64,000 nt of DNA from contig NZ_AZAJ01000001.1 in the NCBI RefSeq assembly GCF_000504205.1, positions 310,001-374,000 on the forward strand, read 5' to 3'. How positions within the stretch are numbered: position 1 is the first letter of the stretch; each line of letters opens with the position of its first letter. Of the stretch, positions 1 to 64,000 are shown piece after piece. The notes beneath the pieces were generated by a model. That model saw only the letters and a list, made by a program, of their open reading frames with translations. It was not told where the DNA came from and made no database searches. A program made the position numbers and the translations under genes. This DNA comes from Methanolobus tindarius DSM 2278. GTDB lineage: Archaea > Halobacteriota > Methanosarcinia > Methanosarcinales > Methanosarcinaceae.

Positions 1-31
1 TCTTCATTATGAAACAACATCATAATGAAGA
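1..31 (-). terminator. Hairpin at the 3' end of the LCM-type methyltransferase gene
   Basis: A perfect 11-bp inverted repeat, TCTTCATTATG at 1-11 and CATAATGAAGA at 21-31, overlaps the stop codon (7-9) of the methyltransferase gene read leftward. It is a plausible 3'-end structure. The downstream side lies outside the window, so a T-tract cannot be checked. Confidence 0.5.
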
Positions 32-840
32 ATACAGGACGATTTCCTGAATGTGGGTATAAGGCTCATAAAATGACCTTTCATGCCCCATCTTTTTTTC
101 TCCACATCCATGTAGTAAAGAGTATCACGATGTTTAATATTTGAATTCCAGCATTCGATTTCAGAAACATCGTTCAGACCCCAGACAAAATCTGCTTTAA
201 CATGCTTAATAGTATCATGCCATTTTGAATGCTTACAAGCCCACTGGCTTACTGCATCAAAATGGATTTCAGAACCCGGAAAATGACTGGCAAGATTACA
301 GATCACAGATTTTACCTGAGACTTTGAGAAATACATCAACACTCCTTCAATTACAAAAATAAAATTACCCTGAGGATGATTGTCTGCCAGTATCTCCATC
401 CATTCGCTTTCAAGCATTGAAGCACTTATGTACTTCTGATTTGACTTTGCCGGCAAAAGGATCTGTCTTAATTTTATGACCTCAGGAAGATCAAGCTCAT
501 AGAAAACAGCCTTTTTGCTGTTAGAAAGTCTCTGGTAACGTGTATCAAGCCCGCAGCCTATCAGGACAACCACAGGATGCTGGTGTTTTTCAATAAAGCC
601 AGACACTTTAGTATCAAAGTGACGAACTCTTATTGAAGTCCCGATACCACTCATTTTTCCTTTGCTGAATTTTGAAAAGTCATAATCGATTTTGCTGACA
701 AGATCTTCAGCTGTCGGGTCACTGATAATTCCACCCGGATTTTTAGTCTCTTCGCTTCGCATGTATAAAGTGATAAATAAAGTCTCAGCTATTTCATTTG
801 AAATCTGAGGCCTTATTTTAGGAATTAAAGATTCTTTCAT
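7..840 (-). CDS. Class I SAM-dependent methyltransferase, leucine carboxyl methyltransferase (LCM/TcmP) type
   Basis: The 277-residue protein has the hallmarks of the LCM/TcmP O-methyltransferase family. These are the SAM-binding VVLIGCGLDTRYQRL segment at about residues 91-105, an acidic strand end in the FYELDLPEV segment, and a VIEGVLMYF motif near residue 163. Family members methylate carboxyl or hydroxyl groups of small molecules or proteins; the substrate here is unknown. The ATG is preceded by a GGGAGTGA ribosome-binding site. It is the last gene of a leftward group that also holds a surface protein and a secreted CbiX-like protein, but a link to tetrapyrrole chemistry is only contextual. 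No signal peptide or membrane segment is seen, so it should be cytoplasmic. Confidence 0.85.
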   Translation of the reverse strand: MKESLIPKIRPQISNEIAETLFITLYMRSEETKNPGGIISDPTAEDLVSKIDYDFSKFSKGKMSGIGTSIRVRHFDTKVSGFIEKHQHPVVVLIGCGLDTRYQRLSNSKKAVFYELDLPEVIKLRQILLPAKSNQKYISASMLESEWMEILADNHPQGNFIFVIEGVLMYFSKSQVKSVICNLASHFPGSEIHFDAVSQWACKHSKWHDTIKHVKADFVWGLNDVSEIECWNSNIKHRDTLYYMDVEKKRWGMKGHFMSLIPTFRKSSCILHYDVVS

Positions 841-876
841 TATTTCACTCCCTGAAAATGATTTTACTGAATTACA

Positions 877-1587
877 TTATTTACGACCTTTTATTTTCAT
901 AACCCCTAACAAGACCACAAGAGTTACCATAAATGCAACTGCAATTCCTGAAACCGAAGATATTGTAGAGGTCTCTTTTGGAGTAGCAGGTATGGATTCT
1001 CCGGAGGAAACAGGTACATTATCTGCAGTACTTTCAAGTATTCCATTGTCGTTTTCATCAACAACATTGACATCTGCATCTTCAGTTTCTCCTGATTCAA
1101 CCGATGAAGCAGAGGTTCCCATGTTACCTGAAGTACCGGAAGATGAACTGCTCTTACTGCTACCAGTTTCTGAATCTGATGAAGCAGAGACTGAAAGATC
1201 AAGACTTACAGTGTCACCGGGGTTTGAGGTACTAAAATCCGCACCCGAAATCCCGGATTCAACTCCATCCACATAAAACTTTATATTTTCATAATCCGCA
1301 GGCTCACATGTTACAACAAGCTTTGTACCTGGCTGATCCCCATAAACTCCGTCCGAACTGACAGTTGTACTTCCAATGACCTGTCCGTCAAGTTCTGCTG
1401 TTATTTCAGTTCCTGCTGTGGCTGCTTCATCTCCCGTGCTGACACTGCCTTCAATTATCAAGGGAAGGGAAGGAACAGTACTTGAATCTGCAGATGCAGG
1501 AATGGCAGACATTCCCACAACTACCATCATAAGTATAACCAGACATCTCGTATTGTAAAAACTGTGAATTCCAAATTTTAAAAACAT
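877..1587 (-). CDS. Small secreted surface protein with C-terminal membrane anchor
   Basis: This 236-residue protein starts with a hydrophobic signal segment (about residues 12-33, ending AIPASA). One beta-rich globular part of about 100 residues follows, resembling an Ig-like/carboxypeptidase-regulatory fold (GSTTVSSDGVYGD, then FYVDGVESGI). Next come a Ser/Gly/Thr-rich linker, an acidic stretch and a C-terminal transmembrane helix (about 211-231) ending in KIKGRK. That is the layout of an archaeal cell-surface protein held by its C-terminus. AGGTGAA lies just upstream of the ATG. It follows the secreted CbiX-like gene on the same strand after a 96-nt gap that holds a hairpin. I do not recognise a specific function; its position suggests an accessory to the CbiX-like protein. 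Confidence 0.75.
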   Translation of the reverse strand: MFLKFGIHSFYNTRCLVILMMVVVGMSAIPASADSSTVPSLPLIIEGSVSTGDEAATAGTEITAELDGQVIGSTTVSSDGVYGDQPGTKLVVTCEPADYENIKFYVDGVESGISGADFSTSNPGDTVSLDLSVSASSDSETGSSKSSSSSGTSGNMGTSASSVESGETEDADVNVVDENDNGILESTADNVPVSSGESIPATPKETSTISSVSGIAVAFMVTLVVLLGVMKIKGRK

Positions 1588-1625
1588 TTTTTCACCTTAA
1601 ACACTAATAGGAAAAAGAGGAAGAA

Positions 1626-1649
1626 GAAGATGGGAAAATACCCATCTTC
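1626..1649 (-). terminator. Intergenic hairpin after the secreted CbiX-like gene
   Basis: GAAGATGGG (1626-1634) pairs perfectly with CCCATCTTC (1641-1649) around a 6-nt loop. Read leftward it is followed by a pyrimidine-rich run ending CTTTTTC. It sits between the CbiX-like gene and the small surface protein. It could terminate part of the transcripts and lower expression of the downstream gene. Confidence 0.55.
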
Positions 1650-1683
1650 AACTCATTCCAATCCATTCTCCGTCATCCATTCA

Positions 1684-3633
1684 TCAGAAACCGTACAATA
1701 TTGTCTCCTGTGTTACCAGAATCCAGTATCCATTATAGGGGGCCATCTCAAAAGAGTCAGTGCCTACATGACTGCCGGAAATTACTCCTGTTTCACCATT
1801 ATGTCCCACATAACCGTAAGACATGGTTTCGGAATAATAAGGACCTTTGATCAATGAATATGAATCATCCATTGACTGAAGTGTCATTTTCGCAGACAGG
1901 GAATCTGCAGCATCACTATATCCTATGGCATTCCAGCCTTTGTGCAGGCTTATTGTTGCAGGAACTGCTGGTACCGCGGGCTTGAGTTTGTCACTTGAAA
2001 CAAACTGTGAATATCCAAGAGAATTCTTGATCCAGTAAGCCTTAAGGGGCTCCAGTTCTGTGAAATCAACTCCACCCTGTTCCCACATTCCTGATGATGT
2101 GTTATAGTATAATACCACATCATATTCAATATCCTCAAATACAGAATCAACTGATGCATCATTTAGTTCAGAAGGAACTGAGATGAAATTCCAGCCTGAG
2201 GATATTGGAAGCCCATCGGAAAGAGATGTTGAAACATCAAATAATTCCTCAGAAGGACCATAGGTCATCTTTTCCTGCATCATAGATTTCAGCAGTTTAA
2301 AAGCACTTTTTTCTTCTGCGGTTGCCGTTCCAAGTTTTGCCTTCGTTCTCAGTTCATACATATTGTCATAAAAGACATCATCACTGATGGAAACCTCTAT
2401 GGAGTCCCCGCTTGATTTCTGAATGAAAGTGTAATCATAGTTTTCAGGTATGATATACGTTTCATCCGTACCTTCAGGAGCATCAATTGTGTAATCTTCT
2501 GTCAGGTTACCAAGAATGTACAGGAATACTTCCTCATGCCCGTCAGAAGGATGTGCACTGATTATGCTCACGTCGCCTCTATGTGGTATACCTTCCCATA
2601 CATCCTCAAATGAGAATGCTTCAAGGGAAGAACGATATGCACATACTCCACAAAGACATGCTTCAAGGTCATCAAAGGATATTGTTACAAGCTCTTCATC
2701 ATCATATATTGAAATTTCAGGATATGAAAGCTCTCTTGCAACCATGACTTCTATCCAGTCACCAACATTGCTGTGAGGAATAAGAGCCCTGCTGCCTTCT
2801 TCCGGATAGCTGTAATCCATGTCTTCCAGAAGACGTGGGATTTTTGTGTTTGTGTAATACCCTTCACATGCAAATACCGGAATAATAATAGCATGGGATG
2901 ACTCGGAAACGTTACTGACAACATTACTTATTTCAAATGATGTAAGTTCCTCATTTGACTCGTCTACATTGATAAATCCATATCTTACATCTTCGATATT
3001 GATGCCCATACTATGCCTTAAAATGAGTTTTGCTTTGTCTGAAAGGGATGCTGAGCTTTCATTCCAGCCTTCAAGATCTTCACCTGTGGTACCGTGCAAA
3101 GCAAGTATAACGGTTTCGTTCTCTGCATCCTGCACCAGTTCAGCGGCACGGTCTGCGATTATTTTTGCAATGAATGAGTGATCGTCCATTGCACCTGTCA
3201 TGATAATCTCAGACTCTGTATCCACCTGAACCAGTCCTTCCTCAGGTGCTTCACTTGTAAGACCAAGAATGTACTGAATCTCACCGATGTGGCCGCTGTT
3301 TGATGAAATAAATAGTGGAACTGCGACTATCTTTGTTACACCCTGTTCTTCCAGTTTATCCACTGCATCCGGAAGAGTTTCATTTTCCACCATTTCAAGG
3401 AACCCGATCTCTATTGGATAATCAAGGTTCGTATCTTCAACTGCGGTTCTGACTGCATTGCACCAGGTCTCGCTTGTACTTCCATGAGCCACCACAAGAA
3501 CTCCAATGGTTTCACTGCCTGACTCTTCTGAAGAATCACTGGCACCAGCGGGCAAACTAATTGTCAATACCACCATAAAGACCACCAGGACAGTTGCAAT
3601 GGTCTTTGAAATTATTTTATGCCTATTTTTCAT
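1684..3633 (-). CDS. Secreted tandem CbiX-like chelatase with FmdE-like region and C-terminal beta modules
   Basis: The 649-residue protein begins with a signal peptide (about residues 1-32, ending LPAGASD). Residues about 40-310 form two CbiX/sirohydrochlorin-chelatase-like halves: VLVVAHGSTSETWCNAV opens the first and VILALHGTTG the second, with a family-like IIPVFACEGYY later. CbiX enzymes insert cobalt (or nickel or iron) into sirohydrochlorin in the cytosol, so a secreted version is unusual. Residues about 315-470 resemble FmdE-family proteins, with CLCGVC and a KAKLGTATAEEKSAFKLL segment close to one in the FmdE protein at 37.6 kb. The canonical HGHxCPG motif is absent. The tail holds GWNFISVP and GWNAIGYS beta modules typical of archaeal surface proteins. 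There is no C-terminal membrane helix. GGATGTGA precedes the ATG. It may bind or demetallate tetrapyrroles outside the cell; catalysis is unproven. Confidence 0.8.
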   Translation of the reverse strand: MKNRHKIISKTIATVLVVFMVVLTISLPAGASDSSEESGSETIGVLVVAHGSTSETWCNAVRTAVEDTNLDYPIEIGFLEMVENETLPDAVDKLEEQGVTKIVAVPLFISSNSGHIGEIQYILGLTSEAPEEGLVQVDTESEIIMTGAMDDHSFIAKIIADRAAELVQDAENETVILALHGTTGEDLEGWNESSASLSDKAKLILRHSMGINIEDVRYGFINVDESNEELTSFEISNVVSNVSESSHAIIIPVFACEGYYTNTKIPRLLEDMDYSYPEEGSRALIPHSNVGDWIEVMVARELSYPEISIYDDEELVTISFDDLEACLCGVCAYRSSLEAFSFEDVWEGIPHRGDVSIISAHPSDGHEEVFLYILGNLTEDYTIDAPEGTDETYIIPENYDYTFIQKSSGDSIEVSISDDVFYDNMYELRTKAKLGTATAEEKSAFKLLKSMMQEKMTYGPSEELFDVSTSLSDGLPISSGWNFISVPSELNDASVDSVFEDIEYDVVLYYNTSSGMWEQGGVDFTELEPLKAYWIKNSLGYSQFVSSDKLKPAVPAVPATISLHKGWNAIGYSDAADSLSAKMTLQSMDDSYSLIKGPYYSETMSYGYVGHNGETGVISGSHVGTDSFEMAPYNGYWILVTQETILYGF

Positions 3634-3672
3634 TAATCGTCACATCCTATTGGATGCTACTCAATAATGGTG

Positions 3673-3727
3673 TTAGGAATATACATAGGATATCCTAATA
3701 AAATTAGATTTTTGTTGATAACCTAAC
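3673..3727 (-). promoter_or_regulatory. Candidate DtxR-type operator region of the secreted CbiX-like gene
   Basis: TTAGGA (3673-3678) and TCCTAA (3693-3698) form an outward inverted repeat. The palindrome AGGATATCCT (3687-3696) lies inside it and a further CCTAAC is at 3722. DtxR/IdeR-family operators are built on TTAGG...CCTAA, and a DtxR-family regulator is encoded at 18.2 kb. The repeats lie 40-95 nt before the leftward ATG, where a repressor would cover the promoter. Binding is inferred. Confidence 0.45.
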
Positions 3728-3853
3728 TTTTGGAAAAAACAAAAGAGAGGCATAACCCGGCTATACAAGAACTAATTATTGGATTTTGATTTTTAGTCTA
3801 AAAAATGTAGTCAGTACGAAAAAGGTAAATAGAATAAAAATATAATAGGTTTT

Positions 3854-3962
3854 GCTACCATGCAGCAACTATATTCAAAAGCACATTCGGCTTCCTGATA
3901 GAGCTACATAGGTCACTTTCTACAGCAGTGCAACATTATTTTTCAAACTGTTGCATGGTAGC
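3854..3962. repeat. Long inverted repeat enclosing about 80 nt
   Basis: GCTACCATGC at 3854-3863 pairs perfectly with GCATGGTAGC at 3953-3962. The pairing extends by AAC/GTT across a 3-nt bulge, giving a 13-bp stem. An internal TGCAAC (3928-3933) can compete for the GTTGCA of the right arm, so two structures are possible. T-rich sequence follows on the plus strand. It may be a structured RNA or a remnant of a small mobile element; no target duplication is evident. Confidence 0.4.
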
Positions 3963-4248
3963 TTCCGCACATTTTCTTTTTGTAAATATCGGACCCTGAT
4001 TAAATATCTGAAGATTTAGACATTACTTTGGCTCTGTAAAAATCCTGCTCAGAAAACATAATTGGATTCTGTAAACTGTGTCATTGCAAGGCATGAAACA
4101 TTGAATGAAATATAGACTTCAGATTTTAGATGTTCTGAATAGTATCTCTGAACTACTGTAAAATTATAAGATTAAATTATAGGATTTTAGTCAAATGCTT
4201 ACTTTTTTAATGGCAACGCCCATTACCTAAAATTATTTGGGAGCTCTA

Positions 4249-4272
4249 CAAATACACCTAAAATATATAGAT
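4249..4272 (+). promoter_or_regulatory. Promoter region with the shared TACACCTAA element
   Basis: AATACACCTAAAATATATAG lies about 75 nt before the start codon. The core TACACCTAA recurs at the same distance before the other two domain-A genes (near 5172 and 10111). ATATATAG immediately after it is a reasonable archaeal TATA box. The core may be an operator or part of the promoter. Confidence 0.5.
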
Positions 4273-4331
4273 AAGACGTCGAAAAATTGTTTACCAAAAT
4301 AATTTTTTGAATACAAAACTAGGTGACGAAT

Positions 4332-4901
4332 ATGAAAATAAATAACAAGAAAACAATATTGACAGGTGCATTTCTGTTACTGGCATTGATTGTAGCCATG
4401 CCCACAGTAGCTGCAACAGCCTATAATTATTCAGATACTCCTGGAACCACCGATACCCTGATAGCAAGAATGTACAGCAATACTACAATGTCATGGTCTG
4501 CGACATCTGTTCAGGACCTGATAGATTCATACCCTGATGGAGACTTTTCATTTGAAAGTGTTCCGGATGGAAATTATAAACTCTATCTTGCATACTGGAT
4601 TGATGCCATGAATGCCTGGGGAGTAGGCACTAGTGACGTAGTTACTGTACAAAACGGACAGGTCCTTGAAAGTGTAAGTGTGAAGGTGTATTTAGTTAAT
4701 TCCTCAGACAGCGATTACCCAAGCACTCCAGCAGAACAAGCATGGGCCATGGGTTTCTTAAACACTGTACAGAACTCTACAGTATACCCATCATCCGGCA
4801 ATGGTGCAATATCAGGAACTGCTACTACATTTGACACAGCCAATACAATCCCCATGAATGCGTGTAGAGGTGCAACAATAGGATTATGGCAACTTGGATA
4901 A
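4332..4901 (+). CDS. Secreted single-domain protein (domain A)
   Basis: Starting at the ATG at 4332 (AGGTGA lies 6-11 nt upstream), the 189-residue protein has a signal peptide (about 1-30) followed by one copy of domain A. The same domain occurs twice in the next gene and once at the N-terminus of the CobN-like protein. Shared marks are PDGDFSF, VPDGNYKLYLAYWI, WGVGTSD, a conserved tryptophan, SGNGAISGTA, and a final RGATIGLW. It has no membrane anchor and ends right after the domain, so it should be released or bound non-covalently to a partner. The PDG-xY-xxY pattern resembles carboxypeptidase-regulatory beta folds. I do not recognise a characterised family. By analogy with the HmuY haem carrier of Bacteroidota loci it could be a ligand carrier, which is inference from context only. 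This copy is the most divergent of the four. Confidence 0.75.
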   Translation: MKINNKKTILTGAFLLLALIVAMPTVAATAYNYSDTPGTTDTLIARMYSNTTMSWSATSVQDLIDSYPDGDFSFESVPDGNYKLYLAYWIDAMNAWGVGTSDVVTVQNGQVLESVSVKVYLVNSSDSDYPSTPAEQAWAMGFLNTVQNSTVYPSSGNGAISGTATTFDTANTIPMNACRGATIGLWQLG

Positions 4902-4910
4902 TTGCATCCT

Positions 4911-4930
4911 GCCGCATTGTAAAATGCTGC
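4911..4930 (+). terminator. Hairpin terminator of the first domain-A gene
   Basis: GCCGCATT (4911-4918) pairs with AATGCTGC (4923-4930) with one mismatch and a 4-nt loop. It starts 10 nt after the stop codon, and the T-rich AATATTTTATTTTG follows. The next gene also has its own promoter-like element, so the two genes are probably separate transcripts. Confidence 0.5.
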
Positions 4931-5170
4931 AACAATATTTTATTTTGAACATACAGGCACCTCTGAATAAAATAATGGTGTCGTTTTCTTTTTTGACTTT
5001 AAACATGATTAATGCAGTCCTGGAAGCATCGAATACCAACCCTTCAGAGAGATTTAAAATAATGACCTTTGGTACCACTCACATCAATTTGAAAATCATA
5101 GGTTACAGGTCAATTAACTAATTGTTTTAGCATTTAACCGATTTCCTAATTTTGTTTGGATGTATAATTA
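4931..5170. other. Intergenic stretch between two domain-A genes
   Basis: The 4902-5250 gap holds the terminator hairpin at 4911-4930, about 240 nt of A+T-rich sequence without a convincing gene, and then the promoter region described separately. Short open frames on both strands have no recognisable features. Confidence 0.5.
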
Positions 5171-5197
5171 ATACACCTAATGTATATAGGGTACCCT
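5171..5197 (+). promoter_or_regulatory. Promoter/operator region of the large domain-A receptor-like gene
   Basis: ATACACCTAATGTATATAGG at 5171-5190 repeats the TACACCTAA core and contains the gapped inverted repeat CCTA...TAGG. The 10-nt palindrome AGGGTACCCT (5188-5197) overlaps its right end. TGTATATA is a possible TATA box. The start codon is 54 nt past the palindrome. Confidence 0.5.
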
Positions 5198-5250
5198 CAC
5201 AAAGATTGTTTTTACTAAATGGTTTTTGAAATCAATATTTGGTGGTAAAT

Positions 5251-8200
5251 ATGAAGTACAGACAGAAAACAATATTGACTGGTGCTTTAATAGTGCTGGT
5301 ATTAATTATGGGTGTCCCGTTTACGGCAGCAACATATAACTTTTCAAACGGACCGGGCGAAAATGACATCCTTGTAGCAACGGCATTCACGAATGAAACG
5401 AAAACATATGGAACACTTGAACAAATATCAAATGCTCCTGATGGGGACTTCACATTTTCAGAGTTGCCAGACGGAGAGTATAAGCTTTATTTTTCATACT
5501 GGATTCCTGAAATGACTGGCTGGGGTGTGGGAGATACCACGGTCACTATTGAAAACGGAGAAACATTAGAAAATCTGTTGTTTAATGGAACTCTTCTATA
5601 TGGAGACAACGACTCTTACTTATGGCCTCAGGCTGAAGCATTGTATGACAGCATAGTCAATGGAACCGTAATTCCTGTATCAGGATCAGGTTCTATATCA
5701 GGGACAGCAGGCTTCTTTGATTCCAGCGATACCGCCACAGATTACATGAAATTTGCAAGGGGAGCTGCAATCGGACTATGGAAAGTACAAGAAGAAGAAG
5801 AAGAAGAAAATGTGCTTCCTGTAGCAAATTTCAGCTCAAATGTAACCGCAGGCAACCCACCTCTGACCGTGCAGTTCACTGACAATTCAACTGGGGCCAA
5901 TAGTTGGTCATGGGATCTAAATGGTGACGGAATAGAGGATTCAAATGAAACAAATCCGAAGTTCACATATACAGAGACAGGTACTTACAACGTAAGCCTT
6001 ACTGTGAGCAATACAGGAGGTAGTGATACCGAAACAAAATCAGATTACATCTACTTATGTAATCCGCTATTCCAACCTGGTGAAAACGATATCCTGGTAG
6101 CAAAAGGAGTTACTAATGCTACGAAAACATATGGTTCTTTTGAGAACATATTGAGTTCCTCTGACGGAGACTTCGCTTTCTCAGACTTGCCTGACGGAGA
6201 GTATGAGATTTATTTCTCATACTGGATTCCTATAATGGCTTCCTGGGGCGTGGGCAAATTACCGGTTACCATCGAGGATGGGCAAGCCGTGGAAGGCCTA
6301 TTGTTTAACGGGAGCACGCTGTCTAATGACGACTGCTCATTTATGTGGCCCCAGGCTGAAACACTGAAGGATAAAATAGATAATGGAACTGTAACCCCTG
6401 TTTCAGGATCAGGCTCCATATCAGGAACAGCAGGATATTTTAATAGCACTGGCGCACCCTCCGCCTACATGTACTTCGCAAGGAATGCCTCCATAGGACT
6501 ATGGAAAGTGGCAGAGGAAAAGGAAGAGGAAACTGAAGTAAATGTATCTCTGGCAAGCTCCACATTCCTTGGAGGAAACGGTGATGAATCCATAACTAAT
6601 GGAAATAAAGTGAGCGTAGCCAATGACGGAACTGTGTATGTAATAGGCAGCACCGACTCGACAGACATTCCTGTAACAACAGGTGTCTATCAGACATCTC
6701 TGGCCGGAAGTACCGACCTGTTCATTGCCAGGTATAACAGCGATATGTCTGAACTGCTTGCATGTACATACTTTGGCGGAACTGGATCAGAAACGAGAGG
6801 CTGCATCAAAATAGGATTCGATGGAAGTGTATATGTGCACGGTAGTACTACATCCAGTGACCTGCCTGCTACAGGATCATATTCAACAATGCAGAGTGGC
6901 ACGAATACTTTTGTAGCTAAGTTCGACTCTTCCCTGAGCTCACTGCAAGCCTGTACAAACATGGGAGGGTTGGGTCATGATTACGCATATGCCATCAATG
7001 TCCTGGATGATGAAATATACATAACGGGGTCGACAAAATCTGTGGTAATGGCTACTGCCGGAGCATATCAGACATCTTATGATTTCGATAGCGAGGATAT
7101 CTTTGTAGCCAAATTAAACAACTCACTTGGAGTGATAGCATATACATACCTTGGAAGTGACGATGATGAGGTAGGTGTTGATATCGAATTCGGAAGTGAT
7201 GGAACCGTGTACCTGTTAGCTGATGTTAAAGATAATGGTATGGCTACCACCGGAGCATACGATGATACAAGTAATGGAAACTACGATACTTTTGTAGCTA
7301 ATTTCGATTCATCCCTGAGTACACTACTCGCAGGCACTTATTTCGGAGGGGGCGAGGATGAAAGATCAAATGATCTGGAAGTCGGAAGCGATGGATGCAT
7401 ATACATATCCGGTAGGACTAAGTCAGGTGTTCTGGCGACTTCCGGGGCATTTGAAACAGAAATATCAAATACAAGCACCTGGGAGGGATATGTAGCCAAA
7501 TTCGATAGCTCTCTGGAAACACTGTATGCATGTACGTATTTTGGTGGCAATGACAATGATTACCTGTCTTCTGTTGTTGTAGCTGATGATAATGTATTCA
7601 TCACAGGATATACAGAATCTATAGATATACCAACTACGACATCCGGAACGAACAGCGGTGATAATGATGCATTTGTGAGCTGGCTCAATGATGACCTCAG
7701 TACATTGCTGTACAGCACATATTATGGAGGTAGTGATAGTGAGACTGCACATGGATCAGTAATTACCGAAACCGGTAATCTCCTTCTCTGTGGGCAGACT
7801 GGTTCAGTCGATCTACCCGTTGAAAACGCAGTAGATGACAGTTTCAATGGAAGCAGTGACCTGTTTGTGTCCCGGTGGAGAGTTCTGGATGAAAGTGAAC
7901 CAAAACTCTTCTTCAGCCCGGAGGATACAACACTTATAGACGGCCAAACAACCGAGATAGCCATCAAAGTAAGCTCCCTGCCAGATGGCCTCTCTGGCTA
8001 TGAACTCACTGTGAATATCGCTGACTCTGCAATTGCCCAGATTGTGGACATCACATATCCTGAATGGTCAACGATCACTGATAATTCATCCCTTCCAGGC
8101 AGTTCTGTTTACCTGAAAACAGTTGACCTGGAAAGAGATGTTCAGGTAGATGCCACAGGCGTTATACTTGCCACTCTGACTGTGGAAGGTAAAAAAGCAG

Positions 8201-8514
8201 GAAACACCAACATTAGCCTGGATGTTAGCAAACTGGAGAGTGACGATGGTAATGAAATCAATGCGATAGTAGAAACTGGAACTCTGGAAGTCACAATGAT
8301 GCCGATTCCGGGAGAGACAGCATCCCCAAGGGATCTTGATGGTGACGGTCTCTATGAAGACCTCACAGGTGATGGTGCCTGCGGCTTTGTGGATGTCGAA
8401 GCGTTCTTCTACCAGATGGACTGGATTGAAGAAAACATGCCATCAAAGGTAGATTATAACGGCAATGGCAGGGTTGACTTCGACGATGTGGTTTCCCTCT
8501 TTGATATGGTGTGA
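5251..8514 (+). CDS. Large secreted surface protein: domain A - PKD - domain A - SBBP repeats - cohesin-like - dockerin-like
   Basis: I start at the ATG at 5251, with GGTGG 5-10 nt upstream, giving 1,087 residues. Domains in order: signal peptide (1-26); domain A (27-188); a PKD domain (about 190-270, with WSWDLNGDG); a second, N-terminally shorter domain A (274-420); about seven SBBP beta-propeller-type repeats (430-880; recurring YFGGxGxD and VYVxGST); a cohesin-like beta domain (886-1017); and a dockerin-like EF-hand pair (1027-1087; DLDGDGLYED and DYNGNGRVDFDD). There is no C-terminal membrane helix. Anchoring could come from dockerin-cohesin pairing with the next gene product, whose cohesin-like domain is closely similar to its own. 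With domain A also in the CobN-like protein, this looks like a surface capture protein for that system. The ligand is unknown. Confidence 0.85.
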   Translation: MKYRQKTILTGALIVLVLIMGVPFTAATYNFSNGPGENDILVATAFTNETKTYGTLEQISNAPDGDFTFSELPDGEYKLYFSYWIPEMTGWGVGDTTVTIENGETLENLLFNGTLLYGDNDSYLWPQAEALYDSIVNGTVIPVSGSGSISGTAGFFDSSDTATDYMKFARGAAIGLWKVQEEEEEENVLPVANFSSNVTAGNPPLTVQFTDNSTGANSWSWDLNGDGIEDSNETNPKFTYTETGTYNVSLTVSNTGGSDTETKSDYIYLCNPLFQPGENDILVAKGVTNATKTYGSFENILSSSDGDFAFSDLPDGEYEIYFSYWIPIMASWGVGKLPVTIEDGQAVEGLLFNGSTLSNDDCSFMWPQAETLKDKIDNGTVTPVSGSGSISGTAGYFNSTGAPSAYMYFARNASIGLWKVAEEKEEETEVNVSLASSTFLGGNGDESITNGNKVSVANDGTVYVIGSTDSTDIPVTTGVYQTSLAGSTDLFIARYNSDMSELLACTYFGGTGSETRGCIKIGFDGSVYVHGSTTSSDLPATGSYSTMQSGTNTFVAKFDSSLSSLQACTNMGGLGHDYAYAINVLDDEIYITGSTKSVVMATAGAYQTSYDFDSEDIFVAKLNNSLGVIAYTYLGSDDDEVGVDIEFGSDGTVYLLADVKDNGMATTGAYDDTSNGNYDTFVANFDSSLSTLLAGTYFGGGEDERSNDLEVGSDGCIYISGRTKSGVLATSGAFETEISNTSTWEGYVAKFDSSLETLYACTYFGGNDNDYLSSVVVADDNVFITGYTESIDIPTTTSGTNSGDNDAFVSWLNDDLSTLLYSTYYGGSDSETAHGSVITETGNLLLCGQTGSVDLPVENAVDDSFNGSSDLFVSRWRVLDESEPKLFFSPEDTTLIDGQTTEIAIKVSSLPDGLSGYELTVNIADSAIAQIVDITYPEWSTITDNSSLPGSSVYLKTVDLERDVQVDATGVILATLTVEGKKAGNTNISLDVSKLESDDGNEINAIVETGTLEVTMMPIPGETASPRDLDGDGLYEDLTGDGACGFVDVEAFFYQMDWIEENMPSKVDYNGNGRVDFDDVVSLFDMV

Positions 8515-8551
8515 GGTGAAAAAGAAAAACTCCGGACAGAGGGAGGAGTAC

Positions 8552-8596
8552 AAAAGTCATGGAAAAGGAAGAATTTGATTCCCTTTCCTGACTTTT
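8552..8596 (+). terminator. Rho-independent-like terminator
   Basis: AAAAGTCA-GGAAA-GGAA (8552-8570) pairs with TTCC-TTTCC-TGACTTTT (8579-8596) with two single-base irregularities. CCTTTTTTATC follows. It lies about 40 nt after the stop of the large receptor-like gene. Confidence 0.65.
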
Positions 8597-8660
8597 TCCT
8601 TTTTTATCACTGGCAGATTAAGTGCCTGAGAATTAAAACGTTTATCACGAGGTGATTAGT

Positions 8661-9878
8661 TTGAAAAAAACACATCAAAAAAACATTACAAAACTATTAG
8701 TTTTTACATTCATAATTTCATCTTTCTATGTGGGAGCTGCAGGAGCTACCCCTTCTCTTATCTTTGATCCTTCAGTGCCTGTATCCATTGAAGCAGGGGA
8801 AACGGTTGAGGTCTCATTGAGTGTTGATGAACTTCCGGACGGACTTTCAGGGTATGAATTACGTGTAGATATCGATAAGTCGGATGTTGCCGAAATCGTG
8901 GATGTCACATATCCTTCCTGGTCTTCTATTGAAGAAAGTTCATCATTGCCCGGAACTTCCATCTATATTAAGGCTGTTGATGCCAGCAGCCAGATAGATC
9001 CAGGTGCATTGGACACAGAGATTGCAATCCTTACTTTAAATGGACTTGATGGAGGAACTACAGGTATTACCGTAACGGTATCCAGATTTGATGACGACGA
9101 CGGCGATATCAGTGACCTGGAAAATGCAGAGTATGCAGAAGATGACAGTTCACAATCATCATCTTCTTCCGGTAGCGGAGGAACTAGTATCAGTAGTACT
9201 ACAACCACCGGGGAAAAGTATGAGAACATCCTTTTGAAGGAGATTCAGTCCTTTTTTGTCAGTGCCGGATCATACATCAACTACGAGTTCAATAATGAAG
9301 ATAATGCTATCTCTTACGTCCGCTTCGATTCCCTGAAAGACTCAGGAACGACACAGGCTACCATCGAAATACTGAAAAGCCGATCCTCGTTCGCAGATAG
9401 TGATGCTCCGGACAAGATCTACCAGCAGATGAATATATGGATAGGTAAGACTGGATTTGCAACTAAAGAGAATATTGATAATCCCATAGTCGGTTTCAGT
9501 GTGAACAAAACATGGCTTGCTGAAAACAATCTTGATAAAAATGACATAAATCTTTACAGGTATGTTGATGGTGCCTGGATAAAACTCCTGACCACTGTCA
9601 CAGACGAAGATGATACATATGTCTATTTCGAAAGCCAGACTTCCGGATTCTCTCCTTTTGCCATTATCGGAGAAAACGTGGACACCGAGGAGGATAGCCT
9701 GAAATCTGTAGATGATACAGATGAATACCAGGCATCTGGCGAAGAAGTTGCCGGAACAGGTACGACTGCTGAACAGGAACCAGGTAGCATTCCGGGCTTT
9801 GAAACTGTAACAACCATTATGGCAATCGCTGCCGTTTCAGGAATATGTTCATCCGGATTAAAGAATAAACGGAAATGA
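8661..9878 (+). CDS. Cohesin-like protein with PGF-pre-PGF domain and PGF-type C-terminal sorting tail
   Basis: The likely start is TTG at 8661, because GAGGTGA ends 5 nt upstream; an in-frame GTG at 8652 falls inside that site. The 405-residue protein has a signal peptide ending near VGAAGA, then a cohesin-like domain (about 30-155) matching the one in the preceding gene (ELPDGLSGYEL, DVTYPSWSSI, SSLPGTSIYIKAVD). An acidic Ser-rich linker follows, then a PGF-pre-PGF domain (about 195-340; ILKSRSSF, FSPFAIIGE). It ends in an IPGFETVTTIMAI segment and a basic KNKRK tail, a PGF-CTERM-type signal recognised by archaeosortase in this group. It is therefore probably a lipid-anchored surface scaffold able to hold dockerin-bearing partners. 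Its place between receptor-like and CobN-like genes supports a role in assembling that complex. Confidence 0.85.
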   Translation: MKKTHQKNITKLLVFTFIISSFYVGAAGATPSLIFDPSVPVSIEAGETVEVSLSVDELPDGLSGYELRVDIDKSDVAEIVDVTYPSWSSIEESSSLPGTSIYIKAVDASSQIDPGALDTEIAILTLNGLDGGTTGITVTVSRFDDDDGDISDLENAEYAEDDSSQSSSSSGSGGTSISSTTTTGEKYENILLKEIQSFFVSAGSYINYEFNNEDNAISYVRFDSLKDSGTTQATIEILKSRSSFADSDAPDKIYQQMNIWIGKTGFATKENIDNPIVGFSVNKTWLAENNLDKNDINLYRYVDGAWIKLLTTVTDEDDTYVYFESQTSGFSPFAIIGENVDTEEDSLKSVDDTDEYQASGEEVAGTGTTAEQEPGSIPGFETVTTIMAIAAVSGICSSGLKNKRK

Positions 9879-9897
9879 TAGCATAAAACAGAACAAT

Positions 9898-9956
9898 TAA
9901 AAAAAGGTTGCTTTTTCAGTATCAGACTTTTCTATATGATGTAGCAATCTTTTTTT
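9898..9956 (+). terminator. Terminator after the cohesin-like gene
   Basis: An A-run followed by GGTTGCT pairs with AGCAATC followed by a T-run (about 14 bp with one G-T pair) around a 31-nt loop. The distal T7 tract completes an intrinsic terminator. Confidence 0.65.
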
Positions 9957-9967
9957 GGTTAATAAAT

Positions 9968-10003
9968 GAGAAGTTCCCCTTCTGAATAGAAGGATAACTT
10001 CTC
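9968..10003 (+). terminator. Second tandem hairpin
   Basis: GAGAAGTT (9968-9975) pairs with AACTTCTC (9996-10003), and an inner CTTCT/AGAAG pair extends the stem. TTTATTTTTT follows within 15 nt. It probably reinforces the preceding terminator and insulates the CobN-like gene. Confidence 0.5.
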
Positions 10004-10083
10004 CAGGATTTATTTTTTAACTTAAAAGCAGATGCTATGGATTTTTCCGGAATATAAGTAAGTGTTTGGGAGTTCTGGCTATT

Positions 10084-10130
10084 CCTAACTCTGTTAGGAG
10101 GAGATATTCATACACCTAATAAACATTAGA
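10084..10130 (+). promoter_or_regulatory. Candidate operator/promoter region of the CobN-like gene
   Basis: CCTAAC-TCT-GTTAGG at 10084-10098 is a perfect inverted repeat. Seventeen nucleotides later, CCTAAT-AAAC-ATTAGA (10115-10130) is a second one with one mismatch. The latter includes the TACACCTAA core shared with two upstream genes. The start codon is about 60 nt further on. The half-sites are those of DtxR/IdeR operators, but the 10084 repeat has them in inverted orientation, so the match is only suggestive. Confidence 0.55.
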
Positions 10131-10190
10131 GTCACCAAAGAATTTTCGCCCTACGAATAATTTCGGAAATATTTGAAAATGGTGGATATT

Positions 10191-13100
10191 ATGTATAGTA
10201 AACACAAGTTATGGATACTTTTTAGTTTTTTTATATTGGTACTGACCGTATGTCCTGCACTGTCAGCGGCAACATTCGATTTTTCAGATGTGCCTGGTGC
10301 AAACAACACAAATTACACCCTGATAGCAAAGACATACACAGATGATACGGAAACAATAGTATATGATACTCTTGAGGATTTAATAAATGCTCCTGACGGG
10401 GACTTTACCTTTTCAGACGTACCAGATGGTGAATATGAAATTTTTTTCTCATACTGGATTCCTGCTATGAATGGCTGGGGAGTAGGCAATACAACTGTTA
10501 CCATTGAAAATGGGGAGGCTGTGGAAAATCTGTTGTTTAATGGAACTCTTCTATATGGAGACAACGATTCTTACCTATGGCCTCAGGCAGAGGCATTGCA
10601 TGATACCATAGTCAGCGGAACTGTGACTTCTGTTTCCGGAAATGGTTCCATATCAGGGACAGCAGGATTCTTTGATTCCAGCGATGCACCCTCCCACTAC
10701 ATGAAAATTGCCAGAGGTGCAGCAATCGGATTATACTCAAAAGAGTATGTGGAAGCAGATGAAGAATACCTTAACATAACACAGCCAGTAAACATATCCT
10801 GCATAGTGATGGACGATGACAGTGCGTATATGCTCCGGGAGGCGGTTTCACAGCTAGACCTGGAGGATCAGGGGGTAAATATTTCGGTTTATGCCTTTAG
10901 CCGGTCATCTACTTCCAACATATCTTATACAGCACCTGAAAACGTTGATCTGGGAGATAGTGATGTGATTGTTCTGTTTTCCATGACAGCTATGTCTTTT
11001 ATGGCTGCTTCTGTCGAAGATGATGTAATAGCCATCGTGAACGGGACTAAAAGTGAGAACGCCACTATTATTGATCTCGGAGGCTTCGGTCTGGGAACTG
11101 TAGAACTGGATAAATATCCTAAACTGGAAGAATACTGGAATAACTTCTATTCAATCAATACGGAAAGGCTGCTGGCCTATATACTGATCAATTTCTGTGA
11201 GGGGATCGATGGGAATGTATGGGATCCTATAACGGTTCCTACAAATGGTGTCTACCATCCGGATATGGGCAGGCCTTCTTTTGAAACACTTGAGGAATAT
11301 ATGGAGTGGTATTCTACGGATGACGGCACCCATCATGTGTACAATCCCGACAATATCACTATAGGCATACCTTTCCTGATCAACACAAATGGGGACATAG
11401 GAGACAGGGCTATCGATGATCTCATCAGCAGACTTGAAGCAAAGGGCATCAATGTAATTCCCGTACACATGCACTGGTTACTCTACAGCAGTACTCCGGA
11501 GTATTTCAAATATGAAGAAGAATGGCTTGTAGATGCTTTTATAGACATGGGAATGGGTGCCATGGTCACCGGCGTAATATATGACACGGATTACCTGCAG
11601 GATGTCAATGTTCCTGTTATCAATGCCATCGAGTATGAAGGAACCATAGAGGAATGGGAAAACAGTACCACAGGAAGGAGTTATTATTACCAGTACCAGA
11701 TACCCATCATGGAAATTGGAGGGGAAATCGAATCCATAGTAGTCAGCGGCAAGAAATATGACGAAGACCACGACGCATACGTGGATGAGCCCATCCCTGC
11801 ACAGATGGAATGGATGATTAACCGCACCCTGAACTGGATAAATCTCAAAACTACTGAGAACGAAGATCGCAAAGTTGCCCTGATCTATTACCATAACTCT
11901 CCGGGAAGGGATACAGCAATGACAGCCACCAACCTTGACGTGGCTCCCAGTATAGTCTCATTGCTGGAAGGAATGGAAGACCGGGGCTACACCCTTGGTA
12001 ACAGTACACCCAACGCAACGGAGCTTCGCCAGCTGGTGGAGGATCAGGGACGCAATATTGGTGCCTGGGCTCCCGATGAACTGGAAACGATAGTAAGCAC
12101 CAATGAAACGGAACTCATGCCAGTGGAAGAATATATGGAAATGTTTTCCCAGCTACCGGAGAGTTGCCAAAATGAAGTAACAGAAATATGGGGAGAAGCT
12201 CCCGGTGATCTTATGGTATATGAGAATGAAAGTGGAAAATATTTCGTATTCCCAAAGATCACTCTGGGTAATGTAATACTGGCTCCCCAGCCAACACGCG
12301 GAGGTACTAATAACACTTCCATCCTCTACCATGACCAGACCACACCTCCTGACCACCATTACATTGCTTTCTACCTGTGGTTACAGAAACAATACGAAGC
12401 TGATGTAGTTATCCATTTCGGACAGCACGGAACCCAGGAGTGGCTTAAGGGCAAAGGAGTGGGGCTTTCGGCTACTGAGGACTGGCCTGCCATAGTAATC
12501 GGAGATATGCCGGTGGTCTATATCTATAACGTCGGAGGAATTTCAGAAGGGTCTGTAGCGAAAAGAAGAGGCAACTGCGTAATAGTGGATCACGCTACAC
12601 CGGCAATAGTTGACGCCGGACTATATGGAGAACTTCTGGAACTGCACGACAAGATACACCTCTACACGGAGGCTGATCAAAACAATGATTCAATCAAATA
12701 TGATTACAGAAATTCGACAATAGAACTGTATGAATCCCTGGGATTTGAAAACGTTCTGAGTGTGTCTGCAGAAGAATTGGTCGATATGACGGAAGAGGAG
12801 TATGAGGAGTTTGTGATTTATGGAGAAGTTCACAGCTACCTGCATGAACTGGCCTCGGAAAATATGCCTTATGGACTGCACATCCTTGGTGAGACTCTGG
12901 AAGGGGAAGAGCTGGTAGCCATGGTCAAATCCCTGCTGGGAAGCAGTTTTAAGGAGAATGTTGCTGCGGTGTACGAAGGTGATGAAGAGGAACTGGAATC
13001 CGCCAACGAGAATAATACACTGTATAAAATGCTTGAAGACTTGCTGATTAACGGTACCGAACCGGAAGATATACTGGAAATATACCTGAATGAAACACCA

Positions 13101-15611
13101 TCGATGTATAAAGAAATAGCAGGGGTTACTCACACATACAATAACGGGACCTTCGGATTTACTAATCTGGATGGAGAGGACTGGGCTAATGACTGGGTCA
13201 ATTATTCAGTCTATGCATTGGAATCTTCCGGTGAGGAATACCTGACCGGAAATGAAATGTTGACTATAAGGGGACCCCAGAACGCAACCTGTGAAGTGGA
13301 ACTGGAAAGTTCTACCCTACAGGAGTTCAATAAAATAGAAGCTCTTCTTCCGGGAGATGCCAGCCTTTCCGGCCAGGTATGGTATTATTCCAAAATGAAC
13401 TCTACGAACAAAACCGGAGTGGAAATGACAGTCCTGCTCCTCCAGGATGATGCTGTGGTGGCAGTTGACAGAACCGATGGTGACGGAAACTTTTCATTCA
13501 TTAACCTGCCTGATGGAACCTATACTCTTAGGGCATATTACTATCAGTATGTTGCGGAGATGGGCGGTGCACAGTTCTATTACATAGATCAGGAAACAAC
13601 GGAACACGTTCTTGAAGAAGGGGAAAGTGAAGAAGACTACAAACTCTGGGTATATACAAGCGGAACCGAAGATGAATACAATGAATTACAGGCTCTCACA
13701 GGCAATTCATCAATCTCCGGCCAGACATACTATACTTCGGAAGGAGAACGAATAAATTCCACATCGCTTGTCATTCTGGAGAAGCAAAGTTTCCGCCTCT
13801 CAACCGATGCTCAGAAGGTATATGATGATCTTGAAGATGCTATCACCTATGCAGAAACCCTGGAGGCATGCGGAGGCGAGATTGAAAGTGTTCTGAATGC
13901 CCTTGAAGGACAATACATAGCCCCGGCTCTTGGGGACGACCCGATACGCAGTCCTTCAGTCCTCCCAACGGGCAAGAATTTCTATTCTTTCAATCCATAT
14001 GTAATACCAAGCGAGGAGACCTGGAATCAGGGTGTGGAACTTACGGATGCATTCCTTGAAGAGTGGAAGGAGGCGAACGACGGAGAATATCCCACAAAGA
14101 TAGGTTTTGTCCTCTGGTCAGCAGAAACCCTGCGGCATAAAGGCGTTATGGAATCCGAGATACTGTACCTGATGGGTGTCAGGCCGGTATGGGAGAATGG
14201 CATCCTTTCAGATGTGGAGATAATCCCGGACGAAGAACTGACCCATCCGCGTATTGATGTGGTGGTCACCATCACAGGTGTATACAGGGATACGTGGGAA
14301 CTGCAGATAGAAATGATGGACAGGGCCGTGGCAAAGGTTTCGGAGCTGGACGATTCTGATAGTACCTGGGACAACTATGTGAAGGAAAATTCCGATGGTT
14401 TGTATGAGTACCTGAATGGAACCGGCAACTATACACAAGAGGAAGCAAAAGACCTTTCAATGGATAGGGTTTTTGGCCCTGATCTGGGAATGTATGAAGT
14501 CGGTTCAATGGGCTCTGCAATGTCCCAGAGTGATACATGGAATGGTAACGATAGCGAACTTGCGGCACTGTACCTGAGCAGTATGGCTTATGTATACGGT
14601 GAGGATGTATGGGGTCAGCACGAACCCGAGTTATTCAAAAAGGTACTAAGTGGCACGGAGGCTATTGTGTTCAGCAGGAGTGGCAATGACGGCCGCGGAA
14701 GCAGTGGAGTAGTCTTTGACCACGTCAGCACGTTCTACGGAGGACTGGCCCTGGCAATAAAGGAAATCGACGGGGAATATCCGGAAATGTATATTGCAGA
14801 CCTGAGAGACTCGGAAAATATGGAAACAACAACCCTTGTAGAATACCTTTACACAGAGTTGTACTCCACCTACTGGAATCCAACGTATATATCAGGCCTG
14901 ATGGAAAGTGGCTACGCCGGGGCGGCAGAATTGTTAGCTATTTTGCAAGATCTCGCTGCGCTTGATTATACCACGGGAGCTGTTACCGATGATATGTGGC
15001 AGCAGATATACGACACCTATGTACTGGATTCAAATGACCTTGGACTGGAAGAATGGTTTAATGATAATAATCCATATGCTCTCCAGTCCGCGTACGCCCA
15101 GTTAATTGAAGCAATAAGGTTGGGGGAATGGGAGGCTTCAGACGATGTACTTGAGAATCTGGCAAATAAGTACCAGGAATCCGTAGAAGAGTATGGCCCC
15201 TGCTGCTGTGTCCTTTGCTGTGGAAACGCTCTTTTAGATGACTATGCCAATGGACATGCAACATCGCATCAGATACTGGATAACCCCAGCACTGATCTCA
15301 GTAGTACTTCATCAGGCGGAAGTAGCGGTACCGGCAGTGCAAAGATTGTCCCTGCGAACAACAACGAGAACCAGGAAAGCATGAGTAACCAGAGTTCCAA
15401 CGCAAACGATGGGGGCTACGGAACAGATACTTCGCGTGCTTCAACTCCTGACAACTATGTGGAAGGGAATGTAATGCAAGCCGAGACTAATGCAAACCAA
15501 AACAGCCAGAGTTCCACATCCGGAATGTCAGCCTCAGGGGTCGCAATACTCGGAACAGTGTTTGTGTTGCTGACTCTCACAGTATTCTATGTGGGATTTA
15601 AGAGAAATTGA
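10191..15611 (+). CDS. Membrane-anchored, secreted CobN/HmuS-family protein with N-terminal domain A
   Basis: Starting at the ATG at 10191 (GGTGGA upstream), the protein has 1,806 residues. It has a signal peptide (1-26), domain A (27-180), then a CobN/magnesium-chelatase-H-type body. The body shows FGQHGTQEWLKGKGVGLS near 742, VAKRRGNCVIVDHATP near 790, and late motifs SRSGNDGRGSSGVVFDH and YIADLRDSE. A carboxypeptidase-regulatory-like insert (about 1053-1195) splits the body. A CCCVLCC cluster lies at 1671-1677, followed by a Ser/Asn-rich linker and a C-terminal membrane helix (about 1780-1803). CobN proper inserts cobalt in the cytosol with CobS/CobT, which are not seen here. HmuS is an envelope-anchored member reported to remove iron from haem anaerobically. 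The next three genes on the strand match HmuT, HmuU and HmuV types. Tetrapyrrole dechelation outside the membrane is the best inference; the ligand and the direction of reaction are unproven. Confidence 0.85.
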   Translation: MYSKHKLWILFSFFILVLTVCPALSAATFDFSDVPGANNTNYTLIAKTYTDDTETIVYDTLEDLINAPDGDFTFSDVPDGEYEIFFSYWIPAMNGWGVGNTTVTIENGEAVENLLFNGTLLYGDNDSYLWPQAEALHDTIVSGTVTSVSGNGSISGTAGFFDSSDAPSHYMKIARGAAIGLYSKEYVEADEEYLNITQPVNISCIVMDDDSAYMLREAVSQLDLEDQGVNISVYAFSRSSTSNISYTAPENVDLGDSDVIVLFSMTAMSFMAASVEDDVIAIVNGTKSENATIIDLGGFGLGTVELDKYPKLEEYWNNFYSINTERLLAYILINFCEGIDGNVWDPITVPTNGVYHPDMGRPSFETLEEYMEWYSTDDGTHHVYNPDNITIGIPFLINTNGDIGDRAIDDLISRLEAKGINVIPVHMHWLLYSSTPEYFKYEEEWLVDAFIDMGMGAMVTGVIYDTDYLQDVNVPVINAIEYEGTIEEWENSTTGRSYYYQYQIPIMEIGGEIESIVVSGKKYDEDHDAYVDEPIPAQMEWMINRTLNWINLKTTENEDRKVALIYYHNSPGRDTAMTATNLDVAPSIVSLLEGMEDRGYTLGNSTPNATELRQLVEDQGRNIGAWAPDELETIVSTNETELMPVEEYMEMFSQLPESCQNEVTEIWGEAPGDLMVYENESGKYFVFPKITLGNVILAPQPTRGGTNNTSILYHDQTTPPDHHYIAFYLWLQKQYEADVVIHFGQHGTQEWLKGKGVGLSATEDWPAIVIGDMPVVYIYNVGGISEGSVAKRRGNCVIVDHATPAIVDAGLYGELLELHDKIHLYTEADQNNDSIKYDYRNSTIELYESLGFENVLSVSAEELVDMTEEEYEEFVIYGEVHSYLHELASENMPYGLHILGETLEGEELVAMVKSLLGSSFKENVAAVYEGDEEELESANENNTLYKMLEDLLINGTEPEDILEIYLNETPSMYKEIAGVTHTYNNGTFGFTNLDGEDWANDWVNYSVYALESSGEEYLTGNEMLTIRGPQNATCEVELESSTLQEFNKIEALLPGDASLSGQVWYYSKMNSTNKTGVEMTVLLLQDDAVVAVDRTDGDGNFSFINLPDGTYTLRAYYYQYVAEMGGAQFYYIDQETTEHVLEEGESEEDYKLWVYTSGTEDEYNELQALTGNSSISGQTYYTSEGERINSTSLVILEKQSFRLSTDAQKVYDDLEDAITYAETLEACGGEIESVLNALEGQYIAPALGDDPIRSPSVLPTGKNFYSFNPYVIPSEETWNQGVELTDAFLEEWKEANDGEYPTKIGFVLWSAETLRHKGVMESEILYLMGVRPVWENGILSDVEIIPDEELTHPRIDVVVTITGVYRDTWELQIEMMDRAVAKVSELDDSDSTWDNYVKENSDGLYEYLNGTGNYTQEEAKDLSMDRVFGPDLGMYEVGSMGSAMSQSDTWNGNDSELAALYLSSMAYVYGEDVWGQHEPELFKKVLSGTEAIVFSRSGNDGRGSSGVVFDHVSTFYGGLALAIKEIDGEYPEMYIADLRDSENMETTTLVEYLYTELYSTYWNPTYISGLMESGYAGAAELLAILQDLAALDYTTGAVTDDMWQQIYDTYVLDSNDLGLEEWFNDNNPYALQSAYAQLIEAIRLGEWEASDDVLENLANKYQESVEEYGPCCCVLCCGNALLDDYANGHATSHQILDNPSTDLSSTSSGGSSGTGSAKIVPANNNENQESMSNQSSNANDGGYGTDTSRASTPDNYVEGNVMQAETNANQNSQSSTSGMSASGVAILGTVFVLLTLTVFYVGFKRN

Positions 15612-15623
15612 TGAGTGTTGAAA

Positions 15624-15659
15624 TGCACCCTGAAACAAATTCGGGGTGCAATTTTTTTT
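15624..15659 (+). terminator. Strong terminator after the CobN-like gene
   Basis: An 11-bp stem, TGCACCCTGAA (15624-15634) with TTCGGGGTGCA (15640-15650), has a 5-nt loop and an immediate T8 tract. It should end most CobN-like transcripts, so the three following membrane genes probably have their own promoter. Confidence 0.8.
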
Positions 15660-15837
15660 ATTGATATGCTTTTGTTTTCTTTCTACAGATGATTTTTTTA
15701 GGATATGATCCTGAAGACTGGTTTGTTCATATTGAAAAAGTAAAGAAGTTCCGGACAAGACATATGGCGAATGTGTATAGATTTAACTAACAATTATAGT
15801 TATACCAAAACTTCTAAATAAGTATAACACGTATAAT

Positions 15838-16030
15838 GGACCGCTGTTATGCAGCATCGCACATCACAATCAACTGTTATCTGTCATGCAGTTGTTTTTC
15901 CATCCATGGAAATGATGTTTTGTTGCATACCGGCCTTCGTATGTTTGTGAGAGACTATGGAGAATGCACTCATACCTAAAGGCAGTGCACAAAATGCGAG
16001 GGCAAATCAGGCACCGTTTGTCCTCTTAAA
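15838..16030 (+). ncRNA. Candidate structured non-coding RNA
   Basis: Several nested or consecutive pairings fall in under 200 nt. ATGCAGCA (near 15849) pairs with TGTTGCAT (near 15925), enclosing CAACTG/CAGTTG and TTCCAT/ATGGAA hairpins. TGCACT/AGTGCA follows (15965-15989), then a final 9-bp GAGGGCAAA/TTTGTCCTC hairpin (15998-16025) with a T-rich run behind it. A TATA-like stretch lies just upstream. The order of hairpins plus a terminator-like end suggests an RNA gene or long leader, but I recognise no family. Confidence 0.35.
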
Positions 16031-16183
16031 ATTATTTTTGTTAGTATAATGACTATTATTTTTTTGTAGGTGTACTTTTATTTGAAAATTCATATTTTTC
16101 TGGAACAGAAAAACCATTTTCTATTTTAGTGGTATGAATAATCATTTTATTGAACAGACAGAAAGTTTGTTTTTCATATTATA

Positions 16184-16240
16184 CCTAACTTTATTAGAGT
16201 AGGATAGATGTATCCCTAACACTAATTTATTACTCTAACA
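16184..16240 (+). promoter_or_regulatory. Cluster of CCTAA/TTAG repeats, candidate operator
   Basis: CCTAAC at 16184 is followed by TTAGAG, by the hairpin-like GGATA-gatg-TATCC (16202-16215), then by CCTAACACTAA and CTCTAAC. The half-sites resemble those before the other genes of the locus. They lie about 310-360 nt before the DUF2162-like start codon, so either the leader is long or they serve another transcript. Confidence 0.35.
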
Positions 16241-16547
16241 GATATGTAGCTATCTAATAATTGTGCATAGTACGCAAATTAGTAGCCATATCTATGATTG
16301 TATAGAAGGTACAAATAGAATTCAAAAATGCCGGGCATGAAAATCAAATATGTATTTATGCCTCTTGTTTCCTGGTAACAAAAGTAACATTTACCAACCT
16401 GTCAAATCCTAATTCAAAAGCAAATCAAGAAATCTGTGGCAAGGATTTACAGGCATCTTCCGGTATTTTTGAATTTTATTAAGTATCTGGATTCTGGAAT
16501 ATCAAAAAATTACCCATCAAGTAGTATGATATAATTTAGGAGGAAAA

Positions 16548-17225
16548 ATGGATATTGCTTATTCTATTGTAGTTGGTATATTGTTATCAATCCTGGTCTT
16601 CGGCATGAAAACCGGCGCAGGATGTGGCTTTTCAAGTATAGGGTTTAAAAAGATATTATTGCTTGGAGGGACCTATTTCATAATATCCCTGATCATGGGT
16701 TCCCTTACCGGATATATAAATATCCAGGGATTGCAGGATATTGCAGGAAAAGGTATGGTCGTACACTCAATCCTTGCAATCCTGCTTATAGGTGTAGGGA
16801 TCTATACGAATAAAAAATGGAATTGCGGATGTGACGTTTCAAAGCATACCTTTGTATTACTTTCACTTCCCTGTCCCGTATGTCTTGCAGCCTTGTTCCT
16901 TTCATGTATGATTCTGGTTACGACTTTTGAAGTAAATGGAATGCTTGTAGGACTTCTTGTAGGACTTGTATTCTTCATATCAGTGGTGAGTTCCGCATAC
17001 CTTTTCAGGAAAATGGGTAAAAAACCCGACACACTTGGAAATATAATGGTATTTCTGGGACTTTTTTATATGCTAAGCATCCTGCTAATCCCGTCATTTA
17101 TCAAAATGCAGTCAATGAACATAACACCCGTATCATCTGAAAGTGTAGGAATAATACCTTTCCTTGTATTCGGTATATTCATCCTGGCAGGGTATTTGAA
17201 AGAGAAGATAAGGAGGCATTCATAA
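16548..17225 (+). CDS. DUF2162-like polytopic membrane protein (HmuT position)
   Basis: A 225-residue, very hydrophobic protein with six or seven predicted membrane helices. An AGGAGG site lies 4 nt before the ATG. Cysteine-bearing spots stand out: TGAGCGF near residue 23, WNCGCD near 88 and LPCPVCLAAL near 104, the last two close to membrane boundaries and able to form a metal or disulfide site. The pattern fits the DUF2162 family of predicted transporters. Its stop codon overlaps the start of the ExbB-like gene (TAATG), so the two are translationally coupled. In Bacteroidota a protein of this kind lies between HmuS and the ExbB-like HmuU. The role is unknown; it may carry the released metal or redox equivalents across the membrane. 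Confidence 0.75.
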   Translation: MDIAYSIVVGILLSILVFGMKTGAGCGFSSIGFKKILLLGGTYFIISLIMGSLTGYINIQGLQDIAGKGMVVHSILAILLIGVGIYTNKKWNCGCDVSKHTFVLLSLPCPVCLAALFLSCMILVTTFEVNGMLVGLLVGLVFFISVVSSAYLFRKMGKKPDTLGNIMVFLGLFYMLSILLIPSFIKMQSMNITPVSSESVGIIPFLVFGIFILAGYLKEKIRRHS

Positions 17226-17848
17226 TGGCTTTTGAGTCTTTTGTATTCCAGACGCTGTACATATTTTCAGCTTCCTTACTGTATCCTGTGATTATCACAT
17301 TGATCCTGTTGGTTATCTTTTCACTATCCCTGATAGGAGAATTCCTCTCAGAATACTCAAAAAGGAATCGTGACCCTGCCAATCTGGAACAGTGCTGTAC
17401 TGTTGTAAGAAAGAATATTGGCTCACAGGATTTCAAAAAGGCTGCAGTATCCCTGCAAAATATCAAACAGAACCAGATGGTAATAGATTTTGCAAATGCA
17501 GCCTCAAAACATCTTGAGAATAATATGCTGCCTTCCATCGAATGGCTGGCACAGGAATTTGAGATCAGGATGTCAAAGAGACTGGAACAGACCAGGATAG
17601 TTGCCACTATTTCGCCTATGCTGGGACTTATGGGTACCCTTATACCTCTTGGACCTGCACTCATCGGACTATCTAACGGCGACATAGAACAACTTGCAAA
17701 CAATCTCATGATAGCCTTTGCTACAACGGTTGTAGGCCTTTTCGCAGGAAGCATTGGATATGTTCTCACCCAGATCAGAAAAAGATGGTACTGGCAGGAC
17801 ATGGCAGACATAGATTACATTTTAGAGACTCTGGAGGTTAAAGCTTGA
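17225..17848 (+). CDS. MotA/TolQ/ExbB-family proton-channel protein (HmuU position)
   Basis: The 207-residue protein has the ExbB/TolQ layout: an N-terminal helix (about 15-37), a cytoplasmic stretch, and two more helices (about 128-150 and 160-180). The family motif is ISPMLGLMGTLIPLGPAL, followed by IAFATTVVGLFAG. ExbB-type channels use ion flow to drive a periplasmic-facing partner. An archaeon with a single membrane has no TonB-dependent receptor, so energy would have to reach another extracytoplasmic partner, plausibly the anchored CobN-like protein. It is coupled to both neighbours by overlapping start and stop codons. Confidence 0.88.
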   Translation: MAFESFVFQTLYIFSASLLYPVIITLILLVIFSLSLIGEFLSEYSKRNRDPANLEQCCTVVRKNIGSQDFKKAAVSLQNIKQNQMVIDFANAASKHLENNMLPSIEWLAQEFEIRMSKRLEQTRIVATISPMLGLMGTLIPLGPALIGLSNGDIEQLANNLMIAFATTVVGLFAGSIGYVLTQIRKRWYWQDMADIDYILETLEVKA

Positions 17849-18207
17849 AGCGAAAAAGCCGAAGAAGACTCATAGATAACGAAGATGAGCAAAATCCCCT
17901 TACAGGGGTTGCTAATCTTTTTGATATTGCCATGGTCTTTTCCGTTGCCCTTCTTGTTGCTCTTGTTATGTCATACCAGTTACCGGAGTTACTGGACCCC
18001 AGTGAGGATTTAACAATTATCAAAAATCCTGGACAGCAGGATATGAAAATAATAATCAAAGAGGAAGGCAAGCCAATAGAAGTCCTGAACATGACAGATG
18101 AGGTAGGAGGCGGAACAGGGGAAGCCCTTGGGACTGCATACAGGCTGGCTGATGGCAGAGTGATCTATGTGCCTGAAGACAGCGAAGAATCAGCGGAAAA
18201 CAATTGA
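17845..18207 (+). CDS. DUF2149 / ExbD-like single-span membrane protein (HmuV position)
   Basis: This 120-residue protein starts at TTG (17845), with GGAGG ending 7 nt upstream and the ExbB-like stop codon overlapping (TTGA). It has a basic N-terminus (KRKSRRR), an NPLTG motif, one membrane helix (about 26-44), then an outward domain ending in GTAYRLADGRVIYVPE, the signature of DUF2149. The topology is that of ExbD/TolR, partner of ExbB-type channels. It is the third gene of the coupled DUF2162 - ExbB - DUF2149 set. Its stop codon directly abuts that of the convergent DtxR-family gene, with no base between them. Confidence 0.82.
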   Translation: MKRKSRRRLIDNEDEQNPLTGVANLFDIAMVFSVALLVALVMSYQLPELLDPSEDLTIIKNPGQQDMKIIIKEEGKPIEVLNMTDEVGGGTGEALGTAYRLADGRVIYVPEDSEESAENN

Positions 18208-18585
18208 TCAGTGGCCCGGTCTTCTCGACCGGACATACTTTTTCATTTTTTCAATAGTCACGTCATGAAGTTGCTGTTCAAGGACAAGAGCATCTTTTTC
18301 TGCAATACTCTCAGGGACATGTATGATGTCCATGAGAAGGGATTTCAGATGATCATGCCTGTTCTCCGCAATCCTTGCTACATTGTTTCCTTTTGAAGTA
18401 AGGTTCACACTTCCGTATTTTACATAGCTTACATAACCTTCTTTATCCAGGCGTTTTACCATTTCAGTTGCACTTGGAGCCCTGACATTCATTGCTCCTG
18501 CAATATCCTTAATGCGTGCATAGCCTTTTTCAGATTCGATAGTCATTATAGCTTTCAAATAGTTCTCTGCTTTTCTCGATAGCAT
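18208..18585 (-). CDS. DtxR/MntR-family metal-dependent transcriptional regulator
   Basis: From the preferred start (ATG at 18583-18585, giving the family-typical MLSRKAENYLKAI) the protein has 125 residues. It has a winged helix (RIKDIAGAMNVRAPSATEMVKRLDKEGYV) followed by the dimerisation domain with likely metal ligands in HDHLKSLL and in the LEQQLHDV helix. The C-terminal SH3-like domain is absent, as in MntR. Upstream in-frame starts at 18630 or 18696 would add 15-37 atypical residues; the last overlaps the ABC gene. It is the final gene of the leftward ABC-transporter operon and faces the CobN-like locus. It is the natural candidate for iron or manganese control of the CCTAA/TTAGG sites. 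Confidence 0.85.
   Translation of the reverse strand: MLSRKAENYLKAIMTIESEKGYARIKDIAGAMNVRAPSATEMVKRLDKEGYVSYVKYGSVNLTSKGNNVARIAENRHDHLKSLLMDIIHVPESIAEKDALVLEQQLHDVTIEKMKKYVRSRRPGH
18216..18232 (+). terminator. Hairpin ending the DUF2149 transcript inside the convergent gene
   Basis: CCGGTC (18216-18221) pairs with GACCGG (18227-18232) around a 5-nt loop; ACATACTTTTTCATTTTTTC follows on the plus strand. It lies just past the DUF2149 stop and within the last codons of the DtxR-family gene. Confidence 0.6.
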
Positions 18586-18646
18586 CATCCATCCAGCCTT
18601 AACCTTTTTGACAATACTGAAATATTTCATTCCATCAAATATAATC

Positions 18647-20458
18647 TCAAATCTGCTGATCCACAGAAACGGAAGATGTTCCCATAATGTTGTCATATTT
18701 TACCGCAGGATCAGAACTTCGCATCTTCCATCCTCCTGCCTGTTGTTGCATCATCCATAACCTCTGGTACAACCCTCCTCCTGATACAAGTAAGTCATGT
18801 GTCCCGGATTCGGATATTTTACCGTCATCCAGAACAAGTATCTGGTCCGCATTTTCTATGGACTTAAACCGGTGTGCAATAACAATAAGAGTACGTCCTC
18901 TTACCAGATTCTCCAGAGCCTCCTGGATGACTGCTTCATTTTCAGGATCCAGTGATGCCGTTGCCTCATCCAGCAGGACTATAGGTGCATCTTTCAGGAT
19001 TGCCCTTGCAATTGATATTCTCTGGCGCTCACCACCTGAAAGTGAGCTGCCACCTTCACTTACAATCGTATCATAACCCTGCGGAAGTTTTTCAATAAAC
19101 TCATCACAGCGTGCAAGTCTTGCAGCTTTCTTTATTTCCTCAAGTGTAGCATACTGCTTACCCACCCGTATATTATTAGCTATAGTGTCATTGAAAAGAT
19201 ACACATCCTGAAATACCATTGATATACGGGAAAGGAGAAGATCAGGATTAAGCTCTTTAACCGGAACTCCACCAATACTAATGGAACCTGACTGGACATC
19301 CCAGAAACGCGCTATCAGGTTTATCATTGTTGATTTTCCGGAACCTGAAAGTCCTACAAGAGCTGTCATGGAGTTCACCGGAAAACGACAGTTTATGTTT
19401 TTCAGGACATCTTTGTCTTTGTAACGGAAACTGACATTATTGAACTCAATTGTGTTATCATCAGGAAGTTCCTGTTCGGCATCAAACGGCAATTCTTCTG
19501 CAGTCAGGACTTCACCAATGCGGTCAATTGAAAGACGTGTGTAGCGCATCAGGACCAGGATAGGTCCAAGCTTTTTGATGGGAGCAAAGAAATAATACCC
19601 AAGTACTGCAAAAGTAAAAAGTTCCGGTATTGATATATCACCTGTAAGAGTCATTGTGGCTCCAGCTGACAGCATGATCAGGTATCCTGCATCCAGCAGT
19701 AACAGGAAGATCTGGACAGGAATTCCGGCATATACTTCACTTTTGAAACTGAGTTTTTTCAGTTTTCTCATGGTGTTGTCAAGTATGCTGAATTTGTCAC
19801 CTGTCATATCATATGATTTGAGTAGTTTTACAGAGCGTGCATATTCAAGTATCCTTGAGGAAGTCTGATTAATAGCTGTTACATGCTCCATTCCAAGTGC
19901 GGCTATTATCCGCCGGGCCAGAATTACAAAAAATGCAGCAATAAGCACAGACAGCAGCATTATACCGGCCATTTCCGCATTCACATATATCAGGAACAGG
20001 CCAATAAGCACAGGCACTACCACTGAAGTAACTATATCCGGCAGGTTATGTGATAATGTTGTTTCTGCCTGGCTGACATCATGCAAAAGACGGCCTGTGA
20101 CATCTCCCGGATCCTTCTGTTTGAAAAAACCAAGCTGAAGACGCCTGAGCTTATTTCCCAGAACAATACGCAGGTCAGTTGAGATAGAGTAAGCACGTAC
20201 ATAGTTATTGGTCTGGCTTATCACAGTTAACATCAGGTAAAGTACGAATGCTGAGATATAGAAAGCAAATAATTCCCAGAGATAGGAAAAATCATGTGCC
20301 GTATTGTTTAACACCGGTAGTACCAATCCCAGGATGAACAGGTAAAGCAGACCATTGAATAATCCCCTGGGAATATCGGACAGGAAATTAAGGCCAACTA
20401 TGCTTAAGATGTCTTTCCTGTTATCAGCATATAAATCCCATGATTTATTTTCTTTCAT
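18647..20458 (-). CDS. ABC transporter half, exporter fold, fused membrane and ATPase domains (second subunit)
   Basis: This 603-residue protein has a six-helix type I exporter-fold membrane domain (about 1-310) and an ATPase domain (about 335-570). Visible motifs are Walker A GLSGSGKSTM, signature LSGGERQRISIARAIL and Walker B IVLLDEA. It starts exactly where its partner stops (20458/20459), so the two form a heterodimer. Such pairs are usually exporters, but IrtAB and YbtPQ import iron-siderophores with this fold. The co-transcribed DtxR-family regulator and neighbouring tetrapyrrole genes make metal-complex transport more likely than drug efflux. The direction cannot be read from sequence. 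The C-terminal tail of about 30 residues is not conserved family sequence. Confidence 0.85.
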   Translation of the reverse strand: MKENKSWDLYADNRKDILSIVGLNFLSDIPRGLFNGLLYLFILGLVLPVLNNTAHDFSYLWELFAFYISAFVLYLMLTVISQTNNYVRAYSISTDLRIVLGNKLRRLQLGFFKQKDPGDVTGRLLHDVSQAETTLSHNLPDIVTSVVVPVLIGLFLIYVNAEMAGIMLLSVLIAAFFVILARRIIAALGMEHVTAINQTSSRILEYARSVKLLKSYDMTGDKFSILDNTMRKLKKLSFKSEVYAGIPVQIFLLLLDAGYLIMLSAGATMTLTGDISIPELFTFAVLGYYFFAPIKKLGPILVLMRYTRLSIDRIGEVLTAEELPFDAEQELPDDNTIEFNNVSFRYKDKDVLKNINCRFPVNSMTALVGLSGSGKSTMINLIARFWDVQSGSISIGGVPVKELNPDLLLSRISMVFQDVYLFNDTIANNIRVGKQYATLEEIKKAARLARCDEFIEKLPQGYDTIVSEGGSSLSGGERQRISIARAILKDAPIVLLDEATASLDPENEAVIQEALENLVRGRTLIVIAHRFKSIENADQILVLDDGKISESGTHDLLVSGGGLYQRLWMMQQQAGGWKMRSSDPAVKYDNIMGTSSVSVDQQI

Positions 20459-22222
20459 TTAATCACTCTCCTTGTCTGAAAGTTTCCAGTGTCTTGCTTT
20501 TGTATGGGCTTTCCACATCTGGTAATAAAGACCTTTATTTTCCAGGAGTTGATCGTGGGTACCCTGCTCTTCAACCTCACCGTGATTGACAACAAGAATA
20601 GAATCCGCATTAACAATAGTAGAAAGACGATGGGCAATCACAACAACTGTTTTACCGGCCATGAGCTTTGAAAAAGCTTCCTGCATCCGTGTTTCATTTT
20701 CTGCATCTGCATAGGAACTGGCTTCATCCAGAAGGATTACCGGAGGGTCTTTGAGTATCACCCGTGCCAGAGCTATGCGTTGTTTTTCTCCCCCGCTCAG
20801 GTGAACCTCGCCACCCTCGCCTATGACGGTATCATAACCATTGGGAAGAGAAAGTATGAAATCATGACATGCGGCTGCCCTGGCAGCTTTCTCAATGGAC
20901 TCCTGAGTCACATCAGTCTTTCCCATACGGATGTTTTCCCTTACAGTATCAGTGAGCATCTGCACTTCCTGGAAAACAGTTCCAACTGTCCGGTTCACAC
21001 CAGCAGTGCCCATATCCCGGAGATCAATACCTCCGATACGGATTGTTCCGCATGAAACATCCCACATTCTTGCCATGAGGTTTACAAGGGTCGTCTTACC
21101 AGCTCCACTTGGGCCTACTATTGCTGTAAAGGACCCTTCAGGAATAACGGTATTGATATTTGAAAGAACCTCAGAGTTGTGATATCTGAAACAAACATCA
21201 TTGAGTTCGATACCATATCTGTCGGGAATAATTGGACTGGAAGGTTCAGGAAGTGGTTTTTCGTTAAGTATTGATTCAATCCTTTTTGCACCCTCAAATA
21301 TGTACTCAGAGTGGGAAACGGTCATTATGAAAGGAATGAACTCACACATACAACCGGTACCAAGCAAAAGGAAAAGAATCATGGTGGATACATTAATTTC
21401 CCCCATTTGCAGAAGGTAAAGTCCTGTGGGAATTACAAATATCCCACCACCAACAACTATGGCAGAAAATGTAGCCCAATACGGGGTACTTTTCTTTGAG
21501 ATTTTCAGGACGAATTTCCTGTAATCAAGAACCGAGAATTTCAGCCTTCTGAACGAATCCAGTGTAAGATTAAAAACCTTCACCGCAGGCATTCCCTGTA
21601 CATACTCCACACTTGTGGAATTCATTTTCTCAAGAGAGTCATGGTATTCCCTGAAAGATTCACGACGTTGTTGACCTGTACCGGCGCCACTCCACATCAT
21701 TTTGACCAGTATCAGGCCAAGAGGCAATGGAATTGCGGCGGCAATGGCCAGACGCCAGTCAACCGTAAAAAGAAAAGCAAGTGTTACCAGTGGAAGCACC
21801 AGGCCGGAGACCATGTCAGGAATGTGATGAGCAACAAAATTTTCGATGGTTTCAACGTCTTCCTGTATGATCTTACGGACCCTTCCTGTATTATTGGATG
21901 ACCAGAATCCCATTGGCAAAGTTCCAATGTGTTCCGTAAGACGTTTACGTATAATGTAGAGAAGGTCAAAGGCTGCAATGTGACTGGAAACAAAACTGGA
22001 AATTACCAGTATATATCGCAGCACTATTGCCAGAAATCCATAAAACAGCATCTCTATTACAGGTTCAAAGGATGCATTTACCCCTGCATTCAGGTAGTAC
22101 CTGATAATGTAAAAGATGATTACGTAAGGGACAATGTATAATACAGAACCTAACGCAGCCAGGATTACCGACAATATAAATTCGATCTTCTTTTGTTTGA
22201 ACGTTTCCAGTAATAATTCCAT
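20459..22222 (-). CDS. ABC transporter half, exporter fold, fused membrane and ATPase domains (first subunit)
   Basis: A 587-residue half-transporter and the first gene of the leftward operon ending in the DtxR-family regulator. The membrane domain has six helices (about 15-300, with LPMGFWSSNNTGRVRKII in the coupling region). The ATPase domain has Walker A VGPSGAGKTTLVNL, signature LSGGEKQRIALARVIL and Walker B VILLDEASS. AGAGGTAG precedes the ATG. Upstream is a TATA box with a TTAGT...ACTAA palindrome close to the expected start of transcription. Paired with the following gene it should make a heterodimeric IrtAB/YbtPQ-like or exporter-type transporter; the substrate is unassigned. Confidence 0.85.
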   Translation of the reverse strand: MELLLETFKQKKIEFILSVILAALGSVLYIVPYVIIFYIIRYYLNAGVNASFEPVIEMLFYGFLAIVLRYILVISSFVSSHIAAFDLLYIIRKRLTEHIGTLPMGFWSSNNTGRVRKIIQEDVETIENFVAHHIPDMVSGLVLPLVTLAFLFTVDWRLAIAAAIPLPLGLILVKMMWSGAGTGQQRRESFREYHDSLEKMNSTSVEYVQGMPAVKVFNLTLDSFRRLKFSVLDYRKFVLKISKKSTPYWATFSAIVVGGGIFVIPTGLYLLQMGEINVSTMILFLLLGTGCMCEFIPFIMTVSHSEYIFEGAKRIESILNEKPLPEPSSPIIPDRYGIELNDVCFRYHNSEVLSNINTVIPEGSFTAIVGPSGAGKTTLVNLMARMWDVSCGTIRIGGIDLRDMGTAGVNRTVGTVFQEVQMLTDTVRENIRMGKTDVTQESIEKAARAAACHDFILSLPNGYDTVIGEGGEVHLSGGEKQRIALARVILKDPPVILLDEASSYADAENETRMQEAFSKLMAGKTVVVIAHRLSTIVNADSILVVNHGEVEEQGTHDQLLENKGLYYQMWKAHTKARHWKLSDKESD

Positions 22223-22293
22223 TTTAAACTACCTCTGACAGGGATGCAAAATAACCAACCACAGAATTCTATCCATAGAATTAACAAGATAAA

Positions 22294-22343
22294 TTAGTTA
22301 TGACTAATATTACAAGATATATCTACATACATTAGATATAAAG
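22294..22343 (-). promoter_or_regulatory. Promoter and candidate operator of the ABC transporter - DtxR operon
   Basis: Read leftward, CTTTATATCT (about 22334-22343) is a good archaeal TATA box. The palindrome TTAGT-CATA-ACTAA (22294-22307) falls about 25-40 nt after it, on the predicted transcription start, where a DtxR-type repressor would block initiation. The operon encodes such a regulator, so autoregulation is plausible. Confidence 0.5.
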
Positions 22344-22630
22344 GTTTTTGCAGATTAATCAAAAGAAACAAGGCAGATACATTTAATCAGAATGTAACAT
22401 GCTTCTAATAATGTTTTTCAAAATAAAATATGTATGATATTCGTTATTATAAATTCAGAAAAACACAAACCCGGATTATTCCAGCAGAGAAAATAACAAA
22501 GCTTTATATATAATCCATTATTTACTAGTTTTTACTAGACATTGTAGTCTTCCCTAAAATACCAACTGGAATTCCAGATGCTAATGCAAAAACCGGGAGA
22601 CTCAGTAAAAAGAAATGATTGGTGTTAAAC
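22341..22630. other. Rest of the divergent gap before the flavodoxin gene
   Basis: The 22223-22630 gap separates the leftward ABC operon from the rightward flavodoxin. Its right part carries a TATA-like CTTTATATATAAT near 22502-22514 and the repeat TACTAG-tttt-TACTAG about 20 nt later, which probably form the flavodoxin promoter. No small gene is evident. Confidence 0.5.
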
Positions 22631-23071
22631 ATGACAAAAACAATAATTGCATATGGTAGTACCACGGGGAGCACACAGACGCTTGCAGAAGAGATCGAAA
22701 GTACATTCAATAAAAATGGTTTTGATGCCAGACTTGTGAATATCACTGACATTGAACCTCCTGAAATCACAGGCTACGATCTGATAGTGTTAGGATGTTC
22801 CACCTGGGGAGAAGGTGAACTGCAGGATGATTTCATTCCCTTTGAACGCGAAATGGATGGGCTGAAACTTGAAGGAAAAAAAGCTGCCTGTTTTGGGCCG
22901 GGAGACAGTGATTACGTTTTCTTCTGTGAGGCAGTAAATATTCTTGAAGCAAGGCTTGAATCATGCGGAGCAGAACTTGTCACGGAAGGATTGAAAATTG
23001 ACGGGGATGTTGATGACCAGCTTGACCTGGCATCTGAGTGGGCAGAAAAACTCCTTGCTAATATAAGCTGA
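22631..23071 (+). CDS. Flavodoxin
   Basis: The 146-residue protein starts at the ATG at 22631, with GGTG 10 nt upstream; in-frame TTG/GTG codons before it overlap the ribosome-binding site. It has the flavodoxin fold: FMN phosphate loop GSTTGSTQTLAEEI at about 8-21, the 60s loop GCSTWGEGELQDDF, and the 90s loop FGPGDSDYVFFC. Flavodoxins carry one or two electrons at low potential. In this neighbourhood it could supply reductant to the anaerobic tetrapyrrole chemistry or serve as a ferredoxin substitute under iron limitation, consistent with an iron-linked regulon. It appears to be a single-gene transcript. Confidence 0.93.
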   Translation: MTKTIIAYGSTTGSTQTLAEEIESTFNKNGFDARLVNITDIEPPEITGYDLIVLGCSTWGEGELQDDFIPFEREMDGLKLEGKKAACFGPGDSDYVFFCEAVNILEARLESCGAELVTEGLKIDGDVDDQLDLASEWAEKLLANIS

Positions 23072-23472
23072 TAAAACATAAAATGCAATATTTATGGAAA
23101 TTTATAGTACAACTGTTTATAATCATGTGCTCATTAACTAAAAATGAACAATTCTTTGACATTAAACAGATAGAATAATTCCTTTTTTTATTTTTTGCGT
23201 AATGCCTCATTTTGTGCATTCTAAAAAGATCGTGCATTAAGTCAGAACAGAATCTGCTATATCTTGATTTTTTTCGTGATATATTTTTATTTTATTTGCT
23301 ATATGGAATTTTTCTTAGGTGTTTTCACTGTTAATACATAGTTTTATATTATATGCTGATTAGTGCTACGATTAAATTAAAAAATAACATTTAAATCGAT
23401 TATTTATTACTTTTGTAATAATAACGATAGCAATTCTAGCTCAATGTAGAACACCCCAAGGAAGGAATCTAA
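23072..23472. other. 0.4-kb A+T-rich intergenic region
   Basis: No gene is seen. T-rich stretches after the flavodoxin may end its transcript. TTATTAC-tttt-GTAATAA (23404-23421) is a perfect inverted repeat about 50 nt before the methyltransferase start and could be an operator. TTTTATATTATATG near 23342 is a possible TATA box. Confidence 0.45.
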
Positions 23473-24315
23473 ATGGAACACGGAAAAATAGACTGGAATG
23501 AAATATGGAAAGAACGAATGGCTGCCCAACACTCAGCAAACAAAGAAGTTGAGAACAACCTGTGGAACAAAAAGGACAACGCCGAAAGATTCTGGAAAAG
23601 AACTCAGAAATTCTCTGACAGAACACAACTTACTCTGGAAGAACTTCCGCTAACACCGCAGTCCAGGGTACTTGATATTGGTGCAGGGCCCGGAAGACTC
23701 TCAATACCTATTGCAGAAAGGGTTGCACACGTAACGGCTGTTGAACCGGCAGAAGGTATGAGAAATCTGCTTCTTAATAATGTTACTGAAAAAGGAATAA
23801 CTAACCTTGACTGCGTCAGCAAACGCTGGGAAGACCTTGACGTTGAGAAAGACCTTGACGGTCCTTATGATATTGTCATTGCATCATTCTCTCTTGGTAT
23901 GCCGGATATAAGGGATGCCATTCAAAAAATGGAACAGGCTTCTTCAAAACATGTTTACCTATACTGGTTTGCAGGAACCAGTCCCTGGGAAGAACATTCT
24001 GTAAACCTGTGGCCATATCTGTACGGAACTAATTATACATGCGGTCCTAAATGCGATGTATTATACAACGTTCTCTACGATATGGGAATCTATCCGGATA
24101 TGGCAGTGTTCCCTATGGAATACACAAATGATTTTACATCCATGGACGAAGCCATGGATTTCTTCAAATCAAGATATACAATTGAGACACCTGAGCAGGA
24201 AGCTATTCTTTATAATTATCTCAGGGATGAGCTCTCATGGGAAAATGGCAGCATCTCTGAAAAAGCCGATTCCACACGCGTGCGGATCTGCTGGGAAAAG
24301 AAACAGAACAATTAG
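23473..24315 (+). CDS. Class I SAM-dependent methyltransferase
   Basis: The 280-residue protein shows a Rossmann-type methyltransferase core with the SAM motif LDIGAGPGRLSIPIAERV near residue 73 and VEPAEGM after the second strand. A later YGTNYTCGPKCDVLYN segment has two cysteines. AAGGAAGG precedes the ATG. It leads a rightward gene group containing a CooC-like ATPase, a PGF-tailed protein and a doubled BtuCDF/FecBCD-type importer. That suggests a job tied to the imported metal complex, for example modification of a ligand or methyl transfer, but the substrate cannot be deduced. It has no membrane segment. Confidence 0.85.
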   Translation: MEHGKIDWNEIWKERMAAQHSANKEVENNLWNKKDNAERFWKRTQKFSDRTQLTLEELPLTPQSRVLDIGAGPGRLSIPIAERVAHVTAVEPAEGMRNLLLNNVTEKGITNLDCVSKRWEDLDVEKDLDGPYDIVIASFSLGMPDIRDAIQKMEQASSKHVYLYWFAGTSPWEEHSVNLWPYLYGTNYTCGPKCDVLYNVLYDMGIYPDMAVFPMEYTNDFTSMDEAMDFFKSRYTIETPEQEAILYNYLRDELSWENGSISEKADSTRVRICWEKKQNN

Positions 24316-24326
24316 GAGCTGAGAGT

Positions 24327-25091
24327 TTGAAAATACTGATATGCGGAAAAGGCGGATGTGGTAAAAGCACGTTAACAGCATTGCTGGCTCAGGCAATGTC
24401 CAGAGATGGATACAATGTACTTGTGGTTGACAATGACGAATCCAATTTCGGACTTCACAGGCAGTTGGGAGTGGAACTTCCAGAGGATTTCCTGAATTTT
24501 TTTGGCGGGAAAAAAGATCTTGTTGAAAGAATGAAAGCTTCATTTTCAACCGGAGAAGAAGTAAAGTTCTTTGATAACAGATGGGAAATTGCAGACATAC
24601 CCGGTGAATACATCTCAAAAACAGACAACATTTCACTGATGGCTGTTGGAAAGATACACGACTTCGGAGAAGGGTGTGCCTGTCCAATGGGAGTTCTTTC
24701 AAAGCACCTGATAAAGAATATTGATGCAGGAACCAATGATATTGTTTTAGTTGACACCGAGGCCGGAATAGAACATTTTGGCAGGGGAGTGGAGGAAGGA
24801 TGCGATGCACTTCTAATGGTAATTGATCCGTCCTATGAGTCCATCTGTCTTTCTGAAAAGATAAGCAGCCTTGCAGAAGCTGCCGGGAAAGACCTCTATT
24901 ATGTACTTAATAGAGTTGAAGGAAAAACTAAAACCGTGCTTTGTGAAAAAGTTCCAGAAGACCGAATTATTGCAACTCTTCCTGTGATGGTTTCTGTTTT
25001 TAAAGCCGGACTTCTTGGTGAAAAATTCCAGGTGGATGTGCCTGAGGTTGAAGAAATCTGTGGTTTTTTGAAGAATATAAGTAGCACTTAG
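24327..25091 (+). CDS. CooC-like P-loop ATPase (metal-cofactor maturation type)
   Basis: The 254-residue protein starts at TTG 24327, with TAGGAG 8 nt upstream and 11 nt after the methyltransferase stop. GKGGCGKSTL at residues 7-16 is the deviant Walker A of the MinD/NifH group, DNDESN follows the second strand, and GEGCACPMGVLSKHL carries the paired cysteines typical of CooC. CooC proteins are dimeric ATPases that help insert nickel into CO dehydrogenase; homologues without CODH neighbours are common in methanogens. Here it precedes genes for a metal-complex importer, so nickel or another metal delivery is plausible. No CODH gene is in the window. Confidence 0.85.
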   Translation: MKILICGKGGCGKSTLTALLAQAMSRDGYNVLVVDNDESNFGLHRQLGVELPEDFLNFFGGKKDLVERMKASFSTGEEVKFFDNRWEIADIPGEYISKTDNISLMAVGKIHDFGEGCACPMGVLSKHLIKNIDAGTNDIVLVDTEAGIEHFGRGVEEGCDALLMVIDPSYESICLSEKISSLAEAAGKDLYYVLNRVEGKTKTVLCEKVPEDRIIATLPVMVSVFKAGLLGEKFQVDVPEVEEICGFLKNISST

Positions 25092-25159
25092 AATTTCACT
25101 TAAATTTCACTTCACTTGTTAAATAATTGAACTGTAATTTTTGAAATTAAGAGGATAAT

Positions 25160-25750
25160 ATGTACATAAAGCAATTTGTTGTTGGTATAAGCCTGCTGGT
25201 TTTTTTAGTTGCCAGTATCGGTTTTGCTTCCTGCTCGGAACTTATTGACGTTGAAAGGCATGTGCCTTCTGATTTTTCAGAAAGCGAAATGGCAGAGATT
25301 ACGCTGGAAATAACAGGAGAGAGCCCGTTTATTCTGGGTATAGTGGAAACTATTCCACAGGGGTTCACTTTCCCTGAATCAGATGCAGATATATCAAGTG
25401 CCACGTCTTTTAAAGTTGACAGGGATGCAGGAAAAATCTCTTTCTCAGTGACTGACGTTACTGAAGTAAAATATAATGTAATCCCTTCTGATGATGCTGA
25501 AAACTCGTTTGAAGGATATTGGGTTGACATGCTTTACCAGACACAGGAATTAAATGAAGGAAAAGAACGATGGGTTCCAGTAACTGATCCTAATTCTGCT
25601 TCAAGCGGACAGAGTTCCACTGCAGATTCTTCCAGAGATTCTGAATCCGGCGTGGAATCCAGTGTACCGGGTTTTAGTTTCTTTTTGGCTTCGGTCTCTA
25701 TTTTTGTATGTGTTCTTTTAGTAAGGAAAAACGGAGGGAAGGAAGAATGA
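25160..25750 (+). CDS. Secreted protein with PGF-type C-terminal sorting tail
   Basis: A 196-residue protein with a signal peptide (about 1-27, ending GFASCS) and an outward beta-rich domain. That domain has a VERHVPSDFSESEMAEITLEI-like start and resembles bacterial-surface/DUF11-like repeats (VVETIPQGFTFPE spacing). A Ser-rich linker leads to VPGFSFFLASVSIFVCVLLV and a basic end, a PGF-CTERM-type anchor. Its stop codon overlaps the start of the following binding-protein gene (ATGA), implying translational coupling. It is probably a surface accessory of the importer. I do not recognise a specific family. Confidence 0.75.
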   Translation: MYIKQFVVGISLLVFLVASIGFASCSELIDVERHVPSDFSESEMAEITLEITGESPFILGIVETIPQGFTFPESDADISSATSFKVDRDAGKISFSVTDVTEVKYNVIPSDDAENSFEGYWVDMLYQTQELNEGKERWVPVTDPNSASSGQSSTADSSRDSESGVESSVPGFSFFLASVSIFVCVLLVRKNGGKEE

Positions 25751-27018
25751 ACAAAAGCAGAATTTTTTTGATTGGAATGATAGTACTTGCCTGTTCATTT
25801 GCTTCCGCAATGAATGCTGCCGCAATAGGTTCCAGTCTTCCATGTGATGATGGTGACGGAGTATTGACTGAAAGCGAGGTTTCAGATGTAGTATGTGACT
25901 ATATGCTTGAGGAAGGAGACCATACTCTGGATGATGTCGGAGATGCTGCATATATACTTACATTCTGGGACGGAAGACCAAAAACCATTATAGACGGCAA
26001 TGACAGAGAAGTAATTTTTTACAGGCCAGTTGAAAGAATAATCACAACTAATCCTGATAATTCAAGAATTGTTATTTCACTGGGAGATATTGATAAAATA
26101 GTAGCAACAGACGAGTGTACACGTGGTGGTTGTGTGCTTCCAAGAGACTCTAATGATGAAAAGCTCGTTGTGGATGCATGGGAAGCTCTCCAGACATATG
26201 ATGATGGACAGCTGGATGATCTTCCTGAAACAAACACACGTAAAGAGATTGACTATGAGACAATGGCAATTCTTCAGCCTGATGTTGTTTTAGATACACT
26301 CTGGTATAATCGTGGAGATCTTATCGAAGAAAAAGTAGGATGTCCTTGTGTAGATATCGGATCTGGATTCACATTTGGAGAAAACTACAACCAGATAGAA
26401 TTGTTAGGAGATGTCCTTGACGAAGAAGAAAGAGCAAGTGAACTTGTGTCATTCATCGAGTCAAAAGTTGAAATGATAGAATCAGTGACATCCCAGATAG
26501 ATGAAAGTGAAAAGCCGACAGTTTATTTTGCACCAAGAGGAGCTACAAAAGGTTTTTATGATTCTGTTGAAGGCAGAGACTTTACACGCACTGAAGCTGT
26601 ATATGAGCCTTTAAGCATTGCCGGTGGAATCAATCTTGCAAAAGACTGTACAGGTGAAGAGATAAATGTTGCACCTGAGCAAATAGTTGTCTGGGAACCT
26701 GATGTTATTTTCGTTGCCAAAAGTACATGGGATGGAGAGAGCGGAGTTGGTTTTGTAACAGAAACTCCGGAATTGTCTGAGATCCCTGCTGTAATGAATG
26801 ATCAGGTCTATGATTGTTTCTATCCTTACTGCAGAGGCAGACCGATTGACAGAACCTTGCTGAATATGATCTACATGGCCAAGCGCTTGCATCCTGAAGA
26901 ATTCAGTGATATTGATCTGGAAGCTGAAGGAAATGAAATTTACAAGGAACTTCTTGGAGTTGATGGAGTATTCACTGAGCTTGCCGAATACCAGACATTT
27001 GCAAAAGAAGTGTATTGA
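25747..27018 (+). CDS. BtuF/FepB-type substrate-binding protein with N-terminal EF-hand-like segment
   Basis: I start at the ATG at 25747, coupled to the preceding stop; an upstream in-frame start lies inside the previous gene and would hide the signal peptide. The 423-residue protein has a signal peptide (about 1-25), then DDGDGVLTESEV, which has the spacing of an EF-hand loop. A class III binding-protein body follows, of the kind that feeds FecCD/BtuCD permeases with iron complexes, corrinoids or haem (VERIITTNPDNSRI, MAILQPDVVLDT, VAPEQIVVWEPDVIFV). It has no lipobox and no C-terminal anchor, so retention outside the membrane may depend on partners such as the co-encoded PGF protein. The ligand is not predictable. 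Confidence 0.88.
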   Translation: MNKSRIFLIGMIVLACSFASAMNAAAIGSSLPCDDGDGVLTESEVSDVVCDYMLEEGDHTLDDVGDAAYILTFWDGRPKTIIDGNDREVIFYRPVERIITTNPDNSRIVISLGDIDKIVATDECTRGGCVLPRDSNDEKLVVDAWEALQTYDDGQLDDLPETNTRKEIDYETMAILQPDVVLDTLWYNRGDLIEEKVGCPCVDIGSGFTFGENYNQIELLGDVLDEEERASELVSFIESKVEMIESVTSQIDESEKPTVYFAPRGATKGFYDSVEGRDFTRTEAVYEPLSIAGGINLAKDCTGEEINVAPEQIVVWEPDVIFVAKSTWDGESGVGFVTETPELSEIPAVMNDQVYDCFYPYCRGRPIDRTLLNMIYMAKRLHPEEFSDIDLEAEGNEIYKELLGVDGVFTELAEYQTFAKEVY

Positions 27019-27043
27019 ACAAAACTGCAAAATGTAATTTTTA

Positions 27044-27087
27044 CAGGGAAAGAAAACGCTGCATTTGATCTGCATATTCTTTCCCTG
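27044..27087 (+). terminator. Intra-operon hairpin between binding-protein and permease genes
   Basis: CAGGGAAAGAA (27044-27054) pairs perfectly with TTCTTTCCCTG (27077-27087); CAATTTTTGG follows. Such a partial terminator or 3'-stabilising hairpin would allow more binding protein than permease to be made. Confidence 0.6.
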
Positions 27088-27104
27088 CAATTTTTGGTGA
27101 AAAT

Positions 27105-28226
27105 ATGCTAAATCTATTTGAAAAAAAGAACAATCTGAACACAACAAATTCAGGTGGTTCTGATAAAAAGCAACATTCTGCTGTAAGAGAAGATTACCAG
27201 CGTTTTGTTGGAAGAAAGATAATACTTCTAATCAGCATGTTTGCTCTTATTATTTTACTGGGAGCTTTTTTTGTAACAATCGGCCCTCTTGAAGTTTCAG
27301 TAATTGAAGTCTACAAGATTCTTTTTTCCAGATATTTCCCTGACCTTTTTGCAACCTCCGGTCTTCCATCACAGGTTGTCTGGAACATTCGTTTACCACG
27401 TATCGTTGCAGGCATAATGGCAGGTTTTGGCCTGGGAATATGCGGATGCGTAATGCAATCCGTCTTGAAAAATCCCCTGGCAAGTCCGTTTACACTTGGT
27501 ATTTCCTCAGGAGCAAGTTTTGGAGTTGCGGTTGCTGCCGTATTGGGAGTAGGAGTAATAAGCGGCCCATATCTGCTTGTGGGTAATGCCTTCATGTTTG
27601 CAATGCTGTGCTCCCTGTTCATTATTGCTCTTGCAAGTCTCAAAGGAGCAACATCAGAGACACTTATACTTGCGGGAATTGCTATTAATTATCTTTTCAG
27701 TTCTCTCACAGACCTTTTTCAGTATTTCGCTACGGATGAACAGCTCCGTCTGATGGTGAGCTGGGGAATGGGAGACCTGTCTGCTTTTTCATGGAGCAAT
27801 TTCCTGCTTCTGCTATGTGTCTTTGTGATTTGCACACCGCTTTTGTACATGAAGGCAAACGACCTGAATATCATGGTAATCGGAGACGAGAATGCAAAAA
27901 GTCTCGGAATTGATGCAAATAAGGTCAGGATGTTCTGCATGCTGCTTGCAAGTCTTCTAATTGCAACCATTGTATGTTTTACAGGAACTATCGCTTTCAT
28001 AGGTTTGGTTGCACCGCATATGGCACGTATGGTAATCGGTTCGGATCACAAATACCTCTTCCCTGCATCGGGTCTTTTGGGTGCGCTTGTACTGATATGT
28101 GCCGATGTTACAGGTATGAACCTGATAAGACCGACAATCATTCCGACAGGCATCATGACCTCCCTGCTTGGAGTACCGTTCTTCATGTACCTCATTCTCA
28201 AAAGAAAACGCAAGGAGTTCTGGTAA
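27105..28226 (+). CDS. FecCD/BtuC-type ABC transporter permease (first)
   Basis: A 373-residue protein with a charged N-terminal extension of about 40 residues followed by some nine or ten helices. Family hallmarks are VVWNIRLPRIVAGIMAGFGL, CGCVMQSVLKNPLASPFTLG and SSGASFGVA. Late segments are GDENAKSLGID and FTGTIAFIGLVAPHMARMV. It is preceded by GGTGA and followed one base later by its ATPase gene. It should form the channel dimer of a type II importer for iron-complex, haem or corrinoid ligands. A second permease lies two genes downstream, so this locus may encode two transporters or a heterodimeric channel. Confidence 0.93.
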   Translation: MLNLFEKKNNLNTTNSGGSDKKQHSAVREDYQRFVGRKIILLISMFALIILLGAFFVTIGPLEVSVIEVYKILFSRYFPDLFATSGLPSQVVWNIRLPRIVAGIMAGFGLGICGCVMQSVLKNPLASPFTLGISSGASFGVAVAAVLGVGVISGPYLLVGNAFMFAMLCSLFIIALASLKGATSETLILAGIAINYLFSSLTDLFQYFATDEQLRLMVSWGMGDLSAFSWSNFLLLLCVFVICTPLLYMKANDLNIMVIGDENAKSLGIDANKVRMFCMLLASLLIATIVCFTGTIAFIGLVAPHMARMVIGSDHKYLFPASGLLGALVLICADVTGMNLIRPTIIPTGIMTSLLGVPFFMYLILKRKRKEFW

Positions 28227-28227
28227 A

Positions 28228-29049
28228 ATGGTTACGGTGAATGTAAACAATGTCACTTTTGGCTATAACAGCACAAAAATACTTCAAAATGTATCAGTCG
28301 ATATTGACAGATCAAGCTTTGTCAGCATTGTTGGACCAAACGGAGCAGGCAAATCAACGCTGCTTAAATGTGTCAACAAAATACTCAAACCTGAATCAGG
28401 AGAGATTCTTGTTGACAGAAACAGCATTCATGAAATGAAACGGATGGAAGTGGCAAGAAATGTTGCCTATGTCCCTCAGAGTTCGAACAGGGTCTTCCCT
28501 ACAACTGTATTTGAAACAGTTATGATGGGAAGACGACCTCATCTTGGATGGTTCAGTAACGAAGATGATAAGGAAAAAGTCTGGCAGGTTCTTGAAGAAA
28601 TGGGACTCGATGACCTTGCTTTACGTAATTTTGACGAACTCAGCGGAGGTCAGCAGCAAAAGATCCTGATAGCAAGAGCATTGGCACAGGAAACAGGGGT
28701 TATTCTCCTTGACGAACCCACAAGTAATCTTGATATCTGGCATCAGCTTGATGTTATGGAAAATGTGAGAGCTCTTGTCAATAATAAAAATGTGACAGCG
28801 TTAATGGTTGTCCATGACCTCAATATGGCTTCCAAGTATTCAGACTGGATCCTGATGATGAAAAACGGGGAAATCGTCTCTGCCGGGAATCCGGCTTCGG
28901 TGCTTACCTGTGATAATATTGAACAGGTCTACGGTGTTGAAGCACATGTGCATACACATGCAGGAATTCCGTATGTGATGCCACTCAAGCAGGTGGGACT
29001 GGCAGCTGATTCCTGCATGATGAAGGCTGAAGACGGATTAAAAGCTTAG
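28228..29049 (+). CDS. FecE/BtuD-type ABC transporter ATPase (first)
   Basis: The start is the ATG at 28228, one base after the permease stop, giving 273 residues; an upstream frame extension overlaps the permease and is not family-like. Motifs are Walker [15 protein letters not shown] near residue 35, signature LSGGQQQKILIARAL, Walker B VILLDEPTSNLD and a later switch histidine in VVHDLN. The C-terminal end has HVHTHAG, a histidine-rich spot. It pairs with the permease before it. Confidence 0.93.
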   Translation: MVTVNVNNVTFGYNSTKILQNVSVDIDRSSFVSIVGPNGAGKSTLLKCVNKILKPESGEILVDRNSIHEMKRMEVARNVAYVPQSSNRVFPTTVFETVMMGRRPHLGWFSNEDDKEKVWQVLEEMGLDDLALRNFDELSGGQQQKILIARALAQETGVILLDEPTSNLDIWHQLDVMENVRALVNNKNVTALMVVHDLNMASKYSDWILMMKNGEIVSAGNPASVLTCDNIEQVYGVEAHVHTHAGIPYVMPLKQVGLAADSCMMKAEDGLKA

Positions 29050-29059
29050 GAGAATGAAA

Positions 29060-30142
29060 ATGTTTGAAGTTTTCAGGAAAAGTTCGCAATTAACGGACAG
29101 AAACGAAATCAATATTGAAACATTCTCCGATATACGAAAATATGGAATTCTATTCATATTTTTCGTGACTTTGTTTTTTGCAGCAGCTATTGCTATGGTT
29201 ATGGGAGCTTATGATATTTCTTTTACAGATGTCTATGCCACCATATTCGCAAATATAGGACTCTTTGGTGATATTTCCAATGTCAGTAAATTGCATAACA
29301 CAATCATATGGAACATTCGTCTTCCGCGGATTCTGCTTGCAATAACTGTCGGAGCTGCACTCGCAAGTTCAGGTGCTGTTTTTCAGGGTTGTTTTAGAAA
29401 TCCGCTTGTTGAGCCTTATATTCTTGGTGTATCATCCGGTGCTGCATTTGGTGCAGCACTTGGAATTGTTTATCCTTCTGTTTTCAGTTCAGTTCAGATA
29501 TCCGCATTCGTATTCGGTTCTCTTGCAGTGCTGGCTGCATACACCCTTGCAAGGACACGTGGCCAAACACCAATCGTGACCCTGATACTTGGAGGAGTAA
29601 TAATCGGATCGATTTTTTCAGCACTTGTATCCCTGCTAAAATACATGGCAAATGACTCTGCTCTGCGTGAAATCGTGTTCTGGCTTATGGGAGGATTCTA
29701 CTATGCAACCTGGCAGGATGTGTTTCTCACTGTTCCAATAGTTTTCATTTCATTCCTGATAATGTGGATGTATTCATGGAAACTCAACATCCTTTCAATG
29801 GGAGATGAAGAAGCAAAAGCACTGGGTGTCAATCCTGAAAAGTCAAAACTTATCATAATCACCATTGCAACACTTGTGACTGCCGTAGCTGTTTCCACTG
29901 TAGGCATAATCGCATGGGTCGGACTTATGATGCCACATGCTGCCAGGATGATACTCGGACCGGATAACAGGTTTGTTATCCCATCTGCTGCTATGCTTGG
30001 AAGCATCTACCTTATTGTCTGTGATACGATGGCAAGAACATTGACAACTTCCGAGATTCCGGTAGGAATTATAACTTCGATAGTCGGTGCACCATATCTG
30101 TGTTATCTCCTGCGAAATAAAGGAAGATCATTACTGGGGTGA
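29060..30142 (+). CDS. FecCD/BtuC-type ABC transporter permease (second)
   Basis: The ATG at 29060 sits 7 nt after TAGGAG, a better spacing than the in-frame ATG at 29054. The 360-residue protein has the same layout as the first permease: TIIWNIRLPRILLAITVGAAL, FQGCFRNPLVEPYILG, SSGAAFGAALG and VGIIAWVGLMMPHAARMI. It is clearly paralogous to, but divergent from, the first permease, so the duplication is old. Its stop is 4 nt before the second ATPase start. Confidence 0.93.
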   Translation: MFEVFRKSSQLTDRNEINIETFSDIRKYGILFIFFVTLFFAAAIAMVMGAYDISFTDVYATIFANIGLFGDISNVSKLHNTIIWNIRLPRILLAITVGAALASSGAVFQGCFRNPLVEPYILGVSSGAAFGAALGIVYPSVFSSVQISAFVFGSLAVLAAYTLARTRGQTPIVTLILGGVIIGSIFSALVSLLKYMANDSALREIVFWLMGGFYYATWQDVFLTVPIVFISFLIMWMYSWKLNILSMGDEEAKALGVNPEKSKLIIITIATLVTAVAVSTVGIIAWVGLMMPHAARMILGPDNRFVIPSAAMLGSIYLIVCDTMARTLTTSEIPVGIITSIVGAPYLCYLLRNKGRSLLG

Positions 30143-30146
30143 TAAG

Positions 30147-30926
30147 ATGCTGAAAGTAAAAAATATCCATTTTAACTATGGAAGCAGCAAAATTCTGAAT
30201 GACCTGTCTTTCAACGTTGAAGAAGGACAGTTATGCGGGCTTTTCGGACCTAATGGCTGCGGGAAAACAACGCTTTTCAAATGCTGTATGAATTTCCTGA
30301 AATACCACACTGGTTCAGTTGTCATGGATGGTGTGGATATTAAAGAATGTAGCATCGAGGATATGGCAAAAATCGTTGCCTATGTTCCCCAGGAGCATAA
30401 ACCGCCCTTTCCGTATCTTGTAAAGGAAGTTGTTCTTATGGGAAGAACTCCGCACCTTGGAGGATTTTTTGGCATTAGTCGTGATGACAAGGAAAAAGCA
30501 TGGAATGCTTTAGAATTACTTGACATTTCACACCTGGCAGAGCAACCTTACAATCAATTGTCAGGAGGACAACGTCAGATGGTATTGATAGCTCGGGCAA
30601 TTGCTCAGGAAACAAGAATTATTTTCCTGGATGAACCTACATCTGCCCTGGATTTTAGCAACCAGATGAGAATCTGGAACCTGATGAGAAAAGTCAAAGA
30701 TCAGGGCATAACGATTCTTGCGTGCAGCCACGATCCTAACCACGTATCCTGGTTCTGTGACAAAGTAGTAGTTATGAACAGGAGTGGTATTCTCTGTCAG
30801 GGTCCGCCACATGATGTGATAACAGAATCCGTACTCAATGATGTTTATCAGGATATGTGTTCAGTCAGGTCTTTTGAAGGCATAAGAATGGTATTGCCAA
30901 GAAGCGTGTCTGCCAGAGTTGGATAG
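30147..30926 (+). CDS. FecE/BtuD-type ABC transporter ATPase (second)
   Basis: Starting at the ATG at 30147, with GGGGTGA 3 nt upstream, the protein has 259 residues. It shows Walker A FGPNGCGKTTLFKC, Q-loop region YVPQEHKPPF, signature LSGGQRQMVLIARAIAQ and Walker B IIFLDEPTSALDF. It partners the second permease. The order SBP - permease - ATPase - permease - ATPase - SBP suggests two complete importers built from one ancestral set. Confidence 0.93.
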   Translation: MLKVKNIHFNYGSSKILNDLSFNVEEGQLCGLFGPNGCGKTTLFKCCMNFLKYHTGSVVMDGVDIKECSIEDMAKIVAYVPQEHKPPFPYLVKEVVLMGRTPHLGGFFGISRDDKEKAWNALELLDISHLAEQPYNQLSGGQRQMVLIARAIAQETRIIFLDEPTSALDFSNQMRIWNLMRKVKDQGITILACSHDPNHVSWFCDKVVVMNRSGILCQGPPHDVITESVLNDVYQDMCSVRSFEGIRMVLPRSVSARVG

Positions 30927-30963
30927 CACCAATCACTTTTTTCTTTTTTATTGAGGATTTAAA

Positions 30964-32211
30964 ATGAAATCAAAGGTACAGTATATTGCAGTGTTGGGTA
31001 TATTGCTGTGCATTCTGCTAAGTGCCGGATGTACTGAGAATATGACCGATAATAGTATTGTTTCAGACGACACAAATACCGATGAACAATACAGAACAGT
31101 TGTTGACAGCCGTGGAGTCGAAGTCCAGATTCCAGCAAATATTAAACGCGTTGCTACTGTCAGCGATGGTCTGGTAGAAGGTGTAATGACATCCATCGGT
31201 GTCCAGGATACACTGGTAGGGGTCGGCTCGAGCTGTCTTCAACGTAATTTCAATTACACATATGAAACCGTTAGTGGAGAAACTTATGAATACAAGAACG
31301 GAATGAACCCCGTAACATATCTCAATCCATGGATCATGGATCTTCCACTCTTTGTTTCATCTGGTTCTGCAGTGAACTATGAAACCCTTGCAAGCCTTGA
31401 GCCTGATGTGGTGATAGTTCGTGTTGGAAGTTGTTCTTTACGATATCTTGACGATGAAAATACACAGAAAAGCATTGAAACTATGGAATCACTTGGTTTT
31501 CCGATAGTTGTTCTTTATGATCCGAATTGTTATGATTCTCCAGACATGGCCACCATCTCCGATGAAATAAACATAATCGGCCAGATTTTTGGAAAAGAAG
31601 ATGAAACTCAGATCATTGCAGATTACCTTGAAGAACAAGTCAGTTTTGTAAGTGAGCGAACACAGGACATTCAGGCAGATGAAAAAACTGATGTGCTGGT
31701 ATTTGGAGCATCACCTAAAGCACGAGGAGAAGGCGGAGCCGGACAGGTATTCGGACTTGACACTTTTGAATCCTTCTTTATTGAAGATATAGTGAATGCT
31801 AACAATGCTTTCCAGGAAGAAGGATATTTTAAAACGGTAAGTGCAGAGCATCTGCTGGCATTGAACCCTGATGTTATTGTTCTATGTACAGCCTCAGGAT
31901 ACCATCCACCACTTGAACTTTACCAGGCACCTTATTACCAGAATCTGCAGGAAATGGATGCAATCCAAAATAGGAGAGTAGTAGCCCTTCCATGGTCACC
32001 ATGTAATTGTGCGAAGAGGCTGGAATACCCTATAGATGTAATGGTTATTGCAACCGGCACTTATCCTGAGCTGTTTGAGGATGTGGAGCTTGATGAATGG
32101 CTTATTACATTCTACCAGAATGTCTATGGTGTTGATGTTGAAACAGCAAAGCAGTTGCGTTCAGCACAATGGATGGACTGGACTATAGATGAATGTCAAA
32201 GTTGTTCCTGA
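30964..32211 (+). CDS. Lipoprotein BtuF/FepB-type substrate-binding protein
   Basis: This 415-residue protein has a short signal peptide with the lipobox LLSAGC (cysteine near residue 23), so it is probably lipid-anchored, unlike the first binding protein of the cluster. The body is the class III fold: VDSRGVEVQIPANIKRVATV, LASLEPDVVIVRVG, and LLALNPDVIVLC in the second lobe. Several cysteines (SSCLQR, GSCSLR, PCNCAKR, ECQSCS) are more than usual for this family. Ligands delivered by relatives include ferric complexes, haem and corrinoids; none can be chosen here. It closes the importer operon. Confidence 0.9.
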   Translation: MKSKVQYIAVLGILLCILLSAGCTENMTDNSIVSDDTNTDEQYRTVVDSRGVEVQIPANIKRVATVSDGLVEGVMTSIGVQDTLVGVGSSCLQRNFNYTYETVSGETYEYKNGMNPVTYLNPWIMDLPLFVSSGSAVNYETLASLEPDVVIVRVGSCSLRYLDDENTQKSIETMESLGFPIVVLYDPNCYDSPDMATISDEINIIGQIFGKEDETQIIADYLEEQVSFVSERTQDIQADEKTDVLVFGASPKARGEGGAGQVFGLDTFESFFIEDIVNANNAFQEEGYFKTVSAEHLLALNPDVIVLCTASGYHPPLELYQAPYYQNLQEMDAIQNRRVVALPWSPCNCAKRLEYPIDVMVIATGTYPELFEDVELDEWLITFYQNVYGVDVETAKQLRSAQWMDWTIDECQSCS

Positions 32212-32222
32212 GCAGCTATAAT

Positions 32223-32252
32223 AATCCATGCTGGAAACAGTATGGATTTTTT
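32223..32252. terminator. Terminator between two convergent importer operons
   Basis: AATCCATGCTG (32223-32233) pairs with CAGTATGGATT (32238-32248) with one G-T pair and a 4-nt loop, followed by a short T-run on the plus strand. A-rich flanks allow it to act in both directions between the stops at 32211 and 32263. Confidence 0.65.
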
Positions 32253-32262
32253 ATTTAATTAA

Positions 32263-33063
32263 TCATTCAAAACAAGAATTTTCATCAGTTATTTTTCCAC
32301 TGGTTGCAGATAAAAGAAGCGATCTTGTGTACTCATGACAGCAATCAGAAATTATCTGCTTTCTGGAGCCGTATTCGACAATTTTTCCTTCTTTCATGAC
32401 AGCAATATTGTCTGATATATACGCAGCTGCAGCAATATCGTGTGTGATAAACATGAAAGTAATGCCCATTTTTTCTTTCATGTCAAGCATCAGGTTGAGG
32501 ATATCAACCCCAATGGATGCATCAAGCATTGATATTGGTTCATCGGCAATTATCATGTCAGGTTCTGTGATTATCGCCCTTGCTATTGCTACTCTCTGGC
32601 GCTGTCCTCCACTAAGGGTATGGGGGTATTTATGGAGAAAACTCTCAACTGGTGTGAGTCCAACAGATTCAAGAGCACGAACAATCTTGCTCCTGTCAAC
32701 ATTCTTCCCGTTTTGAATAATACAAGGTTCTGCCACGAGCTGTTCAACTGTCATCATATGACTTAGAGAATCATAAGGGTCCTGGAATATCACCTGAACA
32801 ACAGGTTTACCGTTTTCTGTGGAATTATTGTTGATATCTGCAAAAGAGATATTTCCGGAAGTCGGCTTCAATAGACCCAGTATCAGTTTTCCAAGAGTTG
32901 TTTTTCCACTTCCGCTTTCACCGATGATTCCAAGCACTTCACCTTTTTTCACAGCAAGGGAAACATTATCAAGAGCTTTTACCTCAGGGTCATTCCTCAA
33001 AATACCTTTACCTCTGAACACCTTGCTGAGATTGTCTATTTTTATGAGACAGGAATCTTCCAT
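32263..33063 (-). CDS. Dipeptide/nickel-type ABC transporter ATPase (DppF/NikE type)
   Basis: The ATG at 33063, with GGAGTGA upstream, gives 266 residues and leaves 5 nt after the stop of the preceding gene. Motifs: Walker A IGESGSGKTTLGKL, Q-loop QVIFQDPYDSLSHMM, signature LSGGQRQRVAIARAI, Walker B MIIADEPISMLD. It is the last gene of a leftward five-gene importer of the peptide/nickel family (SBP - permease - permease - ATPase - ATPase). It lacks the Cys-rich C-terminal extension of its partner ATPase. Confidence 0.92.
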   Translation of the reverse strand: MEDSCLIKIDNLSKVFRGKGILRNDPEVKALDNVSLAVKKGEVLGIIGESGSGKTTLGKLILGLLKPTSGNISFADINNNSTENGKPVVQVIFQDPYDSLSHMMTVEQLVAEPCIIQNGKNVDRSKIVRALESVGLTPVESFLHKYPHTLSGGQRQRVAIARAIITEPDMIIADEPISMLDASIGVDILNLMLDMKEKMGITFMFITHDIAAAAYISDNIAVMKEGKIVEYGSRKQIISDCCHEYTRSLLLSATSGKITDENSCFE

Positions 33064-33068
33064 TATTA

Positions 33069-34037
33069 TCACTCCAAATGGCACTCAGAATTAGATTCCA
33101 GATGACATGCTACTTTCACACTACCTGTACATTCAGGAGGTCTTACAGTCCTGCATATTTCTGAAACCCTGTCACAGCGTTCCATAAACTCGCAGACCTC
33201 GTATTTCTTCAAAGTTGAAGGCGGAGTGCCTGATATTCCTTTCACCCTCACAGGCTCACACATCAGAGGTAATCTTGAAGCCAGAAGTTTCCGGGTATAC
33301 GGATGAACAGGATTGTTAAGAATTTCATCCCTGGTACCTGTTTCCACAATTTTTCCCGCATACATGATGTAAATCCTGTCACATATTCTGGAAATTGTAT
33401 GCAGGTCATGGGAAATCACAAGCATAGATGTATGTTTCTGCTTTACTACATCCTTTAGTAGTTCGATAATTTTCAGTTGAACCGTTGCATCCAGTGCGGT
33501 GGTCGGCTCATCAGCAATGATTAATTCAGGTGAAAGGAGCATTGAAAGTGCGATCATTATTCTTTGTCGCTGTCCACCACTGAATTCATAGGGACAGGAA
33601 TTCATTCTTGAAGGATTGATACCTACCATTTCAAGTGACTTTTCAGTCAATGAAAGCATGTCCTCACGAGACATATTTGTATGAGCTTTAATTGTCTCAA
33701 AGAATTGTGACTTTATTTTCACAAGTGGGTTAAGTGCATTCATTGAAGACTGGGGAACAAATCCGATGCTTTTTCCCCTGACTTGGCGCATCTTTTCCTT
33801 TTTGATGCTGTCAATCCTCTCTCCCATAAAGCTGATATTTCCTGACATATGCCTGTTGTGGGAATTTATATCCAGAACTGTCATGGCAAGTGTGGATTTT
33901 CCAGAACCGGATTCGCCTATGAGACCTACAATTTCTCCTTTGCCTATGTTGAAATCCACATTCTTGAGTACGTAATGCATGCCTTCCTTCGTTGAAAAAT
34001 CAACATTCAGTCCTTTAACATCAAGCAATGACATCAT
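33069..34037 (-). CDS. Dipeptide/nickel-type ABC transporter ATPase (DppD/NikD type)
   Basis: The 322-residue protein carries Walker A IGESGSGKSTLAMT, signature FSGGQRQRIMIALSML and Walker B LIIADEPTTALD. A C-terminal oligopeptide-transporter extension is rich in cysteine (CEFMERCDRVSEICR, then PPECTGSVKVACH); in relatives this region can hold an iron-sulfur cluster. AAGGTGA precedes a double ATG; the first overlaps the upstream stop (ATGA). It forms the mixed ATPase pair with the next gene. Confidence 0.92.
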   Translation of the reverse strand: MMSLLDVKGLNVDFSTKEGMHYVLKNVDFNIGKGEIVGLIGESGSGKSTLAMTVLDINSHNRHMSGNISFMGERIDSIKKEKMRQVRGKSIGFVPQSSMNALNPLVKIKSQFFETIKAHTNMSREDMLSLTEKSLEMVGINPSRMNSCPYEFSGGQRQRIMIALSMLLSPELIIADEPTTALDATVQLKIIELLKDVVKQKHTSMLVISHDLHTISRICDRIYIMYAGKIVETGTRDEILNNPVHPYTRKLLASRLPLMCEPVRVKGISGTPPSTLKKYEVCEFMERCDRVSEICRTVRPPECTGSVKVACHLESNSECHLE

Positions 34038-34858
34038 TTTTCACCTTCCAGTGCCTGTCCAACAAGCACAAAAGAGAGTACTAATAAAGTGATACATAGT
34101 CCGGCAGGCATCAGCCACCACATCCATGCATCCGTGAAAAATACCAGCGGATATGATACTGCATATTTTATCATGGTTCCCCAGCTTGGAAATGAAGGAT
34201 CTCCAAGACCCAGGAATGCAAGACCTGATTCTGAAAGTATGGCACGGATGGATTGCATGACAACTGTGGTTATCATTATCGGATACAGGTCAGGAACTAT
34301 GTGTTTTTTGATTACATACCAGTTACCAGCTCCTGAGACTCTGGCAAAGTCCACATGACCTGAGACTCTCAATGTTTTTGTCTGGGCTCTGGTGATTCTT
34401 GCACCGACAGGCCATCCCATTACAATAAGAATGAAAATAATATTCCAGAGACTTGGACTCAGATACGCTGCAAGTATCAGGATAAGAGGCAGGTCCGGTA
34501 TCATGAGGAAAATATCAACTCCTCTCATCATGACCCTGTCAAAGTTCCCACCGGTGTACCCTGAAAATACACCTGCAAGAGTACCAATAACCAAAACACC
34601 GAAAGAGACCATCAGGGCTACCATCAGCGAAGTTCTTGATCCGTAGACGAGATTGGAAAATATGTCTTTTCCAACATCATCGGTTCCAAGGAGATGTTCA
34701 CTACTGGGCTTAAGTAAAGGATTGCTGGATACATCAGCAGGTGAATAGGGCGTGATTAACGGCGCTGCAATTGCAACGAAAATGAAAGAACAAAGAATGA
34801 CAAGTCCGGTAATACCTTTTGGACTTTGCAATCTCTGTAACAACGTTTTTTCGTGCAT
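34034..34858 (-). CDS. Dipeptide/nickel-type ABC transporter permease (DppC/NikC type)
   Basis: I start at the ATG at 34858, three bases after the upstream stop, because the preceding 13 in-frame codons overlap the neighbouring permease. The 274-residue protein has about six helices. Family signatures are TDDVGKDIFSNLVYGSRTSL in the N-terminal outward region and VMGWPVGARITRAQTKTLR in the coupling loop, with a GLGDPSFPSWGTMI loop late. It forms the channel with the other permease. Confidence 0.92.
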   Translation of the reverse strand: MHEKTLLQRLQSPKGITGLVILCSFIFVAIAAPLITPYSPADVSSNPLLKPSSEHLLGTDDVGKDIFSNLVYGSRTSLMVALMVSFGVLVIGTLAGVFSGYTGGNFDRVMMRGVDIFLMIPDLPLILILAAYLSPSLWNIIFILIVMGWPVGARITRAQTKTLRVSGHVDFARVSGAGNWYVIKKHIVPDLYPIMITTVVMQSIRAILSESGLAFLGLGDPSFPSWGTMIKYAVSYPLVFFTDAWMWWLMPAGLCITLLVLSFVLVGQALEGEK

Positions 34859-34860
34859 TT

Positions 34861-35856
34861 TCAATCCTGCCCCGTTCTTCCGTCTATATAGGAACATGCA
34901 ATGTCAGCCGCATAGTTACATGCCAGCACCACCAGTGACATGAATATGAAAGCTCCCTGAAGCACCGGATAATCGCGTTCTATAAATGAATTGTATACCA
35001 GCAGCCCCATTCCCGGATATGAGAAAACGGTTTCTATAAACACCGTACCTGCCACCATAAAACCAAGCATTGCAGCTATCTGGTTAATCACAGGCACAAT
35101 TGAATTGATAAGCACATGTTTTTTTATTGTCCGATCTTTTAGTCCCCTGGCTTCTGCCATGAGCACATACGGTTTTCCAAGTTGCTGAACACAGACGTTC
35201 CTTACAAGCAAATATGTACCAGGCATTTCAAAAGCAGCAAGACAGAGCATCGGCAATGCAAGATGTGAAAGGATGTCCAGTGCATAATCACTGAACCCTG
35301 AATAGTTCATGTACGGGGTTATTGCACCTGAAGTTGGGAACCATCCGGTCTTGTATCCGAAGACAAATATCATGATAGCTCCAAGGAAGAATGCAGGTAT
35401 CGACCTGAAAAACGGCATTATTACAAGAAGTGCATGGTCCAGTTTCTCCCCTCGTTTCCAGGCAGATTCAAGGCCGATTATAATACCGAAGATCGTTGAA
35501 AATACAAGAGCAGTGCCCATGAGAAGTATTGTCCACGGAAGTCTGCCTATGAGAATGTCAACTACAGGTACATTATAGAAAATAGAATAACCGAAATCAA
35601 GATGCAATGCATCTAAGATGTAATGTATGAACTGGATATGGAGAGGGTCATTAAGATGATAGTATTCCATCAACTTGTATTTCATTTCCTCATCGATGAC
35701 CACAGGAAGATCAGCACTCTGGCTGCCTGTGATACTGAGTAGTGGTCCACCTGGCATTACCCGGGGAAGAAAAAAATTGATTGCAAGGATCAGGAAAAAA
35801 GTGATGGCATACTCCAGTCCCCTGGATATTATATGCCCTGACCTTTTCCTGTCCAT
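34861..35856 (-). CDS. Dipeptide/nickel-type ABC transporter permease (DppB/NikB type)
   Basis: A 331-residue protein with six helices and the NikB/DppB layout: an N-terminal helix, a long outward segment (LPRVMPGGPL through SIFYNVPVVDILIGRLPWTI), and the coupling loop MAEARGLKDRTIKKHVLINS. A late TVFIETVFSYPGMGLLVYNS is strongly conserved in this family. GGAGAGA precedes the ATG. It follows the binding protein after 29 nt. Confidence 0.93.
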   Translation of the reverse strand: MDRKRSGHIISRGLEYAITFFLILAINFFLPRVMPGGPLLSITGSQSADLPVVIDEEMKYKLMEYYHLNDPLHIQFIHYILDALHLDFGYSIFYNVPVVDILIGRLPWTILLMGTALVFSTIFGIIIGLESAWKRGEKLDHALLVIMPFFRSIPAFFLGAIMIFVFGYKTGWFPTSGAITPYMNYSGFSDYALDILSHLALPMLCLAAFEMPGTYLLVRNVCVQQLGKPYVLMAEARGLKDRTIKKHVLINSIVPVINQIAAMLGFMVAGTVFIETVFSYPGMGLLVYNSFIERDYPVLQGAFIFMSLVVLACNYAADIACSYIDGRTGQD

Positions 35857-35885
35857 TGCTCTTTATCTCTCCTGCTTTTCCCTGT

Positions 35886-37625
35886 TTAGCTATTCCCGCG
35901 GCGTATCAGGATGAAGGTACATGCAAGGATTGCAACTGAACCAAGGATTCCTATGCTTGAAGCTGCATTCTCTGTTGTTCCTTCAGCAGTGTCATCGTTG
36001 TCACCGTTCCAGGTTCCATAGATGAAAACAAGTTTGTTGTATTCGGTTGGCACACCGCCACCTACTCCACCATCCGTATAGAAGAAGCCGGTTACTGTGT
36101 CCTTACTGGTTGCACTGTAAACGTTCCTGTACATGAGCGGAATCGTTGGCACGTTGTCAGCTATAAGAACCTGCATCTTGTCAACCAGTTCCTTACGCTC
36201 ATCCTCATCCATTGTGCTCATCTGCTCTTCTGCAAGAGCCATGAATTCCGAATTGTTCCATCCGGTTGATGTCGGGAATGAGTTCAGCATTCTGGCAGGG
36301 TCTGTGGATGTACCATGTGAGTATATTGCAAGGTCAAAATTACCTGCACCGACCAGTCCGTCAACGGTCTTGGTGTCTCCAGGTTTAAGAGTTATACTAA
36401 TGCCTATTTCCTTCAGGTATGTCTGGACAAGTTCAGCAATCCTCTGGCTCTGCTGGTCAGAAGAATACAATAACTGGAACTCAAGTGGGTTTCCTTCTGA
36501 ATCCAGTCTTATACCATCACTGTTAGTCTCAGAATAACCTGCATCATCCAGTATCTGATTGGCTTTTTCAATATCATATTCATACTGGGTTACATCAGGA
36601 TTATACCAGCTTGAATAAGGAGGAACATATCCCGGATTTCCTTCAATTCCACCACCATGAAGTACTCTGCTCTCAATATCCGAACAATTCAGTGAATAAT
36701 AAATTGCCTGGCGAACAGTCGTATCATTGAGTATTGTATTTGAAGGAATATTGAATCTCAGGCGGTAAACCCAGTAACCTGGTCCGCTGATAACCTCCAT
36801 GTTGTCTGATTCATCAAGTGCCTGAACCTGGTCGAGAGTGAGGCCTGATTCATCCACTTCCCCTGTCTTCAGGGAAATAACAACATCGGATGTCTTGACA
36901 TAGATGAGAGTGTCTATAATTGGTTCGCCAAGGAAGTAATCCTTGTTAGCAGTGTATTTGTAGGACTGCTGGTCCGTGTCATAATCTTCAAGAATGAAAG
37001 GCCCTGTACCTATTGCAGCCTCATCTTCCATGTATTTACTTGGGTCTTCAACATCTTCCCAGATGTGTTCTGGCATTATTGGGATGACTGCTGCAACCTG
37101 TTGCATGAAAGGTGCATAAGGATAATTTAGTGTGATAACAACAGTATGTTCATCGAGAGCCTCAACACTGTTAATTACGCCAGTGTTATACCAGCTTGAA
37201 CCTATAGGACTTATTGATGCTTTTCCTTTTATGTAATCCATTGTGAAAACGACATCATCTGCTGTGAATGGTTCACCATCATGCCATGTTACTCCTTCTC
37301 TCAGGTGGAATGTCCATTCAAGACCATCATCGGAACTTTCCCATGATTCAGCAAGCAGACCAGTGAAATCTCCTGACTCTTCCGGCCACACAAGTGCATC
37401 AAAACAGTAGCTTGTCATGATATATCCGGGACCACGAGGATAGAATGTCAATGGGGAAGGAAAACCCCAGTCTGCTGTTGAGCTTGTGCCCCAGCTTGCA
37501 GTAAATACTCTTTCTTCGGTGCTGTCTTCGCCTGAAGCTGATGCAGGTACGAATAATGCTGCGATTACTGTACTTACAAGAAGTAATGATATGAAAAGAG
37601 AAATTGATCTTTTACTCAATTTCAT
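35886..37625 (-). CDS. Family 5 extracellular binding protein of the dipeptide/nickel-type importer, C-terminally anchored
   Basis: The ATG at 37625 has AGAGGA 8 nt upstream. The 579-residue protein has a signal peptide, a family 5 binding-protein body (GLLAESWESSDDGLEWTFHL, REGVTWHDGEPFTADDVVF, TYLKEIGISI) and, after an acidic Thr-rich linker, a C-terminal membrane helix (GILGSVAILACTFILIRR). The tail anchor is an archaeal substitute for a lipobox. Family members bind oligopeptides, nickel chelates, opines or haem. The adjoining FmdE-family gene and the metal theme of the window favour a metal chelate but do not settle it. Confidence 0.9.
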   Translation of the reverse strand: MKLSKRSISLFISLLLVSTVIAALFVPASASGEDSTEERVFTASWGTSSTADWGFPSPLTFYPRGPGYIMTSYCFDALVWPEESGDFTGLLAESWESSDDGLEWTFHLREGVTWHDGEPFTADDVVFTMDYIKGKASISPIGSSWYNTGVINSVEALDEHTVVITLNYPYAPFMQQVAAVIPIMPEHIWEDVEDPSKYMEDEAAIGTGPFILEDYDTDQQSYKYTANKDYFLGEPIIDTLIYVKTSDVVISLKTGEVDESGLTLDQVQALDESDNMEVISGPGYWVYRLRFNIPSNTILNDTTVRQAIYYSLNCSDIESRVLHGGGIEGNPGYVPPYSSWYNPDVTQYEYDIEKANQILDDAGYSETNSDGIRLDSEGNPLEFQLLYSSDQQSQRIAELVQTYLKEIGISITLKPGDTKTVDGLVGAGNFDLAIYSHGTSTDPARMLNSFPTSTGWNNSEFMALAEEQMSTMDEDERKELVDKMQVLIADNVPTIPLMYRNVYSATSKDTVTGFFYTDGGVGGGVPTEYNKLVFIYGTWNGDNDDTAEGTTENAASSIGILGSVAILACTFILIRRGNS

Positions 37626-37627
37626 CG

Positions 37628-38269
37628 TTACCATCCTCTGTTGTATTCCTCATAACAAGGAATACAGATATATTCACCATTCTGCACTCTGGCTCTGGAT
37701 TCTGCCATCATTTCACCGCATTTTGTACACTGGACTGAATTGAATATCCTTGCTTTTCCGGGAATTTTTGCATCAACAAATTTGACCTCAAACATCTCGT
37801 CAACAGGAGTGTTTCTCATTGTGACTGAAATGCCATCCATTCTTTCCCTGAACTCTTTTACCTCTTCATCAGTAGCAGTTCCTGACATGACCTTAGGACG
37901 AAGTTCACTGACCTTCGGGTCGATGTTGTCTATATTGAAACTTGCTTTAAGGGCTACCCTTACAGCTTTTTTGCTGTCACGGCAGATGAATGTGAATACC
38001 TGTTTTGCATGGTCCTTGTAAATGAGATTGCCTTTGCCTATTGTGCAGCCCGTAAGCACCTGAACTGCATCGACTCCACAAGCATCGTTTTCCACGATGG
38101 TGACAAGTTCCTCGTCAATGTCCCTTTCGGTTTCCAGTTTTTCAATACCTGCTTTTGCTGCGATGTAACCAATTGTAAGGCCAGGACAGACGTGTCCGTG
38201 GAACTTCGCAGCATCTTCAAATGGAGCAATTTCTCTAGTTGTGTTTTCGGTAGAACAATCTGATGACAT
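37628..38269 (-). CDS. FmdE-family protein with C-terminal zinc-ribbon
   Basis: I take the ATG at 38269 (GTGAT upstream), giving 213 residues. The FmdE domain (about 14-150) has FHGHVCPGLTIGY, ENDACGVDAVQVLTGCTIGKG and a GTATDEEVKEFRERM helix. The C-terminal ribbon has CTKCGEM and CIPCYEEY. FmdE is named for a protein linked to molybdenum formylmethanofuran dehydrogenase, but its role is not firmly established; members bind metals through the HxC motif. Here it sits 2 nt before the start of a peptide/nickel-type binding protein, in the same operon, suggesting a part in handling the imported metal or ligand. The secreted CbiX-like protein near 2 kb shares part of this domain. Confidence 0.88.
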   Translation of the reverse strand: MSSDCSTENTTREIAPFEDAAKFHGHVCPGLTIGYIAAKAGIEKLETERDIDEELVTIVENDACGVDAVQVLTGCTIGKGNLIYKDHAKQVFTFICRDSKKAVRVALKASFNIDNIDPKVSELRPKVMSGTATDEEVKEFRERMDGISVTMRNTPVDEMFEVKFVDAKIPGKARIFNSVQCTKCGEMMAESRARVQNGEYICIPCYEEYNRGW

Positions 38270-38478
38270 GATAATCACGAATGGTAAAAGTAAGTAATAC
38301 ATATAATAGTTTTCGTGTTATTAGATTTTACTCGAATATAATAATAACATCGATAATTTGATATCAAATATTGTAAATCATATGATAACACAAATTATAC
38401 GATACCCGTAATATTGTGAACTAAAAATCAATAAAAAAGATGAAAAGAATAAATGTGCAGACATCATTTTATCTGATA

Positions 38479-39099
38479 TTAAGTAGAATCATTTTCCCTG
38501 TACATTTTAGCAAGCGGGTCTTTTCCCTGGGGAAACATTGCACTGAAAGGTTCGAATTTTCCAAGTTCTTCAACTGTGCAGAAATGCATGCCATCATCTG
38601 CACCCATCATCATTAAAGGACGGGCTTTGTCCACATTGCATAATCCAGTCTCATCATATACTTCATCTTCAACTTCCAGGTGGACAACTTTTCCCATAAT
38701 AAGTATGTAGCTGGCTTCTTCATACAGTTTGAAAAGTTCACACTCCATCCATGCATAAGATCCTTTTATTCCGGGAGCACTGATCTTTTTTGATGGTTTT
38801 TCCTCAAGACCTGCAAATTCAAATTCATCCTGATCGGCAGGAATCGCTTTTGCAGTTGGTATAACCTTGTCTGCAAAATCTGCACCGGCAAGATTCACGA
38901 CAAATTCTCCTGTTTCTCTGATATTGTCAAGCGTGTCTCTTCTTTTTGCCGTTGCGATGCATATAAGATCAAGAGGTCTTAGTACCGGCATTACGCAGCC
39001 ATACGGAGCAATGTTTCTTACACCTTCCTTACTTACCGTAGATATGAAAGCAACAGGAAGAGGCATTACAGATTCTTTTTTGAATGGTTTTAATTCCAT
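38479..39099 (-). CDS. Flavin reductase-like / FMN-binding split-barrel protein
   Basis: The ATG at 39099 follows GGTGA by 5 nt, giving 206 residues. The sequence has the split-barrel flavin reductase pattern: PLPVAFISTVSKEGVRNIAPY near the N-terminus, then RRDTLDNIRETGEFVVNLAG, then FKLYEEASYILIMGKVVHLEV. Methanogen members bind FMN and act as small electron carriers or reductases; the specific partner is unknown. The 209-nt gap before the FmdE-like gene suggests its own transcript or the head of that operon. It could reduce an imported ferric or cobalt complex. Confidence 0.88.
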   Translation of the reverse strand: MELKPFKKESVMPLPVAFISTVSKEGVRNIAPYGCVMPVLRPLDLICIATAKRRDTLDNIRETGEFVVNLAGADFADKVIPTAKAIPADQDEFEFAGLEEKPSKKISAPGIKGSYAWMECELFKLYEEASYILIMGKVVHLEVEDEVYDETGLCNVDKARPLMMMGADDGMHFCTVEELGKFEPFSAMFPQGKDPLAKMYRENDST

Positions 39100-39714
39100 A
39101 GTTTTCACCATTTTATTTACAGATTTTAGTAATACCATAATACAATAAATAGCTATTAGTTGTTATTTTTATGTTTATTCGTAACATTGATATATGAAGA
39201 AATACTATTTAGAACCAGACAGGTCGAACACTATCACAACAATAACTAGAAGTTCTCCGAAATATATTCTGTATAGCATGTTAGTGGTTCACGCATAACT
39301 GCTGTGTTTGGCCTGTTAATATTGGCCAATTTATTTACCAAGACCTTCCACTTTAATTGGCCAATCCTCCTATTCTACGGAAAAAAGGCTTCAGATAATT
39401 GAATCTATAGGATTAGTAAAGATTGCGGATTTTACAGAAAATATACTACAGTGACGTATAAATAGCCGTAAAAATACATAGAGAATTGCAATTAAAAATA
39501 GTTCTTCCGTATAAGAGTAAATTAGCATTATAATATAATTACATCAATTTGTAGCATAGAAACTAAGATGTATAACTAAAATAAAGCACTATATATAGTA
39601 TTGTTACTACTTCTTAATAAATTATTTCTTTAGAAATATAGATTCGTAGGTAGGTTTCCAGGTATTTTGCAGGTTGCAGAATTTATGAATACGGATACAT
39701 CAAGGAGTTACCAA
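39100..39714. other. 0.6-kb gene-less region before the ArsR-type regulator
   Basis: An A+T-rich divergent region. It holds two exact ATTGGCCAAT palindromes (39321-39330 and 39356-39365), TATA-like sequences near 39590 (ACTATATATAG) and the AAGGAG site of the regulator at 39702. No gene or RNA is recognised. Confidence 0.5.
39321..39365. repeat. Two identical palindromes ATTGGCCAAT, 35 bp apart
   Basis: ATTGGCCAAT occurs at 39321-39330 and again at 39356-39365, with a partial TTGGCC just before the first. The centre spacing of 35 bp is a little over three helical turns. Paired sites like these are typical operators. They lie between the flavin reductase-like gene and the ArsR-type regulator. 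Confidence 0.5.
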
Positions 39715-40011
39715 ATGGTTGAAAAGACTAACATGATTAAAGTGGTAGGTAATGAAACAAGATTAAAAATACTGGATTCACTTTCTTCCAAAGATAAACA
39801 CATCACAGAAATTGCAAATGAGCTTGGAATTTCATGTACAAGTATTTCCAAACACGTACGGGTGCTGGAAGAAGCGAAGCTTGTTGAAAGAAATATATTT
39901 GGTAAAAGTCATGTTCTTTCACTTCCAAATAAAGTGAATAAAAAAATAATTAATCAAGACTACTCATCAGATTTGGAATTGTACATTCTGGATAATTATT
40001 ATTTGGTTTGA
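39715..40011 (+). CDS. ArsR-type winged-helix regulator (upstream of the cbiZ operon)
   Basis: The best start is ATG 39715 with AAGGAG 7 nt upstream, giving 98 residues; two earlier in-frame starts lack a site. The protein is almost all winged helix: NETRLKILDSLSSKDKHITE, then ANELGISCTSISKHVRVLEE as recognition region, then LVERNIFGKSHVLS. No cysteine pair of the classical metal site is present, so the signal is unclear. A related regulator lies past the other end of the operon (49.1 kb), matching in NETRLK, SKH and the FGKxHVLS wing. It is the obvious candidate to control the operon that begins 222 nt downstream. Confidence 0.85.
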   Translation: MVEKTNMIKVVGNETRLKILDSLSSKDKHITEIANELGISCTSISKHVRVLEEAKLVERNIFGKSHVLSLPNKVNKKIINQDYSSDLELYILDNYYLV

Positions 40012-40233
40012 TAAAACCAACTACTATTTTTCACCACCAATTCAGAGTCATTCACACTCCGGCAAAAATGCCATTCAAAATGCCATTATTACTTAAAAAG
40101 CTAATAGCTATGAGGTAAAATCCACTCTATAAATACAACTTTTTTCAGATGCTCCGTGTTAATTTTGGTATGAGATTTTTCAATTTAATATTACATCATC
40201 CATGAAAAATACCTTGTTAACCGGTGATTGAAC

Positions 40234-41454
40234 ATGAATGGAAAAACAGATGAAAAAACTATCATCTCATCTATGGAAAACAGCCAGGTTGAAGTAAAAA
40301 ATGATAGCTGGCTTTCAAAAGAATTATTATGGCAAACATCTGGTGGAGAAAGGGTTTTCCTTCATGAGAAGTCGATTGTCGTGGAACTGCCATCTGGTAG
40401 AAATACGCTCACTACATCCTGGTTAAATGGAGGATACCGGAACGATATTCGCTACATATATAATCATCAGGTTCTGCATGAATCTGATGTTGACCATGAA
40501 GTTTCCTCTCTAGAAGGAGGAGGAATTTCAGCTTATGCTGCGCTGGTTTCAAAAAAGCTGGGACTTGATCCACTATATTCTACCGGTCTTATGACGGCAG
40601 CTAATATGAAAAACGTGGCAATAGTAACCCACAATTTCAGAGATCTTGAAGTTACAGCAATCATCACCGGTGGAATTGAAGTCAATGGGGGACGTGCAGG
40701 GGATCCTGCAACATATTACCAGGAAAACGGACAGTTCACCATGATTCCCGGGACAATTAACACCATTTTGCTCATCGGTGCCAATGTTCCGCATTATGCC
40801 ATGGTGAACGCGGTAGTTACAGCTAGTGAAGCTAAAGCCGTTGCAGTAAATGAACTTATGGCTCCCAGCCAGTATTCTCAGGGAATCGCCACCGGGTCAG
40901 GAACAGATATGATAGCTGTGGTTTCTGATAATACCAGCCATCTGTATCTTGACGACTCCGGAAAACATTCCAAACTCGGGGAGCTCATAGGAAAATGTGT
41001 GAAAGAAGCTACCAAAAAAGCCCTTGCACAGCAATCTGACCTTACATCACAGACCCAATGCAATATGTTAGTGCGGCTTGAAAGGTTTGGAATTGATGAA
41101 AAAAAATACTGGGAAGAAGCTTCCTCCATGGAAGGGGAAAACAGGAAAACGCAATTTATCGAAGAGCTCAGGATTATTGCAAAAAATCCTGCACTTGTGA
41201 GTCTAACAACATCCCTGCTCCATATTGTTGATGAAATATCATGGGAATTGCTTCCTGAGAAAGCCGGCAAAAAAGCTGCACTTTCACTTATAAAAAGTAT
41301 TCCTGAAATTTTACCTTGCGATAAACAACCACCATTTTACAAACTCCTCAACGAAAAAGACAGTATACTCAACAACTGGGTACGTATTACTGCCTGGGTC
41401 TGTAAAAATGGAAAATGTTATGCAGAAGAAAATCACAGCGAGAGCAACAATTAA
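40234..41454 (+). CDS. cbiZ: CbiZ-family adenosylcobinamide amidohydrolase with C-terminal extension
   Basis: Starting at the ATG at 40234 (GGTGA 7 nt upstream), the protein has 406 residues. Residues about 25-260 are CbiZ-like: TSWLNGGYRNDIRYIYNHQV, then STGLMTAANMKNVAIV, PGTINTILLIGANV, ASEAKAVAVNELM, and ATGSGTDMIAVVS. CbiZ cleaves the amide bond to the aminopropanol side chain of (adenosyl)cobinamide, giving cobyric acid, and is the archaeal route for salvaging corrinoids. About 140 further residues, helical and ending in a KNGKCYAEEN tail, are not part of the usual enzyme of about 240 residues. It heads the operon with a BtuFCD-type importer and nitrogenase-like proteins. This points to a corrinoid or related tetrapyrrole as the imported ligand. 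Confidence 0.88.
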   Translation: MNGKTDEKTIISSMENSQVEVKNDSWLSKELLWQTSGGERVFLHEKSIVVELPSGRNTLTTSWLNGGYRNDIRYIYNHQVLHESDVDHEVSSLEGGGISAYAALVSKKLGLDPLYSTGLMTAANMKNVAIVTHNFRDLEVTAIITGGIEVNGGRAGDPATYYQENGQFTMIPGTINTILLIGANVPHYAMVNAVVTASEAKAVAVNELMAPSQYSQGIATGSGTDMIAVVSDNTSHLYLDDSGKHSKLGELIGKCVKEATKKALAQQSDLTSQTQCNMLVRLERFGIDEKKYWEEASSMEGENRKTQFIEELRIIAKNPALVSLTTSLLHIVDEISWELLPEKAGKKAALSLIKSIPEILPCDKQPPFYKLLNEKDSILNNWVRITAWVCKNGKCYAEENHSESNN

Positions 41455-41488
41455 AATAAATTACCCAGTATGAACCGGAGAGAATTCA

Positions 41489-42667
41489 ATGAATAGAAAT
41501 TATGTTTTTGTTTTGCTTATACTTTTGATCTGTAGTCCCTTATCAGGATGCATAGGAGACAGCAGTCAGGAAACAAATAATCCTGTCAATGAAGACTACA
41601 ATTCTTCAAAAGATTATTTTCCTGACAAGATAGACATAGAATATGCACAGGGATTCACAGTTGAATATCATAATAATTACAAACTTGTAACTGTGATGGA
41701 CTCTGTTACAAACAATGAATATTCATACATACTTGTGCAAAAGGGAACTCCTGTTCCTGAGCATGATGAAGATTCCGTTGTAATTGAAATACCTGTAGAA
41801 AGTGTTGCTACTCTTTCCACAACACATTTGCCAGCTCTTGAGATTATCGGAGAGACTGACAAACTCAAAGCTGTCAGCTCTTTTACATATATAAATTCGG
41901 TTCCTGTAAGGCAAATGATTGAAGAGGGAACTATAGAAGAAGTAGGAACCGGCAGCTACATGAATACCGAAGCAATGGTCAGGATAAATCCGGATCTTGT
42001 TTTTACTCTCACTACAGGTGTCCCTTACGATGACAAACATATAGACAATCTGATTGATATCGGGATAAAACCCGTAGTTGTTGATGAATACAAAGAAGAA
42101 TCCGCACTTGCCGGAGCAGAATGGATCAAGTTCATATCCCTGTTTTTCAATGCGGAAGATAAAGCTAATGAATATTTTGATCAGGTTGCAAATGACTATA
42201 ATGAACTTGCAGAAATGGCAAAATCTGTAGAAAACAGACCGGTTGTAATGAGTGGAATGGCATGGGAAGGTACATGGTACGTACCTGGTGGGAACAGCCT
42301 GATAGCCCAGTACATCGATGATGCCGGAGCTAGCTATTTCTGGAATGACAATAATGACACAGGTACTGTAACCCTTGATTTTGAAGCAGTATTTGACATG
42401 GGTAAAGATGCTGATTACTGGGTTTCTTCAGGAACCTGGAACAACTTAGAGGAGCTTGAAGCTGAAGATTCTCTTTACATAGAATTTAATTCAGTAAACA
42501 ATGGAACTGTCTATTCCAGTTACTACAAGGTCAACGAAAACGGAGGGAACGACTATTATGAATCCGGAGTTGTGAGACCTGATCTGGTACTGGCTGATTT
42601 TGTAAAAATGTTCCATCCCGAATTAGTTCCTGACCATGAAATGGTTTATCATAAGAGGATAGAATGA
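41489..42667 (+). CDS. Lipoprotein BtuF/FepB-type binding protein of the cbiZ operon
   Basis: The 392-residue protein has a signal peptide with lipobox PLSGC (cysteine near 21), then an acidic Ser/Asn spacer and a class III binding fold. Telling segments are KLVTVMDSVTNNEYSYILVQ, VESVATLSTTHLPALEIIG, VRINPDLVFTL, and VMSGMAWEGTWYVPGGNSL in the second lobe. It should deliver ligand to the FecCD-type permease whose ATG overlaps its stop (ATGA at 42664-42667). Ligand identity is suggested as corrinoid-like only by CbiZ. Confidence 0.9.
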   Translation: MNRNYVFVLLILLICSPLSGCIGDSSQETNNPVNEDYNSSKDYFPDKIDIEYAQGFTVEYHNNYKLVTVMDSVTNNEYSYILVQKGTPVPEHDEDSVVIEIPVESVATLSTTHLPALEIIGETDKLKAVSSFTYINSVPVRQMIEEGTIEEVGTGSYMNTEAMVRINPDLVFTLTTGVPYDDKHIDNLIDIGIKPVVVDEYKEESALAGAEWIKFISLFFNAEDKANEYFDQVANDYNELAEMAKSVENRPVVMSGMAWEGTWYVPGGNSLIAQYIDDAGASYFWNDNNDTGTVTLDFEAVFDMGKDADYWVSSGTWNNLEELEAEDSLYIEFNSVNNGTVYSSYYKVNENGGNDYYESGVVRPDLVLADFVKMFHPELVPDHEMVYHKRIE

Positions 42668-43767
42668 AAAAAACTGAAAAACAAGATTTGAATAAAAAAA
42701 TGCAATTAAAGAATCATTCACAGAGAACAGCACTGCTCCTGGGATTCTTTCTTATTGCATTGTTTTTTTTCTTTGTGTTAGACCTTGTATTCGGATCAGT
42801 GAACATCCCACTTGGAGAAACACTTTCAGTAATACTCGGGAATACTCCGGTAGATGATTCATCAAAGATAATAATAATGGATCTGAGACTTCCAAGGGCA
42901 TTAGCGGCTGTTTTTGGTGGTGCTGCACTGGCAGTTGCAGGTCTTCTGATGCAGACATTATTCAGGAATCCCCTTGCAGGACCATTTATTCTTGGAATCA
43001 GTTCAGGTGCAAGCCTTGGAGTTGCCATAGTAATTCTTCTATTTGGAGGAGTTTCTGCAGCAACACTCCCACAAATGCTTCGAAGCCTTGGTTTTCTGGG
43101 TAGTGCCACAGTTGCCATGGCAGCATTTCTTGGATCTTCAGCGGTGCTTATGATAGTACTTTTCGTATCGCGGAAAATCCAGAGCAATGTCACAATTCTC
43201 ATTTTAGGACTGATGTTCGGTTACATCACAAACGCCCTGGTTACAATCCTTATACACTTCAGTGACCCTGAAAAAGTAAAAGCATTTTCAGAATGGACTT
43301 TTGGTACTTTTGATATCAGATGGACGGAAATAAGCATACTTGCCCCCGTGATTATAATCGCCCTGATATTTGCATTTTTACTTACAAAGCCCCTGAATGC
43401 TTTGCTGCTGGGCGAAGAATATGCTACCAGTATGGGAATGAACTTCAGCAAAACACGGAGCTACCTGATAATTATCACAGCCCTTCTTGCAGGTGTTGTA
43501 ACTGCTTTCTGCGGACCAATCACTTTCCTTGGCGTGGCTGTTCCACATCTTTGCAGAGGAATTTTTGTCACTGCCGATCACAGGATACTGGTACCGGGAT
43601 GCACATTAATCGGAGGAGGACTTGCATTATTTGCAGATATGATAGCACATCTTCCGGGAAGTAGTCTTACTTTGCCGTTAAGTTCAGTTACATCAATGCT
43701 TGGAGCACCTGTTATCATATGGGTCATACTTTACGGTAACAAACTTGGAAGAGGTGTTTCCGTTTGA
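42664..43767 (+). CDS. FecCD/BtuC-type permease of the cbiZ operon
   Basis: A 367-residue permease with some nine or ten helices. Motifs: IIMDLRLPRALAAVFGGAAL, LMQTLFRNPLAGPFILGISS, GASLGVAIVILLFGG and FCGPITFLGVAVPHLCRGIF. It overlaps the binding-protein gene by 4 nt and the ATPase gene by 4 nt (TTGA), so translation is coupled through the operon. Together these three genes make a type II importer separate from the doubled one at 25-32 kb. Confidence 0.93.
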   Translation: MKKTEKQDLNKKMQLKNHSQRTALLLGFFLIALFFFFVLDLVFGSVNIPLGETLSVILGNTPVDDSSKIIIMDLRLPRALAAVFGGAALAVAGLLMQTLFRNPLAGPFILGISSGASLGVAIVILLFGGVSAATLPQMLRSLGFLGSATVAMAAFLGSSAVLMIVLFVSRKIQSNVTILILGLMFGYITNALVTILIHFSDPEKVKAFSEWTFGTFDIRWTEISILAPVIIIALIFAFLLTKPLNALLLGEEYATSMGMNFSKTRSYLIIITALLAGVVTAFCGPITFLGVAVPHLCRGIFVTADHRILVPGCTLIGGGLALFADMIAHLPGSSLTLPLSSVTSMLGAPVIIWVILYGNKLGRGVSV

Positions 43768-44864
43768 AAGATGCACCTCTTATATCAACATCAGGCCTTT
43801 CAATAGGTTACAAACACAGGAACAAGGAATCCACAATAGTCTCCAGTAATCTTAATTTGGATTTGATGCCTGGAGAACTTGTCTGTCTTATTGGTCCAAA
43901 TGGTGCCGGTAAATCAACTTTAATAAGAACACTTATTGGAATGCAACCCGGTATTTCAGGTGACGTACATCTTGCAGGAAAATTACTGAGTGATTACAGT
44001 GCCATAGAAAAAGCCAGGGTTTTAAGTGTGGTATTGACATCACAGGTATCAATTTCACATTTCAGGGCTTTTGATGTTGCATCTTTAGGCCGTTATCCGC
44101 ATACAGGATGGTCAGGCACTTTATCAGAAAAGGACAGGGAAATAGTATCCTATTCATTAGCAGCAGTTGGTGCCAGTGAACTTTCCTCACGTTACATGTC
44201 AGAACTAAGTGACGGAGAAAAACAGAAAGTGATGATCGCACGTGGACTGGCCCAGGACCCTTCAGTACTTATTCTTGATGAACCAACTGCATTCCTTGAT
44301 ATGCCACACAAAATAGAGATAATGAGAATTCTTAAATCACTTTCACGTCATCCGGGCAGAGCTGTTCTGCTTTCGATTCATGATCTTGATATTGCCATGC
44401 GAACAGCCGATAAAATATGGCTTTTTAATAAAAATGGAGATTTTTATTCAGGTGCTCCTGAAGATCTTATTTTAAAAGGTGTTTTCGGATCGGCTTTTGA
44501 AATGGGAGGAGTACATTTTGATAATAAAAAAGGGACATTTGTTATTTCTCCTGAACAAAAAGGAAATGTCACCCTCATAGGGGAAGACAATAATGACAAT
44601 AACGAATTTATCTGGACATCTCATGCACTTGAACGTGCAGGATACAGTATTTGCAGTGATGGTAACTGTGATATTACTATTGAGATTCAGAATAACAATG
44701 GAGATACCTGCTGGAGATATTTGAACCATACAGCAGAACATGATTTCTTTTCCATTGCAGATATGATACAGTTCCTGTGCAGGACACACGAAAAAGATAG
44801 CAATGAAAAGCAGATAACTGATAATTTCTCCACCAGGCTTTCAGGAGGAATCAGTCTCCAGTGA
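43764..44864 (+). CDS. FecE/BtuD-type ATPase with unusual C-terminal extension
   Basis: A TTG start at 43764 overlaps the permease stop. The 366-residue protein has Walker [16 protein letters not shown], signature [17 protein letters not shown] (the second Gly of the usual SGG is Asp) and Walker [15 protein letters not shown]. Family members have 250-270 residues. Here about 100 residues follow, with two or three beta-strand-like segments, [18 protein letters not shown] and a helical end ([18 protein letters not shown]). The added domain could sense a ligand or contact the next-encoded NifHD-like protein, whose GTG overlaps its stop codon. Confidence 0.9.
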
Positions 44865-47080
44865 TCCAGATTGCAATCTACGGAAAAGGTGGTATCGGCA
44901 AATCCACCATCTCAGCAAATCTTTCGGCTGCCCTTGGAAACAGGGGAAAACGTGTACTACAGGTAGGGTGTGATCCTAAACATGATTCCACCAGACTTCT
45001 TCTGGATGGAGAATCAATACCTACTGTACTGGATTATATCCGCGATACTTATCCAGAACATCGAAAACTTGATGACATACTTTTCAGAGGATATGCAGAC
45101 ATAGCCTGTGTAGAAGCCGGAGGTCCGGAACCCGGGGTTGGATGTGCAGGCAGGGGAATCCTGAGCACTTTTGAAATCCTTGAAAAACTGGGAATTGAAG
45201 AAATACCTTTTGATATCAAGCTCTATGATGTCCTGGGGGATGTTGTATGTGGAGGATTTGCAGTTCCTATAAGAAAAGAATATGCTGATGCCATATACAT
45301 TGTAAGCTCAGGAGAATACATGGCACTGTATGCTGCCAACAATATTCTTCGCGGAATCAGTAATTTTGATGATAATTCACCCCGGGTTGCAGGAATTATC
45401 CATAATAGCAGGGGACTGGAGCATGAAAATGAAAAAGTAAGAGCCTTTGCCGATGCCGTTGGATTACCAGTGGTTACTTCGATTCCCAGGGATGAATTGT
45501 TTGCTGAAGCTGAAAAAGAAGGATGCACAGTTATACAGGGATATCCTATGTCTGTACCTTCATTCTTATTTAAGCAACTTGCAGATCATGTTGAAAAGGT
45601 ATCTAATGAGGACATCAGTCTTTTCAAAGCAAATCCGCTTAGCAATGAAGAAATGGAAAAGATAGTTCTTGGGAGAGTTCATAGTTTTAAACAGAATAAA
45701 AACAATTTAGCTGCAAGTCAAAAACCACTGCACTTTGAAATACCTGAGAAAAAACAAAAATCCCTGGTAAATAAGAAAAACCATTTTTTAACAAAGAATG
45801 TAAAAAACAAAAAACCACTTCAGGGATGTTCATTTGCGGGTGCTGTCACTGTAACTTCCAGAATAACCGATGCACTGACAATAGTTCATGGTCCCGGAAG
45901 CTGTGCACATATTGCATCCCATTTTCTCAATAACTCGCTGCTTAACGCCAGTTCAAGATATGGAATTGTTCCCTCAGAAAGTGAGGGAAAAAATCTTGTT
46001 TCTACTGAGATGGGTGAAAAATCCTTCATCTTTGGAGGAGTTGACAAGCTTGCTATGTGCATTGAAGAAGCCTGTATGAAAGGATGGAATACCATTTTCG
46101 TTGTCACTACATGTCCTTCGGGACTTATAGGGGATGATGTCGAACAGGCAGCATTAAGAGTGAAACAAAAATTCCCTGAAACAGATATACTCCCAATAGA
46201 AGTAGATGGTAATCTTGCAGGTGATTTTTCACAGGGAATTGTTGAAGCATATAAAATAATTAGCAATATGATAGACCCGGTCATTAAAGAAAACGAAGAT
46301 AAATCCCTAGTTAATATTGTAGGGGAAAAAACACTGTCAGGAAATCTAAATTCAAATTATGGAATTATTAAAGAACTTCTTGGAAGTATAGGAGTTGAAG
46401 TCAATTGCCGTTTTGTGTCAACTACAACTGTTGACGAAATCAGGAAATTCAAAAGGGCTTCATTGAATATTCTGGCACATAACGACGATTCTGGCACTGT
46501 TTTAAAGAGATTATTGGAATCAAATGCAGGTGTCGAATTCTTTGGTCTTCCGTTTCCCATAGGTTTTAATGAAACTGCTGAGTGGCTGGATCTACTTGCA
46601 GATCGCTTTGATACTGAAATAAGATCAGAAGAATTAATTGCCTGCCATAAGAATTTATATTTTTCCGAAATCGAAAGCCTGCGTCTTATTCTGAAAGGAA
46701 AGAGAGTGATAATAAGTTCTTTTTCCTTGAATCTTGACTGGATAATTGATACAATCATAGATCTTGGAATGGAACTGGTAAAAGTAGGCCTGATTGCATC
46801 ATCATATGATGATTTCAGAAGCAAATATATTGGGATATTGCCATTGGAATATGATTATACTACCGAAAAAAGGCAAAAGGATATAGAAGCACTTAACCCT
46901 GATCTTGTATTATCAAATTATCCACCTATGATGACAAAAAATGGAGTTCATCACGATGCCATACCTATTTCTCCTGATGTAGGTTTTTATAGCGGACTTG
47001 TAATGGCCAGACGATGGGGAACACTCATGAGACTTCCGGTTCTAGAAGGATGGAAACTGGATGGAGTTGACGTGTCATGA
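44861..47080 (+). CDS. Fused NifH-NifD-like protein of the nitrogenase superfamily (probable tetrapyrrole-type reductase)
   Basis: A GTG start overlaps the ATPase stop (GTGA). The 739-residue protein joins two modules. Residues 1-265 are NifH-like: P-loop GKGGIGKS at 8-15, CDPKHDST at 37-44, and both [4Fe-4S] ligands, C95 in GVGCAGRG and C130 in DVVCGGFA. A basic linker (about 270-318) leads to a NifD-like half with three cluster-type cysteines: C323 (LQGCSFAG), C348 (HGPGSCAH) and C418 ([11 protein letters not shown]). The C-terminal part ends with SPDVGFYSG and lacks the FeMo-cofactor histidine context. H and D are separate proteins in nitrogenase, BchLNB, BchXYZ and CfbCD, so this fusion is unusual. 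It should pass ATP-driven electrons to a substrate held with the K-like partner. Context (CbiZ, importer) suggests a corrinoid or other tetrapyrrole. Confidence 0.88.
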
Positions 47081-48366
47081 CACTAACAGCAGATGCATTT
47101 ACCGGTTCACTGCTGGCAGTGGAAGGTATTAAAGATGCAGCAGTTGTATTAAACGGCCCAACAGGTTGTAAGTTCTACCATTCACATATTTCCGATTGCC
47201 AATACCCAAGAGCTTCCTCTTTTGACCCGCTTGGCTATACAGAAGAATTCTATTTCGGCCAGCCACGGGTACCATGCACCTATCTTGAGGGTGATGATTA
47301 CGTTGCCGGCTCAACTGAAAAACTACGGAGAATTCTCCCTGCTATTGCAGCAAAAAGTGATGATCTGCTTGTGATCTTAAATTCACCGGGAGCTTCTTTG
47401 ATAGGAGATGACCTTAAAAAGTTCATTGATTCTGCCGGCCTGTCAAACCGTTGTATAGCTATTGAGAATGCTGGATATTCATCACCTGTCTGTGAAGGAT
47501 TTGAGCAAACTGTAATAGAGATCCTCAAATGGATGAATCCTGAAAAGAATTTGAATAATTCAAATCCGGTAAAGGTGAATCTTGTTGGAATCTCACTTTA
47601 CAATAGTAACTGGGACAGCACAGTATATGAATTAAGAAGAATTCTTTCGTTTTTGAATATTGAGATCGAAGCTGTCATTTGTGCCGGAACAAGTTTTGAG
47701 GAACTAAAGAAATCCACATCTTCTGTATGTAACATTGTAGTTTTTCCGGAATATGGACTTAAAATTGCAAAATGGTATGAAGAAAAACTTGGCATCCCAT
47801 ATGTTTTATCCCCGGCAGGTGCTCCAGTTGGATATGATGCAACTGAAATATGGATTGAGAAAATTGCATCGTTTATGGAGCTGGATTCATCTCATGCTAT
47901 CGAAATTTTAAGAAATGAACGGAAAAAGCATTATCATAAAATCTCACGTTTTCATTCTCTTACAGGCCTTCCAAAAGGTGCAACGTTTACCATCAATGGG
48001 GATAGTTCAGTTGTTTTGCCTTTAACAAAATGGCTGTATGAATATCTGGGAATGGCACCGGTTGGTGTAAAGATATTACCGGGATCTAAACCTGAGATTG
48101 AAAGTCAGATTATTGATTTTCTTGAAAAAACAGGATTTTCAGAGTCCTGGAACAAGTTTTGTGACGATGAACCGGTTGATATCGTAATTTCCGACGGGCA
48201 CACAATCAGGATGATACAGGAAAAAAGCCTGTGTAAAAAAGGTATCGAGATTGCTATGCCATCATCAGGATACTTGAATTTCCTGCCAAGAACATATGTT
48301 GGAATTAATGGCGCCTTGTTGTTACTGGAAGAAATATTCAATGGCTTAAGGAGGAGACCATTATAA
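47077..48366 (+). CDS. NifK/BchB/BchZ-like partner subunit
   Basis: The ATG at 47077 overlaps the HD stop (ATGA). The 429-residue protein aligns with the beta-type subunits of the superfamily through [16 protein letters not shown] (C31), [17 protein letters not shown] and [12 protein letters not shown]. Only C31 matches one of the three P-cluster cysteines of NifK; the first ([13 protein letters not shown] context) and third ([10 protein letters not shown]) positions have none. Three cysteines from D plus one from K give the single four-ligand cluster seen in BchYZ-type enzymes. Extra cysteines C41 and C67 are present. It is the last gene of the operon and has a terminator 163 nt on. A role in nitrogen fixation is unlikely. 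Confidence 0.85.
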
Positions 48367-48528
48367 ATTTGTATGTTAACACCCTTAATAATTACAAAGC
48401 ATTTTATTATTTCTTCTGGCGAAGTCGAAGTAAGTCATGGTTTTCTTTAGATAAAAATGCAAGAAAAAATGTGTGATTACATCTGCTAACTTGAATGTTC
48501 TTGCATTTAGAAAACAGAAATATTTGAT

Positions 48529-48573
48529 ATAGCAATTACAATCGTTTTCAGATTGTAACTGCTATCTTTTTTT
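48529..48573 (+). terminator. Terminator of the cbiZ-importer-NifHDK-like operon
   Basis: ATAGCA-TTACAATC (48529-48543) pairs with GATTGTAA-TGCTAT (48551-48565) with one mismatch; CTTTTTTT follows directly. It lies 163 nt after the last stop codon. Confidence 0.75.
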
Positions 48574-48603
48574 AGATTAATTGGTTAAATCACTTTCATG
48601 CTA

Positions 48604-48819
48604 TTAGCTTTCAAACCATAAATGAATCAAATACTGTAGTCTTTCAGTAGTTATTGTTTCATTTGTATTCTCAAATGACTGGTAATTCAGCCAGTAATGT
48701 ATAGCTTGCTGAAGTTCATTTGTACTTATAAGCAGATGCCTGAAAGAAAATTCGTTGGCTGGGTTTAAATTGTGGAAGGTGTAGATGAAGAAAAAAGGGG
48801 TTGCCAGCCAACCGGCCAA
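48604..48819 (-). pseudogene. Isolated C-terminal module of a PQQ/PKD-type surface protein (gene remnant)
   Basis: The last 45 codons encode STNELQQAIHYWLNYQ, a short spacer and TTERLQYLIHLWFES. This matches the C-terminal module of the 913-residue surface protein (GDEFHAAVKCWL, GDRFQELIHDWL) and of the partial protein at the window end (SDEFQQAIHCWI, GDRIQILINKWL). The upstream codons show no propeller or signal sequence and no ribosome-binding site, so only the 3' end of a former gene seems to remain. It is a dockerin-like two-helix unit. Alternatively it is a stand-alone small protein, which I consider less likely. Confidence 0.6.
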
Positions 48820-49120
48820 ATAACGTGTTGACAGAAAAATATTGGTTGCAATGAAGGATGGTCAACTACATTATTTGGCTCCTGCGACTTAATTGGTAAT
48901 TGTAATATTTAAGCGTATGATTTGCGATAATATCTGTTAGCTTAAACTATAATGATTTAAGTTTTTTACTTTACTCTGTGATTTCAAACTTGATTTAGTT
49001 TCATTCTGGCTGACAGCCACTTAATTTTTATCCAAAACATGCCAAATCATTGTTTGTTTTTAAGCTAATAAATAAAAACAATACGAAACATATATATCAT
49101 CATAAATAATCATTCATATT
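48820..49120. other. Intergenic region before the second ArsR-type gene
   Basis: GCCAAATAA (48815-48823) and TTATTTGGC (48871-48879) form a 9-bp inverted repeat with a 47-nt spacer at the edge of the gene remnant and could mark an old rearrangement. The rest is A+T-rich without a gene. The promoter of the ArsR-type gene is at its right end. Confidence 0.45.
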
Positions 49121-49121
49121 A
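49087..49121 (+). promoter_or_regulatory. TATA box placed for a leaderless transcript
   Basis: ACATATATATC (49087-49097) is centred about 28 nt before the ATG at 49121, and there is no ribosome-binding site. This spacing puts the transcription start at or next to the start codon. Confidence 0.55.
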
Positions 49122-49447
49122 TGTCCTATGAAAATGTCAAAATCCTCAATGCACTTGAAAATGAAACACGTTTGAAAATGTTTAAACATATAAATAAAGA
49201 GGATATGCACATCTCAAAAGTGGCAAGAATATTAGAGATTTCTATTCCTGTGGCATCTAAACATGCCAGTATACTTGAAGATGCAAATCTTATCGAAAGA
49301 AAAATTTTTGGAAAAACACATGTCCTTTCCAGCAAAAATAAAAAATTATTCAAATTTGCAGAGGAATCAAAAGAAGTAATAACTAAGGATTATCAAAAAA
49401 TATTCAATACAGTAGAGTCACTTCGAAGAATTGCATCAAATGACTGA
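49121..49447 (+). CDS. ArsR-type winged-helix regulator (downstream of the NifHDK-like operon)
   Basis: The 108-residue protein is a winged helix of the same subfamily as the regulator at 39.7 kb: NETRLKMFKHINKEDMHISK, then ARILEISIPVASKHASILED and LIERKIFGKTHVLSS. It has no metal-binding cysteine pair. No ribosome-binding site precedes the ATG, and a TATA box sits about 28 nt upstream, so the mRNA is probably leaderless. It may regulate the cbiZ operon, or the pilus-associated gene that begins 19 nt after its stop and probably shares its transcript. Confidence 0.82.
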   Translation: MSYENVKILNALENETRLKMFKHINKEDMHISKVARILEISIPVASKHASILEDANLIERKIFGKTHVLSSKNKKLFKFAEESKEVITKDYQKIFNTVESLRRIASND

Positions 49448-49466
49448 GTTTCATAATTGCAACTTG

Positions 49467-50090
49467 ATGAAAATGTTTAAAAAACTTTTAATATGTATTA
49501 TTTTCACGATCTTCTGCATTTACTCTGTAGCAAATGTCAGCGCTGTAGGAGTCGGTGTTAGTCCTGCAAACATGAGCTTTGATGCACATGTAGGAATAAC
49601 GGAGTATCAATCTCTTTTTGTAATAAACGACGGACAAAGCATATCAGATTACAGGGTATATGTTGATGACCAATACGTAGACTGGTTTTCTATATCACCC
49701 AACAACTTCACACTCCAGCCTGGAGAACATAAAGAAGTGATCATTGGACTTAAACCACCTGTTTCAGCAAACGGAAACTATGATATGAAAGCCTATGTCA
49801 TAGCTTCAGCACCCTCTTCTGACTTTGAAGTCGGCAGTGGAATAAAGATACCGGTAAAAATAAATGTCTCAAATAAAGGCTTATTCTACGCTTCAGGAGC
49901 CATATTAGTACTGGCTGTCGGAATGATACTTACCGGAACCAGATGGAATAGAAAAAGAAAACAGAATCGGGTTAATTTGAATACTGCTGAGATTAGAATT
50001 GCTGATACAGCGGTTGTATCCTCTGCTGTTGATGAAGTTACTAATTGTGATTTGGGCTTGGGTTCTGGATTGGAAGACGAGATTGATTAA
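49467..50090 (+). CDS. Secreted/membrane protein, pilus-locus accessory (paralogue of the gene at 55.7 kb)
   Basis: Starting at the ATG at 49467 (an ATG two codons later is an alternative), the protein has 207 residues. It has a signal peptide (about 1-30), then a single Ig-like domain beginning VGVGVSPANMSFDAHVGITE and containing FTLQPGEHKEVIIGLKPP. The membrane helix LFYASGAILVLAVGMILTG comes next, then a charged cytoplasmic tail of about 45 residues. The domain resembles the abundant-in-archaea COG1470/NEW-type beta domains. The protein at 55.7 kb shares the domain (VSVGASPYSLEF, FDLSPSMTKEVTV) but lacks the helix and tail. The two bracket the pilus ATPase/membrane genes, suggesting roles in pilus assembly or anchoring. 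Confidence 0.7.
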   Translation: MKMFKKLLICIIFTIFCIYSVANVSAVGVGVSPANMSFDAHVGITEYQSLFVINDGQSISDYRVYVDDQYVDWFSISPNNFTLQPGEHKEVIIGLKPPVSANGNYDMKAYVIASAPSSDFEVGSGIKIPVKINVSNKGLFYASGAILVLAVGMILTGTRWNRKRKQNRVNLNTAEIRIADTAVVSSAVDEVTNCDLGLGSGLEDEID

Positions 50091-50328
50091 CAAACAGGCG
50101 TATTGTAGAAATCCTTTTGAATACCTTTTACATCTACAATTCGTAATTCCACAAGTTCCAAATAATGAATAAACTATCATTTAGAAGGGCAGTGATGAAG
50201 GAACATGCCTCTTTTAGCGGGTCGTTTGTTGTTCTTTGTTTACTCTGATTTAAGAGAACTAATAGAAACGCAAGGTTTTGCAAAACCTGGCATTTAGCCT
50301 CCTTAAAATAATAACTACAATCCTTTTA

Positions 50329-51501
50329 TCAAGGAATCGTAATCATAACATCAGAACTACTCATCCTAACGCTCATATTATAAAATGATGCTCTGACAAG
50401 ACCATCGTCCAGCATTTCAACGTCACCCTGAGTTGAAAGGTAACTGTACCAGGCACTTGGATACTCAGAGTATATTGTAAGATTTGTTACTTCTACAAAT
50501 GGGTAAGTTTTTTCTTCATGGTCTTCAACCTGAAGGTTTACGGTGGAAATGCCATTTCCGCCCATGCTGTCGGCAACTCCAACCACATTGAATGTCTGGA
50601 TATTCAGAAGCTTTGTATCTTTATCCACTGTGATGAAAGGTCTGGATCTTACCAGTGATTCATTGCTTGTGGATTGCTGCAATATTACAGCTCCGTTTTC
50701 AAAAATGAAATCCTGATCTATCCAGAAGTTATTTGATGAACTGTATTTAAAAGACCCTGTTGTAAAATTCATAATTTTATTTGAAGTATATTTTATCTCA
50801 GAATATTCATATGGAGGTAATTTTTCGTATTCTATCAGGAACGAGCCGTCAAGCATGGTGAGAGTAAATGGCTTATCAGCATCCTCTAACATGTCAGAAA
50901 AACCATATATCGGACCCATGATATCGAATGTGAAATTCTCATCAGTAGCTACTACAGGAGTTGAAACTTTACCATAGAAGAACTGTTTGCCATTAAGTTC
51001 CGTGTCAATAAGCATTGTACTGTCATCAGTCCATTCAGCCTCAAGCGTGTTGTTACCATCTATTATAACTTCATAAGTACCTGGATAACCTCCATCCCCT
51101 ACAAGGAAAAAAGATGAAACAGATGTCACATTATTCAAAGGATAAAATGAATCAAAGCGGTTCTCAGGTTCTGCTACATTAATCATTGAAATATTTAACC
51201 AGCTACTGTTTGGATCAACTGTCAATGTTCCACTTGAAGAAACAGAGGGACCATATGGCATTTCCTTGCCTCCTAAGGGAATCTGGACCTTTTCATTTGA
51301 ACTTCCTGAAGCAGCAAGTGACGCTATTTTTACAAAACTGTCTCTCACTTCCTGCATATGCTGGATGTCATTTTCAGAGCCCAGTGAAGGTACATAGTAA
51401 GCATTGATGGCAGAAATGAACGTTGTTAGGACTGCAAGAATCAAAATTGCAGCTATTACCGTTGAAACTGCATCGCTTGATGAAACCAGTTTTCTGATCA
51501 T
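50329..51501 (-). CDS. Large pilin-like protein with class III-type N-terminus
   Basis: The 390-residue protein begins MIRKLVSSSDAVSTVIAAILILAV, with SSSDAVSTVIAAILI forming the charged-then-hydrophobic pilin N-terminus cleaved by archaeal prepilin peptidase. The long outward part (about 45-390) is beta-rich with repeated FxxGxxxY segments and resembles DUF7289-type archaeal proteins. It is the last gene of the leftward pilus operon. Its start overlaps the stop of the small pilin-like gene before it (ATGA, 51498-51501). It is probably a tip or minor subunit rather than the main filament protein. Confidence 0.75.
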   Translation of the reverse strand: MIRKLVSSSDAVSTVIAAILILAVLTTFISAINAYYVPSLGSENDIQHMQEVRDSFVKIASLAASGSSNEKVQIPLGGKEMPYGPSVSSSGTLTVDPNSSWLNISMINVAEPENRFDSFYPLNNVTSVSSFFLVGDGGYPGTYEVIIDGNNTLEAEWTDDSTMLIDTELNGKQFFYGKVSTPVVATDENFTFDIMGPIYGFSDMLEDADKPFTLTMLDGSFLIEYEKLPPYEYSEIKYTSNKIMNFTTGSFKYSSSNNFWIDQDFIFENGAVILQQSTSNESLVRSRPFITVDKDTKLLNIQTFNVVGVADSMGGNGISTVNLQVEDHEEKTYPFVEVTNLTIYSEYPSAWYSYLSTQGDVEMLDDGLVRASFYNMSVRMSSSDVMITIP

Positions 51502-51902
51502 ACTCTTCTGACCTCACCTATAGCTATTATTGCCTTCTGATGAATTACCGTGACTTTTACGTCACTCATATTGATACTTGAAGCAGTACTTGAACTAAGA
51601 TATATTGTATCCGGGAATTTCCAGAAGCTTTCATTGCTAAGCTCAGTTAACCTGTAACCTTTTTTATCAAAAATGTTGGAAGCATTACTGATCTCAATCC
51701 GCACATCATTGGTCCTGATAGGATCTCCTCCAACATGTATAATATCTATTACACCGATGTCAGTCTGGTTAAAACTCATTTCAACTTCAAGGTGAGGTGG
51801 ACGTTCGTCCGGCAGAAGAGCATATATACCAATCGAAAGGACTGCTGCCAGGGTCACTACCATTGCAAGTTTGAGTACTTCACCAATCATTTCCGAAGCC
51901 AT
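51498..51902 (-). CDS. Small pilin-like protein
   Basis: 134 residues with an N-terminal hydrophobic helix (about 10-28, KLAMVVTLAAVLSIGIYALL) and an outward beta domain. The domain contains DIIHVGGDPIRTNDVRIEI, the same H-x-GGD segment seen in two of the pilins at 56-58 kb. Its N-terminus lacks the standard SPVIGV motif, so it may be a minor pilin or a pseudopilin-like stabiliser. It lies 8 nt after the TadC-like stop in the leftward direction and is coupled to the next gene. Confidence 0.75.
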   Translation of the reverse strand: MASEMIGEVLKLAMVVTLAAVLSIGIYALLPDERPPHLEVEMSFNQTDIGVIDIIHVGGDPIRTNDVRIEISNASNIFDKKGYRLTELSNESFWKFPDTIYLSSSTASSINMSDVKVTVIHQKAIIAIGEVRRV

Positions 51903-51910
51903 TTTTCCAC

Positions 51911-53758
51911 CTAGTAATTCATAAGCATTGTAAAGCAGGCAAAGGTAATTGCAAGGAATATGACAGAATGCTTAAGACCTGAAAAGAGATTACCATGAGC
52001 CATTTCACCAAGTATCAGACCTGAAAAGAAACCTAATATACCACATGTATTGAACATAGTCGAGGTAATCTGATCGACATTAAGCATATTATCGCCGCCA
52101 AGCCCTGACATTGAAGGTATGAACTGTGTTGAGAATGAATAACAGACATACATAAACGTTCCAAAAGCAATGTAAACGGTTGCGAGGTAAATGAAACCCG
52201 TATGGAACCTGTCATCCCTGAGTTTAAGCATGTTCTCGGTATCTTCTGCAGCTATTAGAAGCACGTCTCTGGTATCATCACTTACCTCGGTAGCCTTTAC
52301 AAGAAGAGTTACTGCCCTTCTAAGAGCCGGAGTTCCAATCCTGTTCTCAAAACGTGAAAGGGCATCCTTCATCTCACCGCCCCATTCCATATCCAGCCAG
52401 ACCCTTTTTACTTCACCTGACAATAATCCCACATCAGATTTCAAAAGGAGACTTATTGCATGGTTTATGGGGATGCCCATCTCATTTACTTCAGCAAGAC
52501 GCCTGAGAAAATCCGGGACAGCTTTGTCAAGTTTTGATAGGTTTCTCATCTTATATTCATGGGCAAGTGATACCGGGAGCAAAGCAATGATTATAGACAG
52601 GACTATCTGCTTGTTCAGGTCATCAGATGTCATCAAAAATGGCAGTGTCATTAACGGAACGCTCAGAATAAAAGCATAGACAGGTTTTTCAAGTATCGGT
52701 GCCAGAGGGTTCTTTAATTTACCAATTATTTTTCTTTTCAGTTTTTTATTATTGTATTTCTTAAGGTTTGATTCGTAATTCTCTTCATCTATTTCTTCTT
52801 CATCCATTAGCTGTGACTTTCGCTGTGTCTCCCTGTTTACATAATGAATTCCAAGTTCTTCTTTTGGAGAAATAGAATCAATAAGCACGATAAGCGCAAT
52901 AGAACCCAACGGCAGACCAAGGTATAATGCCTGGAACAAATATGAGGTCTGGCTGAGATTGAGCAGACCAATGGTCACGAGCGTAATAAGTAAAAAGATC
53001 GGAACTGCAACAAAGGCAACCACATATACTTCAGAGATAATCTCCAGTGTTTTTATAAACATTTCCTGGGTTTTTTTCGCATGCAGGAAATATTGTTCGG
53101 TTTTAACAGCAAAATACTGATGTATATCACTTCCACCCTGTATCATTGGGACGAGGTTTTCAAGAAAATCATGAAATGTCTTGGAAGGAGTGTATTTTGC
53201 AGTATTTTTAACGGCTTTTACAAGGTCATGACCCAGAAGCTCCACATCCCTCACTATATAAAGAGCCTCGGTTGCAATTTCACCATATATATGTGGATTC
53301 TCCGCCAGTTCCTTGATAGTTTCATAAATTGGGGTTCCACCTTTTGTCATACCATAACAAAAAGATGAAGCATGAGGCAACAGTACATCTATTTTGGTTG
53401 CACGTGAATAAGCAATGAAACGCGGATACTGGAGATAAGACCAGTAAACAAGATAAGCAGAGATAATTGGGAGAACAGCATATGTAATACTTGAAAATAT
53501 TACTCCATGATATGTTTTTAGCAAACCGAATATTGGAATATCCACCAGATACTGCATTAGAAACAGAGATACAAGTACAGTTGTATAGGTCTGGAAGGCA
53601 TATAATGCTCCCTGCTCAACATATGTGGAGTAATGTATATCCATTCTTGCCGATCTGAGACTGGTTATAAGATAATCATACTTGTCAGAACGCTTTTTTG
53701 CGTATCTCCTGACAAAACTAAAGTTTATCAGTGAATTATACATGTTAGGAAACTCCAT
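51911..53758 (-). CDS. TadC/GspF-type pilus assembly membrane protein
   Basis: From the ATG at 53758 (AGGTGA 8 nt upstream) the protein has 615 residues. It is a double GspF-type protein: two T2SSF-like cytoplasmic regions (about 105-215 with SFCYGMTKGGTPIYETIKEL; 415-530 with RRLAEVNEMGIPINHAISLL), each flanked by helices, about nine in all. Archaeal pilus and archaellum systems (FlaJ/PilC types) have this doubled form. It anchors the assembly ATPase encoded just upstream and extracts pilins from the membrane. A charged KKYNNKKLKRKIIG loop lies between the halves. Confidence 0.9.
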   Translation of the reverse strand: MEFPNMYNSLINFSFVRRYAKKRSDKYDYLITSLRSARMDIHYSTYVEQGALYAFQTYTTVLVSLFLMQYLVDIPIFGLLKTYHGVIFSSITYAVLPIISAYLVYWSYLQYPRFIAYSRATKIDVLLPHASSFCYGMTKGGTPIYETIKELAENPHIYGEIATEALYIVRDVELLGHDLVKAVKNTAKYTPSKTFHDFLENLVPMIQGGSDIHQYFAVKTEQYFLHAKKTQEMFIKTLEIISEVYVVAFVAVPIFLLITLVTIGLLNLSQTSYLFQALYLGLPLGSIALIVLIDSISPKEELGIHYVNRETQRKSQLMDEEEIDEENYESNLKKYNNKKLKRKIIGKLKNPLAPILEKPVYAFILSVPLMTLPFLMTSDDLNKQIVLSIIIALLPVSLAHEYKMRNLSKLDKAVPDFLRRLAEVNEMGIPINHAISLLLKSDVGLLSGEVKRVWLDMEWGGEMKDALSRFENRIGTPALRRAVTLLVKATEVSDDTRDVLLIAAEDTENMLKLRDDRFHTGFIYLATVYIAFGTFMYVCYSFSTQFIPSMSGLGGDNMLNVDQITSTMFNTCGILGFFSGLILGEMAHGNLFSGLKHSVIFLAITFACFTMLMNY

Positions 53759-53759
53759 G

Positions 53760-55409
53760 TCATAACTCACCTGAATTCAACAATCTGATTACCTTTTCAG
53801 GATCCTTGTTGTAAGAATTAATCAAACGAATAAACTGGTAATAATCTCTGATGTCTTTTTCAAGCATCAGATCAAGAAACATGGTTCTTCGTTTAATTTC
53901 TTCATTAACTCTTGATTCAGACCAGCCTAATTTGTGCCCTATATCATGAAGAACTTTTGAACTTTTAAATTCAAAAGAGTCCTTAACCGGATCCCACAAA
54001 AAAGTATCTTTCAGTTTGATGCCATTTGTTACACCAATTACTTCTGATACATGTGAAGCTTTTCTTTTTTCGATACCATTCTCGTATATGTTGGATTGCA
54101 TGGAAATAATGTCCAGTGCACTGAACATTGCAGGTGGTACATTAATGGGAGGATTTGTAAATCTGTTAATAACTTCCTGTGGTGCACCTGCGTGGAATGT
54201 AGAACATGTTGCATGGCCTGCATTCATTGCCTGGAAAAGGGTTTGTGATTCACGACCCCTGACTTCTCCTACCAGCAAATATTCGGGTCTTTGCCTCAGT
54301 GATGCACGCAAAAGGTCTTCCAGATCTATAGTACCCATTTTGTTTACTGCTAATCCATCTCTTGTTATCGTAGATATCCAGTTCTTGTGAGGGAGATTAA
54401 TCTCAGGAGTATCTTCAAGAGTAACTATCCTGATACTCATAGGGATAAAAAGGCAGATAGCATTTAGCGATGAAGTCTTCCCGGTAGCAGTACCACCACA
54501 AAAAAGGATACTTTTTCCGTGTTCCATGCAGAACCAGAAATAAGCCATCATTTCCGATGAGAATGTATTCCAGGAGATCAGATCAAGAGGCGTTAGTGGC
54601 ACTTTTTTTTGCCTGCGGATGCTGAAGGAACTTCCTCTGGGGCTTATATCGTGGCCATATGTGATATTAATACGAGACCCATCACGCATTATGGTATCCA
54701 GTATAGGTGTGGATCTCGAAAGATGCCTGGAACTTTGCTGTGCTATCAGTGTAACAAAATGATCAAGATCTTCATCATTTGAAAAGACAACATTGGTTTT
54801 GATATTCCCATATGCTTTATGGTAAACGAATATCGGGATGTTGACTCCATTACACCATACATCCTCAATCTTGCTGTCTTTCATAATTCCGCTTATGGAA
54901 CCAAAGTCGATAAAATCACGTTTCAGGTAATAATAGATTTTCTCAAATGTCCTTGCCTGAAGATCAAAATATTCTGTCAGTGTACGCTTTGTGTTTTCTC
55001 TCAGAAGTTGATAGCGATCAATTGAAGTGAGATCTGACTCGCCTTCAATGTTTGAAATTGTCATCTGGTCTCCCATGACATTATTGAATTCTTCAAGCAA
55101 TGTTTTTTCGAATTTGTTCAGTTTTGGTTCAACCAGATGATAATAAATTGCATTCTTCTGTTTATCCTTCAATATACAGACAAGACAATATGGCTCATCT
55201 ACCCAGTAACGTTCCAGTTCTTCCATGTGAGAAGGAGCTGTAAAAGAGACAAGGTCATCTATTATTTCAGACATATCAAAAAGCAAATCATCATTTCCCC
55301 TGGAGAAATGAGCGGTAATTCCTTTCAGGATGGCAGGTTTCTCCGGCATGTTGGCCGATGCGATAATTTGCATTACTGAACTGTTAAATTTATTGATGAT
55401 TGCCTTCAT
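53760..55409 (-). CDS. GspE/TadA-type pilus assembly ATPase
   Basis: The 549-residue protein is a secretion ATPase of the archaeal GspE2/FlaI type. It has an N-terminal region (1-190), then the core with Walker A GGTATGKTSSLNA near 300, an Asp box RIVTLEDTPEI, Walker B region LLVGEVRGRESQTLFQAMNA and a His box AGHATCSTFHAG. It powers pilin assembly through the TadC/GspF-like partner whose start is 2 nt past its stop. It probably heads this part of the pilus operon. No retraction ATPase was seen, as is usual in archaea. Confidence 0.93.
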   Translation of the reverse strand: MKAIINKFNSSVMQIIASANMPEKPAILKGITAHFSRGNDDLLFDMSEIIDDLVSFTAPSHMEELERYWVDEPYCLVCILKDKQKNAIYYHLVEPKLNKFEKTLLEEFNNVMGDQMTISNIEGESDLTSIDRYQLLRENTKRTLTEYFDLQARTFEKIYYYLKRDFIDFGSISGIMKDSKIEDVWCNGVNIPIFVYHKAYGNIKTNVVFSNDEDLDHFVTLIAQQSSRHLSRSTPILDTIMRDGSRINITYGHDISPRGSSFSIRRQKKVPLTPLDLISWNTFSSEMMAYFWFCMEHGKSILFCGGTATGKTSSLNAICLFIPMSIRIVTLEDTPEINLPHKNWISTITRDGLAVNKMGTIDLEDLLRASLRQRPEYLLVGEVRGRESQTLFQAMNAGHATCSTFHAGAPQEVINRFTNPPINVPPAMFSALDIISMQSNIYENGIEKRKASHVSEVIGVTNGIKLKDTFLWDPVKDSFEFKSSKVLHDIGHKLGWSESRVNEEIKRRTMFLDLMLEKDIRDYYQFIRLINSYNKDPEKVIRLLNSGEL

Positions 55410-55715
55410 ATCCAGAACCCCGTTTTTTTGTTTTTAGTCCAGTTAGCTGATTTAATTTATTGAATTTGAAGCAGGATTAATTGCTGTTTCAAATTATTTG
55501 ATCTGCTGCAATACCAGGATATCCGACATTGCAGCACATATGCAAAAATCAATTGCAATAGTTACATAGTCAGGACTGAAACTGCAATTTAGTAGAAAAT
55601 ATGTGTGACAGGTTCTATAAAAAAAAGAGCTTTTGGATTAGAAATAGTACCTTTTTAGCTAACAAACCTGTGAAATTAATCGAGCTTATTTTTGCTATGA
55701 CCAGAAAATATTGTA
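55410..55715. other. 306-nt gap inside the pilus locus
   Basis: A+T-rich, with no credible gene. Just past the stop of the 55.7-kb gene, a different leftward frame encodes a run of hydrophobic residues that could once have been its membrane helix. TTTTTTTGTTTTTAG near 55423 lies in front of the ATPase gene. Confidence 0.4.
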
Positions 55716-56195
55716 TTAGAAAAAGTTCATTATATGCCGAGAGAATGATGTGTAAACATTTGTTCCCGAATTATCCACAATTTCACCTTGAATAATTGTT
55801 ACAGGAATTCTGATACCTGCGCCCATACCCAATTTGCTGTTATCAGAACAAGCCGCGATGCTAATTTTAAGAGAAATGTTACCTGATGCAAGTTCTGGTG
55901 GAATACAAATTACAGTAACTTCTTTTGTCATACTCGGTGAAAGGTCAAAAGATGATGGAAAAATTCCTACCAAGTCAGAGTATTCATCAGCTGTGTAAAC
56001 AGAATAAGTAGAAAACTCATTACCATTATTAATGATGGTAATGTTTTTCTGGAAAATCCCTTCTTTCAAATCAAACTCAAGGCTGTACGGGGATGCTCCC
56101 ACCGATACAGCTGATGTGGTCTGCACCAAAAGAAGAACAGAAAAAATAGTTAGTATTGATTTAAAGGCTAGTTTTTTAGTGCTATAATGAATCAC
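55716..56195 (-). CDS. Secreted Ig-like protein, possibly truncated paralogue of the 49.5-kb protein
   Basis: 159 residues with a signal peptide (about 1-29, ending QTTSA) and one Ig-like domain: VSVGASPYSLEFDLKEGIFQ, FDLSPSMTKEVTVICIPP, GMGAGIRIPVTI. The paralogue at 49.5 kb continues into a membrane helix and cytoplasmic tail, which are missing here. The frame ends shortly after the domain at SRHIMNFF, and hydrophobic codons appear in another frame just past the stop. It may be frameshifted or a naturally secreted form. It sits between the pilin genes and the assembly ATPase. Confidence 0.65.
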   Translation of the reverse strand: MIHYSTKKLAFKSILTIFSVLLLVQTTSAVSVGASPYSLEFDLKEGIFQKNITIINNGNEFSTYSVYTADEYSDLVGIFPSSFDLSPSMTKEVTVICIPPELASGNISLKISIAACSDNSKLGMGAGIRIPVTIIQGEIVDNSGTNVYTSFSRHIMNFF

Positions 56196-56289
56196 ATATA
56201 ATAATATATAATATAATAATATATAATTTTTGGAGCAGCAAATGATTTCAGGATTTAGATTTCAAAATGCAGAAAAATAGAATGGAACC

Positions 56290-56814
56290 TTAAGGCTCCA
56301 TTACAATATTAGTGGAAAATACAGTATTTTCAGTGTTCACATCAATTATTGCAATCTCAAACGTCTCACCGACATAAATCCATTGCTGACCCAGTACCGG
56401 AACCTTCTCACCATCTGAATTTGTATCGAAATCAAACTTGTATGTCGCAGTTTGACCTGGTTGTAAGGCTATTTTATCCATTCCATCTCCTCTATTCTCC
56501 TGCTCTGCCGGATAGAATGTAAGATTTTCGTTTGAAAGATAGCCGGTCATTTTTGGAATACCATGAGAAATCATAATCTTGATGTCTTCCTTATAGATAA
56601 CATCTCCACCCATATGCTTTATGGTAATAATTCCATCTGATTCCGAACATGCTACGTCAAAAACAGCACTAGTAGGGTCATCTTTTGTCTGAACACTACC
56701 CGCAAAACTACTGACGGCAGCAGCAAGGATCACTGTCACAACAATCATCAACATGACACCAATTACAGGACTAACTGCGCTGTCATTATCAATTGATTTT
56801 CTGTTTGCTTTCAT
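56290..56814 (-). CDS. Type IV pilin, H-x-GGD class (second copy)
   Basis: The 174-residue protein has the archaeal class III signal and Pilin_N domain, DSAVSPVIGVMLMIVVTVIL, with cleavage expected just before the hydrophobic helix. The outward domain carries IKHMGGDVIYKEDIKIMI and MTGYLSNENLTF, close to the pilin at 57.6 kb (LEHMGGDTIDRRNIRVEI, TSGFIDSDNVTF). Its ATG overlaps the stop of the preceding pilin gene (ATGA), so the two are co-translated. Confidence 0.85.
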   Translation of the reverse strand: MKANRKSIDNDSAVSPVIGVMLMIVVTVILAAAVSSFAGSVQTKDDPTSAVFDVACSESDGIITIKHMGGDVIYKEDIKIMISHGIPKMTGYLSNENLTFYPAEQENRGDGMDKIALQPGQTATYKFDFDTNSDGEKVPVLGQQWIYVGETFEIAIIDVNTENTVFSTNIVMEP

Positions 56815-57542
56815 CCAGTCACCACCACATCTTTCGTGAAAATAACCTTGTTAGTTGGCATATGAACAATCTTTATAGTTACAACATCACCTGCATGGAT
56901 AGTTCTGGTATCGGGATCAATATGATATGAATCCATAGGATCCCCTTCACACCAGTCTGCAAACATTGCCTGCATAGCAGTCTTCCAACTATCTCCTTGA
57001 GATGAATAAGAAATATATCTTCCAAGATCTTCATCCCAATAGTAGTCAGATATGTAATTAGAATATTCGTCCGCAACCATAGTCATTCCTGGTTCCAGTA
57101 TATATTCTCCAAAAAATTGGCCTTCTGTGGGAAAATTACCTAGATTCCAGTATGGAGACGTTCCAGTGTTACTATTTCCACTATTACTACTAAAAGCCAT
57201 TGAAACAGTGTTATTTGAATTTGGTAAAACTTCCATTGTTTTAATATCTCCACGAGCATTCGGATTTATTGTTATAATCTTCAGATCAGAAGTTGGTATC
57301 TTATCACCTGTGATCTCCGTAATTGCAATATAACTCATATTAGCACTATTATTGTAAGGTATATCCACACGCATCTCTACATCAAATGAAGCAGAAGGTA
57401 CAGCCTCTGAGCCTTTCAACATGCCAGTACTGTAGGAACTGACGGCGGCTGCAAGGATAACGGTGACAACAACCATTAGCATCACACCAATTACAGGTGA
57501 TGCTGCCGACAAATTATTTATAAATTTATTTGACATTTTCAT
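56811..57542 (-). CDS. Type IV pilin, ITGD class (second copy)
   Basis: 243 residues, starting MKMSNKFINNLSAASPVIGV, a Pilin_N domain with an Ala-Ser-Pro cleavage region. The outward domain contains ITEITGDKIPTSDLKIITI, GTSPYWNLGNF and YILEPGMTMVAD, matching the pilin at 58.1 kb (ITGDSIDTKDLKIITS, VSPYWSNPAIGDF, YILRPGVVMIAD). GAGGTGA precedes the ATG. An insert near residues 165-200 (DYYWDEDLGRYISYSSQ) is absent from the paralogue. Confidence 0.85.
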   Translation of the reverse strand: MKMSNKFINNLSAASPVIGVMLMVVVTVILAAAVSSYSTGMLKGSEAVPSASFDVEMRVDIPYNNSANMSYIAITEITGDKIPTSDLKIITINPNARGDIKTMEVLPNSNNTVSMAFSSNSGNSNTGTSPYWNLGNFPTEGQFFGEYILEPGMTMVADEYSNYISDYYWDEDLGRYISYSSQGDSWKTAMQAMFADWCEGDPMDSYHIDPDTRTIHAGDVVTIKIVHMPTNKVIFTKDVVVTG

Positions 57543-57551
57543 TGTTTCACC

Positions 57552-58049
57552 TCAGGGTAGCAGTGTGATTTTAGTAGAATAGATAGTCTGACCTGAATTT
57601 AAGTCTATGATAGTTATCCTGAAGGGCTCACCTAGTTCCACTTTCTGGAATATTTCCTCTCCATCGAAAGTTACGAAATCATTAGATGAGGAATGTGTAA
57701 AATTGACCTTTGCTTCATCCCCGGGATTTAAAAAATTGCTATTCGAAATAAATGTAACATTATCAGAATCAATAAATCCTGATGTTGAAGGATATCCTGA
57801 CTCTATTTCTACCCGTATATTCCTCCTGTCAATTGTATCGCCACCCATATGCTCAAGATGAACAAAACCATCCTGAATAGATGCTTCGGCCATCAATGTA
57901 ACCTGAGGTGCCATTTCCTGAGATTTCATACTGTTAGAATATGAACTCACAGCAGCAGCAAGTATGATCGTAACAACAATCATCAGCATCACGCCAATAA
58001 CAGGAGATACTGCATTTCTATCAGAAAAAAATCTATGATCTTTATTCAA
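57552..58049 (-). CDS. Type IV pilin, H-x-GGD class (first copy)
   Basis: 165 residues from a TTG start at 58049, with GAGGTGG 5 nt upstream. The N-terminus is FSDRNAVSPVIGVMLMIVVT, a Pilin_N domain. The outward domain has VHLEHMGGDTIDRRNIRVEI and a long GDEAKVNFTHSSS turn, and ends KITLLP. It directly follows the ITGD-class pilin and pairs with it. Confidence 0.85.
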   Translation of the reverse strand: MNKDHRFFSDRNAVSPVIGVMLMIVVTIILAAAVSSYSNSMKSQEMAPQVTLMAEASIQDGFVHLEHMGGDTIDRRNIRVEIESGYPSTSGFIDSDNVTFISNSNFLNPGDEAKVNFTHSSSNDFVTFDGEEIFQKVELGEPFRITIIDLNSGQTIYSTKITLLP

Positions 58050-58685
58050 TCAGACCACCTCTACATCAGACTCAAAAATTACTTTCCCACTTGGAATATC
58101 CACAAGGCTAACCGTAATAAAATCACCAGAACTGATATTTTCCCAACCAGATATTACTGCTTCTATACCAGTGTCATAGCTGGATACATCATTTTCATTG
58201 CAATCAGCAATCATCACTACACCGGGTCTGAGAATGTAATTCCCAAAATTAACCTCCTCGTCCTGTCCAAAATCTCCAATTGCAGGGTTGCTCCAGTAAG
58301 GAGAAACACTAGTAATACTCGGAGTATTACCATTAACTACATCCGTATTTCCCACATTCGGATAAACTTCATTCAAATAGAAATCATTGTTACCACCAGT
58401 GTATGAGGTTATTATCTTGAGATCTTTTGTATCAATGGAATCTCCAGTTATCTCTTTGATTTTCATAAAAGAAATATTTTCACCTCCTATATCCACCCCT
58501 TTTTTTATCTGTACTTCAAATGTAGCAGAGGGAGCTGTTTTTGTGCCACTCACAAGCCCACCGCTGTATGAACTTACTGCAGCAGCAAGGATAACAGTGA
58601 CCACCACCATGAGCATTACACCAATTACAGGCGAGGCAGCGAGATTATTATCTAAAAATGTTTTTCGTTGTTTCATATGTATCAT
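58050..58685 (-). CDS. Type IV pilin, ITGD class (first copy)
   Basis: I take the ATG at 58685, 6 nt after GGTGGAG; a later ATG at 58676 is also possible, and an in-frame GTG lies inside the ribosome-binding site. The 211-residue protein has NLAASPVIGVMLMVVVTVIL and the outward motifs MKIKEITGDSIDTKDLKIIT, VSPYWSNPA and SGDFITVSLVDIPSGKVIF. Its stop abuts the start of the next pilin with no gap. It is the first of the four short pilins. Confidence 0.83.
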   Translation of the reverse strand: MIHMKQRKTFLDNNLAASPVIGVMLMVVVTVILAAAVSSYSGGLVSGTKTAPSATFEVQIKKGVDIGGENISFMKIKEITGDSIDTKDLKIITSYTGGNNDFYLNEVYPNVGNTDVVNGNTPSITSVSPYWSNPAIGDFGQDEEVNFGNYILRPGVVMIADCNENDVSSYDTGIEAVISGWENISSGDFITVSLVDIPSGKVIFESDVEVV

Positions 58686-58867
58686 ATGTAACTCCACCTT
58701 ACAATATCATGAAAAATTGAAGAATATTCGTTTTTACAAAAATAGGTCATTATTAGATGTATATAAACCACATAATTATGATTAGATATGTTAGCTTTTA
58801 TGAAAAAATAGGTATGAATTAGTTAAAATAAAGAAGAGGGAAAAATCCCCCATAGTGAAAACTATTT

Positions 58868-60238
58868 TCAGCTTATTTCAGCCCAGAAAACAAGCTTTCC
58901 TTCCATTGAACCTATGCCAATAAAATCATCAGGTACATTCAGGGATGCCTGTACAGTTTCTGTGGTTTCAGATTCAACAACGTTTGAATACCCGTCCCAT
59001 GTACCGGAATTTAGCATAAGACCATCAACATATAAATCCTTTGCAACATCTGTCACCTGAGCTGTAACAGTGGCATCGGTTGCGCCTTTATTTTTAATGT
59101 GCAAAGTGTGCTCATCACTAACCTCACCAGCTGAAAGTGTACCGAAATTCATTGTACCCGGAGTAACCTCTATAGATATTGAAGGGATTATAGTTGCACT
59201 TAGCGAAACTGATGTGGCTTCATAAGAATTGTAAGAGTCATCATCTTCTTCATCACTAACAGTGATGTAAGCTACTTCAGTTAGTGCATCACTATTGCTA
59301 TCATCGTCATAAACTATCAATTTTACAGTGTAAGAACCATTTTCTGTATAAGTATGAACAGGATCTTGCTCAGTAGAATCAATAACGTTATCTCCGTCAA
59401 AATCCCATTGCCACGCACTTACATTTCCTGAAGATTGATCTGTAAACTGCACCGATAGCGGTGCTTGCCCTGAAGTTATATTTACAGTAAAATCTGCTTT
59501 CAGTGAAGTCCCACTGCTTCCACCACCGCTTTTAATAGTAATATAATCAGTCTTTGTTTCCACATCACTGTCACTATTACTGGATGATATCAATTTTACA
59601 GTATAAGTACCAGCACTCTGGTAGGTGTAAACTGGATTCTGTTCTGTTGAATCAATTGAATTATCACCATCAAAATCCCATTGCCACGATGTAGCATTCG
59701 TTGATTTGTCAGTAAACTTTACTGTCAAAGGCACTTTTCCTGATGTAATATTTGCAGTAAAATCCGCTATTACTTCGGGAGTACTGGTTTCTGAACTTAC
59801 AGTCACCTGTGTATCACCGAGCACTGTAATGTAATTATAAGCTTCTGGAGCAACATATCCTGAAATAGTGTAAACACCATCATCCGTATCATCAGGAACC
59901 ATTACTGAATACTCAACTGTTTTTGATTCACCTGATTGCAACATACTTACCCATGCCCATTCAGTTGTATTCACATTAAAAAGACTACCATCGTTATCTA
60001 ATGATCCAATTGTCCAGCCATCTGGCAGCGTCTCACGGAGAAGAGGACCGATGACATCAGCATTCATTTTTAGAGTCACACTCACATTGAATGTCTCCCC
60101 AGGAGTAACATTCATATTAGATATTTCTCGCACTGCAGTTATATCACCTGCCGCATAAGCAGGAGTTGAAAGTGACATTACGAGACACAGAAATGTTGGA
60201 AAAATAATATAAATATGTACTTTTTCTTTAACCATCAT
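58868..60238 (-). CDS. Secreted PKD-domain surface protein
   Basis: The 456-residue protein has a signal peptide (about 1-30, ending PAYAA), then a beta domain with GWTIGSLDNDG and FTAN spacing (30-155). Two PKD domains follow (about 160-240 and 250-335, each with WQWDFDGDN), then a C-terminal domain (345-456) with PGTMNFGTLSAGEVSDEH, resembling archaeal surface/spore-coat-like folds. GGAGATAGT precedes a double ATG. No membrane anchor is visible, so it may associate with pili or the S-layer. It lies between the large NosD/PQQ protein and the pilins on the same strand. Confidence 0.8.
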   Translation of the reverse strand: MMVKEKVHIYIIFPTFLCLVMSLSTPAYAAGDITAVREISNMNVTPGETFNVSVTLKMNADVIGPLLRETLPDGWTIGSLDNDGSLFNVNTTEWAWVSMLQSGESKTVEYSVMVPDDTDDGVYTISGYVAPEAYNYITVLGDTQVTVSSETSTPEVIADFTANITSGKVPLTVKFTDKSTNATSWQWDFDGDNSIDSTEQNPVYTYQSAGTYTVKLISSSNSDSDVETKTDYITIKSGGGSSGTSLKADFTVNITSGQAPLSVQFTDQSSGNVSAWQWDFDGDNVIDSTEQDPVHTYTENGSYTVKLIVYDDDSNSDALTEVAYITVSDEEDDDSYNSYEATSVSLSATIIPSISIEVTPGTMNFGTLSAGEVSDEHTLHIKNKGATDATVTAQVTDVAKDLYVDGLMLNSGTWDGYSNVVESETTETVQASLNVPDDFIGIGSMEGKLVFWAEIS

Positions 60239-60251
60239 ACTATCTCCTTTT

Positions 60252-62993
60252 TTATTGTACTAACCAATCATGAATTAATTCTTGAAATCGATCTCCTGTT
60301 AACTCTTCACCTGTTTCAGGCACAGGAGTCATTGTGAGCCAGCATTTGACTGCAGCATGAAACTCATCCCCTGTGATAATGATGCCTTCATCGGAATCTA
60401 TATCATTCCAGGGATTCCAATCAGTTGAATTCTGTTCTGTAACAGTTATGTAAGACTTTTTTAGTTCAATATCACTACCTTTGGAATTGCTCACCTTTAA
60501 CGAGACAGCGTACACCCCAGATTGATTGAAAACGTACACTGGATTTTGTTCAATAGAATCAACAGTACCATCATTTTCAAAATCCCATTCCCAGGATGAT
60601 GCATTAACAGAAGCATCGGAAAAAGCCACTGATAATGGAGATTCTCCTATTGTTACATTTGATGTAAAGGCTGCTTTTGGTAGTATACTTGTACTGAGAT
60701 TCCCAAATGCATACACCCTTCCATCATCACCGATCGTATATACAATTCCATCAGAAATAGCAGGAGAAGCACCCCCACCATTATAGCTCCAAAGAACTTC
60801 TCCTGAAAAAGCATCTAGAGCATAAGTATAGTCATAACTGAAAGAAGTCTTCGTTTTTCCAACAAACACCTTTCCACCAGCTACAGCAGGAGAATTACTC
60901 CAACCACCAAGGTCATCATCATCTTCATCGGTTTCCCATACAGTTTCACCAGTAGTAGCATTAAAACAATATACTCGACGTGTACTATAGCCACCAGTTA
61001 AGTATATGTTACCATATGCACAAGCAGGACAAGAATCAGTTCTTCTTATTGTTTTTTCCCACAGAACAGTGCCATCATGTTTGTCCATTGCATAAATACC
61101 ACCATCCCCGTTCCAATTGTATTTCGTGAAATATACAATATCATTGTAAATGCTTGCAGTCCCACTAGGCTCATTGTAAACTGACTTGTGCCATATCAAC
61201 TCTCCTGTATCTGCATCAACACAATAGAGATCACCTTTGTTCTCTTGCATCTTGCAAGATGAAAAATACACCATCCCTTCAGAATATGCAGGTGTAACAA
61301 GCGCATTGCCATTTACTTTATAAGACCAAATCTCTGTTCCGTTTGACTCATACGAACAATAGTAATGACTTCCAGAATAATCCCCCACATAGACTTTTCC
61401 ATTAACAATCATGTTTCCTCCGTTAACAGAATCATATCTTGCACAGGAAACATTGCCATTATAATAACATGGAGAGGCCCATGAGGAATAATCTGCACTG
61501 CCAGAACCATACCCCCCCTCATATTCCCCTGTATACATATCAAGTGCTTTTATTTCAGGACCGTCAATGGTAGCATACAACCCGTTTTCATCGCAGTTTA
61601 CAAACACTTTACCTTCAGCTACAACTGGCGAAGAACTGGTAACCGCATCGATAGCAGCGCTTACCCATAATAATTCATTTGTATCAGGTGCATTTCCAGG
61701 ATAAAAACCAGTATGCTCCACATCCTTATGGAATTGATACCAGTTAAAATCAATATTTTCATACTCAGAAGAAACTGATTGTACCAATACATTATTATTT
61801 TCATTTGACTCATTTATCTTGCAATTATAATCAACTGTTGTCACAACCTGATAGATTCCAGATTCAGGAGGAAGCCATGTGAAAGCAACAGAAGTGTTTT
61901 CACCTGCTTTGAGGGAGGTTACTATCTGATATGCAAGTTCGTTACCATCTATTGCCAGTGAAACTCCAAAACTACCCGCATCCGAGGTTCCGCTGTTCTC
62001 AATGCGAACTCGTATTCTGTTTGGTTGTTCTGCAACTACAGTTTCGGAATCAAAAGATATTGGTACAAGATCTGAAGCATTACCATTATCATCTGAAACA
62101 TAATTTTCAAATTTAGCCATTAAAGGATAATTATCTTCAACAATAGAATCTAAGAATGCATATGACGTATCACCAATACCATCCTGATTCAAATCGTCAC
62201 CATCATATGTATCCCAATAATTTCCAAGAAAAGTGGTATAGTTAGAGTTGTTGATAAAGTATGAATAGAAATCAGTAGTATTCCAAATAACTGATGAAGG
62301 TGTAATACTTGCTACAATATCAGCATCGTTTGAATAAAAATTATTTAAATATATTTTATTGCCACTACCAGACCCCCATAAATCAATAGCACAGGTGTTG
62401 TTCTGGAAATTGTTCTTTGATACAGTATTAGACTTACTACCAATATAAAGACAAAGTGCAACACAATCGTTATCTGAAAAGACATTTCCCGTAAATGTAC
62501 CTCCATTACCTAAACTATAAATGGCAAAATAATCTCCAGTGCATTTTTTAACGATGTTATTTTCAAAAACAAGATTATCACTGCCTTTACTAATGAAAAT
62601 TCCATATTTATGGGTCAAACTATCAAATATACAATTGACGATGTTACAATCATCTGCTTCCACTTCAACACCATTAGAACTATTAATTACAGATACCCCT
62701 TCAAGTGTACAACCGGAAGCCTGCATTTCAATATTATCTCCAGAAAGATCAAATATTACATTTTTAGGATCAGAACCAACTATATAAATATCATTTTTAG
62801 TGAAGTCTATTTTTCCATAGGTCCCATCCTCAAGATATATTGTGTCACCTGATAATGCATTGGAAAGTGTGTCTGAAAGGGTGGAATCATTTGTAGCAGT
62901 CCAGACTGTAGCAGAACATGATACTGTCATTAACAGAAATACTAAATTGATTAGTATAATTTTACAGAACCTTTTTCCTTTTCCAATTAACAT
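60252..62993 (-). CDS. Large secreted NosD beta-helix - CARDB - PQQ propeller - PKD protein
   Basis: 913 residues. Domains in order: signal sequence (1-28); right-handed beta-helix of NosD/CASH type (30-290, with repeated NxFxxN turns such as FENNIVKKC and VSKNNFQNN); a CARDB-like beta domain (305-395, RVRIENSGTSDAG); PQQ-type beta-propeller (400-770, recurring SPVVAEGKVFV, ALDAFSGEVLWSY, YNDIVYFTK); a PKD domain (780-855, WEWDFENDG); and the C-terminal module WNPWNDIDSDEG...GDRFQELIHDWL. The same module ends the partial gene at the window edge and the remnant at 48.6 kb. It is likely a cell-envelope or matrix protein; the ligand is unknown. Confidence 0.82.
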   Translation of the reverse strand: MLIGKGKRFCKIILINLVFLLMTVSCSATVWTATNDSTLSDTLSNALSGDTIYLEDGTYGKIDFTKNDIYIVGSDPKNVIFDLSGDNIEMQASGCTLEGVSVINSSNGVEVEADDCNIVNCIFDSLTHKYGIFISKGSDNLVFENNIVKKCTGDYFAIYSLGNGGTFTGNVFSDNDCVALCLYIGSKSNTVSKNNFQNNTCAIDLWGSGSGNKIYLNNFYSNDADIVASITPSSVIWNTTDFYSYFINNSNYTTFLGNYWDTYDGDDLNQDGIGDTSYAFLDSIVEDNYPLMAKFENYVSDDNGNASDLVPISFDSETVVAEQPNRIRVRIENSGTSDAGSFGVSLAIDGNELAYQIVTSLKAGENTSVAFTWLPPESGIYQVVTTVDYNCKINESNENNNVLVQSVSSEYENIDFNWYQFHKDVEHTGFYPGNAPDTNELLWVSAAIDAVTSSSPVVAEGKVFVNCDENGLYATIDGPEIKALDMYTGEYEGGYGSGSADYSSWASPCYYNGNVSCARYDSVNGGNMIVNGKVYVGDYSGSHYYCSYESNGTEIWSYKVNGNALVTPAYSEGMVYFSSCKMQENKGDLYCVDADTGELIWHKSVYNEPSGTASIYNDIVYFTKYNWNGDGGIYAMDKHDGTVLWEKTIRRTDSCPACAYGNIYLTGGYSTRRVYCFNATTGETVWETDEDDDDLGGWSNSPAVAGGKVFVGKTKTSFSYDYTYALDAFSGEVLWSYNGGGASPAISDGIVYTIGDDGRVYAFGNLSTSILPKAAFTSNVTIGESPLSVAFSDASVNASSWEWDFENDGTVDSIEQNPVYVFNQSGVYAVSLKVSNSKGSDIELKKSYITVTEQNSTDWNPWNDIDSDEGIIITGDEFHAAVKCWLTMTPVPETGEELTGDRFQELIHDWLVQ

Positions 62994-63087
62994 TCTTCCC
63001 CCTACAACACCTATCGAACACAGAAATTATGACATTAATATTTGATAAGTGAATATAAGATGCATTTTGCTATTCAGCTTTTTAGAC

Positions 63088-64000
63088 TCATGATTTTGTA
63101 AGCCATTTATTGATTAATATCTGGATTCTGTCACCATCAATAGTAGCTCCCGTAGTTGGTGCACCCTCTCGAGTAATCCAGCAGTGAATAGCTTGCTGGA
63201 ACTCATCACTACTTAACTTTTCTTCAGAATCAGAATATGGATCATCCCATGGATTCCACTCGGCAAGAGCAAAAAGATAACCGGCATCATTTCCATAATA
63301 GATGACACCATCTTTTATTACAACACCATGAAGAGTGTAATCATTCTTTTCTTCAGATGGTTGGTAATACCATTGAAGATCAGGTTCGATATTTTCAGTT
63401 GAATCTTTAAAACAATAAACTCTGCTATCTTCTGTGTTGGTTGTAAAATAAATGTATATGTCTCCATATGCATCTTCATATGCAGTAGAAATTACCGGTG
63501 ATGCCTGAATACCACCATTTGCTGTATAGTTCCAGATTACTGACAGATCTGATTCATTCAGACAATAAAAATCATGATTACCTGTAAATTTGCCTGTTCC
63601 AACGTATATTCTTCCATTATAAACTGCTGGAGTAGAAGTACTTGAACCAATATAGACTTTATTTGCATCAGAGGTATCAAATTTACCTGAATATTCTACT
63701 CCAATATAGAAACAGTAACCAGCTTCTGAAACTGAATAAATACGCCCGGTTTTGGGAGAATATGTGATTGAGGCTCTTATTTCTTCCCGTTCACCATTGT
63801 AGCCAAATCCTAATAATTCTGAGACATTAACCTCATCAATTAATGTGCCATCGTCTTTATCTATCGATGTTATGTGGAGTGCATCATCCCCATATATAAC
63901 GGAATTTTCAATTATTGTAGCTCCGGCATAATAGTATCCTTTTTCATCTGATGAGGAAACTCTTGACCAGACTTCGTTACCTGATTCGTCATAGCAGTAA
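63088..64000 (-). CDS. Partial PQQ-propeller surface protein (start lies outside the window)
   Basis: An uninterrupted leftward frame from the window edge to the TGA at 63088-63090 gives about 304 residues. It shows PQQ-type propeller repeats (for example TPAVYNGRIYVGTGKF and SPVISTAYEDAYGDIYIYF), then WNPWDDPYSDSEEKL and the shared C-terminal module SDEFQQAIHCWI...GDRIQILINKWLTKS. It is a close relative of the downstream 913-residue protein and may come from tandem duplication. The N-terminal part, signal peptide and any NosD region are not visible. Confidence 0.8.
   Translation of the reverse strand, partial: YCYDESGNEVWSRVSSSDEKGYYYAGATIIENSVIYGDDALHITSIDKDDGTLIDEVNVSELLGFGYNGEREEIRASITYSPKTGRIYSVSEAGYCFYIGVEYSGKFDTSDANKVYIGSSTSTPAVYNGRIYVGTGKFTGNHDFYCLNESDLSVIWNYTANGGIQASPVISTAYEDAYGDIYIYFTTNTEDSRVYCFKDSTENIEPDLQWYYQPSEEKNDYTLHGVVIKDGVIYYGNDAGYLFALAEWNPWDDPYSDSEEKLSSDEFQQAIHCWITREGAPTTGATIDGDRIQILINKWLTKS

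Follow-up and report, generated by a model that had tools for sequence, protein, structure and literature searches.

The window, a 64,000-nucleotide stretch of DNA from a Methanolobus-like methanogen, contains an operon that is probably a cobamide/corrinoid salvage unit, the last two genes of which would encode an ATP-driven corrinoid reductase of the DPOR/COR type (a probability of roughly 0.55). This reading builds on the genes observed and their co-conservation, on the phylogenetic position and ligand pattern of the proteins, and on the fold class, and it proposes a substrate, a reaction, and an order of steps.

Six uninterrupted open reading frames on the + strand encode CbiZ, a binding protein (SBP), a permease, an ATPase, a fused NifH-NifD protein (HD), and a NifK-like protein (K) (Table 1). 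Open reading frames and Pfam matches confirmed this gene order, which a sequence-only reading had described together with 4-nt overlaps at four of the five junctions. The four overlaps are exactly 4 nt long, and 34 nt separate CbiZ from the SBP gene. CbiZ starts with a TTG codon at 40228, while the sequence-only reading had used the ATG at 40234. The predicted CbiZ family domain scores well above its curated cut-off, and the protein is a long form with ∼150 additional C-terminal residues. HD comprises a NifH-like Fe protein (approximately residues 1 to 270) and a NifD-like chain (approximately residues 319 to 739). The ArsR-family gene upstream of the operon is likely its regulator. No Rfam match to a cobalamin riboswitch was found within 39100 to 49500.

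Table 1. Genes of the operon and flanking regulators, with window coordinates
Feature	Coordinates	Strand	Evidence or remark
ArsR-family regulator	39667..40011	+	PF01022; same position in L009, L040, L041, L042
CbiZ, adenosylcobinamide amidohydrolase family	40228..41454	+	PF01955, 193 bits vs cut-off 27
Lipoprotein-like binding protein (SBP), type II ABC importer	41489..42667	+	PF01497 Peripla_BP_2, 75 bits
FecCD/BtuC-family permease	42664..43767	+	PF01032 FecCD, 264 bits
ABC importer ATPase	43764..44864	+	ABC_tran, 100 bits
HD, NifH-NifD fusion, 739 aa	44861..47080	+	PF00142 Fer4_NifH, 301 bits, and PF00148 Oxidored_nitro, 230 bits, in a single frame
K, NifK/BchB-like, 429 aa, one cluster-ligand Cys	47077..48366	+	PF00148 Oxidored_nitro, 152 bits
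Second ArsR-family regulator, downstream	49121..49447	+	55% identity to ArsR at the genome's other CbiZ/CbiR-like locus

Phylogeny and cluster ligands of HD and K

The tree analysis proposed in the sequence-only reading placed the H, D, and K parts in no characterized nitrogenase-like group. Each forms a separate clade (99 for D and K, 98 for H) that lies outside Nif/Vnf, NifEN, Mar, DPOR/COR, and CfbCD. The cluster ligands are invariant in 14/14 D rows of the alignment (Cys-Cys-Cys) and in 14/14 K rows (Asp-Cys-Pro), and C31 and D6 of K are invariant in 21 orthologues. HD retains the Fe-protein Cys and three Cys of the P-cluster type. In all rows, D has three and K has one of the six P-cluster Cys of Nif/Vnf/Anf, the other two sites in K being Asp and Pro. 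The NifD Cys275 site is variable across the 14 rows (H, Y, K, C, F, or D), and no residue is aligned at the site of the FeMo-cofactor ligand His442 across the 14 D rows. This ligand loss and the tree position rule out nitrogen fixation and FeMo-cofactor assembly. The top-scoring NifH of the window genome, with adjoining NifD- and NifK-like genes, is found at another locus (L099).

By alignment, HD and K carry a putative 3+1 ligand layout for an intersubunit [4Fe-4S] cluster at the positions used in BchN/BchB and BchY/BchZ. The fold of the K model matches that of BchB with Z scores of 34 to 36, followed by MarK (31.5) and NifK (30). The score with the BchB equivalog is 91 bits against a cut-off of 490. 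The 3+1 ligand pattern, the lack of FeMo-cofactor ligands, and the BchB-like K together predict one intersubunit [4Fe-4S] cluster and a pocket for an organic substrate.

Distribution and gene neighborhood in relatives

HD-K orthologues were found in 22 of the 393 genomes of the phylum. The set is sharply bounded, with K identities of at least 43% and then a drop to below ∼31%, which argues that the arrangement is not due to chance, and the H-D fusion is present in all 22 aligned orthologues. A scan of named genomes gave Methanolobus psychrotolerans as its sole match, and a search of plasmids and viral contigs for relatives returned none that were orthologous.

The sequence-only reading had asked whether these genes travel together. 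CbiZ, HD, and K do so in 12 genomes from several genera and three families, and a CbiZ orthologue adjoins HD-K in 12/12 carriers other than Methanosarcina. A grouping of the operon CbiZs as one clade was not supported, as no single clean clade formed, and this counts against the salvage reading. Eleven Methanosarcina-like genomes have HD-K with neither CbiZ nor an importer alongside, and in G113, a CbiZ-type genome, the operon-type importer is located away from HD-K. These cases weaken the earlier argument that co-translation with the importer marks the imported compound as the substrate of the reductase, and the stand-alone HD-K genes rule out a strict importer link. CbiC is present in 18/18 genomes tested, suggesting that these genomes can probably still make corrins de novo and that salvage is perhaps nonessential, a further point against the salvage reading.

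The operon is larger in relatives than in the window genome. The fullest locus (L045) has the gene order CbiZ-ChlI-ChlD-CbiR-like-SBP-permease-ATPase-HD-K-CbiK-CobN. CobN of relatives scores 987 bits with TIGR02257 (cut-off, 822) and outscores the BchH match, and ChlI/ChlD have their top scores as cobaltochelatase subunits. Full-length CbiK occurs in 17 of the 393 genomes, 10 of which are among the 22 HD-K genomes (Fisher P = 5e−10, kinship ignored). The CbiR-like TIM-barrel gene matches NF041277 weakly (22.7 bits versus a cut-off of 105), and a score this far below the cut-off counts against the salvage reading; CbiR, a cobamide-remodeling family, is nevertheless the sole family matched, again weakly, by 9 of the 12 members. 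The CbiR-like proteins share an invariant His, Asp, and Glu that might be the metal ligands of the superfamily, and a CbiR-like gene also adjoins the other CbiZ of the window genome. DUF1638, which has been connected with corrinoid reductive activation (PMC5764234), lies upstream of HD-K in two Methanosarcina-like genomes, an adjacency otherwise seen only in fragments, and this weakly supports a corrinoid role.

Candidate substrates and reactions

A corrinoid is the most likely substrate because all of the named partner enzymes (CbiZ, ChlI/ChlD, CbiR-like, CbiK, and CobN) handle corrinoids. The sequence-only reading had suggested a corrinoid or other tetrapyrrole; the CbiR-like, CbiK, and CobN/ChlI/ChlD partners uphold the corrinoid but not tetrapyrroles in general. 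In the proposed pathway, the ABC importer would take up external cobamide or cobinamide, the CbiR-like enzyme, encoded at a second locus in the window genome, would open the nucleotide loop, and CbiZ would remove the aminopropanol arm to produce cobyric acid. With each ATP-driven docking, the H part would hand one electron to a single [4Fe-4S] cluster, presumably ligated by three D Cys and one K Cys, and the cluster would reduce a corrinoid sitting in the cavity between D and K. Reduction of the cobalt to Co(I), accompanied by release of the upper ligands, would be the most likely reaction. This would make the ring ready to be adenosylated and, where a genome has CobN/ChlI/ChlD and CbiK, ready for removal or insertion of cobalt. 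Reduction of a corrin ring double bond, by analogy with DPOR, COR, and CfbCD, would be a close alternative. Counting against cobalt reduction, enzymes with the 3+1 cluster layout are, to our knowledge, known for the reduction of ring C=C bonds and not of metal centers.

A corrin-ring reductase is possible, if on balance unlikely. HD-K would then reduce a C=C bond in a corrin or oxidized corrinoid with at least two electrons and protons, repairing damaged corrinoids or yielding a reduced one. We know of no reduced corrin coenzyme, two neighboring chelatase systems would be left without a clear role, and D, H, and K lie outside the DPOR/COR clade. The ligand layout is nevertheless that of DPOR/COR, BchB is the best fold match, and all characterized members having only a [4Fe-4S] cluster reduce a macrocycle (PMC12552129, PMC7242693).

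The importer bears on whether the cargo is a corrinoid at all. The sequence-only reading had called it BtuFCD-type, and the SBP (aligned across 11 loci) does have BtuF as its nearest PDB relative, a weak match (E = 0.004), while the permease matches the solved structure of HmuU first (8e−50) and that of BtuC next (9e−43). No component reaches its Btu equivalog cut-off (BtuC, 209 of 334 bits; BtuD, 109 of 281; BtuF, 22 of 234), and other vitamin and heme importer models give similar scores. The top NCBIfam row for the ATPase, a corrinoid ABC ATPase, scores under the cut-off of that row, and the predicted SBP structure is of poor quality (pLDDT 68, pTM 0.64). The label therefore holds as a likeness only, and the binding protein and permease appear not to be decisive for a corrinoid cargo, which counts against the corrinoid reading. 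Import of heme, sirohaem, an F430 breakdown product, or a metallophore, with CbiZ acting on another amide, would suit the closeness of the permease to the hemin transporter HmuU and an SBP family that is not diagnostic, and nitrogenase-like HDK genes of Treponema also adjoin a FecCD importer without CbiZ. We consider such a cargo improbable, as CbiR-like, CbiK, CobN, and ChlI/ChlD all indicate corrinoids or cobalt.

Least probable is cobalt recovery, in which imported corrinoids would be reduced and their metal extracted by CobN/ChlI/ChlD or CbiK, much as the CobN-like de-chelatase HmuS takes iron from heme (PMC12583661): class I and class II chelatases do share one cluster and a reductase would loosen cobalt, but HD-K and CbiZ are kept without any of CobN/ChlI/ChlD/CbiK in the window genome (where operon-type CobN was not found) and G087 and without CobN/ChlD in G065, G135, and G113, and CbiZ yields a ring that can be used again, which would be unexpected in a scrapping route.

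Returning to the salvage unit with a corrinoid reductase, we know of no nitrogenase relative for which ATP-driven reduction of the B12 ring or its cobalt has been shown so far. If this reading is true, the corrin ring of vitamin B12 would join chlorophyll and F430 precursors as tetrapyrroles reduced by nitrogenase relatives, and the fused H-D branch, which had no function assigned when it was noted in 2012, would acquire a testable substrate. Archaeal CobN homologues, the role of which was called unclear in a 2025 paper (PMC12583661), would acquire a corrinoid context. A more extended and rather speculative proposal is a complete anaerobic line for dismantling and rebuilding corrinoids, comprising import, CbiR-like loop opening, CbiZ arm removal, reduction by an ATP-driven nitrogenase relative, and enzymatic cobalt removal or exchange via CobN/ChlI/ChlD and CbiK. 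Its reductase would be the first member of the nitrogenase superfamily shown to act on corrins, and archaeal CobN would gain its first role. Recycling of foreign cobamides matters for B12 sharing in communities because corrinoids drive methyl-compound methanogenesis and organohalide respiration.

Comparison with known systems

Like DPOR (BchL/BchN/BchB) and COR (BchX/BchY/BchZ), the operon encodes an Fe protein and two component-1 chains; the D-type chain supplies three cluster ligands and the K-type chain one, at matching positions, and FeMo-cofactor ligands are lacking. It differs in the fusion of H and D, in the separate H, D, and K clades, and in the lack of chlorophyll genes. K shares a Cys ligand with BchZ, whereas BchB has Asp, and K is ∼429 aa long versus 511 to 536 aa for BchB. 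CfbCD of F430 synthesis is likewise a methanogen tetrapyrrole reductase without FeMo-cofactor, and CfbC is the top equivalog for the H part (333 bits, under the cut-off of 402). In contrast to the two distinct component-1 chains of the operon, CfbD consists of one chain, has no K partner, and belongs to another clade; the window genome carries a separate CfbC/CfbD-like pair (L100). MarK is the nearest solved structure to K by sequence (E = 9e−19), but Mar carries an [Fe8S9C] cluster as well as a P-cluster bound by six Cys (PMC12552129), while the operon proteins retain only four of the six P-cluster Cys.

The architecture of HD-K is that of the fused NifH-NifE and NifN-like genes noted in Archaea, Firmicutes, and Deltaproteobacteria (Dos Santos 2012, PMC3464626), which were reported there as data not shown, excluded from the tree, and given without neighbors or function. 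Corrinoid operon-2 of Dehalobacter restrictus encodes an importer, two CbiZ, CobN, and Mg-chelatase subunits (PMC4285132), a similar salvage and chelatase set; its published text, on which this comparison is based, names no nitrogenase-like gene, which counts against the reading as a salvage unit with a corrinoid reductase. Unlike the operon described here, for which no riboswitch was found, operon-2 is under cobalamin riboswitch control, and, in favor of the salvage reading, under corrinoid starvation its first-gene transcript increased 346-fold and protein increased 46-fold on average (PMC4285132).

The six-gene operon and its relatives

A six-gene operon combining CbiZ, an importer, and nitrogenase-like proteins had been claimed from the sequence alone. 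This was confirmed: all genes are intact, four of the five junctions are 4-nt overlaps, and 34 nt separate the first two genes. ArsR regulators flank the operon, one upstream and another downstream. The host is a Methanolobus-like methanogen, and its nearest named relative, Methanolobus psychrotolerans, has an identical gene order, with 78% identity over the best segment of HD, the fused NifH-NifD-like protein.

Features discussed, in window coordinates or in those of the locus named
Feature	Position	Strand	Description
Operon	40228-48366	+	CbiZ, class III binding protein, FecCD/BtuC-type permease, ATPase, HD, K
HD		+	NifH-like + NifD-like fusion, 739 residues
K		+	NifK-like, 429 residues
Large CobN module, window	10173-18207		
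K gene, L041 (G087)	8003-9091		
Operon CobN, L045 (G109)	2674-6432		
H, D, K, L098 (Treponema saccharophilum plasmid)	4936-11232		
H, D, K, L114 (G341)	5605-8645		

Among 150 genomes sampled from the order, 12 encode full-length HD, and another 7 have it with an extended linker. Across the phylum, 22 of 393 genomes encode K at ≥43% identity, and the next matches lie at ∼25 to 30%, a sharp boundary. The H-D fusion is present in all 22 aligned orthologues. HD-K occurs in two gene settings. Methanolobus and its relatives, 12 genomes from three families, have it together with CbiZ; in 11 Methanosarcina-like genomes neither CbiZ nor an importer accompanies it. Of the 12 CbiZ-type genomes, 10 have importer genes adjoining HD-K (in one of these, G469, an intact permease was not found); in G112 the importer genes lie ∼10 kb away, and in G113 they do not adjoin it.

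Reading locus flanks and using each gene as a query revealed a fuller gene set in relatives. The order at L045 is CbiZ, ChlI, ChlD, a CbiR-like gene, binding protein, permease, ATPase, HD, K, CbiK, and CobN; the four Methanomicrobia-type loci contain the same set in slightly altered order. CobN scored 987 bits against a cobaltochelatase cut-off of 822, ranking also above BchH, and the top score for ChlI and ChlD was the cobaltochelatase model. CbiK belongs to the full-length family and retains two catalytic His in the same sequence context as the characterised enzyme. In the window genome, the CbiR-like TIM-barrel gene also adjoins the other CbiZ gene, at L154, and is therefore paired with CbiZ twice over; CbiR is the enzyme that opens the cobamide nucleotide loop (PMC7733943). 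The operon CobN of G109 is interrupted by an in-frame TAG into 347 and 853 aa. Its whole-genome match continues through one TAG and the family uses pyrrolysine; read-through or a pseudogene is possible.

Seven of the 12 CbiZ-type genomes have both operon-type CobN and ChlD, and none of five others tested does; both are missing from the window genome, G065, G135, G087, and G113. CbiK is present in 10 of the 12; the two that lack it are the window genome and G087. A sister genome, G257, contains CbiZ, the CbiR-like gene, and CbiK, while HD-K and the importer are absent. These losses and this gene set indicate that reductase and chelatases are separable: the reductase has no need of adjoining chelatases, and the chelatase side can occur without the reductase. 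In G087, whose K gene has lost ∼65 internal residues in frame and which has no CbiK, the HD-K system seems to be decaying.

HD-K among nitrogenase-like proteins

Trees were built with Nif, Vnf, NifEN, VnfEN, Mar-like, DPOR, COR, CfbD, and Treponema sequences. The D and K parts of HD-K each formed one clade (SH-aLRT 99 each), as did H (98). The sequence-only reading had left their placement to such trees, and all three fall outside every characterised group. Because the deep nodes are weak and the trees contain several long branches, we claim no sister group.

D retains three Cys matching NifD 62, 88, and 154. K has a single Cys, aligned with NifK 95, and its other two sites are occupied by Asp and Pro (14/14 rows for each chain). 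NifD Cys275 and His442 have no conserved counterpart in the 14 aligned D rows. By alignment, BchN/BchB and BchY/BchZ likewise have a 3+1 ligand layout, one chain supplying three ligands and the other a single one at the NifK-95 position. Modelled with AlphaFold (pLDDT 78.5, but low around residues 28 to 78, the region holding the cluster ligand), K matched the folds of BchB (Z 34 to 36), MarK (31.5), and NifK (∼30), in that order. HD-K constitutes a new branch within a known superfamily, and its substrate is likely new; it is probably the branch of fused NifH-NifE plus NifN-like genes mentioned by Dos Santos et al. in 2012 (PMC3464626).

Two other loci carry unfused H, D, and K genes. In G341, H and D overlap by 50 nt, D formed a long branch next to the D clade of HD-K (98), and a neighbour gene looks NifX-type. 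The Treponema saccharophilum genes adjoin a FecCD-type importer without CbiZ; they belong to a separate branch but have a comparable link to an importer.

Proposed reaction and known systems

DPOR, COR, and CfbCD bind a tetrapyrrole in a cavity, where it is reduced by electrons that an ATP-driven Fe protein supplies (PMC12552129; PMC7242693). The neighbouring genes make a corrinoid the likely guest of the HD-K cavity. The sequence-only reading, that an imported compound is trimmed and then reduced, is the best supported with a corrinoid as that compound, at a probability of roughly 0.55; the importer genes on their own do not settle the substrate. HD-K would reduce the cobalt of the corrinoid, using ATP-driven Fe-protein electrons. 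We rank cobalt reduction as the most likely reaction for three reasons. Adenosylated corrinoids are the substrates of the CbiZ family. Adenosylation requires Co(I), produced by CobR in the aerobic pathway (PMC7242693). Both HD-K settings, moreover, are connected with corrinoid redox, one as a salvage operon and the other through a DUF1638 gene associated with HD-K in two genomes; DUF1638 has been linked to the reductive reactivation of B12 (PMC5764234). Reduction of the ring instead of the cobalt is a strong second.

The window also encodes an 1,812-aa CobN with an apparent signal peptide and a C-terminal membrane helix. The genes after it encode DUF2162, MotA/ExbB, and DUF2149 proteins. This archaeal set is similar to the HmuS module within the haem de-chelatase operon of Bacteroidota. 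Similar large CobNs form tandem sets in relatives. Another CobN/ChlID class, its CobN at ∼34 to 42% identity to the operon CobN, adjoins several ABC-transporter genes at loci L161, L162, L164, L166, and L169 of Methanosarcina-like genomes. The role of archaeal HmuS/CobN/ChlH homologues was called unclear by a 2025 study (PMC12583661).

An operon of Dehalobacter restrictus combines a Fep/Btu importer, two CbiZ, CobN, and Mg-chelatase subunits, and its published text names no nitrogenase-like gene. That operon is under cobalamin riboswitch control; under corrinoid starvation, the transcript of its first gene increased 346-fold and its protein levels by an average of 46-fold (PMC4285132).

Follow-up and report, generated by a model that had tools for sequence, protein, structure and literature searches.

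A conserved fusion of an Fe protein with a component-1 subunit in Methanolobus tindarius and its relatives, and its linkage to corrinoid genes

With respect to the 64,000-nucleotide stretch of the Methanolobus tindarius DSM 2278 genome analysed here (NZ_AZAJ01000001.1, positions 310,001 to 374,000; hereafter the window), the open reading frame at 44861-47080 raises the question whether an Fe protein and a component-1 subunit of the nitrogenase superfamily are genuinely joined in one polypeptide and, if so, what kind of enzyme they form and on which substrate it might act. The host genome is a single contig of 3.15 Mb, its relatives are the Methanosarcinaceae, and all features described below lie on the forward strand. 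The frame starts with GTG and encodes 739 amino acids in a single ORF (HD), of which residues 1-271 (44861-45673) form an Fe-protein (NifH-like) module, H, residues 272-321 (45674-45823) a linker of 50 amino acids without conserved sequence, and residues 322-739 (45824-47080) a component-1 (NifD/NifE-like) module, D, which was aligned to NifE and NifD. The Fer4_NifH domain (PF00142, E 9e-90), including the P-loop GKGGIGKST, spans residues 3-269 and the Oxidored_nitro domain (PF00148, E 8e-68) residues 323-721, so that both domains are full-length; as a previous sequence-only reading had claimed, they lie in one chain. The cysteines which that reading had listed, C95 and C130 in H as well as C323, C348 and C418 in D, are found at these positions and are all invariant in an alignment of 12 sequences. 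By its P-loop and the invariant C95 and C130, H belongs to the Fe-protein superfamily (NifH/BchL/CfbC), its closest solved chain being the NifH of 6nzj (E 7e-72).

A search of relatives recovered the same fusion from 24 other genomes. It is present in 21 of the 111 genomes of the family, at 43-84% identity and with a frame that is always open and runs to about 730-805 residues, the protein of Methanolobus psychrotolerans being 79% identical to that of the window; a phylum-wide sample of 392 genomes added four more fusion-bearing genomes from two further families, giving a total of 25 genomes from at least eight genera and three families of the Halobacteriota. In the same sample, a full-score homologue of the downstream partner gene (K, see below) was found in 22 genomes, and all 22 carry the fused HD; the bit scores of this search drop from 470 for the fused sets directly to 124 or less. 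Split H and D orthologues were not found among the 392 genomes, and hence the arrangement by which the fusion might have been unmasked as an artefact, separate H and D genes with the same flanks in close relatives, is absent. Two apparent long fusions, in genomes G246 and G220, turned out to be two genes, H and D, whose intervening stop codon had been read through, and no fused relative was found among plasmid records. For H the ratio dN/dS is 0.05-0.12 and for D 0.16-0.17; the linker, at 0.18-0.41, evolves faster than the domains while its frame is kept. That HD is a sequencing or assembly error, a lost stop codon or a pseudogene fusion is thus ruled out for practical purposes by the 24 other genomes, the frames being open throughout and the purifying selection. 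An internal start for D was likewise discarded: codons 269-330 of the window's gene contain no in-frame ATG, GTG or TTG, and a separate start of D in this region is therefore impossible.

The ATG of the partner gene K (NifK/NifN-like, 47077-48366) overlaps the stop codon of the fusion by 4 nt. Scores against PF00148 of 229.6 bits for D and 151.5 bits for K, at a cut-off of 28.6, identify both as component-1 proteins. To compare cluster ligands, the fused sets of the 25 genomes were aligned with the host's own NifD, NifE, NifK and NifN. In D, the three P-site cysteines are kept in 25 of 25 fused proteins. Of the three beta P-cluster cysteines expected of a NifDK-type enzyme, K retains only C31, at the position of NifN C44 and NifK beta-C95, the other two being replaced by an invariant aspartate (D6) and an invariant proline (P104). 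The column of the FeMo-co cysteine (C269 in the organism's own NifD, C275 in Azotobacter) is occupied by H, Y, K, C, F or D in the 25 fused proteins, and around the FeMo-co histidine column (Azotobacter H442) the C-terminal region aligns poorly. What is left is a 3 + 1 set of cysteines, three from D and one from K, which is the ligand arrangement of the [4Fe-4S] site of NifEN. By its ligand pattern HD-K is accordingly a nitrogenase-like enzyme closest to NifEN, and identity with nitrogenase itself was rejected on account of the FeMo-co cysteine and the beta P-cluster ligands. The earlier description as a NifH-NifD fusion hence stands as far as the joining of an Fe protein to a component-1 subunit is concerned, whereas the label NifD was too specific, given the variable FeMo-co cysteine and a K without two P-cluster cysteines. 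The same ligand logic has been applied before, and such proteins have been called unlikely to reduce N2 (PMC3464626). Further cysteines are conserved as well: C126 and C386 of K, to which nothing corresponds in NifK, NifN, BchB or BchZ, are invariant in the 25 genomes, and C67 of K and C516 of D are nearly invariant.

In phylogenetic trees the H sequences of the fused sets group in a single supported clade, as do the D and the K sequences, and all three clades lie apart from the organism's own NifHDKEN and CfbCD, from BchLNB and BchXYZ, from a Treponema set and from others; since the basal branches are long and weakly supported, the trees were used solely for the monophyly of these three groups and not to name their nearest kin. 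The NCBIfam models agree in placing the system outside the named families. Against nifH, H scores 314 bits (cut-off 394) and, with its best-scoring model, CfbC, 332.9 bits (cut-off 402); D reaches 126 bits with nifD (cut-off 654) and 132.6 bits with nifE (cut-off 505), D and K falling outside the NifE and NifN clades; the scores for BchL/N/B/X/Y/Z stay far below their cut-offs. Each likeness to a known system comes with differences. NifEN shares the 3 + 1 cysteines, but the position of its L-cluster cysteine is variable in HD, the clades are separate and the host has its own NifEN. DPOR (BchLNB) and COR (BchXYZ) share an ATP-dependent Fe protein, a [4Fe-4S]-type component 1 such as that predicted here and neighbours from tetrapyrrole metabolism, but neither is fused, and K has Cys31 where BchB has an aspartate ligand. 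CfbCD of F430 synthesis shares the methanogen host, the best-scoring H model and, putatively, a tetrapyrrole substrate, but CfbD is a single-subunit component 1, whereas two component-1 subunits are present here; moreover, the host has its own cfbCD and the clades are separate. MarK of the methylthio-alkane reductase MarHDK is the best solved relative of K (9d9u_C, E 1e-29), but Mar keeps the ligands of P-cluster and cofactor (PMC12552129) and is not fused. Three nitrogenase-family systems thus reside in one genome, namely HD-K, nifH-I1-I2-D-K-E-N and cfbCD (the latter two at L106/L107).

As regards the linker, a basic segment of about 45 residues had been claimed; in the window it is indeed basic (13 K + R and 2 E in 50 residues), although its length is 50 and its basic character is not conserved. 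Across the fusions its length ranges from 40 to 113 amino acids: Methanolobus and its closest relatives have linkers of 45-50 residues, Methanosarcina with its relatives has longer ones of 68-113, and the two other families span about 40-78. The composition is basic in the first of these groups and acidic or proline-rich in other genera. Because length and charge vary, the linker appears tether-like, and it is plausible, judging from the sequences, that it acts as a flexible tether holding the Fe-protein module near its partner. The 1:1 complex proposed earlier is correct insofar as H and D occur 1:1 in the chain, but it does not amount to one functional Fe protein per D, since the Fe protein is a homodimer. 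An assembly (HD)2K2 would contain two H chains; unless these pair with H chains of other complexes, they would amount to a single functional Fe-protein dimer shared by two catalytic halves. AlphaFold models built from two-sequence alignments had a mean pLDDT of 31.5 and 36.7 and were not used as evidence.

The best clue to the function of HD-K is its corrinoid-gene context, which had escaped the earlier reading. In Methanolobus, HD and K are the last two members of a run which is headed by an ArsR-family regulator (39667-40011; in the same place in L039-L042) and continues, as a tight series with 4-nt overlaps, with CbiZ, an adenosylcobinamide amidohydrolase domain with a C-terminal extension (40228-41454; PF01955, E 8e-57), a BtuF-like substrate-binding lipoprotein (41489-42667; PF01497), a BtuC/FecCD-type permease (42664-43767; PF01032, with BtuC as best NCBIfam match, below cut-off) and a BtuD-like ABC ATPase (43764-44864; best NCBIfam match 'corrinoid ABC transporter ATPase', below cut-off), whose stop codon overlaps the GTG of HD by 4 nt. 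No Rfam riboswitch match was obtained in 39000-50500. Downstream of K and ahead of the next ArsR-family gene lies the remnant of a CbiK-like gene, comprising about its last 19 codons (48391-48447; tblastn, 63% identity over 19 amino acids, E 0.001); an alignment of the DNA picks up again, at 84%, immediately ahead of the stop codon of CbiK, and in L039 and L040 an intact gene occupies this site. In the window the gene has been deleted, leaving a scar at 48378-48447. As the window's genome lacks a CbiK-like gene and a nearby CobN, neither is essential to the system.

In L042, L045 and genomes of the two other families the run also comprises ChlI, ChlD, CobN and the CbiK-like gene, and an extended version with ChlI, ChlD, a CbiR-like TIM barrel, the CbiK-like gene and CobN is found in Methanomicrobiales-type genomes and several Methanosarcinaceae. 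CobN of the cluster passes its NCBIfam cut-off. The CbiR-like protein (327-349 residues) is a TIM barrel of the AP-endonuclease-2 kind with a weak match to CbiR (E 6e-5, below cut-off), a cobamide remodelling enzyme (PMC7733943). The CbiK-like gene occurs in seven of the 111 family genomes, all seven of which have the fusion (Fisher's exact test, p = 3e-6, uncorrected for kinship); among solved structures its product is closest to CbiK and to FetB, which binds heme. Compared with the three active-site residues of the cobaltochelatase CbiK of Salmonella and Desulfovibrio, one histidine is kept and the other two residues, a histidine and the glutamate, have given way to others in each of the nine cluster copies (L039, L040, L042, L043, L045, L046 and L088-L090); a functional CbiK chelatase was therefore rejected, and with two of three active-site residues missing, the role of the protein may be to bind a tetrapyrrole and not to insert a metal into it. 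The Methanosarcina copies consist of HD and K alone, with none of the corrinoid neighbours, and the corrinoid link is thus not universal, which limits generalisation. Unfused nitrogenase-like HDK sets adjoin FecCD-type importers, too, in two archaeal loci (L092 and L093) and on a Treponema plasmid (L111), i.e., this link is recurrent.

To our knowledge, all known [4Fe-4S]-only component-1 systems in a tetrapyrrole context (DPOR, COR and CfbCD) reduce tetrapyrroles, as is established (PMC12552129). Since the predicted cluster type and the context are the same, HD-K might best be understood as an ATP-driven enzyme that reduces a corrinoid or a related tetrapyrrole, resembles DPOR and CfbCD, has no FeMo-co-type cofactor and uses one Fe-protein dimer per two catalytic sites, a reading to which a probability of about 50% is assigned. 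H would carry a [4Fe-4S] cluster and hydrolyse ATP, while a second [4Fe-4S] cluster would be held jointly by D, with three cysteines, and K, with one, the linker keeping the Fe-protein module beside its partner and, in an (HD)2K2 complex, one Fe-protein dimer serving two catalytic sites. With no FeMo-co-type cofactor, the substrate would probably bind straight in the cavity, as in DPOR. Going by gene context, this substrate would most likely be a corrinoid or related metallo-tetrapyrrole imported by BtuFCD and processed by CbiZ and, where the clusters are fuller, further by the CbiR-like hydrolase, the CbiK-like protein without chelatase residues and a CobN-ChlI-ChlD chelatase. Against a corrinoid it may be held that FecCD-type importers can also carry siderophores or heme and adjoin other nitrogenase-like sets. 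Only tentatively, and at clearly less than even odds, might HD-K be regarded as a new branch of nitrogenase-like reductases acting on corrinoids in cobamide salvage or dismantling, with a tethered Fe-protein dimer serving two catalytic halves.

The gene context would also be compatible with an action on the metal alone, by which the Co(II), or another metal, of imported corrinoids is brought to a low-valent state for adenosylation, remodelling or metal removal and the ring is left untouched. An ATP-driven Fe protein can supply the very low potential that the step from Co(II) to Co(I) demands. The linkage to corrinoid genes is accounted for in the same way, and CobN-type chelatases can serve metal release, as does BtuS in Bacteroides (PMC6460266), BtuS-like proteins having been discussed for Methanosarcina barkeri (PMC10846266). 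However, the majority of archaea that have CbiZ and BtuFCD do without HD-K, and the fusion is absent from 90 of the 111 family genomes; this proposal is considered rather unlikely. Still less credit is given to a reduction of iron compounds, i.e., a ferric siderophore or heme taken in by a FecCD-type importer: permease and ATPase match Fe-siderophore importers as well, other nitrogenase-like HDK sets have iron-type importers next to them and the CbiK-like protein resembles FetB, but the presence of CbiZ and of a CbiR-like gene speaks for cobamides (PMC7733943).

A small non-tetrapyrrole substrate, as in methylthio-alkane reductase or the isethionate enzyme, would be in line with MarK as best solved relative of K and with the Methanosarcina copies, which have no corrinoid genes beside them. 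Mar, however, uses the ligands of a P-cluster and of [Fe8S9C] (PMC12552129), whereas two cysteines of K and the FeMo-co cysteine position are not kept in HD-K, and such a substrate is doubtful. That HD-K is itself a nitrogenase, or serves the cell's nitrogenase as a cofactor scaffold, is very improbable: family membership, the NifEN-like cysteines and the presence of nifHDKEN in the genome speak for it, but the FeMo-co cysteine and the K cysteines are not conserved, no nitrogenase equivalog cut-off is reached, and the genome encodes its own NifDK and NifEN elsewhere. The preferred reading remains that of a corrinoid or tetrapyrrole reductase.

The fusion itself was already known. A fused NifH-NifE followed by NifN was mentioned in 2012 as 'data not shown', such fusions having been filtered out before tree reconstruction (PMC3464626), a 'fused nifH/nifE' was noted in a Methanomassiliicoccales genome (PMC4153887), and composite and split forms were listed as cluster 443 for Methanosarcinales and Methanomicrobiales (PMC11237513). 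These reports describe the same architecture in the same kind of organism, but give no sequence analysis, gene context or function of the fusion. With one H-D/E frame followed by a K/N-like gene, the window shows the arrangement that defines the group of PMC3464626, and by architecture and type of organism HD-K almost certainly belongs to the same or a sister group. As no corrinoid link or function of the fusion was found in the open-access literature, the additions made here are the recognition of a conserved subfamily, the pattern of its ligands and its link to corrinoid genes.

Docking and release of the Fe protein are central to nitrogenase work, and here the Fe protein is leashed to its partner across at least eight genera; HD thus offers a natural system in which half-site behaviour and the dissociation step can be probed. 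Should HD-K act on a corrinoid, it would be a new member of the few nitrogenase-like enzymes with a known role and would represent a new step in the vitamin B12 chemistry of methanogens. In one of the 25 sets (L041, genome G043), about 63 internal residues of K (6503-7591) are deleted in frame, with HD left intact, possibly reflecting a decaying system.
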